DNA of 33,685 nt. Origin: Actinomycetes bacterium. GTDB lineage: Bacteria > Actinomycetota > Acidimicrobiia > Acidimicrobiales > Ilumatobacteraceae. The notes under the pieces were generated by a model, which was given only the letters and a program-made list of their open reading frames with translations, had not been told where the DNA came from and did not search any database. The position numbers and the translations under genes are program-made. Below are positions 1 to 33,685 of this stretch, piece after piece (positions within the stretch are counted from its first letter, which is position 1; every line of letters begins with the position of its first letter). The stretch is taken from positions 1 through 33,685 of the forward strand of contig BJGB01000005.1 in assembly GCA_014190215.1 (NCBI GenBank), given 5' to 3'.

Positions 1-2
1 TG

Positions 3-671
3 AATATTGGGTCATTGAGTCCTGGTCCCGTTCTGATGTTTGCACGGCACGCCAGCCTTGCGGATTCTTTGGTTTCGGCATATGTGGTAACAACTTTGGC
101 GCAGATGAATCCGCGCTATGTGCTGAAGCGAGAACTCCTAGCGGATCCATGTCTCGATGTGGTGGGGAAGCGGTTGCCGAATCATTTTCTCGATCGAAAT
201 GCTAATGACGCGCAACTCGAACTTGATGCACTTGAAAAACTTGTCAGCGATATGGACGCATCGACCGTTGGCATTATTTTTCCCGAAGGTACTCGGGCGA
301 ATGACGCCAAACGCACCCGAGCGTTAGAAAAAATTTCGTCCATTGATCCATCGCGAGGTCAACGCTTGAGTGCGATGCAACATCTTTTACCACCACGGCC
401 TGCCGGTGCCGCGGCGATGATGCGCGGCAATCCAACGACAGACGTGGTCCTCGTGTGGCATATTGGTTTTGAAGGACTTGACACATTTGCTGGAATTCTT
501 CGCGCAATATCAACCAAGATGGCGCCCATCCGTTTTGTTATGCGGCGCGTGTCGCGTTCGCAGATTCCTTCCGACAACATCGAATCGTTCACCGAGTGGT
601 TAGATGATGAGTGGATGCGCATGGATCAAGAAGTTGAAGTCGCATTAAGCGAAAGGAATCACCATGGGTGA
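3..671 (+). CDS. PlsC-like (LPLAT family) acyltransferase, N-terminus cut by window edge
   Basis: The reading frame is open to the left edge, so the true start lies outside; the first possible internal start is TTG at 15. Counted from that TTG, HASLAD (H12 to D17) matches the HX4D acyltransferase motif, and FPEGTR is the glycerol-phosphate-binding motif of the lysophospholipid acyltransferase family. Such enzymes move an acyl chain from acyl-CoA or acyl-ACP to a glycerol phosphate or related acceptor at the cytoplasmic membrane. After FPEGTR there is a longer, charged stretch than in the compact PlsC at 17770-18507, so its acceptor may differ. Its last 8 bp overlap the following DUF1295 gene, suggesting an operon. 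Family is confident; substrate is unknown. Confidence 0.8.
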   Translation, partial: NIGSLSPGPVLMFARHASLADSLVSAYVVTTLAQMNPRYVLKRELLADPCLDVVGKRLPNHFLDRNANDAQLELDALEKLVSDMDASTVGIIFPEGTRANDAKRTRALEKISSIDPSRGQRLSAMQHLLPPRPAGAAAMMRGNPTTDVVLVWHIGFEGLDTFAGILRAISTKMAPIRFVMRRVSRSQIPSDNIESFTEWLDDEWMRMDQEVEVALSERNHHG

Positions 672-1446
672 AGTGATGTTGTCTGCCGCAATTGGAATTG
701 TGGTCCTGATGTTGTCCACGTGGGTCATCAGTTTGATCAAGAAAAATGCTTCCATTGTTGACATCGTGTGGGGACTTGGTTTCGTTCTTGTGGCCTGGAT
801 CTCGCGTGCTGTTGCTGATGGAGATGACGCGCGGCAATGGCTCTTAACAGCGATGACGTCGGTGTGGGGTCTGCGACTAGGAATCTATTTGTTGTGGCGC
901 AACTCAGGACATGGTGAAGATTTCCGCTATCGCTCAATGCGTAAACATTGGGGACCAAGATTTCCGCTGATTAGTTTGGTGACAGTATTTGGTTTGCAGG
1001 GAACTTTGATGTGGATAGTTTCTTTGCCAGTTCAACTTGGCCAGTCTGATGCCACACCGAAAATCGGTCCTTTGGCGGTTATCGGTGTGTTGGTCTATCT
1101 CATCGGATTGTTCTTTGAAGTGGTCGGTGACGCTCAGTTGGCGCGATTCAAAGCCAACTCAGACAATGCCGGCAAAGTCATGGATCAGGGTTTGTGGAAA
1201 TTCACTCGACACCCAAATTATTTTGGTGACTCATGTGTCTGGTGGGGTATCGCCATTGTCGCGGCGGAAACCGGTTCGGGTGCTTGGGGCTTGATTGGAG
1301 CAGCGGTGATGACCTTCTTCTTGCGCCGTGTCAGTGGAGTCACCCTTTTGGAGAAGTCATTAAAGAAGCGTCGCGAAGGCTACGAAAATTACATCGCCCG
1401 CACCAGCCCATTTTTCCCTCGTCCCCCAAAAAGGGTTTCACCCTAG
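664..1446 (+). CDS. DUF1295 integral membrane protein (steroid 5-alpha-reductase-like fold)
   Basis: A 260-residue polytopic membrane protein with about six hydrophobic segments. The C-terminal part carries GLWKFTRHPNYFGD, the hallmark of DUF1295 proteins, which resemble the C-terminal domain of steroid 5-alpha reductases and isoprenylcysteine methyltransferases. The RHPNY element is the likely NADPH- or cofactor-contacting part by analogy. The start ATG at 664 is preceded by AAAGGA at good spacing and overlaps the end of the upstream acyltransferase by 8 bp, so translation is probably coupled. The actual substrate is unknown; a lipid-modifying reductase is plausible from the fold and the acyltransferase neighbour, but this is inference. 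Confidence 0.85.
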   Translation: MGEVMLSAAIGIVVLMLSTWVISLIKKNASIVDIVWGLGFVLVAWISRAVADGDDARQWLLTAMTSVWGLRLGIYLLWRNSGHGEDFRYRSMRKHWGPRFPLISLVTVFGLQGTLMWIVSLPVQLGQSDATPKIGPLAVIGVLVYLIGLFFEVVGDAQLARFKANSDNAGKVMDQGLWKFTRHPNYFGDSCVWWGIAIVAAETGSGAWGLIGAAVMTFFLRRVSGVTLLEKSLKKRREGYENYIARTSPFFPRPPKRVSP

Positions 1447-1468
1447 TTGAAACATCTAGGGTGGTTGG

Positions 1469-2119
1469 GTGCCTGAGAACCCCACCAGCGTGACAGCGCT
1501 GAAATCTTTTCGGTTTCGAGTAGGCGCTCTTTTATTTGCTATCGCGGCAGTAGGAACTGCGATTTCACTGATGGTTCAGGCTCATCTTGGAGTTGCCCCT
1601 GCCGATGTTTTTACAACTGGTGGAGCGAAGCAACTTGGTATCGCTGTCGGAACAATGGGTTGGTTGAGTGGTGCCTTCTTCACATTGTTAGCGATTGCCG
1701 TGAAGAGATTTCCAAGTTGGGGAACCTTGATCGGCGGTGTTTTGGTGGGTCAAGTGGTCAATATTGTTCTGCCGCTTGTCGCCGAACCACAGCAATTGGT
1801 GTGGCGCATTCCGATGATGGTGGGCGGTATGGCACTTTTATACTTTGGGATCACCGTGGGTGTGGCCACCACATTAGGAACTGGTCCCATGGAATTACTG
1901 ATGCTCGGGTTGCACGACAAAGGTTTGAGCATGCAAGTCGCGCGCTGGGGAATTGAAGTCGTGGTTGTTACTGGTGGCATTTTGCTGGGTGGGGAAATCG
2001 GGGCTGGGACTATTCTCTTTGTGCTCCTGACTGGACCCGTGTTGGCTCGCACTCTTCCACCTATGGTGCGCTTTATGGGGACAGAAGTGATAAGTCCGCC
2101 AGCAGCTTTAGATGCCTAA
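1469..2119 (+). CDS. YczE/YitT-like multi-pass membrane protein
   Basis: A 216-residue, strongly hydrophobic protein starting at GTG, with about five or six transmembrane segments. The pattern AHLGVAPADVF near residues 38-48 and GTTLGTGPMELL-like spacing near residues 130-140 (here ATTLGTGPMELLML) are typical of the YczE family. The molecular role of that family is poorly defined; some members are linked to secondary-metabolite export or phosphopantetheinyl-dependent synthesis in Bacillus. It begins 22 bp after the DUF1295 gene, so it may be cotranscribed, and its stop overlaps the stop of the convergent CoA-transferase by 3 bp. No soluble domain or signal peptide is visible. Confidence 0.75.
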   Translation: MPENPTSVTALKSFRFRVGALLFAIAAVGTAISLMVQAHLGVAPADVFTTGGAKQLGIAVGTMGWLSGAFFTLLAIAVKRFPSWGTLIGGVLVGQVVNIVLPLVAEPQQLVWRIPMMVGGMALLYFGITVGVATTLGTGPMELLMLGLHDKGLSMQVARWGIEVVVVTGGILLGGEIGAGTILFVLLTGPVLARTLPPMVRFMGTEVISPPAALDA

Positions 2120-3366
2120 GAAGTTTTAGGAATCCGGCTCGAGATCACGCCGTCGTTTTCAAGAGACAATATTTCATTATCGCTCAACGACAAAATATCG
2201 CGCAATACTTGGCGATTGTCCTCACCGCGATACCGCGGCTCGCCATGAGTCCCGACGGCCCCATGAGTGAAATGCCAAGGTGCATTAGGAACTCGTATTT
2301 CTCCACCAATGCGGTCAGGCACTGTCGTAATCGCTCCGCGCACTTCGGCCCATGCGTTCTCGGCAAGTTCGCGCGCGGTGCGCATCACCCCTACGGCTAA
2401 ACCGAACTCATCACATCGATCTTCAAAATCTTGAGCGGTGGCGAGAGAAGATGCCCAGGCACGCATTTCATGAAGCAGAGCCTCAAAGTTAGACATCCGA
2501 GTTTGCACATCAACAAAGCGCGGGTCATTGAGTAAATGTGGCTTATCCATCACCGCCACGATGATCTCAAACGTCCCGCGCTCGGCGGGATGGGCGCTGA
2601 TGACTACATGAGATCCATCGGCCACCTGCATGATTGGATAATCGCCAGGTTGAAACGAGCGAATCCAGTTCGGGTCAATAGGCCCGTCGTATAACTCATC
2701 ATGCATATGTTCGTTGACATAGAGCATGGTTCCCGCCATAGAAACATCGATACGTTCGCCCACACCAGTTCGTTCACGCTGATACAACGCAGCCAAAATC
2801 GCAGTCGTTGTTTCGAGAGCGGTATATGTGTCTGCGTGTGACCATGGGTCGTTGGCGTAATTGCCACCTCGCGTGTCACCTTGTGCGCGAGTGAGTCCAC
2901 TTTCGGCACCGATCACACTTGCGTAGGCGCGCCGATGCACCCATGGACCATCGGCTCCGTAGCCGCTGATTGAGGCATACACGAGACGTGGGTTGGTTGA
3001 CGACAACGTTTCATATCCAAGACCCAGTCGATCCATCACACCGGGGCGATAGTTCTCCAAAACGACATCGCTGGCGTCAGCAAGACTACGAAAAATTTCT
3101 GCACCGCGCTCTGTTGATAAATCAATGCTGATGCATTTCTTTCCCGCATTTTGCTGAATGAAATATGTTGATAGTGATCCAACACGGGGACTAGTGAAAC
3201 GTGTCAGGTCACCTTCGGGAGGTTCAACCTTGATGACTTCGGCGCCATAATCACACAGCATCCGTCCACAGTGCGGACCAGCAAGAACGCGTGTCAGGTC
3301 AAGGACTCGGATGCCAAATAAAGGAGAAGCGGATTGAGTCACCTGCATATCTTGCCCGATTTGCAT
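2116..3366 (-). CDS. Family III CoA-transferase (CaiB/BaiF type)
   Basis: A 416-residue protein of the formyl-CoA/carnitine CoA-transferase family, which moves CoA between carboxylic acids through an aspartyl-CoA thioester. The N-terminal VLDLTRVLAGPHCGRMLCDYG and ENYRPGVMDRLGLGY blocks are diagnostic. The expected catalytic aspartate is D179 in SHADTYTALE. Length fits the family (about 380-420). ATG at 3364-3366 and a second ATG six codons later are both possible; neither has a strong ribosome-binding site. It is divergent from an SDR dehydrogenase 43 bp away, suggesting a shared promoter region and a role in organic acid or fatty-acyl catabolism. The acyl substrate cannot be assigned. Confidence 0.88.
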   Translation of the reverse strand: MQIGQDMQVTQSASPLFGIRVLDLTRVLAGPHCGRMLCDYGAEVIKVEPPEGDLTRFTSPRVGSLSTYFIQQNAGKKCISIDLSTERGAEIFRSLADASDVVLENYRPGVMDRLGLGYETLSSTNPRLVYASISGYGADGPWVHRRAYASVIGAESGLTRAQGDTRGGNYANDPWSHADTYTALETTTAILAALYQRERTGVGERIDVSMAGTMLYVNEHMHDELYDGPIDPNWIRSFQPGDYPIMQVADGSHVVISAHPAERGTFEIIVAVMDKPHLLNDPRFVDVQTRMSNFEALLHEMRAWASSLATAQDFEDRCDEFGLAVGVMRTARELAENAWAEVRGAITTVPDRIGGEIRVPNAPWHFTHGAVGTHGEPRYRGEDNRQVLRDILSLSDNEILSLENDGVISSRIPKTS

Positions 3367-3409
3367 TGCTTTCGTTTACTCGGTCGCACAGACTTTGTGC
3401 GAGTATCAC

Positions 3410-4267
3410 ATGATGTCTTCTCAACATGATCCCCACCCTCTCATCGGCCAGGTTGCATTAATTACAGGAGGGGGATCGGGAATCGGTCTCGGTTGCGCCC
3501 GTGAACTTGTTCAAGATGCGGCGACAGTGATTTTGGCTGCCCGCAATGTTGAACGCCTTGAGGCTGCGGCCGAAGAACTGCGGTCTATTGCCGAAGGTGG
3601 CGCTCAAGTTTTGACTGTGGCATGTGATGTCACAAGCGAAGAAAGTGTGGCGAATGCGTGTGCAGTGGCGAATGCTGCTGGCAAGTTGACCATGGTTGTG
3701 GCCAACGCTGGTTACGGTGGCGGTGGCCCGATCCACTTGACCTCCTTGGAAGATTGGAATGGAATTCTCGGGACCAACCTCACGGGTGCGTTCCTCACCA
3801 TCAAACATTCGGTGAGTTTTTTGGCAGCCAATGGCGGAGGGTCGATCGTCGCCATGTCATCAATTGCTGGACCTGTGACTCACCGTTTCATGACTCCGTA
3901 CGATGTCTCCAAGGCTGGACTGGAAATGTTGGTTCGCCAGACTGCGGACGAACTTGGCTGTCGTAACATTCGTGCCAATGCGGTGCGACCAGGTCTGGTG
4001 CCAACTGATGCCACGCAAGGGATTATGACACTTGATTCAATTTTGCAGGATTACCTAGATCAGATGCCATTAGGTCGCGTCGGCAGTACTCAAGACATCG
4101 GCAAGTTGGTGCGCTTCTTATTGGGCGCCGAAAGTTCGTGGATCACGGGAACCTGTATTAGTGCTGACGGCGGACATCATCTGCGTCGTGGTCCGGACAT
4201 TGAACCTGCGATGGAGATGGTGCTCGGTGATGCGCGCTATCCAGCAGGGCCGATTTCAGGCAGCTGA
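3410..4267 (+). CDS. Short-chain dehydrogenase/reductase (SDR)
   Basis: A classical SDR of 285 residues when started at ATG 3410; an upstream in-frame TTG at 3395 is less likely. It has the Rossmann dinucleotide motif TGGGSGIG (residues 19-26), the structural VANAG motif, SS at 150-151 as the catalytic serine position, and YDVSK with Tyr164 and Lys168. These residues predict NAD(P)-dependent oxidation of an alcohol or reduction of a ketone. It is divergent from a family III CoA-transferase, so a 3-hydroxyacyl or related substrate is plausible but unproven. Its last 12 bp overlap the end of the convergent M20 gene. Confidence 0.9.
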   Translation: MMSSQHDPHPLIGQVALITGGGSGIGLGCARELVQDAATVILAARNVERLEAAAEELRSIAEGGAQVLTVACDVTSEESVANACAVANAAGKLTMVVANAGYGGGGPIHLTSLEDWNGILGTNLTGAFLTIKHSVSFLAANGGGSIVAMSSIAGPVTHRFMTPYDVSKAGLEMLVRQTADELGCRNIRANAVRPGLVPTDATQGIMTLDSILQDYLDQMPLGRVGSTQDIGKLVRFLLGAESSWITGTCISADGGHHLRRGPDIEPAMEMVLGDARYPAGPISGS

Positions 4268-5491
4268 CAGATGGCGTAGGGCGACTGCGCTGTAGAGCGA
4301 AATTCCAGTGCTCATGCAGGCTTCGTCGTAGAAGACGCGGTTTGAGTGATTGGGTGCCGCGCTTGCCAAGTTGCGTTCGTGCGGAGTTGCGCCCAAAAAG
4401 ACCATCGCTCCGGGGACGTGATTGAGTACATAACCAAAGTCCTCTGCGCCCATCACTGGATTTGGTAATTCAATAAAACGTTCGGCGCCAATGATCTCTT
4501 GCGCGATATCTCCAGCAGTTTGTGCATAAGTCTTGCTATTCACTGTGACGTCATAGCCATCAACGAGTTTGACGCTGACTTCAAGACCATGAGCGGCCGC
4601 AATTCCCTCAGCGACACGTGTGACACCGTCATGAATCATGCGTCGGGTGACTTCACTAATGGCTCTAATGGTGCCTTTAATTTCTGCAAATTCTGGAATC
4701 ACATTGGTAGTCGTGCCGGCGTTGAGTTGAGTGACGGTGAGGACGCCAGGGTTAAAGACATTGATTCGACGAGTGATCATTGACTGCAGGGCTTGAACAA
4801 TCTCACATGCCGCGGGAATTGGGTCCAAGGTACGGAAGGGTTCACTGGCGTGTCCGCCTTTACCGATCACACGGATCGCCAAGGTGTCGCTTGAAGCCAT
4901 GATCGGTCCGCCACGGGTGCTGATGAACCCCGTCGGTAGTGATGATGTTGTGTGAATTGCAAAAGCACCAGTCACTTCAGATGTTGAGCCATCAGATAAT
5001 GGACCGACATTGAGTAGTCCTTCATCAAGCATGAATTGGGCTCCAGCATGTCCTTCTTCGCCAGGTTGAAACATAAAGACAACGCGCCCATGGATTTGAT
5101 CACGATGCGCAGTGAGCAATCGGGCAGCACCGACCAACATCGCGGTGTGGGTGTCGTGACCGCAGGCATGCATCACATTGGCGACTCGCGAACTAAATTC
5201 GACACCCGTATCTTCGGGCATCGGAAGTGCGTCCATGTCGCCTCGTAGGAGCATTGTTGGTCCTGGTTTATTGCCCTCGAGCGAGGCCACAATTCCTGAT
5301 GTCGTTTCGTGCAATGTAATACCGAGAGGGAGTCCCTCAAGTGCGGCGAGAACCTCTTCGCGGGTCTTGGGCAAATGATTGCCAAGTTCTGGCCATTCAT
5401 GAAGACGACGGCGCAAGGCGATCGTGTCATCAAGTAGATCAAGTGATTCCTCGGCGAGAGTAGAAATATCTGCTGGATTGGCCATGCCCAT
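4256..5491 (-). CDS. M20D-family amidohydrolase (hippurate hydrolase/N-acyl amino acid deacylase-like)
   Basis: A 411-residue metallo-amidohydrolase. Visible motifs are RGDMDALP (residues 83-90), the metal-binding HACGHDTH (109-115, with C110 and H112), FQPGEEG with the catalytic and metal-binding glutamates 145-146, and MGAEDF near the C-terminus. A lid or dimerisation domain lies between about residues 190 and 310. This arrangement is typical of the AbgB/HipO/IAA-amino-acid hydrolase group, which cleave N-acyl amino acids with two divalent metals in the cytosol. ATG at 5491 or the ATG two codons later could be used. It is divergent from the Nudix gene 50 bp away. Substrate is not predictable. 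Confidence 0.9.
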   Translation of the reverse strand: MGMANPADISTLAEESLDLLDDTIALRRRLHEWPELGNHLPKTREEVLAALEGLPLGITLHETTSGIVASLEGNKPGPTMLLRGDMDALPMPEDTGVEFSSRVANVMHACGHDTHTAMLVGAARLLTAHRDQIHGRVVFMFQPGEEGHAGAQFMLDEGLLNVGPLSDGSTSEVTGAFAIHTTSSLPTGFISTRGGPIMASSDTLAIRVIGKGGHASEPFRTLDPIPAACEIVQALQSMITRRINVFNPGVLTVTQLNAGTTTNVIPEFAEIKGTIRAISEVTRRMIHDGVTRVAEGIAAAHGLEVSVKLVDGYDVTVNSKTYAQTAGDIAQEIIGAERFIELPNPVMGAEDFGYVLNHVPGAMVFLGATPHERNLASAAPNHSNRVFYDEACMSTGISLYSAVALRHLSAA

Positions 5492-5541
5492 ATCGTAGAC
5501 CCACCCGAAGATCCCATCGCGCCTGCTAAGAAATAACGGTG

Positions 5542-6051
5542 ATGCAAAACGAGGTCAGTGAAATGGTGGACATCGTTGATGAACATGATGTCGTGATCTC
5601 CATGGTTTCACGCCATGAGATGCGCCAAAATCGGTTACGGCATCGGGCAGTTTTTATTGCTGTCATGGATGGCGCCGGTCGGTTGTTGGTACATCGGCGT
5701 TCACCTCATAAGGATGTGTGGCCAGGCTGGTGTGATATCGCCGTGGGTGGTGTTGTCAGCGCTGGCGAGAGTTATGTTGCCGCTGCAATTCGTGAACTGA
5801 ATGAAGAGGTTGGGATTCAAGATGTGTCGTTAGAGCCACTTGATGGTGGCATATGTCAAACCTATGAAGATGACCAAGTCACCCTGATGGGACGGTGTTT
5901 TATTGTTCAAGCGCAGGGCCCGTTGACCTTCAACGATGGTGAAGTGGCAGAGGCCTGGTGGGTTCATCGCGATGGCTTAGATGAGTTAATCCGCCGAGAG
6001 AAAGTCCTGCCCGACAGTCTGGCATTGCTTTTGCCATTGCTTGATTTTTAG
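5542..6051 (+). CDS. Nudix hydrolase, IPP isomerase-like subgroup
   Basis: A 169-residue Nudix protein from ATG 5542; GTG at 5539 is directly in front and in frame. The Nudix box is complete: G70, E76, then RELNEEVGI at 84-92, giving the metal-binding glutamates. The N-terminus reads VDIVDEHDVVISMVSR, which matches the YfcD/isopentenyl-diphosphate-isomerase-like branch, where the N-terminal strand often reads D-x-x-D. RHRAVFIAVMD and LLVHRRSPHKDVWPG follow the same branch. These proteins usually hydrolyse nucleoside diphosphate-type or related pyrophosphates. The exact substrate is unknown. It stands alone between a divergent M20 gene and a WXG100 gene. Confidence 0.88.
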   Translation: MQNEVSEMVDIVDEHDVVISMVSRHEMRQNRLRHRAVFIAVMDGAGRLLVHRRSPHKDVWPGWCDIAVGGVVSAGESYVAAAIRELNEEVGIQDVSLEPLDGGICQTYEDDQVTLMGRCFIVQAQGPLTFNDGEVAEAWWVHRDGLDELIRREKVLPDSLALLLPLLDF

Positions 6052-6089
6052 TCGCCCGAGTGATTTGACTCATGCCCACATTGTGAGGT

Positions 6090-6104
6090 CCGCGAGAGTC
6101 GCGG
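6090..6104. promoter_or_regulatory. Small perfect inverted repeat upstream of the WXG100 gene
   Basis: CCGCGA-GAG-TCGCGG is a perfect 6-bp inverted repeat with a 3-nt centre, 19 bp before the WXG100 start codon and just before the AGAAAGGAACG ribosome-binding region. It could be a small operator or a 5'-leader hairpin; there is no T-run for termination. Function is inferred only from position. Confidence 0.35.
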
Positions 6105-6123
6105 CAGTCGAGAAAGGAACGAG

Positions 6124-6408
6124 ATGTCGCAGTATGCATTTGGCGGGATGATTGGCGCCGACCCCGAGCAGTTGACCCATTTGGGTACCACTCTGAGTCG
6201 CCAGCGCACCGATATTGAGGCCTTGATGGCAACCGTGACTTCGGCTCTAGCGACAACAACGTGGAGTGGTCCAGCACGGCAGGCTTTTGAGCAGGATTGG
6301 CAGGCATCCTTTCGCATGGCACTCACCCGCCTTGGCGAAGCCTTTGACTTAGCGGGTCGAGATTGCTTGATGAGGGCCAATGAGCTCAGGCGTGTCATGG
6401 GGGCCTAA
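6124..6408 (+). CDS. WXG100-family (ESAT-6-like) small protein
   Basis: A 94-residue protein with the expected WXG100 design: two helices joined by a turn carrying W47-S-G49, in TTWSGPARQAFEQDWQ. The helix heptads before and after the turn are amphipathic, and a strong ribosome-binding site (AAAGGAAC) precedes ATG 6124. Family members are usually secreted as dimers by the ESX/type VII system. No EccC, EccD or other secretion gene is nearby, and the usual C-terminal Y-x3-D/E export signal is not visible, since the only tyrosine is at position 4. It may be an orphan substrate of a system encoded elsewhere, or a WXG100 protein with a different job. Confidence 0.75.
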   Translation: MSQYAFGGMIGADPEQLTHLGTTLSRQRTDIEALMATVTSALATTTWSGPARQAFEQDWQASFRMALTRLGEAFDLAGRDCLMRANELRRVMGA

Positions 6409-6428
6409 TCACCCAATACGATAGAGGC

Positions 6429-6665
6429 GTGTTACACGTTGAGTTCACCGTTGAGCCCTTTGTTGAAGGTCATCCTGGCCCTCACGTTTTAGCGGCTATC
6501 GCTGCAGTTGAAGCCCACGGTGTCACTGTTGAGTTTGGACCTTTTGCCACAGAGTTCAACGCTGATGAATCAACAACTTCTTTAGCAGTCGCCGACTTAG
6601 TGCGTGAGGCTTACGCTCAAGGCGCGACTTTTGTGACCGTACAAATCGGACGGATCGAATCATGA
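6429..6665 (+). CDS. Small YkoF/MTH1187-like (putative thiamine-binding) protein
   Basis: A 78-residue GTG-started protein with a ferredoxin-like pattern: strand LHVEFTVEP, helix VLAAIAAVEA, strand VTVEFGPFATEF, helix VADLVREAYAQ, and strand FVTVQIGRI. Size and secondary structure order match the MTH1187/YkoF family, some members of which bind thiamine or its pyrimidine moiety. AGAGG lies 4-8 nt before the start. Its stop overlaps the start of the next gene in ATGA, so the two are translationally coupled. The family call rests on pattern memory rather than a search, and the ligand is inference. Confidence 0.55.
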   Translation: MLHVEFTVEPFVEGHPGPHVLAAIAAVEAHGVTVEFGPFATEFNADESTTSLAVADLVREAYAQGATFVTVQIGRIES

Positions 6666-7051
6666 CCTCCTCCGAAGTGCACGAGTCAGGTCTTGACATG
6701 TCGCATCCAGTCTTCAAGACACTGCAACCTCTCGTTGAGGCACTTGGATGTTCAGTTGTTGATGCATCTCTCATTGAACCTGCTGATATTCCCTTGGTTT
6801 ATGAAGGCGAACTCATCGCAGTTGTGCGACTTCCAGATCTTCATGGTGCACTTGAACGCCTGATTGATGCTGTCGAGCGCGAGACGGGTGAGAAGTTGCC
6901 GAATATGAATCGTGAACAAAAGCAGTTGGCGATTCGTTTACTTGATGACCGAGGAGCCTTTACTTTGCGCCGCGCGGTTGAAGATGTTGCTGATGCCATG
7001 GGCGTCTCACGTATTACTGTGTACAACTATCTCAATGCCATCCATCGTTGA
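6662..7051 (+). CDS. Small HTH transcriptional regulator with YheO/DauR-type C-terminal domain
   Basis: A 129-residue protein whose C-terminal half (about residues 82-127) reads QLAIRLLDDRGAFTLRRAV followed by EDVADAMGVSRITVYNYLN, the HTH_22-type helix-turn-helix of YheO/DauR regulators. The usual longer N-terminal PAS-like YheO domain is absent. In its place is a short domain (residues 13-75) with alternating strands and a helix, including DIPLVYEGELIAVVRLP. It overlaps the YkoF-like gene by ATGA, so the small ligand-binding protein and this regulator are probably made together. DNA target and ligand are unknown. It may control its own operon or a distant transporter. Confidence 0.75.
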   Translation: MTSSEVHESGLDMSHPVFKTLQPLVEALGCSVVDASLIEPADIPLVYEGELIAVVRLPDLHGALERLIDAVERETGEKLPNMNREQKQLAIRLLDDRGAFTLRRAVEDVADAMGVSRITVYNYLNAIHR

Positions 7052-7082
7052 AGACTTTCTTCGTGCGTGACACAGAATTGAC

Positions 7083-7784
7083 ATGATGAAACCCGTTCAC
7101 GTTTTAGCTTTTGATGCCGATGACACTTTGTGGCACAGTGAAGATCACTTTCATGCCACAGAATTGGCTTACTACGAATTGCTCGCGCCGCATGTTGCAC
7201 CTGGTTTTGATATCAAGGGCACCCTGACGAATACCCAGAGAATCAATCTGCCAACATATGGCTACGGAGTGAAGGCCTTCTCTTTGTCAATGGTCGAGGC
7301 AGCGATATCAATGACAGATGGAAATGTGCCTTCTGAGATATTGACACGACTGATTGACATGGGACGTGAATTACTACTCGCTCCAGTGCGTTTGTTGAAT
7401 GATGTGCCCGAGGTTTTGAGCATCGTGGCAGAGCAATATCGTCTAGTGCTGATTACTAAAGGTGACCTAATGCATCAGAGTCGCAAAATTGAACTAAGTG
7501 GTCTTAAGGACTTCTTTGAACATATTGAAGTGGTTCTAGAGAAAGATATAGCGACTTATGCTCGCATATTTAATGATCTTGATATTGATCCGTGTGAAGT
7601 GTGCATGATCGGCAATTCCGTCAAGAGTGATATTTCCCCGATTCTTGAACTCGGTGGTCATGCGGTCCATATCCCGTATCCGGTGCTCTGGGAACTGGAA
7701 AAAACCGAGCATCCGATGCCCAGCAAGCGTTTTGGGGAGCTCGCTACAATCGCTGATCTGCCTGCATGGTTACACGATTTGTGA
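7083..7784 (+). CDS. HAD-superfamily phosphohydrolase
   Basis: A 233-residue HAD hydrolase. Motif I is FDADDTLW, with the predicted nucleophile D11 and acid/base D13. Motif II is LITKGD with threonine, a basic residue for motif III lies in LEKDIATYARIF, and motif IV is GNSVKSDISP. The insert between motifs I and II is helical, as in subclass I HAD proteins. Starts ATGATG at 7083 without a clear ribosome-binding site, so a leaderless mRNA is possible. These enzymes dephosphorylate small metabolites in the cytosol. The substrate cannot be told from sequence. The next gene, 44 bp on, encodes a mechanosensitive channel and is probably unrelated. Confidence 0.9.
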   Translation: MMKPVHVLAFDADDTLWHSEDHFHATELAYYELLAPHVAPGFDIKGTLTNTQRINLPTYGYGVKAFSLSMVEAAISMTDGNVPSEILTRLIDMGRELLLAPVRLLNDVPEVLSIVAEQYRLVLITKGDLMHQSRKIELSGLKDFFEHIEVVLEKDIATYARIFNDLDIDPCEVCMIGNSVKSDISPILELGGHAVHIPYPVLWELEKTEHPMPSKRFGELATIADLPAWLHDL

Positions 7785-7828
7785 CTATCACTCAGAATAA
7801 CTGAAAATGACGGCACACTTAAGGGGTC

Positions 7829-8725
7829 ATGATGCTGAGTTTTATTTCAACGCTAAATCCAACGCCTGATCAACCTGTCTCCACGGGTGAAGCAATTTCG
7901 CGTCCCGTGATCGTGCTACTTGTTGTTGTCGGCGCATTTATTGTGACCCGCTTATCACATGTCGTATTACGTCGGGTCGTGCGTTCAATAGCACGCCGGA
8001 GTATTTCTCGTCCCTCACAGTGGTGGCGCACTCGAGCTCGGTATCAGGATTTGGAACAAGGAGAGGTCGGCGAAAATCGCCGCCGCCAACGTGTTGATGC
8101 CGTGTCACGGATGTTGCATCATCTTTTAGCAGTGATGATTTGGATCGGTGTGCTGATCGCCATCTTCCACATCTTGGAACTCAATGGTCCGCTCGTTTTG
8201 TCAAGTGCCGGTTTTCTGGGCGCGGGCATCGCCTATGGGGCAGCACAAAAAGTGAATGATTATCTAACCGGATTATCCGTCCTCCTTGAAGACCGCTATG
8301 GGGTCGGTGACGAAATTGAGATCACTGGCGTATTCCCCAATGGCCTGAGGGCCACAGTTGAACATATTGGACTGGTATCGACTCGTCTGCGAGATGGCTA
8401 TAGCACCGTGCACCTTCCACACATTGCTCTCATCTCAGTTCGCAACCTCAGCCAAGAGCCTATTCAGACAAAGATTTCTATTCAGGTGCCGTTTGATGCC
8501 GAGCGCAGTGAGGCTGCGACAATGGCCGCTGAAACAATTCGAGAATTGGCAGGTGGCAGCAATCTCACAGAAGTTCTCTTAGTTGATGACATCACCTTGG
8601 CAACACCGATTGCTGGTGTGGCTCAGATTGATCTGAATATTCGCACAGCGCGGCCGTTAACAGCCTATGAACGCGAAACTCTCGTGCGGCGAACAGAGGA
8701 ACGGCTCTCAGCCCAAGACTCCTAA
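7829..8725 (+). CDS. MscS-family mechanosensitive ion channel
   Basis: A 298-residue small-conductance mechanosensitive channel. There is an N-terminal transmembrane segment (PVIVLLVVVGAFIVTRL), a charged cytoplasmic loop around residues 50-90, a second segment (HHLLAVMIWIGVLIAIFHIL), and the pore-lining helix with glycine/alanine packing (GAGIAYGAAQKVNDYLTG). This leads into LLEDRYGVGDEIEI, the start of the MscS beta domain, and a C-terminal alpha/beta domain. Such channels release solutes on hypo-osmotic shock. ATGATG at 7829 is preceded by AAGGGG. It is followed by an inverted repeat and T-run at 8740-8766. Confidence 0.92.
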   Translation: MMLSFISTLNPTPDQPVSTGEAISRPVIVLLVVVGAFIVTRLSHVVLRRVVRSIARRSISRPSQWWRTRARYQDLEQGEVGENRRRQRVDAVSRMLHHLLAVMIWIGVLIAIFHILELNGPLVLSSAGFLGAGIAYGAAQKVNDYLTGLSVLLEDRYGVGDEIEITGVFPNGLRATVEHIGLVSTRLRDGYSTVHLPHIALISVRNLSQEPIQTKISIQVPFDAERSEAATMAAETIRELAGGSNLTEVLLVDDITLATPIAGVAQIDLNIRTARPLTAYERETLVRRTEERLSAQDS

Positions 8726-8739
8726 CGACTAAGGTGAGC

Positions 8740-8766
8740 ATGTTCTCAAGAAGAACATAGTTTTTT
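8740..8766 (+). terminator. Inverted repeat plus T-run: mscS terminator or fucosidase operator
   Basis: ATGTTCT-CAAGA-AGAACAT (8740-8758) is a perfect 7-bp inverted repeat with a 5-nt loop. After two bases it is followed by six Ts (8761-8766). This can act as a weak intrinsic terminator for the mscS transcript ending at 8725. Because it lies 17 bp before the fucosidase start, it could instead be an operator. The stem is A/T-rich, so both readings remain open. Confidence 0.45.
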
Positions 8767-8775
8767 GGGGGAAAA

Positions 8776-10116
8776 ATGACACACTACGAACCAACTTTTG
8801 CGTCGCTGTCGCAACACGAAGTACCAAACTGGTTTCAAGACGCGAAGTTCGGAATTTTTTCGCATTGGACGGTGGGTTCTGTCCCTGCATTTGCGCCTGT
8901 CGGCAAAGATCCTTTTACATTGGCTCGCGAAGAAGGTGAAGAGAAAGCATTTACTCACACACCGTATGCAGAGTGGTATTGGAATTCGATCAGCATTCCA
9001 GGTTCGCCAGCGGCAGAGCATCATGCCAAGGTTTGGGGAAATTGTGAGTACGAAACTTTCGTGAATATTTTTCTCGAGGCGGCCAAGGGTTGGGATGCCT
9101 CGCGTTGGGAGCAGATTCTCGCAGCATCAGGTGCCAAATATTGCGTGATGGTGACTAAGCATCACGATGGTGTGCTGATGTGGCCATCAGAAACGCCCAA
9201 CCCAGTCCATGGCGAAAAGTGGTCTTCACAGCGCGATCTCGTGCAGGAGTGTGCCGATGCGGCACGTAATGCAGGCTTGCGTTTTGGTGTGTATTACTCC
9301 GGTGGCATTGACTGGACATTTCAAGGATTGGGCATCACAAGTTGGGGGACATTATTTGGTGCCATTCCGCAAGATGACACGTACCACGCCTACGCCGAGG
9401 CTCATTGGCATGAACTGATTCGTAAATATCAACCTGATGTTTTGTGGAATGACATTGGATATCCGCGTTTTGGCGAAGGCGCAGCGCAGTTGATGGCAGA
9501 TTTCTATAACGGCAACCCTGAGGGCGTCGTCAATGATCGTTTTGACTTCATTGGTGTGATGCAAGGGACGAGTCATGCCGACTATGGCACTCCAGAATAT
9601 TCAACTGAATCCGTGGGACCGAAAAAGATGTTTGAGGTCACGCGCGGTATTGGTACCAGTTTTGGTTATACCCAGGAAGAAGGCGAACACTCTTATATGC
9701 CGATCGCCGAGTTGATCACGATGTTTGTGAATATCGTGGCCGACGGCGGGAACCTTTTGCTGAATTATGGAGCAATGCCTGGCGGAGAAATACCTTGGGC
9801 TCAGCAGATGCGTCTTTTGGCGATGGGCCAATGGCTATCAATCAATGGTGATGCCATCTATGGAAGTCGCCCTCATGAAGTTTCAAAACTTTCGACGAGC
9901 GAAGGTCAAGTGGTGCGTCTCACCAAAGGCGCAGATGGAGCAATCTACGCAATGGTGTGTGGCCGATCTTCAACTGCCAATTTGGTCATTGACGGATTGC
10001 CCGCAGGTGCTGTGCATTTACTGGGCTATAAGAATCAGTTGAAGCGCGATGGCAATACGGTTGTCTTACCTGTGCGCCCAGATGACACTCCCGTATACAC
10101 ATTACGAATCGGCTGA
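8776..10116 (+). CDS. GH29 alpha-L-fucosidase
   Basis: A 446-residue glycoside hydrolase family 29 protein, full length for the family. KFGIFSHW near residues 23-30 corresponds to the FGIFIHWG signature; KYCVMVTKHHDG has HHDG at 129-132; and PDVLWNDIG places the predicted nucleophile at D226. A C-terminal beta-sandwich begins near residue 355. It retains configuration and releases terminal alpha-L-fucose. No signal peptide is visible, so imported oligosaccharides are the likely substrate. The start is fixed by TTTTTTGGGGGAAAA directly before ATG 8776, a leader also found before the binding-protein gene at 22001. Convergent with the degenerate MBL gene; a GH3 gene lies beyond. Confidence 0.93.
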   Translation: MTHYEPTFASLSQHEVPNWFQDAKFGIFSHWTVGSVPAFAPVGKDPFTLAREEGEEKAFTHTPYAEWYWNSISIPGSPAAEHHAKVWGNCEYETFVNIFLEAAKGWDASRWEQILAASGAKYCVMVTKHHDGVLMWPSETPNPVHGEKWSSQRDLVQECADAARNAGLRFGVYYSGGIDWTFQGLGITSWGTLFGAIPQDDTYHAYAEAHWHELIRKYQPDVLWNDIGYPRFGEGAAQLMADFYNGNPEGVVNDRFDFIGVMQGTSHADYGTPEYSTESVGPKKMFEVTRGIGTSFGYTQEEGEHSYMPIAELITMFVNIVADGGNLLLNYGAMPGGEIPWAQQMRLLAMGQWLSINGDAIYGSRPHEVSKLSTSEGQVVRLTKGADGAIYAMVCGRSSTANLVIDGLPAGAVHLLGYKNQLKRDGNTVVLPVRPDDTPVYTLRIG

Positions 10117-10129
10117 AATCAAGCCGATT
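10107..10129. terminator. Hairpin between convergent genes, possible bidirectional terminator
   Basis: AATCGGCT-GAAATCA-AGCCGATT is a perfect 8-bp inverted repeat with a 7-nt loop. It spans the GH29 stop codon and the end of the opposite MBL-fold gene. No long T-run follows on either strand, so termination efficiency is uncertain; it may protect 3' ends. Confidence 0.4.
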
Positions 10130-10923
10130 TAACGGCCTACTTTGACTTCTAGCCAGTCGCCTGTCCGCAGAGCAACCAACTGAGTGTTACTTGCAGCGAG
10201 CCTACGTTGAACTGCAGCGTTGCTACCAGTCACGTAATAAGCCATTTTTTGCCAGAGTCTCATATCGCGGCGCGGGTTGGTTGAAGTAGGAACGAAAGTA
10301 TGAGCCTGTGAAGTCCGTGTTGCCTGTGCTGTCTTACGCGACCCAGCGGTCACTGGCATGACGACTGCCAGAACAGACTGAGTGGGAAAGACGACCACAT
10401 CAACTTGCTTCAAAATTTGGGCCATCGCCGTCGTTGGCTGATGTGGTTCAATCCATAAGCGCCCGCTAGATATGTGATCGGCGTCAAAAGCTTCAAGTAA
10501 AAAGCCAACCGCAATCAAACCGAGTGGAAGACCAGTCTTGGTGACCGTAATCGAGATAGTTCCGCCCTCTGGACACTCAACGAAAAATGTATCACCAACT
10601 TGGTGAGCGTGCGTCGATGTGCACCCAACTGCACGCGCGGCCTTGGCCGTCTTGAGATTTCCGTGCACCGGAACGTCTCTCATCGCCTTCAGCGTTTCTG
10701 CTCGAAGATGGTCGTTGACAGAGGTGCACAATAAAATCGCCGCAATGATTCCGCTTTCCAGAGCAATGTCTGTTTGGGAGATAAATCCTTCGGTGTGTTG
10801 TCGATCAAATGATCCTCTGATCGGCTCGGATGTCAGCCATGGATCAATTAAAACTGAAGCCCCCGCAAATGAAACTTGCCAACTCTGATAATCATCAAGA
10901 CGCCGAAGAAGCATTTTGCTCAT
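10129..10923 (-). CDS. Metallo-beta-lactamase-fold protein with degenerate metal site
   Basis: A 264-residue protein resembling the UlaG-like MBL fold: SWQVSFAGASVLIDPWL near the N-terminus, then LLCTSVNDHLRAETL at the place of HxHxDH, then VGFLLEAF and GRLWIEPHQ. The two first histidines are replaced (T67 and V69), and only D71 and H72 of the motif remain. This resembles the cyanobacterial/plant-type MBL subgroup with LYYEPH that also lacks the classic site. It is therefore unlikely to be a normal two-zinc hydrolase. It sits 4 bp after the GH3 gene on the same strand, suggesting co-expression. The C-terminal 60 residues are basic and unassigned. Function unknown. Confidence 0.65.
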   Translation of the reverse strand: MSKMLLRRLDDYQSWQVSFAGASVLIDPWLTSEPIRGSFDRQHTEGFISQTDIALESGIIAAILLCTSVNDHLRAETLKAMRDVPVHGNLKTAKAARAVGCTSTHAHQVGDTFFVECPEGGTISITVTKTGLPLGLIAVGFLLEAFDADHISSGRLWIEPHQPTTAMAQILKQVDVVVFPTQSVLAVVMPVTAGSRKTAQATRTSQAHTFVPTSTNPRRDMRLWQKMAYYVTGSNAAVQRRLAASNTQLVALRTGDWLEVKVGR

Positions 10924-10927
10924 GGGT

Positions 10928-13468
10928 TCAATCCTTCAGGTTGTCACTTATCAATATGTTTATTTCATGCTCAATGGCTGCCGAAGACGAGCCGATACGG
11001 ACCGTATAGATACCCGTATCAAGTTGCCAGTGACCAAGGCTTTTTGAAGCATCTATGTGCTGCGCATCAGTTGATGAATCGTGATAGTCGCTCGGATCCC
11101 AATAGGAGAAGTCCCGCGGCGATAATTCAATGACCACGGACTTCGTCTCTCTAGCAGCAAGTTGCACTTTGGCGAATGCTTTGAGTTCTTGCTTGGGTCG
11201 TTGAACCAACGCTTTCATGGGTGCGACATAGACCTGAATGACATGTGAGCCCGATCGATCGCCGGTATTGGTCACTGGCAGACGAATCTTGACACTCTCA
11301 CCAACTTGAATTTCAGTGGTATCGCAGTCTGGTTCGTCAATCTCAAAAGTTGTGTAGGACAAGCCGTATCCAAAAGGAAAGCGAACGGGAAGACGACGAG
11401 ACTCATACCATCGGTAACCCATAAACAGTCCCTCGCCATATCGAACTTGACCATGTTCGCCAGGAAAGTTTCCATAGGCGGGTGTGTGCTCAATGCATTC
11501 GGGAATCGTTGTCGGTAACCGACCACCAGGATCAGCATCACCCATTAAAACATCGACGACGGCATCAGACATCTCTTGACCGCCAAACCACACCTGTACC
11601 ACGCACGGAACTTCATCAACCCACGACATGTCAACAGGTGCACCAGAGTTGACGAGTACAACAGTTTTTTTGTTCGCCTGAGCAACTGCGCGTATTAACT
11701 CAACCTGCCGACCAGGAAGGTCAAGCGTGGCGCGGTCGTGACCCTCACTCTCCCAGTCATCTGTGGTGCCAACAACAATCACGGCGACGTCGCATTCGGC
11801 AGCCAAAGATGCTGCTCGCTCAACTGGATCTTCGGTATCGATGTATTGCATGCCGATCTGGGCACCTTGAAACCATTGCTTCTTTGTTGCGTCACACTCA
11901 AGGACGAATTCATGAGACTGACCCGCCACAAGGTCGATCACCGCGGTGAGTTCTTCACTGCCGTTGCCCATAAAGGCAGTTCCACGTTTCGGTGTTGTAG
12001 TGGCGCCGTCAATAGCGCACTCTCCATCCACAAAAAGCTTGCACGGACTGAATTCAACGAGTGAGACAATGTACTGACCAGTTGACTCAACAGTGATCAC
12101 GCCCGTCGCTGTGAAGTTATAGCCAGATGACGGAACACCAGGATCGTTATGTGGGACGAGGATGATGCGACCATCGGGACGAATAATTTGTGCGAGTAAG
12201 GCCCCACTTTCACTCGCGCCATCACGAATTGCGATGTCAAAGCCTGGCTCGCCACTCGGTGTGTGTACATTTCGAGTCTTGATGATCGGAGTGCTCTTAT
12301 CAATATGGCCGCCGGCCTCGTGGAAAATTTTGACCCGATCACCGAGGCGCTTCTGTAGCACTTCAATAATTGAAGTGCGGTGGTGGGGCTGAACCTCGGC
12401 TGATCCGCCACCCATGATGCGCGCTTGTTCAGCATTGGGTCCGATGACGGCAATTGACTTGATCGTTGAAGCAGTGAGCGGTAGGAGTGTCGTGCCATTC
12501 ACGGGTTCGTTTCGCAAGAGAACCATGGATCCAATAGCGGCGCGGCGCGCTAATGCACGATGCTCGGGCAGGTCAATGGCTTGAGCCTCCATCGGGGCAT
12601 CATCAAGTGCGCCAAGGCGATCAAACGTTGTCAGCAATGTTCGTACCGCGCGATTGAGTTCCTCTTCGTCAACCTGACCTTCGCGTACCGCTTCGGCTAA
12701 GACTTTTCCATAAGCACGCGGCGGTGCTGGCATCTCGAGATCGAGGCCTGCATGTGCTGCACCCTTCGTAGATGTGACAGCGAACCAATCCGTGACGACA
12801 AATCCTTCAAAGCCCCATTCATCACGCAAGATGCGTTGCAAGAGTTCGTGATTCTCGGCGCAATAGATGCCGTTCATACGGTTGTAAGACGTCATGATGC
12901 CAAGCGTTCCACCTTCACGCACGGCAAGTTCGAAAGGTAGCAAATACAGTTCGCGCAATGTGCGTTGATCAATGACGCTGTTGATTGTGTGGCGTTCAAA
13001 TTCGGCATCGTTGCCGACAAAGTGTTTGACGGTTGTCGCAACATTTTGCGACTGAACACCACGAATAAAAGATGCCGCTAGTTTTCCTGACAATAAGGGG
13101 TCCTCTGAATAGCACTCAAAACTGCGACCAAATAGCGGTGAGCGATGCAGGTTGACGGTTGGGGCGAGTAACACACGAGCCCCCTTGGAACGTGCCTGAT
13201 GCCCAAGAGCGATACCCAACTCCTCAACTAAAGGTGCATCAAAAGTTGCTCCGAGCGCCGAACCACACGGGATGCAGAGAGTGGCAACTTGTTTGCCGAC
13301 GCCCGGGATAGTGGCCCCACGTGCACCAGCAGGACCATCAGTGACGATCACTGAAGGAATGTTGTGGCTCTCGACGGACTTGGTCGTCCACATCGTGCTT
13401 CCTGTGGTGAGTGAGGCTTTTTCCTCAATCGTCATCAGGGTTAAGAGGGCCTCAATATCACGCGTCAC
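10928..13468 (-). CDS. GH3 beta-glycosidase with PA14-like insert and FnIII-like tail
   Basis: An 846-residue family 3 glycosidase. The N-terminal TIM barrel (about 1-285) has KHF at 148-150 and GFVVTDW with predicted nucleophile D227. The alpha/beta domain (about 305-700) is interrupted by a PA14-like beta domain (about 385-545) and carries SEGHDR with the likely acid/base E575. A fibronectin-III-like domain ends the protein (about 715-835). This order matches bacterial beta-glucosidases of the BglX/bgl PA14 class acting on plant or algal beta-glycans. No signal peptide is present, so it acts on imported sugars. GTG 13468 is the only ordinary start; its ribosome-binding site is poor. Same strand and frame as the TIGR03085 gene, 39 bp downstream. 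Confidence 0.9.
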   Translation of the reverse strand: MTRDIEALLTLMTIEEKASLTTGSTMWTTKSVESHNIPSVIVTDGPAGARGATIPGVGKQVATLCIPCGSALGATFDAPLVEELGIALGHQARSKGARVLLAPTVNLHRSPLFGRSFECYSEDPLLSGKLAASFIRGVQSQNVATTVKHFVGNDAEFERHTINSVIDQRTLRELYLLPFELAVREGGTLGIMTSYNRMNGIYCAENHELLQRILRDEWGFEGFVVTDWFAVTSTKGAAHAGLDLEMPAPPRAYGKVLAEAVREGQVDEEELNRAVRTLLTTFDRLGALDDAPMEAQAIDLPEHRALARRAAIGSMVLLRNEPVNGTTLLPLTASTIKSIAVIGPNAEQARIMGGGSAEVQPHHRTSIIEVLQKRLGDRVKIFHEAGGHIDKSTPIIKTRNVHTPSGEPGFDIAIRDGASESGALLAQIIRPDGRIILVPHNDPGVPSSGYNFTATGVITVESTGQYIVSLVEFSPCKLFVDGECAIDGATTTPKRGTAFMGNGSEELTAVIDLVAGQSHEFVLECDATKKQWFQGAQIGMQYIDTEDPVERAASLAAECDVAVIVVGTTDDWESEGHDRATLDLPGRQVELIRAVAQANKKTVVLVNSGAPVDMSWVDEVPCVVQVWFGGQEMSDAVVDVLMGDADPGGRLPTTIPECIEHTPAYGNFPGEHGQVRYGEGLFMGYRWYESRRLPVRFPFGYGLSYTTFEIDEPDCDTTEIQVGESVKIRLPVTNTGDRSGSHVIQVYVAPMKALVQRPKQELKAFAKVQLAARETKSVVIELSPRDFSYWDPSDYHDSSTDAQHIDASKSLGHWQLDTGIYTVRIGSSSAAIEHEINILISDNLKD

Positions 13469-13507
13469 GGGGTCAATCTTGCCATCTTTTGACGATTGAC
13501 CTTCTAT

Positions 13508-14137
13508 CTAGATACCAAACGCGGTATTGCGGACCATCTCTACTAAGTCATCAGGGCCTGACAAGGAAACCTTCGCCTGCGCTTGACGACCGTAGAGAAA
13601 CAAAATCACTTCGCCCACATCGCCACTGATAGTTACCGCAGGCTCGCCCTTTTTGGCTACAACCGTTTGTCCATCAGAGGTTTTGAGAATGAGACCGCAT
13701 GGGGCTTTACGAGCAAACAGACCTGCACCTTTAGAAATGGACTGATTCAGTTGCTCTTTGACAGCGGCAGGAAGTTCTCGGGGAGTCCAACCAGCAACGG
13801 CGCGCCGAACATCTTCGAGGTGCACAAAATATTCAATAGTGTTCGTCAGTCGATCAAGAGCTGAAAGACGTATCGGCGACAAACGACCAGGACCTTGGCG
13901 AACTGATGTGATGAGTTTTTCCCATGGGCGTTCTTTGGCTGACAAGCGAACGCGATCGCCGTACCCTGCCAACTTTTTGATGACTAGTCCTGCCGCCGCG
14001 TCGGGACGACGATCGCGAACGACGAGGTGCGCGGCTAAATCTTTTGTTGTCCAACCTGCGCATAGGGTTGGCGCGTCTGGTCCGACTTCTGTGAAGAGGT
14101 CGCAGAGGGCTTGGCGTTCTAGTTGCGCTGCATTCAT
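13508..14137 (-). CDS. TIGR03085-type (mycothiol-dependent isomerase N-domain/DinB-like) protein
   Basis: A 209-residue protein starting at ATG 14137, chosen because it overlaps the sulfatase stop as ATGA and has AAGGAG seven bases upstream; longer in-frame extensions lack this support. The N-terminus GPDAPTLCAGWTTKDLAAHL and VVRDRRPDAA is characteristic of the actinobacterial TIGR03085 family, related to the mycothiol-dependent maleylpyruvate isomerase N-terminal (DinB-like) domain. YFVHLEDVRRA near the middle supplies the usual His-Glu-Asp cluster. These proteins are found mainly in mycothiol-making Actinobacteria, supporting the host assignment. Biochemical activity is not established for the family. 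Confidence 0.85.
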   Translation of the reverse strand: MNAAQLERQALCDLFTEVGPDAPTLCAGWTTKDLAAHLVVRDRRPDAAAGLVIKKLAGYGDRVRLSAKERPWEKLITSVRQGPGRLSPIRLSALDRLTNTIEYFVHLEDVRRAVAGWTPRELPAAVKEQLNQSISKGAGLFARKAPCGLILKTSDGQTVVAKKGEPAVTISGDVGEVILFLYGRQAQAKVSLSGPDDLVEMVRNTAFGI

Positions 14138-15633
14138 GTCATGTCTCCTTGTGTATCTTTCCAACTTACTCCCAAAGGCCATTGTCCAACCCCACCGTTG
14201 TCAATAAGTAGACCGCTATGTGTCCGATTTGTATGGCAACTGCGCCACACCAACATTCGTTGCGCCATGTCTAAAATCCGTTTCGGGTCGGTCACTGGGG
14301 TACGCCACGTCGGATCGAGAGCGATGTCAAAACACAGATATGAACCATCGCCAAATTGCACATACGCAGTGTCCTGCGTGCGATGCACCACAAGATGGCT
14401 CGTCGTCAGACGATCATCCCATGGCCATTGATTATTGACATGTGGAATCAAAGCCGAACGCCAGTCAAATTCCCAAGAAGCTGCTTGCCGCCACACGTGT
14501 GGTGTCGTACCTTGCAAAAATGGTGTCAGTGAATGCCCGTCGCATTGCAATGGCATGGGTTGACCCCAGACTTCGGCCAAGGTTGGAAGAACATCAATAC
14601 TTTCAGTGAAGTGTTGCACCACGGTTCCGTGAGTCGTGGTCTGAAATGGATCGCGCCAAAGGAGTGGAATGTGATGGCTTTGTTCGAACCACGCAACTTT
14701 GTCTTTGAGTCCATGATCACCAAGTTGTTCTCCGTGATCAGCAGTGACAATGATGACTGTATTTTCCCACGCGCCTAATCGTTTCAAGGCATCCCAGAGG
14801 CGTCCCATTTCAGCATCAACGGCTGAGATCATGGCGAAGTATTGTGAGCGCATATATCGCAGTTCAGCTTCATCGCTGGGAGCCGTGACAGCGCTGACGC
14901 CTAATAAAACATCATGAAATGGGTGACGTTCAGAGCTTGGGGCGATGGGCATACCGACATCGGCGGGGTCATACATGGAAGTGAAATCACGCGGCGCAGA
15001 ATATGGCGGATGTGGACGCAGATAACTGGCGTGTGCAAACCACGGTGCCTGACTAGTTGTCGTTTGGTTCTCTAACCAGTTGATGAGATTGTCAGTCATG
15101 AACCTCGAGACACTGTGCTCAACAGGACGCTCGTGTTCTGTGGCGAGTAGATGCATATGACCCGCGGAGACGTCGTAGCCGTTGGCTTTCAGGAAATCCA
15201 CCCACGGGCGATGTGGTCCAGTCAGATCAAGTTCCCAGGTGAAGCCCGGCAGTAGACCTTCATATGTTTGTAGCCGTGGATCATCGGCAGTGAGGGTGAT
15301 GCGCGGATCAACAGATTGATCGGTGTAACCGAAAAGTGCGCCTTGTCGTCCAGATCGTTGCGCCAGGCGTGCCACATTGTCAAAGCGATCGTCAAGTGGA
15401 GTGCCGTTAGCCACGACGCGATGATTCATCTGGTACATCCCCGTGTATAAACCAGCGCGCCCTGGCGCACACGGTGTGGATTGGGTGTAGTGGCGTGCGA
15501 AACGCACACCTGCACTTGCCAATGCATCGAGATGTGGGGTCTTGACCAAAGGGTGACTCGCGCACGATAAAGCGTCACCACGGAATTGATCCAAAGTGAT
15601 CAATAGGACATTTGCTGGGGCGGTCACATCCAC
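14134..15633 (-). CDS. Sulfatase/phosphonate monoester hydrolase-family enzyme
   Basis: A 499-residue alkaline-phosphatase-superfamily hydrolase starting at GTG 15633. ITLDQFRGD (metal D15) opens the domain. C55 in STPCAPGRAGLYTG is the CxPxR formylglycine site. VTADHGEQLGDHGLKDK gives further metal ligands. The LDQFRGD and DHGEQLGDH wording resembles the arylsulfatase/phosphonate monoester hydrolase (PMH) branch more than secreted glycan sulfatases, and there is no signal peptide. It should hydrolyse sulfate or phosphate/phosphonate monoesters or diesters after cysteine conversion by a formylglycine-generating enzyme, which is not in this window. It is coupled by ATGA to the TIGR03085 gene and lies upstream of GH3. 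Substrate is uncertain. Confidence 0.85.
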   Translation of the reverse strand: MDVTAPANVLLITLDQFRGDALSCASHPLVKTPHLDALASAGVRFARHYTQSTPCAPGRAGLYTGMYQMNHRVVANGTPLDDRFDNVARLAQRSGRQGALFGYTDQSVDPRITLTADDPRLQTYEGLLPGFTWELDLTGPHRPWVDFLKANGYDVSAGHMHLLATEHERPVEHSVSRFMTDNLINWLENQTTTSQAPWFAHASYLRPHPPYSAPRDFTSMYDPADVGMPIAPSSERHPFHDVLLGVSAVTAPSDEAELRYMRSQYFAMISAVDAEMGRLWDALKRLGAWENTVIIVTADHGEQLGDHGLKDKVAWFEQSHHIPLLWRDPFQTTTHGTVVQHFTESIDVLPTLAEVWGQPMPLQCDGHSLTPFLQGTTPHVWRQAASWEFDWRSALIPHVNNQWPWDDRLTTSHLVVHRTQDTAYVQFGDGSYLCFDIALDPTWRTPVTDPKRILDMAQRMLVWRSCHTNRTHSGLLIDNGGVGQWPLGVSWKDTQGDMT

Positions 15634-15646
15634 AGCCTAAAACCGA

Positions 15647-16708
15647 TTAATCCTTGAGGATGTATTGGTAACGACCATTGGATTCGGTGCGTTCCATTTC
15701 ACCTGTTAAGCGTAAATGCTCCAAGTGGGCAAAGGTCTCACTGTCGGCCATGCCACCCTGAGAGCGAGGCGAGAAAAGATAGGTGGACATATCCATCACT
15801 GTTGCGGGGCGACCGAGTTCAACACAGGCATCGCGTAGCCGTTGAAGACGGGCCACATGATGTTCCTTGATTTCATTGGCACGGCCTGCAAGGTCACTAA
15901 AGACATTGCCATGGGCCGGTAAAGCTAACTTCACTTGCGGTCCAAAGGCTGCCACTTTGTCGAGGGACTCAAAGAATAAGTTAAGCGGGTCCTTGGCACG
16001 AATGAGTCCGCTGATATGGGGCGTGATCGTTGGCAAGACATGATCGCCACAGAGCATCAGACCATGTTCTGGGTCAAAGAGGCATAAGTGATCGGCAGTG
16101 TGGCCGGGAGTGTGTACTGCCACCCAATCACGACGGGCAAAACGAAAGTGCTGTGCGTCAGTGAGTCGCACTGTCGGCGTTGGCAAACGCAACAGGCGCG
16201 GTATTTTACGGGTGACGGCGATCCGGGCGCGTCGTTTCCAAGGAATCTCCATACCTGGTCCACCCCAAGGAGGAGCATCCCATGGCATGCGTGGCTTGGA
16301 ACGCATTTCTACATCGTCAATATCTGCATCAGGTGGTTCTGAGGGATCCCAAAACACACGAAACTTTTCATGAGTGATGATGTCGCAACCCGTATCTGCC
16401 TGCAGCCAATGAGCTCCGCCGAAGTGGTCGGGATGGCTATGGGTGACAATCACCGAATGCACTCGCTTGAGAGGAACACCGACTTGATCTAGTCGTTTCT
16501 TGACGACTTCGTAACTACTTTTTTCTGGCAGACCAGGGTCAACCAATGTCACGCCGCGTTCATCTTCAAGAATGTACATATTGACGTGGCCGAGACCTGG
16601 AATTGAGATCGGTAATTGGGCACGCAAAACACCGGGAGCGATCTCTAGGATCTCGTCACTTGCTGGCAACTGCTCTTGTTTAAGTGGTCGGGGGACTACT
16701 TCGGTCAT
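15647..16708 (-). CDS. Metallo-beta-lactamase-fold hydrolase
   Basis: A 353-residue MBL-fold protein with an intact metal site: THSHPDH (H90, H92, D94, H95), then [12 protein letters not shown] with a metal histidine, MLCGDHVL with the bridging aspartate, and LPAHG near residue 265. The helical C-terminal extension (about residues 270-350) reads like the winged-helix tail found in LACTB2-like/thioesterase-type MBL proteins. It is probably a cytosolic hydrolase of a thioester, ester or nucleic-acid-type substrate; the exact substrate is open. ATG 16708 overlaps the orn stop as ATGA, so it is translationally coupled to orn. Confidence 0.88.
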
Positions 16709-17238
16709 GGAATAAAAACTTTCTCGCGGTAGAAGCGTAATTCCGCGATGCTTTCATGAACGTCATCAAGGGCACGGTGTTTACCAACCTTGAAGTCGCG
16801 TACATTGTCGCTTCCTGCGTACCAACGTTTGACTAATTCTTTAATGGTGCTGACGTCAACTGAGCGATAGTGCAAGTGATTTTCAATCTCCGGTAAATAT
16901 CGTGCGAGAAATCTTCGATCAGTTCCGATGGAGTTTCCGCACAGAGGAATAGTGCGCGCCTCGGGGACATGAGTCTTAATGAACTCCAAGGTCTGTTGAC
17001 CTGCTTGCTCAAGAGTGACTGTAGATTCGCGGATCAGCGTCAGTAGTCCTGATTTGGTATGCATGTCAACGACGAACTTGTCCATGATGGCGAGAACTTC
17101 ATCAGAATGGTGGATGACAATGTCTGGGCCTTCGGCGATGACGTTGAGTTGATCATCAGTGATGATCGTGGCGATTTCGACGATGACATCCTTTTCAGGG
17201 ATCAGTCCCGTCATTTCCAAGTCCATCCACACAAGCAC
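16705..17238 (-). CDS. orn: Oligoribonuclease (3'-to-5' DEDDh exonuclease)
   Basis: A 177-residue protein that fits Orn in length and motif order: [10 protein letters not shown] with D6 and E8, [11 protein letters not shown] with D107, and [11 protein letters not shown] with H154 and D159. Orn degrades two- to five-nucleotide RNAs, and pGpG from cyclic-di-GMP, to mononucleotides. It is a typical actinobacterial and gammaproteobacterial gene. Start is GTG at 17238, with a second GTG two codons on. It is divergent from dut, with 81 bp between them. Confidence 0.96.
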
Positions 17239-17293
17239 AACTCAAACGATACGCCATCGCTATGACATTCTATCAATGCTCCATTTTCAAACT

Positions 17294-17303
17294 TTGGCGC
17301 CAA
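17294..17303. promoter_or_regulatory. Perfect 10-bp palindrome in the orn-dut divergent region
   Basis: TTGGCGCCAA is a perfect palindrome 16 bp before the dut start, followed by TATCGT at 17308-17313, which could be a -10 element of a nearly leaderless dut mRNA. The palindrome would then sit over the promoter as an operator. Assignment is positional only. Confidence 0.3.
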
Positions 17304-17319
17304 CGCCTATCGTCTAGGT

Positions 17320-17766
17320 ATGGATGAACCGCAATTGACCGTTTCCGTGGTACGGATTGACAAACAACTTGATCTGCCGGCCTATGCCCATGAGGGGGAT
17401 GCGGGCCTTGATTTGATGGCTCGCGAAGAGGTCAGTATTGCCCCAGCGGGTGGTCGGATATTGATGCCGACGGGTATTTCAGTGGCGATTCCCAGCGGTT
17501 TCGCAGGTTTTGTGCTTCCCCGTAGCGGTTTGGCTCTGAAAAATGGCGTCACAGTTTTAAACAGTCCGGGCCTGATCGATTCTGCTTATCGAGGCGAGAT
17601 CAAAGTGATTTTGGTGAATACTGATCCGCGTAATCCGTACAAAATCATGCGTGGTGATCGGATCGCCCAGTTGGTGATCCAGCCAGTTGCATCAGTGCTG
17701 TGGAACGAAGTGAACTCTCTTGATGGTGCCAATCGTGGTGGCGGATTCGGACATTCGGGTCGCTGA
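17320..17766 (+). CDS. dut: dUTP diphosphatase
   Basis: A 148-residue trimeric-type dUTPase with the five motifs in order: DAGLDL (27-32), PRSGLALK (67-74), NSPGLIDSAYRGEI (81-94, catalytic D87), GDRIAQLVI, and the C-terminal glycine-rich RGGGFGHSGR with the phenylalanine that stacks on uracil. It converts dUTP to dUMP and pyrophosphate, keeping uracil out of DNA and supplying thymidylate synthesis. ATG 17320 has no clear ribosome-binding site. The neighbours orn and cdd-deoC share a nucleotide theme, though they are not one operon. Confidence 0.97.
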   Translation: MDEPQLTVSVVRIDKQLDLPAYAHEGDAGLDLMAREEVSIAPAGGRILMPTGISVAIPSGFAGFVLPRSGLALKNGVTVLNSPGLIDSAYRGEIKVILVNTDPRNPYKIMRGDRIAQLVIQPVASVLWNEVNSLDGANRGGGFGHSGR

Positions 17767-17769
17767 TTT

Positions 17770-18507
17770 TTAAGCGGCGAGGCGCATTTTGGCGATTTCG
17801 GCGATCATGACATCGCGAACCCTTTCACGCAATGCGGGTACATCGTCGAGAGTCATTCCAGTTGTCTCAATGATCTCAAGAACGCGAACTTCGGCTTTGG
17901 CATCGCCCATGCGCCAGTCGCTCTTACGCAACGCGGAACGAGTGCCGTGAACGACGACGGGCAACATCGGTGTTTGGGTGCGAATCGCCAGAATAAATGC
18001 CCCATCTTTAAAGCTACGCATTTCGCCATCGAAACTTCTTGTTCCTTCAGGGAAGATCATCACCGACATTTTTCGCTTGAGCCATTTCTCGCATACGATC
18101 AAAGCTGCTGCGCCACTTGACCGATCACCACGCAGCAAAGAAATATCGCCTGACATTTTCATCATCCAACCCACTAGAGGAATTCGTAAAATTGATTCCT
18201 TGCTGAGATATTTCATTTCCATCTTCAAATGGCTCAGTAGCAACATGTCAACAAAGCTTTCATGGTTAGAAACCATGACATAGGGATTCCGTTTGTTGGT
18301 AGGGAGTTGACCACTTGTTTTGAACTTCCACATCGGATTCAACCACTGGTGCAGAACACATAGGCGGCGAAAGGTGTATCCCGTTGCGTAACGGCCCTTA
18401 TCGAACGGTGTGGTGGCGATCCACACAAGAAAAACGATGGGAGTCCAAATAATGACGATCACTCCGAGGGCGAACCAGCTCCACAAACTCAAAATACTTC
18501 TTTTCAT
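17770..18507 (-). CDS. 1-acyl-sn-glycerol-3-phosphate acyltransferase (PlsC-like)
   Basis: A 245-residue protein with an N-terminal membrane anchor (about residues 8-31) and a PlsC domain. NHESFVD gives the HX4D pair H82 and D87; SLLRGDRSSGA follows; and FPEGTRSFDG is the substrate-binding block. It probably acylates lysophosphatidic acid to phosphatidic acid at the membrane. It is tail-to-tail with dut, four bases apart, and divergent from cdd (44 bp). A second LPLAT protein lies at the left edge of the window. Confidence 0.9.
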   Translation of the reverse strand: MKRSILSLWSWFALGVIVIIWTPIVFLVWIATTPFDKGRYATGYTFRRLCVLHQWLNPMWKFKTSGQLPTNKRNPYVMVSNHESFVDMLLLSHLKMEMKYLSKESILRIPLVGWMMKMSGDISLLRGDRSSGAAALIVCEKWLKRKMSVMIFPEGTRSFDGEMRSFKDGAFILAIRTQTPMLPVVVHGTRSALRKSDWRMGDAKAEVRVLEIIETTGMTLDDVPALRERVRDVMIAEIAKMRLAA

Positions 18508-18551
18508 CAGAGATCATGTTTACACATCCGAACGTGTCATAAGGTTGTCGC

Positions 18552-19001
18552 GTGAGTCAACTTGCGATCAACTTCACTGATATTCCCTCTGAGCACCGAG
18601 TTCGTGAATTATTTCTGGCCGCTCAAGATGTACAGGCACGTGCATATGCCCCGTATTCGCACTTTCTTGTCGGGGCGGCAATTCTGACTCCCACAGGGAA
18701 TACCTATGTTGGCTGCAATGTTGAGAATGCTGCTTACCCAGTGGGGAGTTGCGCAGAGGCTGGGGCCATTGCGGCGATGGTTGCTGGTGGAGATACGGAG
18801 ATCGCTGTTTTGGTGACTATTTGCGATAGTGCTGAGGTCGGAACTTGTTGTGGTGGTTGTCGGCAAAGAGTTCGTGAATTCGCAAAATCGGATACGCCTA
18901 TCTACGCCTGCGGGCCAGATGGGATTCGCGCCGTTTTCACTATGGAACAGTTGTTGCCAACATCTTTCGGACCTGAAAACTTGGTGGGTTTTGTTTCGTG
19001 A
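18552..19001 (+). CDS. cdd: Cytidine deaminase
   Basis: A 149-residue small, tetrameric-type cytidine deaminase. The zinc ligands are C67 in GSCAEAGAI (with catalytic E69) and C100 and C103 in CCGGCRQ; NVENAAYPVG supplies the ribose-binding part. It converts cytidine and deoxycytidine to uridine and deoxyuridine. Start is GTG 18552. Its stop overlaps the deoC start as GTGA, so the pair is a translationally coupled deoxynucleoside salvage/catabolism operon. Confidence 0.96.
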   Translation: MSQLAINFTDIPSEHRVRELFLAAQDVQARAYAPYSHFLVGAAILTPTGNTYVGCNVENAAYPVGSCAEAGAIAAMVAGGDTEIAVLVTICDSAEVGTCCGGCRQRVREFAKSDTPIYACGPDGIRAVFTMEQLLPTSFGPENLVGFVS

Positions 19002-19729
19002 GCGACAGGCGTTTGCTTGCGAAACGAATTTTATCGCTGATTGATCTCACCAATCTCAACGATGGTTGTACTCCTGAGGACATAAAAACTTTATGTGCAC
19101 GGGCGAGCGGTCAGTGGGGTAATACCGCGGCTGTTTGTGTTTGGCCAAGATTTGTTGGACTCTCCAAATCGTTGTTGACCGATTCGCCGATCCAAGTTGC
19201 AACTGTTGTCAACTTTCCTGGTGGTGACGGCAAGGTTGCAGCAACTATCAAGGAAACTGTGGATGCTTTAATCGCTGGCGCTGATGAGATTGATCTTGTA
19301 TTGCCATACTCAGCACTGCAACGCGGTGATGAGTCAACAGTCATTGCGATGTTGTCAGCGATTCGCAACGTAGTGCCTACGCCAAGTCTGTTGAAGATCA
19401 TTCTTGAAACGGGAGAATTGGCTGATCCAATCTTGATTGAACGAGCCGCTCACTTGGCTATTGCCGCCGGCGCGGACTTCATCAAAACATCAACCGGTAA
19501 GACTCGCACCTCAGCCACACCGCAAGCAGTCGCGATTATGCTCACCATCATCCATGCTTCGGGTCGTCTAGTTGGCTTGAAACCATCGGGGGGAATAAGG
19601 ACTGTTGACGATGCCCGTGGGTACCTCCAACTTTCGGATGCCGTGATGGGTTCAGACTGGGCAACACCCCAAACTTTTCGTTTCGGGGCGAGTGGACTGC
19701 TCGATGCCGTTGAGTCTGAACTTGCTTAG
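18998..19729 (+). CDS. deoC: Deoxyribose-phosphate aldolase
   Basis: A 243-residue class I aldolase with the Schiff-base lysine K163 in ADFIKTSTGKT, the second active-site lysine K195 in GLKPSGGIR, and EIDLVLP around residues 97-103. It splits 2-deoxyribose-5-phosphate into acetaldehyde and glyceraldehyde-3-phosphate. The GTG start overlaps the cdd stop. Together with Cdd it would feed deoxynucleosides into central carbon metabolism. A phosphorylase and phosphopentomutase are not in this window. Confidence 0.96.
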   Translation: MSDRRLLAKRILSLIDLTNLNDGCTPEDIKTLCARASGQWGNTAAVCVWPRFVGLSKSLLTDSPIQVATVVNFPGGDGKVAATIKETVDALIAGADEIDLVLPYSALQRGDESTVIAMLSAIRNVVPTPSLLKIILETGELADPILIERAAHLAIAAGADFIKTSTGKTRTSATPQAVAIMLTIIHASGRLVGLKPSGGIRTVDDARGYLQLSDAVMGSDWATPQTFRFGASGLLDAVESELA

Positions 19730-19862
19730 CGGGAAGGCCCGTATCTGAGAACATGTAAAGCGCATCGGCTTCATAGCGGTATGAAATCTTCATATTCCTG
19801 GGATTGGCCTTTTAGCGTTTAGAGTTAATGACTGGAGCGGTCTGGCGACTGAAAGGCTTGTC

Positions 19863-20633
19863 ATGAAAATTGCGGCAATACAACATGACATCGCCTGGTG
19901 CGATCGACAGGCAAACTTCAATCATCTAGCGATGCTGATCGCTCAAGCAGAACTTAATGGAGCCAAACTCGTGTTGTTGGCTGAGACATTTTCCACTGGT
20001 TTTTCTGTTCAAGAAGAGGACTTCCCTGAACCTCAAGGTGGACCGTCCTCTGCGTTCTTAGTTTCGATGGCTATGGAACACGGCATTTGGATCGGGGGAA
20101 CATGTCCCGAAATCCCTGGAGATAGCGATGACGCTCGACCTGCCAACACTTTTGTTTTAGTAAGTCCGCAGGGAGTGGAACATCGTTATCGCAAAATTCA
20201 TCCTTTCACTTATGGTGGCGAAGACCGATTTATTCGTTCTGGTTCGGACTTTGTCACGGTTGATGTTGAGGGATTGCGAGTCACGCTCTTTGTGTGTTAC
20301 GACTTGCGTTTCGCTGACGAATTCTAGAAACTTGCTGAGGTCACTGATGTCTATCTAGTTCCAGCAAATTGGCCAGAGGCTCGACGCACACACTGGTTGA
20401 CTCTGCTCGAGGCACGCGCCATTGAGAATCAGGCGTACGTCGTTGGGTGCAATCGTGTCGGGACTGGTGGATCACTGGTGTACAGCGGCGACAGTCGGAT
20501 CTTTGATCCACTCGGTGAGACTTTGGCAGAAGGAAAATCGGGTGAAGAGTGCATCCTGTACGCCGAGATTACGAGGAATCGAGTCGAGGAAGTGCGGAAC
20601 AAATTTCGATTTTTGCAGGACCGTCGTTCGTAG
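19863..20633 (+). pseudogene. Carbon-nitrogen hydrolase (nitrilase/omega-amidase family) interrupted by an in-frame TAG
   Basis: One reading frame of 257 codons encodes a nitrilase-superfamily protein but has a single TAG at 20325-20327 (codon 155). Before it are all three catalytic residues: E41 in LAETFSTGF, K111 in YRKIHPF and C145 in FVCYDLRF. After it the same frame continues as KLAEVTDVYLVPANWPEAR, then HWLTLLEARAIENQAYVVG, the normal C-terminal half, to a TAG/TAGT end at 20631-20633. The stop lies where relatives commonly have an aromatic or basic residue after FADEF, so TGG to TAG is one simple origin. A 154-residue truncated product would lose the C-terminal dimer and active-site loops. 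Either a recent pseudogene, a sequencing error or, less likely, readthrough. Confidence 0.85.
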
Positions 20634-20636
20634 TCT

Positions 20637-21116
20637 TTAGTGAAGTTTTTTAGCCATCAGGCTGACGATTTTCCCTGGTCTTGTTTCTAGTTGAGCGACC
20701 TCAACGAAACCCTCGCGGGCATGAAATCTCAATGAGCCTTCATTGGGGGGTTGGACATTCACTTCTAGGGTGAACCATGGAGCATCGGTTCGCGATTCAA
20801 CCTCGCGATACAGCAGTTTTCCGATTCCTTGGCCTTGATGGGAACTAGTAATCGCCACGCGATCCAAGTAAATAAAGTCCTCGTAGTTCTCGCAGAAGAA
20901 AAGGTAATTCGGGCTGGCATAGGTTGATTGAGGAGGCAGGAGCATACAAAAGCCAACCAAGTCGCCGTCTACTTCAGCGCCAATAGCAACATTGCACTCA
21001 CCGAAAATCTGCAGCATCGCTTCTCGAGTCTCTTGACCCACTGCGGGAACATTCTCTTCGTTAATAGCCATGATGGCGTCAATATCACTGGGGGCAAGAT
21101 TACGAATTATCGGCAC
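20637..21116 (-). CDS. GNAT-family N-acetyltransferase
   Basis: A 159-residue acetyltransferase. IRNLAPSDIDAIMAINEENVPAV is the N-terminal substrate helix region, LDRVAITSSHQGQGIGKLLY contains the Q-x-x-G-x-G/A acetyl-CoA pyrophosphate loop, and LEVNVQPPNEGSLRFHAREGF is the C-terminal core. Substrate is unknown; the wording resembles predicted GNAT proteins of general metabolism rather than RimI. It is convergent with the broken nitrilase, separated by only 3 bp, and divergent from msrA. Confidence 0.88.
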   Translation of the reverse strand: MPIIRNLAPSDIDAIMAINEENVPAVGQETREAMLQIFGECNVAIGAEVDGDLVGFCMLLPPQSTYASPNYLFFCENYEDFIYLDRVAITSSHQGQGIGKLLYREVESRTDAPWFTLEVNVQPPNEGSLRFHAREGFVEVAQLETRPGKIVSLMAKKLH

Positions 21117-21157
21117 ACAACAAAACTACTTCTCTCACGGGGGCGTAACATCTGTTC

Positions 21158-21808
21158 ATGCTTTTTTCCAAAAGGAACAATGAGATGGTCAGCCCACAAG
21201 ATGCCTTGCCAGGTCGTACCGATCAGACTATGCCAGTACCTGACAAGCATTTTGTTCTTGATGCACCACTACGCGGGCCGTGGCCAACAGGTTGTGAAAC
21301 AGCCGTCTTTGGTATGGGCTGTTTCTGGGGTGCCGAGCGCATCTTTTGGCAGTTGCCTGGTGTCTTTTCAACTGCTGTTGGATATGCGGGTGGGTACACA
21401 CCGAACTGCACCTATGAAGAGAACTGTTCAGGCTTGACAGGTCATGCTGAAGTTTTTTTCGTGATTTACGATCCCACTGTGATCAGTTACGAATCTTTGC
21501 TCAAAGTATTTTGGGAAAATCACAATCCGACTCAAGGTATGCGACAAGGCAATGACATGGGCTCGCAGTATCGCAGTGCGATTTACACCACGTCGCAGTC
21601 CCAGATGGATGCAGCAAAGGCTTCATGCGCTTTGTTTCAAACAAAACTCAATGAGGCTGGGTATGGGACGATCACAACAGAAATAGCCGCGATGGGCGAG
21701 TGGTATTACGGCGAGCCCTATCATCAGCAATATCTCGCAAAAAATCCTAATGGATACTGTGGAATTGGCGGGATGGGTGTCTCCTGCCCGATTGGCACTG
21801 GGGCTTAA
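21158..21808 (+). CDS. msrA: Peptide-methionine (S)-S-oxide reductase
   Basis: A 216-residue MsrA with the catalytic C55 in [10 protein letters not shown], then [23 protein letters not shown], and resolving cysteines in the tail [13 protein letters not shown]. It repairs methionine-S-sulfoxide in proteins using thioredoxin. ATG 21158 is preferred over ATG 21185 because the extended N-terminus beginning MLF and containing DALPGR matches the Streptomyces-type MsrA. Monocistronic, divergent from the GNAT gene. Confidence 0.95.
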
Positions 21809-21913
21809 CGAGGCTAAGCAGCGACTTCGTTCTGAGTTGTCGGGTGTTGTTCAGTAGTAGGCACGGTTTATTGAACCTGTACAATTTCGGACAAGTTGCT
21901 AAATATCAGAGAA

Positions 21914-21935
21914 GCGATGAAGTGGCGATGAAGTG
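21914..21935. repeat. Two 11-bp tandem direct repeats upstream of livK
   Basis: GCGATGAAGTG occurs twice, head to tail, with no mismatch. It lies 66 bp before the binding-protein start and immediately in front of, or overlapping, the -35 region for the candidate -10 at 21946. This is a good layout for a regulator-binding site, though chance slippage cannot be excluded. Confidence 0.5.
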
Positions 21936-21945
21936 AATGTCTAGA

Positions 21946-21951
21946 TAAAAT
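21946..21951 (+). promoter_or_regulatory. Candidate -10 element of the liv transporter operon
   Basis: TAAAAT, within GATAAAATAAGG, is the best -10-like hexamer in the 190-bp gap between msrA and the binding-protein gene. The matching -35 position (about 21923-21928) is weak and falls inside the tandem repeat, which would fit activator-dependent transcription. The rest of the gap shows no gene. Confidence 0.35.
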
Positions 21952-22000
21952 AAGGCTCACTCGGTTTGAAGTCATCGGACCACATTTTTTGGGGGAAAAT

Positions 22001-23290
22001 ATGAAAGATCAGAATCACGTTCAATTGCGTCGTTTGGGAGGACTTGCTGTCCTGGGCGTTGTCATGGTGTTGGGCGTTGCCTGTGGGGGTAGTGACAGCG
22101 CGAGTACAGAAACTAATGCGCCAGCAACAACTGAAGGCAGCGTTACATCTGATCCAGTAGAAAATGCCAGCAACCGCGATGGGCAAACCATCAAAGTCGG
22201 AGTTGTGAACAATGACTCTTTGCTTCCAGCATTTCGTATCGGTGCGGAGGTAGCAATTGCCGCGATCAATGCCGGGGGCGGAATTAACGGAGCGCAAATC
22301 GAAGTTGTGTCATGCGCTGCGGATGCTTCACCGGAGGGCTCAATTAACTGCGCCAATCAGATGATTGAAGAAAACGTCGCGATCGCGTATACCGCGCTTG
22401 ATCTCGGGTCCGATGCTGCCATCCCTATTTATGATGAAGCGGGAATTCCGTATATCACCACAAATGGTTGGGGGACAGTGCAGGAAAGCAATGCAAACTC
22501 GTTCATTCTTCACGCCGCGTCGAGCGCATCATTTCTTGGACCGTTGAAAACCTTTAAGGATCTCGGCTTGACCAAGGTCGGATACGTGACTGACGTGAAT
22601 TTCGCAGGTACGCCTTACGAGGCAAAACTGAAGAACTACGCAGAGATTTTGGGACTCGAAGTGACTCCCATCTATCTTGATCCTGCCAGTCCTGACTGGA
22701 CAAGCGCGGTGGCCAACTTTAAGTCTCAAGGCATTGAGGCCATTACGGGATTCTTGGGTGAAATCCAATGTATCGGTCTCGTGAGTGCCACCACTGCGGT
22801 CGGCTTTGAAGGAGCAGTTTTCGCCAGTTCGTGCAACCTGTATTTAGATGTTGTACCCGACCTGGCTGTGGGGACCTATAACCAAGCCGACATTTGGACG
22901 ACGTTGGCCTATGACGAAGCTCCAGCCGAGGTACAGGCTCGCCTTGATGAATACAGTGCGAATATGACTGCGGGCGGGCACGAGGCTTTGATCTCAGGAT
23001 TTGCTCACGTTTCTTATGGCGGCTGGATGGAACTGCAAGAAATACTTTCAGCGATCCCCAACGATCAAGAGGTCAACGGTGAGTCTGTGAAAGCCACAAT
23101 CGTGAGCCAAGTATTCCCCGGTTACTTCGGCCCCGATTTGCATTGCGGCGAAGCCCTTTGGGCCGACTCGCCTTCTGCTTGTCACGCTTCGATAGCGGTC
23201 TTCCAAATTGAAAAAGCGGCCGACGGTCGTCTAATTCGCAAACTGTACAGCGACTTCGCAGATAACTCTGCTCTTGTCAATGGCGAATAA
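22001..23290 (+). CDS. ABC transporter substrate-binding lipoprotein (LivK-like, type 1 periplasmic-binding fold)
   Basis: A 429-residue protein. The N-terminus has basic residues, a hydrophobic run and a lipobox LGVAC with C28, followed by an S/T/E-rich linker, so it is an anchored lipoprotein. IKVGVVNNDSLLPAFRIGAEVA and AINAGGGINGAQIEVV are typical of branched-chain amino acid/amide/urea binding proteins. ATG 22001 is chosen over the in-frame TTG 21989 because GGGGG lies just in front. It should capture the ligand for the transporter encoded downstream. It has several cysteines in the mature part (pairs near CGGE, SACH). Ligand could be an amino acid, amide or aromatic acid; not decidable. 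Confidence 0.9.
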   Translation: MKDQNHVQLRRLGGLAVLGVVMVLGVACGGSDSASTETNAPATTEGSVTSDPVENASNRDGQTIKVGVVNNDSLLPAFRIGAEVAIAAINAGGGINGAQIEVVSCAADASPEGSINCANQMIEENVAIAYTALDLGSDAAIPIYDEAGIPYITTNGWGTVQESNANSFILHAASSASFLGPLKTFKDLGLTKVGYVTDVNFAGTPYEAKLKNYAEILGLEVTPIYLDPASPDWTSAVANFKSQGIEAITGFLGEIQCIGLVSATTAVGFEGAVFASSCNLYLDVVPDLAVGTYNQADIWTTLAYDEAPAEVQARLDEYSANMTAGGHEALISGFAHVSYGGWMELQEILSAIPNDQEVNGESVKATIVSQVFPGYFGPDLHCGEALWADSPSACHASIAVFQIEKAADGRLIRKLYSDFADNSALVNGE

Positions 23291-23309
23291 TTGATCTTTC
23301 AATAAGCCG

Positions 23310-23348
23310 GTGTGGGGTGTCTTGAATAATTCTCGAGACACCCCACAC
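23310..23348 (+). terminator. Strong hairpin between livK and the LivHMG fusion
   Basis: GTGTGGGGTGTCT (23310-23322) and AGACACCCCACAC (23336-23348) are perfect 13-bp complements; three further pairs, one a G-T wobble, extend the stem to 16 with a 7-nt loop. Only a short TTTT follows, about 10 bases later, so this is likely a partial terminator or 3'-end stabiliser giving more binding protein than permease. Confidence 0.75.
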
Positions 23349-23398
23349 GACTCATCGGTTTTAATAAAAAAATACTGATGATTAGTTCGGGGTACTAG

Positions 23399-26200
23399 AT
23401 GACACAAATTTTTTTGTTTGCCTTGATAGGTCTAGGTGCCGGTTCGGTTTATGCAGCCTTGGGCGCAGGGGTCGTGGTTGGTTTTCGTGGCACTGGCATC
23501 ATCAATTTTTCTGCTGGCGCCCTCGCAGTTTGGAGCGCCTATGTTTTTGACGAATTGCAAAAAACCGGGGATTTGATTCTTCCGATAGTGGTGGTGCCAC
23601 ATTCAATTCATCTCACTGATAATCCCTCATTCGTTTTGTGTTTATCAATGGCTCTGTTATCTTCGCTGGTTTTGACTTTGGCGGTTCACTTCCTAGTTTT
23701 TAGACCATTACATAGCGCTCCTGTCTTGGCACGAGTAGTTTCTTCTGTGGGAATTTTGTTGGTTATTCAAGCACTAATTTTGATGCACTTTGGTGGTGAT
23801 CCGCGCGCCATGAAGCCGATTTTGCCAAATGAGACTGTGACAATTTCAAACATTACTTTTCCCCGTGATCGACTGTGGTTGGCGTTGATCGTTGCAGTGG
23901 TCGGAATTACTCTGTGGGCCTACTTGCGTTTCACACGCGTCGGACTCGCAACGCGCGGCGCAGCCGAAAGTGAGTCAACAATTTCTCTGGCTGGATACTC
24001 ACCTCAGGTTTTGGCTGGGTTGACCTGGTCAATCTCGGGCTTGTTTACCAGTCTTGTCGTGATTTTGGCCGGACCGTTGTCGAGTCTCAGTGCGGCCACT
24101 TACATATTTGCAATTATTCCTGCATTGGCCGCGGCTTTGATCGGCCGCCTCAAATCGGTTTCGATCACCCTGATCGCAGGTTTAGGTCTCGGCTCGTTTC
24201 AATCGGTTGTTCAATACTTGACAACCAAGGATTGGTGGCCAAGTTGGGCTCGCATCGGACTGACTGATGCGGTCCCTTTCTTGGTCATTGTCGTGACTTT
24301 GATTTTGTTTGGTCAATCATTGCCTAACCGAGGCTCCTTGCGTGTCGATCAACTTCCGCGCGTCACGCAGCCAAAGACGCAGATTCGAACGATGCTTCTC
24401 TTCGGGGTCTGCGGAATGATTTTGATGGCTCTGCTCGGTGGTAGTTACCGCTTTGGTTTGATGACGAGTCTGATCGTGTCGATGATCATGTTGTCGTTAG
24501 TGGTGTTGATCGGTTTAGTTGGTCAAATATCTTTGGCTCAAGCAGCGATTGCGGGGACTGCGGGGTTTGCATTGTCAAAGTTCAGTTCAGTTTCAGGACT
24601 CAACTTCCCACTCGGTTTGCTTCTGTCAGTGCTGGTTTCAATCATGGTCGGCGTCGTTGTTGGTATTCCGGCCCTTCGGATTCGTGGAACGCAACTGGCA
24701 GTAGTGACGTTGGCGAGTGGTTTGGCGTTGGAGAAGTTCGTTTTTCGCAACGGCAGTTTTGTTTCTTCAAATGGAAGTACCATCTCAAAGCCAACTATTT
24801 TCGGTCTTGACCTTGGTGTCCGCGAAGGTCGCAACATTGCTCGTCTGAGTTTTGGAGTTTTAGTTGTTGTCTTCGTAACTCTGGCCTGCATCTTGGTGAC
24901 CAATTTGATTCGCAGCGGTACCGGGCGACGCATGCTCGCAGTGCGGTCGAATGAAAGAGCGGCAGCAGCGGTGGGCATTAGTGTTTCGGCCACCAAGTTA
25001 TTGGCCTTTGCGGTGGCGTCTGGTTTGGCTGGAATGGGTGGGTGCTTCATTGGATATAGCCGCGGTCAACTGTCAGCTGAGAGTTTTTCGGTATTTACCA
25101 GCCTGACCTTTTTAGCATTCGCCTATCTCGGTGGAATTACATCGGTCGGCGGGGCATTAGTCGCTGGCTTGTCGGCTCCACTTGGTCTGATGTTTGTCGT
25201 CATGGATCGCAACATCAACTTGGGCCAGAGTTATGCGTTGTTGGCTGGTGTGGGCTTGGTGACGACGGCGATATTCAATCCGCAAGGAGTGGCTGGTAAA
25301 ACTGCGGAGGATTTTGCTAAGTCGCGACAACGCAAGTTGGCTAAATCAGTCAAGGTGCAAAAGGATCAGGAAACGCCCCAAAACTTGATCCCTAAATTAC
25401 CCGTGGAGTATTCGCCTCAGCCTCGGCCTGACTTCGAAAACGCAGATGCTGTTCTTGAGATATCAGGATTAAGCGTTAGGTACGGGGGACTGGTGGCCTT
25501 GAATGACGCCAACCTGTCGGTTCGACAGGGCGAAATCGTCGGCTTGATAGGTCCGAATGGTGCAGGTAAAACAACATTTATTGATGCCGTGACTGGGTTT
25601 ACTCCAGCACAAGGTGAGGTCGTTTTCAAACATCAGTCATTGCGAGGATTAACACCACACATAATCGCACGACGTGGATTGCGGCGAACCTGGCAATCGG
25701 TTGAACTCTTCAGCGATATTTCTATTACCGATAATCTCCTTGTCGCTATCGAGGGTTCGACTGTGACTGGAACTTTGCGTGATCTCTTTTTCCCAGTGCA
25801 GAACAAACGTGAGCGCCATGTCAGTCAAGCCTTGGAAGCAGTGGGCCTTGAGGTCAGCACGAAGAAGGAAACTTCCGAACTTTCACTCGGCCAGCAAAAA
25901 TTGCTTGGTGTTGCGCGAGCGTTAGTCGCTGAGCCGTCTCTGTTGATGTTGGATGAACCCGCAGCGGGATTGAGTTCATCCGAAACCGAGGCCCTCGGCC
26001 GACAAATCATTAATATTTCCCGAACTGGCATATCAATTCTCTTGGTTGATCACGACATGGACTTGGTTCTCCAGGTTTGCGACCGTATTTTTGTTCTTGA
26101 CTTTGGTTGCGTTATCGCCTCAGGAACCCCTGACGAAATTCGCTCTAACCCCGCCGTGATTGAGGCTTATCTTGGCACTCCAAACGAGGTGGGATCATGA
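23399..26200 (+). CDS. Fused LivH-LivM-LivG: two permease domains and an ATPase in one polypeptide
   Basis: A 933-residue protein. Residues about 1-305 are a LivH-type permease (ALIGLGAGSVYAALGAG start, ARVVSSVGILLVIQ). Residues about 320-640 are a LivM-type permease (VVLIGLVGQISLAQAAIAG and GIPALRIRGTQLAVVTLASG). After a charged linker (about 640-680), a LivG ATPase follows with Walker A GPNGAGKTT at 718-726, the signature LSLGQQ and Walker B LLMLDEP. It forms the membrane and half of the ATPase part of a branched-chain amino acid/amide importer, with LivF next. LivM-LivG fusions are known in Actinobacteria; the triple fusion is less usual. CGGGG precedes ATG 23399. Confidence 0.92.
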   Translation: MTQIFLFALIGLGAGSVYAALGAGVVVGFRGTGIINFSAGALAVWSAYVFDELQKTGDLILPIVVVPHSIHLTDNPSFVLCLSMALLSSLVLTLAVHFLVFRPLHSAPVLARVVSSVGILLVIQALILMHFGGDPRAMKPILPNETVTISNITFPRDRLWLALIVAVVGITLWAYLRFTRVGLATRGAAESESTISLAGYSPQVLAGLTWSISGLFTSLVVILAGPLSSLSAATYIFAIIPALAAALIGRLKSVSITLIAGLGLGSFQSVVQYLTTKDWWPSWARIGLTDAVPFLVIVVTLILFGQSLPNRGSLRVDQLPRVTQPKTQIRTMLLFGVCGMILMALLGGSYRFGLMTSLIVSMIMLSLVVLIGLVGQISLAQAAIAGTAGFALSKFSSVSGLNFPLGLLLSVLVSIMVGVVVGIPALRIRGTQLAVVTLASGLALEKFVFRNGSFVSSNGSTISKPTIFGLDLGVREGRNIARLSFGVLVVVFVTLACILVTNLIRSGTGRRMLAVRSNERAAAAVGISVSATKLLAFAVASGLAGMGGCFIGYSRGQLSAESFSVFTSLTFLAFAYLGGITSVGGALVAGLSAPLGLMFVVMDRNINLGQSYALLAGVGLVTTAIFNPQGVAGKTAEDFAKSRQRKLAKSVKVQKDQETPQNLIPKLPVEYSPQPRPDFENADAVLEISGLSVRYGGLVALNDANLSVRQGEIVGLIGPNGAGKTTFIDAVTGFTPAQGEVVFKHQSLRGLTPHIIARRGLRRTWQSVELFSDISITDNLLVAIEGSTVTGTLRDLFFPVQNKRERHVSQALEAVGLEVSTKKETSELSLGQQKLLGVARALVAEPSLLMLDEPAAGLSSSETEALGRQIINISRTGISILLVDHDMDLVLQVCDRIFVLDFGCVIASGTPDEIRSNPAVIEAYLGTPNEVGS

Positions 26201-26913
26201 CCCTTTTGTCGGTTGAATCGTTGACTGCGGGATACGGCGGTATTTCCGTGGTACGCGACGCAAATATCTATGTTGACAGCGGTGAGATAGTGGCCCTACT
26301 TGGTGCCAACGGTGCCGGGAAGACAACTTTGTTGCATACCATCGCAGGTTTGATTCCTGAGATCAGCGGCGATATCTCTGTGTCGGGCAAAAAAGTCAAT
26401 GGTTGGCCAACCCACCGAATAATCCAACAAGGTTTATCTCTGCTGCCTGAGAACCGTGGAATCTTTTTTCAACTAACAGTGGCAGAGAATTTGCGTTTGT
26501 ATCAGCGCAAGAGTGGTTCGGTATCAGTTCTGGACATCTTGGAGTATTTGCCGGCGCTGGGGGCGTTACTTGATCGAAAAGCTGGCTTGTTGTCGGGTGG
26601 AGAACAGCAAATGCTTTCACTCGGATGTCGATTTATTGCCGATCCGAAATTGATGATGATTGATGAAATGAGTTTGGGTCTTGCCCCGATCATTTTCCAG
26701 CGGATGCTGCCGGTGCTTTCCCGTTTTGTGGTGGACCGTGGCGTTGGAGTGTTGCTCGTGGAGCAGCATGTCGACATGGCCCTTAACTTTGCAAGCCGCG
26801 GGTATGTATTAAACCACGGAGAAATTACGTTCTCGGGCTCCACGCGAGAACTGCAGCACCAACGTCAATTTTTGGAAGCAAGTTATATGGGCTCAACAAA
26901 ACAGGCAGAATGA
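26197..26913 (+). CDS. LivF-like ABC transporter ATP-binding protein
   Basis: A 238-residue ATPase: Walker A GANGAGKTT (about 33-41), the LPENRGIFFQLTVAENL Q-loop region, signature LSGGEQQML, Walker B LMMIDEMSLGLAP, and the switch histidine in VEQHVD. Length is normal for LivF. Its ATG overlaps the fusion-gene stop as ATGA, so it is made in step with LivHMG as the second ATPase. It is the last intact gene before the insertion-sequence region, 56 bp from the first IS end. It is clearly different in sequence from the truncated LivF in the repeated unit. Confidence 0.93.
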   Translation: MTLLSVESLTAGYGGISVVRDANIYVDSGEIVALLGANGAGKTTLLHTIAGLIPEISGDISVSGKKVNGWPTHRIIQQGLSLLPENRGIFFQLTVAENLRLYQRKSGSVSVLDILEYLPALGALLDRKAGLLSGGEQQMLSLGCRFIADPKLMMIDEMSLGLAPIIFQRMLPVLSRFVVDRGVGVLLVEQHVDMALNFASRGYVLNHGEITFSGSTRELQHQRQFLEASYMGSTKQAE

Positions 26914-26931
26914 AACGCCTTCGGCGAACAG

Positions 26932-26947
26932 TTCTTTGGTCAAAGAA
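26932..26947. promoter_or_regulatory. Palindromic sequence between livF and the IS element
   Basis: TTCTTTG-GT-CAAAGAA is a perfect 7-bp inverted repeat with a 2-nt centre, 18 bp after the livF stop and 22 bp before the IS left end. The loop is too small for a good hairpin and no T-run follows, so an operator-like site or a remnant is more likely than a terminator. Confidence 0.25.
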
Positions 26948-27044
26948 ATTCATGATTCGAAATCTGCAGTGTCCTGACCCCCTGAAATAGGTCCATCTCC
27001 TATGAGATAAGTAATCCCGTAAGAATGGGGTTGGGAGGATGGAT

Positions 27045-27323
27045 ATGAAACGGACCAGACATACACCTGAGCAGATTGTTCGCAAGCTGCGTGAGGCCGA
27101 CCGGTTGTTGGCGGAGAGTATTCCGCTTGCTGAAGTGATGCGACATTTAGAGATTTCGCATCAGACGTATCAGCGGTGGCGTAGCCAGTATGGGGCGATG
27201 CGACCTGATGATGTGGCACGACTTAAAACGTTGGAACAAGAAAACGCTCGGTTGAAACGTCTTCTTGCTGAGAAGGAACTTGATAACGACATGTTGAGGA
27301 TGGTCGCCGTATCAAATTTTTAG
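27045..27323 (+). CDS. IS3-family OrfA (HTH and leucine-zipper protein), copy 1
   Basis: A 92-residue protein from ATG 27045, chosen because GGGAGG lies six bases upstream; the ATG at 27039 is too close to it. KRTRHTPEQIVRKLREAD and LEISHQTYQRWRSQYG form the helix-turn-helix that binds the IS ends, and LKTLEQENARLKRLLAEKEL is a leucine-zipper-like coiled coil. It ends in SNF-stop at a slippery site, where a -1 shift would join it to OrfB. Confidence 0.93.
   Translation: MKRTRHTPEQIVRKLREADRLLAESIPLAEVMRHLEISHQTYQRWRSQYGAMRPDDVARLKTLEQENARLKRLLAEKELDNDMLRMVAVSNF
27314..27323 (+). other. Programmed -1 frameshift site, IS copy 1
   Basis: Codons TCA AAT TTT TAG contain A_AAT_TTT, a canonical X_XXY_YYZ slippery heptamer (27314-27320), directly followed by the OrfA stop. 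A -1 slip leads into the OrfB frame without meeting a stop, making the OrfAB transposase. Inferred from sequence and IS3-family practice. Confidence 0.75.
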
Positions 27324-27325
27324 GG

Positions 27326-28189
27326 GTGAAAATGGTGACCCCGAACCAGAAACGGGTCGCGGTGTTGGCTCTTGTTGATGAGTTCGGGGTGTCGCAACGT
27401 CGAGCGTGTCTGGTGGTTGGCCAGTATCGCAGCACGCAACGCCATTGTTTGATTCGCAGCCCTCAAGAAGCGGGTTTGCGTGAACGGATCCGGGCTTTGG
27501 CAGTGAAATATCCTCGTTATGGCTATCGGCGTGTTCATGTGATGTTGATCCGTGACGGGTTCGCGGTGAATCGTCAGCGGGTGCAACGTTTATGGCGCCT
27601 CGAGGGTCTGCATGTGCAACGCCCGAAGCGTCGCAAACCCAAGATTGCTCGAGTGCCGGTTGTTGTTCGGGGCCAATATCCAAATCATGTGTGGGCGATC
27701 GATTTCCAGTTCGATGAAACCGCTGACGGACGACCAGTCAAGATTCTCAATGTGACTGACGAGTTCACTCGTGAAGCGTTAGCCACGAACGCAGCACGAC
27801 GTATCACTGCTGCAGGAACGATGGCTGTCCTTGATCAGATACGCGAGCATCGCGGCGCACCACAGTTTCTGCGCATGGACAACGGACCAGAGTTCATTGC
27901 TGACACTTTGCGTGACTGGTGCAAAGAACAAAACATTCAAGCCAACTATTGTGACCCGGGTTCACCGCTGAATGAACGACAGCAGAACGGTCGTATCGAA
28001 TCATTCAACTCGAGACTCAGAGACGAACTATTGACTCGTGAGGTGTTTGATTCGATGTGGGAAATCCGTTTCATGCTTGAAGAACACCGCAACAACTACA
28101 ACCATTACCGCCCGCACAGTGCGCTTTCCTATCTGACCCCAGTCGAGTACGCCACTAAATGGCGGACCGAAAACAGTGTGTTAGTCTGA
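27326..28189 (+). CDS. IS3-family OrfB integrase-domain transposase, copy 1
   Basis: 287 residues with an HTH_21-type N-terminal part (YPRYGYRRVHVMLIRDGFAV) and an rve (DDE) catalytic domain: D126 in VWAIDFQ, D185 in LRMDNGPEF, E225 in NGRIESFNSR, then YNHYRPHSALSYLTPVEY. The D185-E225 gap holds 39 residues rather than the usual 35, because NERQ appears inserted before QNGRIESF. It is probably translated mainly as the OrfAB fusion; GTG 27326 is only a nominal start. Whether the element is active is unknown. Confidence 0.92.
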   Translation: MKMVTPNQKRVAVLALVDEFGVSQRRACLVVGQYRSTQRHCLIRSPQEAGLRERIRALAVKYPRYGYRRVHVMLIRDGFAVNRQRVQRLWRLEGLHVQRPKRRKPKIARVPVVVRGQYPNHVWAIDFQFDETADGRPVKILNVTDEFTREALATNAARRITAAGTMAVLDQIREHRGAPQFLRMDNGPEFIADTLRDWCKEQNIQANYCDPGSPLNERQQNGRIESFNSRLRDELLTREVFDSMWEIRFMLEEHRNNYNHYRPHSALSYLTPVEYATKWRTENSVLV

Positions 28190-28235
28190 TAAGAGGTGGA
28201 CCGACAAACGGGGTCCAGGACAGGGTAGCAAGTAG

Positions 28236-28676
28236 TTATATATGTGGCTTCGTTAGCCATTCCCGTAAAGCGACATCAAGTTCATCCAACGAGCGCACGA
28301 GTTTGTTGATGCTGCATTGCATCATCAAGTTGACGACTTCATTGCTGTTGGGGAATCGGGCGCGCCAGTCTGTGAATAATCCAATGATGAACTTGTTGTG
28401 GGCATACGCATAGCCCATCTCCCAGGCAGTGCCGTCGTCGGTCATAATGCCATTGAGGTTGGCGACAACTACCTGGCAACGATCAATGCCACCTTTATCA
28501 TTGAGAAATATCTCACCGACATTTTCGGCGGTCTTGGGTGGGTTATCGCGGTGTGGCAAAAAGGTGTCGAACCCAGCATCCTGGACCAACTGATCAATCT
28601 TTTCAATAAACCAGCGTTCACCTTCATCAAATAATGGGCCCGCCACATAGGCATAAGGTCGATCTGTAGCAGTCAT
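28236..28676 (-). CDS. Nucleoside 2-deoxyribosyltransferase-like protein, copy 1
   Basis: A 146-residue protein from ATG 28676, preferred over ATG 28688 because it overlaps the CoA-transferase stop as ATGA with GGAG seven bases upstream. YVAGPLFDEGERWF is the base-binding N-terminal block, and MTDDGTAWEMGYAYA holds the predicted catalytic E86 in the usual D-G/S-T-x-x-E-x-G-x-A pattern. Such enzymes swap or hydrolyse the base of deoxynucleosides. The fold also occurs in nucleotide hydrolases of the DNPH1/RCL type, so hydrolase activity is possible. The stop is 13 bp from the IS right end, so the gene is intact. Confidence 0.85.
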   Translation of the reverse strand: MTATDRPYAYVAGPLFDEGERWFIEKIDQLVQDAGFDTFLPHRDNPPKTAENVGEIFLNDKGGIDRCQVVVANLNGIMTDDGTAWEMGYAYAHNKFIIGLFTDWRARFPNSNEVVNLMMQCSINKLVRSLDELDVALREWLTKPHI

Positions 28677-29809
28677 GTTGTGCTCCATCCATTTTTTCTG
28701 ATCTCTTCACCATCAGCATCTTGAGGACGACCCTCATGACGTAATTCGCCGGGCGTCTTGGACAATCTGGCAATCAGATTTTGCATCGGCGTCTCACCGA
28801 CCAGGGTGACAGCCTCGCGGAATATGAAATGTGGATCAGTAGCAATATCGGCCATATTCATTACTGAACCCACGGCTGCTTCAGCCGCCTCAAAAACTTG
28901 CACGACTTCTGCGCGAGTTCGCTGTGCGCACCACTCGCGCATCAATGTTTCGAGTTCATCACGATGCGCGGCGCGTCCGTCAAATGACTTGAACCGTTGA
29001 TCGTCACCGACACCCAAGAGAGACATCACACGTTGTGCTACTGAGTCAGAGGAAGTCGAAATTCCTACCCACAACCCATCCGCACATAGATAAGTACCGC
29101 GCGGAACCGTGTACGGCAAGCCTGAACCGAGACGAGGCTGCAGTTCTCCGGTGAGAGCAAATAATGATGCGACAGGACCCATGATATGGAACATGCTTTC
29201 CAGCAAACTGATATCCACGACTTGACCGACACCTGAGTACAAAGCCACCATCGTGGCGAATGCACCGACGATTCCTGTCAGTTCGTCGGTGAGCGCGATG
29301 GCTGGAAGGAGTGGCTGTCCGTCAGCCTCGCCATTGACGGCCGCAAAGCCAGACATTGATTCGGCAATAGAAGCGAAACCTGGACGTTGTGCATACGGAC
29401 CGGTTTGCCCAAATCCGCTGACGCGAGTCAGGATCAAAGTTGGGTTGATGGCGTGCAGAACCTCTGGTCCGAGACCGAGGCGTTCGAGTGCACCAGGGCG
29501 AAAGTTTTCCACGACTACATGGGCATCTTTGACCAACTCAAGAAACAGTTCTTTATCTTCTAGATTTTTCAGATCCAGAGTGATCGTGCGCTTATTGCGG
29601 TTAGCCAGTTTCCACCACAAGCCAACACCATCACGCGGATCTTTCCAGGCCATATTGCGCAAACTGTCACCAGTGTCAGGCCGTTCAACTTTGATGACCT
29701 CGGCGCCGTAATCAGCCAGATAACGCGCGCAGTTCGGCCCAGCGAGAACGGTCGAGATATCTAAAACCCGCATTCCATGTAGTGCAGTGGAGGGTGCCGA
29801 ATGACTCAC
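28673..29809 (-). CDS. Family III CoA-transferase (CaiB/BaiF type), copy 1
   Basis: A 378-residue protein starting at GTG 29809. VLDISTVLAGPNCARYLADYG, ENFRPGALERLGLG and VSGFGQTGPYA are family blocks; the predicted catalytic aspartate is D175 in ALTDELTG. It is slightly shorter than the relative at 2116-3366 and clearly a different paralogue, with a different active-site neighbourhood (ALTDELTG against SHADTYTA). It is upstream of, and coupled to, the deoxyribosyltransferase-like gene, an unusual pairing. The CoA donor and acceptor are unknown; the nearby livF remnant hints at uptake and activation of a carboxylic acid, by inference. Confidence 0.9.
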   Translation of the reverse strand: MSHSAPSTALHGMRVLDISTVLAGPNCARYLADYGAEVIKVERPDTGDSLRNMAWKDPRDGVGLWWKLANRNKRTITLDLKNLEDKELFLELVKDAHVVVENFRPGALERLGLGPEVLHAINPTLILTRVSGFGQTGPYAQRPGFASIAESMSGFAAVNGEADGQPLLPAIALTDELTGIVGAFATMVALYSGVGQVVDISLLESMFHIMGPVASLFALTGELQPRLGSGLPYTVPRGTYLCADGLWVGISTSSDSVAQRVMSLLGVGDDQRFKSFDGRAAHRDELETLMREWCAQRTRAEVVQVFEAAEAAVGSVMNMADIATDPHFIFREAVTLVGETPMQNLIARLSKTPGELRHEGRPQDADGEEIRKNGWSTT

Positions 29810-29884
29810 GATCTCTAGCCTGCCAAAGGTTTGGGCATTTTCACCGTCTGTGACGAATTTGCTGGAGGACTGCTGGGGACGGAA

Positions 29885-30327
29885 TTACTTGTGGGTTCCG
29901 AGATAGCGCTCAAAGACATCGCTGCGTTGCAATTCAGCCGAGGTGCCAGCGAAGACGATCTCTCCACGGGTCATGACATATGCCGAAGTTGCAAGAGCTA
30001 GGGCGCGGGCTACAAATTGGTCGACGATCAGCAACGCTGCACCCGCCGCGGCGACCCCGGCGAGGAAGGAGAAGATCTCGTCAACCACAATCGGCGCCAG
30101 ACCAAGAGAGCCCTCATCGACAAGGATCACTCGTGGGTTTTGGGTATAGGCACGCGCCATGGAAAGCATTTGCTGTTGACCACCTGACATCGTTCCCGCT
30201 CGTTGCATGAGGCGTTCACCAAGAATCGGAAAGGCAGCAATTCCTTTTTCAATAGCTATCGACTGTTCGCCCGGCTTTGCTTGTAATTCAAGATTCTCCT
30301 TGACGGTCATTGAAGGAAATATGCCCC
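29885..30327 (-). pseudogene. livF-like ATPase gene truncated by the IS boundary, copy 1
   Basis: The frame encodes GIFPSMTVKENLELQ onward, with signature TMSGGQQQML, Walker B RVILVDEGSLGLAP and the C-terminal LivF tail, about 146 residues. A whole LivF has about 235, so roughly 90 N-terminal residues with Walker A are missing. Coding similarity stops exactly where IS copy 2 begins at 30328. The missing half is nowhere else in the window. It cannot bind ATP normally. It differs from the intact livF at 26197-26913, so a second Liv system once existed upstream. Confidence 0.9.
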
Positions 30328-30402
30328 TGTCCTGACCCCCTGAAATAGGTCCATCTCCTATGAGATAAGTAATCCCGTAAGAATGGGGTTGGGAGGATGG
30401 AT

Positions 30403-30681
30403 ATGAAACGGACCAGACATACACCTGAGCAGATTGTTCGCAAGCTGCGTGAGGCCGACCGGTTGTTGGCGGAGAGTATTCCGCTTGCTGAAGTGATGCG
30501 ACATTTAGAGATTTCGCATCAGACGTATCAGCGGTGGCGTAGCCAGTATGGGGCGATGCGACCTGATGATGTGGCACGACTTAAAACGTTGGAACAAGAA
30601 AACGCTCGGTTGAAACGTCTTCTTGCTGAGAAGGAACTTGATAACGACATGTTGAGGATGGTCGCCGTATCAAATTTTTAG
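30403..30681 (+). CDS. IS3-family OrfA, copy 2
   Basis: Same 92-residue HTH/leucine-zipper protein as in copy 1, with the same GGGAGG ribosome-binding site and the same ending in the slippery sequence at 30672-30678. Confidence 0.93.
   Translation: MKRTRHTPEQIVRKLREADRLLAESIPLAEVMRHLEISHQTYQRWRSQYGAMRPDDVARLKTLEQENARLKRLLAEKELDNDMLRMVAVSNF
30672..30681 (+). other. Programmed -1 frameshift site, IS copy 2
   Basis: The A_AAT_TTT heptamer followed by TAG, as in copy 1, links the OrfA frame to the OrfB frame. Confidence 0.75.
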
Positions 30682-30683
30682 GG

Positions 30684-31547
30684 GTGAAAATGGTGACCCC
30701 GAACCAGAAACGGGTCGCGGTGTTGGCTCTTGTTGATGAGTTCGGGGTGTCGCAACGTCGAGCGTGTCTGGTGGTTGGCCAGTATCGCAGCACGCAACGC
30801 CATTGTTTGATTCGCAGCCCTCAAGAAGCGGGTTTGCGTGAACGGATCCGGGCTTTGGCAGTGAAATATCCTCGTTATGGCTATCGGCGTGTTCATGTGA
30901 TGTTGATCCGTGACGGGTTCGCGGTGAATCGTCAGCGGGTGCAACGTTTATGGCGCCTCGAGGGTCTGCATGTGCAACGCCCGAAGCGTCGCAAACCCAA
31001 GATTGCTCGAGTGCCGGTTGTTGTTCGGGGCCAATATCCAAATCATGTGTGGGCGATCGATTTCCAGTTCGATGAAACCGCTGACGGACGACCAGTCAAG
31101 ATTCTCAATGTGACTGACGAGTTCACTCGTGAAGCGTTAGCCACGAACGCAGCACGACGTATCACTGCTGCAGGAACGATGGCTGTCCTTGATCAGATAC
31201 GCGAGCATCGCGGCGCACCACAGTTTCTGCGCATGGACAACGGACCAGAGTTCATTGCTGACACTTTGCGTGACTGGTGCAAAGAACAAAACATTCAAGC
31301 CAACTATTGTGACCCGGGTTCACCGCTGAATGAACGACAGCAGAACGGTCGTATCGAATCATTCAACTCGAGACTCAGAGACGAACTATTGACTCGTGAG
31401 GTGTTTGATTCGATGTGGGAAATCCGTTTCATGCTTGAAGAACACCGCAACAACTACAACCATTACCGCCCGCACAGTGCGCTTTCCTATCTGACCCCAG
31501 TCGAGTACGCCACTAAATGGCGGACCGAAAACAGTGTGTTAGTCTGA
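30684..31547 (+). CDS. IS3-family OrfB transposase, copy 2
   Basis: Identical 287-residue product to copy 1, including D126, D185, E225 and the four-residue-longer D-E spacing. Confidence 0.92.
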   Translation: MKMVTPNQKRVAVLALVDEFGVSQRRACLVVGQYRSTQRHCLIRSPQEAGLRERIRALAVKYPRYGYRRVHVMLIRDGFAVNRQRVQRLWRLEGLHVQRPKRRKPKIARVPVVVRGQYPNHVWAIDFQFDETADGRPVKILNVTDEFTREALATNAARRITAAGTMAVLDQIREHRGAPQFLRMDNGPEFIADTLRDWCKEQNIQANYCDPGSPLNERQQNGRIESFNSRLRDELLTREVFDSMWEIRFMLEEHRNNYNHYRPHSALSYLTPVEYATKWRTENSVLV

Positions 31548-31593
31548 TAAGAGGTGGACCGACAAACGGGGTCCAGGACAGGGTAGCAAGTAG

Positions 31594-32034
31594 TTATATA
31601 TGTGGCTTCGTTAGCCATTCCCGTAAAGCGACATCAAGTTCATCCAACGAGCGCACGAGTTTGTTGATGCTGCATTGCATCATCAAGTTGACGACTTCAT
31701 TGCTGTTGGGGAATCGGGCGCGCCAGTCTGTGAATAATCCAATGATGAACTTGTTGTGGGCATACGCATAGCCCATCTCCCAGGCAGTGCCGTCGTCGGT
31801 CATAATGCCATTGAGGTTGGCGACAACTACCTGGCAACGATCAATGCCACCTTTATCATTGAGAAATATCTCACCGACATTTTCGGCGGTCTTGGGTGGG
31901 TTATCGCGGTGTGGCAAAAAGGTGTCGAACCCAGCATCCTGGACCAACTGATCAATCTTTTCAATAAACCAGCGTTCACCTTCATCAAATAATGGGCCCG
32001 CCACATAGGCATAAGGTCGATCTGTAGCAGTCAT
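31594..32034 (-). CDS. Nucleoside 2-deoxyribosyltransferase-like protein, copy 2
   Basis: Identical to the copy at 28236-28676, with the same ATGA coupling to the CoA-transferase and the same 13-bp distance to the IS end. Confidence 0.85.
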   Translation of the reverse strand: MTATDRPYAYVAGPLFDEGERWFIEKIDQLVQDAGFDTFLPHRDNPPKTAENVGEIFLNDKGGIDRCQVVVANLNGIMTDDGTAWEMGYAYAHNKFIIGLFTDWRARFPNSNEVVNLMMQCSINKLVRSLDELDVALREWLTKPHI

Positions 32035-33167
32035 GTTGTGCTCCATCCATTTTTTCTGATCTCTTCACCATCAGCATCTTGAGGACGACCCTCATGACGT
32101 AATTCGCCGGGCGTCTTGGACAATCTGGCAATCAGATTTTGCATCGGCGTCTCACCGACCAGGGTGACAGCCTCGCGGAATATGAAATGTGGATCAGTAG
32201 CAATATCGGCCATATTCATTACTGAACCCACGGCTGCTTCAGCCGCCTCAAAAACTTGCACGACTTCTGCGCGAGTTCGCTGTGCGCACCACTCGCGCAT
32301 CAATGTTTCGAGTTCATCACGATGCGCGGCGCGTCCGTCAAATGACTTGAACCGTTGATCGTCACCGACACCCAAGAGAGACATCACACGTTGTGCTACT
32401 GAGTCAGAGGAAGTCGAAATTCCTACCCACAACCCATCCGCACATAGATAAGTACCGCGCGGAACCGTGTACGGCAAGCCTGAACCGAGACGAGGCTGCA
32501 GTTCTCCGGTGAGAGCAAATAATGATGCGACAGGACCCATGATATGGAACATGCTTTCCAGCAAACTGATATCCACGACTTGACCGACACCTGAGTACAA
32601 AGCCACCATCGTGGCGAATGCACCGACGATTCCTGTCAGTTCGTCGGTGAGCGCGATGGCTGGAAGGAGTGGCTGTCCGTCAGCCTCGCCATTGACGGCC
32701 GCAAAGCCAGACATTGATTCGGCAATAGAAGCGAAACCTGGACGTTGTGCATACGGACCGGTTTGCCCAAATCCGCTGACGCGAGTCAGGATCAAAGTTG
32801 GGTTGATGGCGTGCAGAACCTCTGGTCCGAGACCGAGGCGTTCGAGTGCACCAGGGCGAAAGTTTTCCACGACTACATGGGCATCTTTGACCAACTCAAG
32901 AAACAGTTCTTTATCTTCTAGATTTTTCAGATCCAGAGTGATCGTGCGCTTATTGCGGTTAGCCAGTTTCCACCACAAGCCAACACCATCACGCGGATCT
33001 TTCCAGGCCATATTGCGCAAACTGTCACCAGTGTCAGGCCGTTCAACTTTGATGACCTCGGCGCCGTAATCAGCCAGATAACGCGCGCAGTTCGGCCCAG
33101 CGAGAACGGTCGAGATATCTAAAACCCGCATTCCATGTAGTGCAGTGGAGGGTGCCGAATGACTCAC
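32031..33167 (-). CDS. Family III CoA-transferase, copy 2
   Basis: Identical to the copy at 28673-29809, GTG start, predicted catalytic D175. If the duplication is real, dosage of this enzyme is doubled. Confidence 0.9.
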   Translation of the reverse strand: MSHSAPSTALHGMRVLDISTVLAGPNCARYLADYGAEVIKVERPDTGDSLRNMAWKDPRDGVGLWWKLANRNKRTITLDLKNLEDKELFLELVKDAHVVVENFRPGALERLGLGPEVLHAINPTLILTRVSGFGQTGPYAQRPGFASIAESMSGFAAVNGEADGQPLLPAIALTDELTGIVGAFATMVALYSGVGQVVDISLLESMFHIMGPVASLFALTGELQPRLGSGLPYTVPRGTYLCADGLWVGISTSSDSVAQRVMSLLGVGDDQRFKSFDGRAAHRDELETLMREWCAQRTRAEVVQVFEAAEAAVGSVMNMADIATDPHFIFREAVTLVGETPMQNLIARLSKTPGELRHEGRPQDADGEEIRKNGWSTT

Positions 33168-33242
33168 GATCTCTAGCCTGCCAAAGGTTTGGGCATTTTC
33201 ACCGTCTGTGACGAATTTGCTGGAGGACTGCTGGGGACGGAA

Positions 33243-33685
33243 TTACTTGTGGGTTCCGAGATAGCGCTCAAAGACATCGCTGCGTTGCAATTCAGCCGAG
33301 GTGCCAGCGAAGACGATCTCTCCACGGGTCATGACATATGCCGAAGTTGCAAGAGCTAGGGCGCGGGCTACAAATTGGTCGACGATCAGCAACGCTGCAC
33401 CCGCCGCGGCGACCCCGGCGAGGAAGGAGAAGATCTCGTCAACCACAATCGGCGCCAGACCAAGAGAGCCCTCATCGACAAGGATCACTCGTGGGTTTTG
33501 GGTATAGGCACGCGCCATGGAAAGCATTTGCTGTTGACCACCTGACATCGTTCCCGCTCGTTGCATGAGGCGTTCACCAAGAATCGGAAAGGCAGCAATT
33601 CCTTTTTCAATAGCTATCGACTGTTCGCCCGGCTTTGCTTGTAATTCAAGATTCTCCTTGACGGTCATTGAAGGAAATATGCCCC
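33243..33685 (-). pseudogene. livF-like ATPase fragment, copy 2, reaching the window edge
   Basis: Same C-terminal LivF piece as copy 1. Here the break coincides with the window end, so the next bases are not seen. A full-length gene could exist here if the window end is a contig break rather than an IS junction. Confidence 0.85.

What the first reader, a model, noticed from the sequence alone, without database searches (positions are those of the whole stretch)
26970..33685. Exact tandem duplication of a 3358-bp IS-plus-cargo unit that fills the window to its last base
The unit IS3 element, deoxyribosyltransferase-like gene, family III CoA-transferase and broken livF occurs twice head to tail, with identical proteins and a constant 3358-bp offset. 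The window ends exactly on the boundary. A real array would be an IS-mediated amplification, or the integrated form of an IS-cargo circle. An assembler walking a loop in the repeat graph gives the same picture.
Basis: partly seen in the sequence, partly recalled or inferred. Interest (0 to 1): 0.6.

Follow-up and report, generated by a model that had tools for sequence, protein, structure and literature searches.

The report
Looped insertion-sequence repeat, copy number unknown
A short-read assembler appears to have printed one looping stretch of a bacterial genome twice: the junction that closes the loop, where a mobile element meets a transporter gene, is probably real, but the number of copies was never measured.

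Summary
In detail: 26970-30327 equals 30328-33685 base for base (3358 bp). The window is only part of a 34677-base contig and stops at a 100-N gap. After the gap the unit's last 127 bp return, then unique sequence that completes an intact livF. Two contig tips diverge from their neighbours at exactly base 127 and no sampled tip shares more, so the graph probably used k=127. Such a graph looks the same for two tandem copies, three copies, or one copy plus a circle: one edge was printed twice, and 'two copies' is not a measurement. The closing junction lies exactly on the IS terminus, so a real tandem array is most likely but unproven. The 'cargo' is native: 14 of 23 same-genus genomes match most of it without the IS, and G019 has uninterrupted livF. 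Amplification between two flanking ISs does not fit, because no IS precedes the right flank. IS-centred duplication without target duplication is already published (PMC11708052). Low interest; reads would settle copy number.

The parts
26970..30327 (+). printed copy 1 of the 3358-bp unit (IS + C segment)
   Evidence: exact identity with 30328-33685
30328..33685 (+). printed copy 2 of the unit; beyond the window the contig continues with 100 N, then 127 bp of unit end, then the right flank
26970..28222 (+). IS3-family element, 1253 bp, ends TGTCCTGACCCC / GGGGTCCAGGACA
   Evidence: same ends in copies from other genomes
27039..27323 (+). orfA, HTH_Tnp_1
27326..28189 (+). orfB, rve integrase core; its frame is open from 27287 and overlaps orfA
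28236..28688 (-). nucleoside 2-deoxyribosyltransferase-like gene
   Evidence: PF05014
28673..29809 (-). CoA-transferase family III gene
   Evidence: PF02515
29885..30327 (-). 3' part of livF, joined at 30327 to the left end of the next IS
30327..30328 (.). loop-closing junction: livF sequence joined to the exact left terminus of the IS
   Evidence: one occurrence in G000, 0 of 23 other same-genus genomes (up to 2 mismatches)
26969..26970 (.). left boundary: 56 bp after the stop of the left-hand livF-like gene, joined to the left terminus of the IS
31594..33685 (-). second print of the three genes; livF continues across the gap into the right flank

Best explanation
A real IS-bounded junction makes a loop in a k=127 short-read assembly graph, and the assembler printed the loop's single edge (IS + C, 3358 bp) twice before jumping a 100-N gap to the right flank. 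Biologically the loop is most likely a chromosomal tandem array L-(IS-C)n-R with n of 2 or more, unmeasured, in at least part of the population. Inferred mechanism: the IS sits between L and C; its left end is joined by transposase into livF, 3.36 kb to the right of that end. A replicative event between sister chromosomes, or a small IS+C circle put back by homologous recombination, yields L-IS-C|IS-C-R, with the first livF truncated and the last one intact. Shown: exact repeat, gap, 127-bp overlap, tip behaviour at base 127, junction at the exact IS terminus, native origin of C. Inferred: that the junction is real DNA, that it is tandem rather than a circle, the assembler, the mechanism and the copy number.
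For: Exact 3358-bp repeat. 100 N followed by exactly 127 bp of unit end, then right flank. In 61 readable contigs sampled of 259 (825 kb) there were two runs of 10 N and this single 100-N run, the only one with an identical sequence on both sides. Of 121 contig tips, 8 recur elsewhere in the sample: two match for exactly 126 bp and differ at base 127, the others for 42, 42, 44, 44, 64 and 69 bp, none for 127 or more, as a k=127 graph allows. Graph construction: L-(IS-C)2-R, x3, and chromosome + circle give the same four edges by length and ends, and the post-gap piece starts at the branch vertex. The IS right end occurs only twice in G000, both times followed by C, so the loop is simple. The junction falls on the IS terminus, confirmed by independent copies. 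PMC6052550 (sections 14 and 16 read): in simulations SPAdes scaffolds showed 2 copies for arrays of 3, 4 and 5 copies (0 with the 250-bp insert for 400- and 500-bp motifs), while simulated 2-copy arrays were resolved already at unitig level.
Against: No reads or coverage were available. A minority edge, chimeric reads or a mixture of strains could create the loop. None of the 23 other same-genus genomes has the junction. The assembler is inferred from k and gap patterns, not documented. One tip (C192) diverges at base 65, which the k=127 reading does not specially predict. In the real data sets of PMC6052550 SPAdes missed several two-copy repeats altogether (Table 4), so its simulations do not transfer simply. 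G000 is a MAG (80.8% complete, 2.38% contaminated).
Confidence: 0.62

Rival explanations
1. The chromosome carries one copy (L-IS-C-R) and an excised IS+C circle coexists; the assembler merged them.
For: The k=127 graph has the same four edges as that of the tandem array. Circles of one IS26 copy plus neighbouring DNA are described in PMC7986276 (passages read).
Against: A 3.4-kb circle without a replication origin should be rare, yet the junction was abundant enough to be assembled (inference). [quoted passage not shown]
Confidence: 0.12
2. Strain mixture: some cells have the IS at L|C, others have a second, ordinary IS insertion in livF; no array exists in any cell.
For: It would give a livF|IS junction at the exact IS terminus without any array, and the sample is a population. 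Its graph can also yield the observed post-gap piece, as a path of two edges (model C).
Against: It needs IS|R and, for strains with the livF insertion only, L|C joins. The IS right end occurs in G000 only before C, and the full-unit search showed no second C beside L. The IS would be an unresolved 1253-bp repeat node, yet the contig crosses it into C twice without a gap. An 80.8% complete bin weakens this argument.
Confidence: 0.14
3. Pure assembly error: the livF|IS junction is a chimera and the genome is simply L-IS-C-R.
For: Printed copies are perfectly identical, one is bordered by a gap, and the assembly is a MAG; G019 and G008 have uninterrupted livF and no relative shows the unit twice in tandem.
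Against: A chance chimera would not be expected to fall exactly on the IS terminus and to leave a clean two-way branch.
Confidence: 0.08
4. Classical composite-type amplification by recombination between two directly repeated IS copies flanking C.
For: IS-gene-IS-gene-IS arrays are a known outcome, for example with IS15 (PMC7986276, passages).
Against: The right flank follows C directly, not an IS. In the composite model (model E) the right edge would begin with IS end, unlike the observed piece.
Confidence: 0.03

Closest known systems
IS481-centred Dup-IS-Dup duplication in Pseudomonas fluorescens SBW25 (PMC11708052; abstract and passages read)
   Same: An IS lies at the junction between two direct copies of neighbouring DNA, without target-site duplication; [quoted passage not shown]
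   Different: There it is a 59,943-bp duplication confirmed by PCR and Sanger sequencing, with a new IS copy between the two segments and none mentioned at the outer ends in the passages I saw. Here it is 3.4 kb, the IS is also at the left edge, the element is IS3-family, and only an assembly supports it.
IS26/IS6-family translocatable units and arrays (PMC7986276, passages)
   Same: Unit of one IS plus adjacent DNA in head-to-tail order.
   Different: The transposase is IS3 family, not IS6. The IS15 array described there ends in an IS; this one ends in C joined to the flank.
Tandem-repeat loops in short-read assembly graphs (PMC6052550; sections 14 and 16 read, passages elsewhere)
   Same: SPAdes scaffolds gave two copies whether the simulated truth was 2, 3, 4 or 5 (0 in some short-insert runs); the loop with one way in and one way out described there is the one modelled here.
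   Different: Motifs were at most 612 bp; the unit here is 3358 bp. The assembler of G000 is inferred.

Membership tests
IS3 family insertion sequence | Transposase matching IS3 models | tested here: met
   orfB NF033516 206.7 bits (cut-off 160); Pfam rve, HTH_21; orfA HTH_Tnp_1
IS3 family insertion sequence | Two overlapping ORFs, orfB in the -1 frame | tested here: met
   orfA 27039-27323; orfB frame open from 27287
IS3 family insertion sequence | Slippery A-rich frameshift site in the overlap (recalled feature) | tested here: inconclusive
   no A run of 4 or more inside the overlap 27287-27323; A4 at 27225, 27241 and 27329 lie outside it
IS3 family insertion sequence | Terminal inverted repeats 5'-TG...CA-3' | tested here: met
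   17 of 25 positions in an ungapped match; ends shared by copies in other genomes
IS3 family insertion sequence | Short target-site duplication (3-5 bp, size recalled) | tested here: not met
   none at the window copy, nor at 3 of 3 other insertions with both ends visible (G071 = L108, L110, L112); filing as IS3 rests on the transposase, the ORF layout and the ends
IS-flanked composite amplification | IS copy at both outer ends of the array | tested here: not met
   right flank follows C directly
IS26-type translocatable unit | IS6-family transposase | tested here: not met
   IS3 models match; no IS6 model among the hits
Dup-IS-Dup without TSD | IS between direct copies, no TSD at the junction | tested here: met
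   livF end CCCC | IS | GGG at C start
Dup-IS-Dup without TSD | Duplication present in real DNA molecules | not testable with these tools
   no reads, coverage or DNA
Assembler loop (copy number not measured) | Overlap of exactly k across the gap and k-sized behaviour at contig tips | tested here: met
   127 bp across the 100-N gap; 2 of 8 recurring tips diverge at base 127, the other 6 earlier, none later

The most novel reading that the evidence does not exclude
An IS3-family element in a wild actinobacterium joins one of its ends to a site in neighbouring native DNA and so makes IS-plus-neighbour units (circles or sister-chromosome duplications) that build a multi-copy array of three or more units, an IS26-like 'translocatable unit' behaviour in a copy-out/paste-in family.
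Probability: 0.18. Interest if true: 0.45.

Novelty: new member of a known kind. Interest (0 to 1): 0.15.

Why it matters
Mostly as a caution: an exact long tandem copy in a short-read MAG can be one graph edge printed twice, and a 100-N gap with a k-sized overlap across it is a cheap flag that copy number was not measured. If the array is real, it adds a small natural example of an IS duplicating neighbouring chromosomal genes without a second flanking IS.

Tried and rejected
Rejected: foreign cargo. C matches in one stretch of 1.4 kb or more in 14 of 23 same-genus relatives, follows the msrA-like gene in 12 of 23, and C to R is uninterrupted in G019 and G008. Against a fixed neighbourhood: in 12 of those 14 the match stops before livF, in G021 it stops inside the 3' end of livF with 385 bp of contig left, and upstream of C three genomes (G004, G008, G017) have something other than msrA.

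Rejected: the window end as a biological boundary. It is the start of an N run.

Considered: the 100 N as a stretch withheld by the operators (C1:1-20000 and its last 400 bases do read all N). Unlikely, because the sequence after it restarts exactly 127 bp inside the unit and then continues as in G019.

Led nowhere: the junction pattern in viral contigs (0 hits) and in the genus (only G000, 1 of 24). Paper searches for assembler behaviour (7 listed, none opened) and for a source study (7 listed, none opened). The genome-contig scan gave 79 loci with relatives of the transposase, but the tool states that records of this genome may be left out. Pairwise tip overlaps of 42 and 44 bp are shorter than k and say nothing about the loop.

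Limits: models C and F do not give the post-gap piece as one edge but can as a path of two, so that test alone does not exclude them. Model D (one IS between two C copies) gives it too, but has no L|IS join, which the contig shows. R was defined as running to the contig end, so only the start of the post-gap piece is a real test.

Full report
What is in the sequence. Positions 26970-30327 and 30328-33685 are identical over 3358 bp, and this is the only exact direct repeat of 30 bp or more in the window. As a control, 61 sources of the same genome (the window, C185, 19 stretches of 17.5-20 kb and 40 further contigs) were scanned for direct repeats of 60 bp or more; only the window holds a long one, and three others hold short-period repeats (offsets 33, 14, 54). 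The unit is an IS element (26970-28222, 1253 bp) followed by a segment C (28223-30327) with three leftward genes: a nucleoside deoxyribosyltransferase-like gene, a CoA-transferase family III gene and the 3' part of livF. The IS ends TGTCCTGACCCC and GGGGTCCAGGACA recur in copies in other genomes, so the boundaries are those of the element. I call the sequence left of it L and the unique sequence right of the array R.

The window is not the contig. In the held genome (G000, 2.2 Mb, 259 contigs, 80.8% complete) the window is the first 33685 bases of contig C5, which is 34677 long. At 33686-33785 there are 100 N. At 33786-33912 the last 127 bp of the unit return, and from 33913 unique sequence follows. 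With the shared 127 bp counted once, C plus R reads through as an intact LivF (240 aa from its likely ATG); R also holds the 3' part of a second ABC-ATPase-like gene that runs off the contig (label read from the sequence, livG by position). So 'fills the window to its last base' reflects a cut at a scaffold gap, and a right flank exists.

Assembler signature. I sampled stretches of 62 of 259 contigs; C1 read as N in what I took. Apart from C1 there were three N runs: 10 N in C10, 10 N in C24 and this 100 N; only this one has an identical sequence on both sides, of exactly 127 bp. Of 121 readable contig tips, 8 recur elsewhere in the sample. Two (C182 end in C2, C39 end in C197) match for exactly 126 bp and differ at base 127, as expected if a contig begins at the first 127-mer unique to a variant. 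The other six match for 42, 42, 44, 44, 64 and 69 bp; none reaches 127. The tip that diverges at base 65 (C192) is not specially predicted. I conclude that the graph probably used k=127, the usual top value of SPAdes (recalled). That SPAdes inserts 100 N plus a k overlap when it jumps a loop is also recalled, from its source code, and comes from no call.

What a k=127 graph can and cannot tell. I built the local graph for seven candidate structures. Two tandem copies, three tandem copies, and one chromosomal copy plus a circle give the same four edges by length and ends: L into IS; the 3358-bp IS-C edge; a 254-bp return edge (C end to IS start); and the exit edge that starts with the unit's last 127 bp. 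The observed post-gap piece starts exactly where that exit edge starts. The two printed copies are then one edge printed twice, and their perfect identity carries no information. In the simulations of PMC6052550 (sections 14 and 16 read) SPAdes scaffolds gave 2 copies for arrays of 3, 4 and 5 (0 with the 250-bp insert for 400- and 500-bp motifs), while two-copy arrays were already resolved at unitig level; in its real data sets SPAdes missed several two-copy repeats in both modes. By the simulations, two copies next to a gap fit n of 3 or more, or excess loop coverage, at least as well as n=2; this is a weak inference because motif sizes, data and software version differ.

Is the loop real? 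The return junction joins livF to the exact first base of the IS. A random chimera would not be expected to land there. The IS right end occurs only twice in G000, both times followed by C. Another IS start, 94% identical over 237 bp, sits at the tip of contig C185; its longest shared word is 69 bp, so it shares no 127-mer with this IS. A strain mixture with a second ordinary IS insertion in livF needs IS|R or L|C joins, which are not seen, though the bin is incomplete. I put a real array first (0.62), then strain mixture (0.14), circle (0.12), pure chimera (0.08) and composite amplification (0.03).

The genes are not cargo. In one search, 14 of 23 same-genus genomes have a single match of 1.4 kb or more to C without the IS; G019 has it in two contig pieces. 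In 12 of 23 (G002, G003, G005, G010, G011, G012, G015, G019, G020, G021, G022, G023) C follows the msrA-like gene (window 21158-21808, label read from the sequence) with no IS and no left liv operon between. In three others (G004, G008, G017) something else lies upstream. The conserved core is the deoxyribosyltransferase-CoA-transferase pair: in 12 of the 14 the match stops before livF, and in G021 it stops inside the 3' end of livF. C continues through livF into R with no IS in G019 (95-96%) and in G008 (68-73%). The exact livF|IS junction occurs in G000 only (1 of 24).

Mechanism, inferred. In the printed order L-IS-C-IS-C-R only the left outer edge has an IS, so unequal crossing-over between two flanking ISs does not fit. 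A replicative joining of the IS left end to livF on a sister chromosome gives this duplication and, as reciprocal product, a deletion; the same joining within one chromosome gives an IS+C circle that can recombine back. Either predicts no target duplication at the duplication junction, as found (CCCC|IS|GGG). But the three other insertions of this IS type with both ends visible also lack one, so this is weak support. A published relative is the IS481-centred duplication of 59,943 bp in P. fluorescens without target duplication (PMC11708052, abstract and passages). Copy-out/paste-in elements normally join their own two ends (PMC7780238, passages), and IS26-type units are reviewed in PMC7986276 (passages).

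Verdict. It is a member of a known kind, of low interest.

Noticed in passing
21810-28222: A rightward liv operon (substrate-binding protein, permease/ATPase fusion, livF-like gene) plus the IS lies between the msrA-like gene and the deoxyribosyltransferase gene, which are adjacent in 12 of 23 same-genus genomes. G007 has the operon at 85% with a metallo-beta-lactamase-fold-like gene after it (label read from the sequence, not tested). The IS thus sits at a gene junction not seen in the relatives.
   Followed up: partly
23399-26200: A single 933-aa ORF carries two matches to the branched-chain amino acid permease domain and an ATP-binding domain (LivH-LivM-LivG like); a 933-aa ORF of the same kind occurs in G007.
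   Followed up: no
L006 (G000:C185) 1-3705: A second IS start, 94% identical over 237 bp, is cut by the contig tip. Beside it are a short ORF that looks like part of a DNA methyltransferase and a 962-aa UvrD-like helicase ORF (labels from reading the sequence, not tested), possibly a broken defence system.
   Followed up: no
1-42: The first 42 bp of contig C5 are the reverse complement of the first 42 bp of contig C8, so the two contigs are probably neighbours.
   Followed up: partly
L067/L108, L110, L112: Relatives of this IS in other actinobacterial genomes show no target-site duplication in 3 of 3 insertions with both ends visible, unusual for the IS3 family as recalled.
   Followed up: partly
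L007 (G021:C235) 1-385: In G021 the match to C stops inside the 3' end of livF (C position 1728) although 385 bp of contig remain, so a different sequence joins livF there.
   Followed up: no
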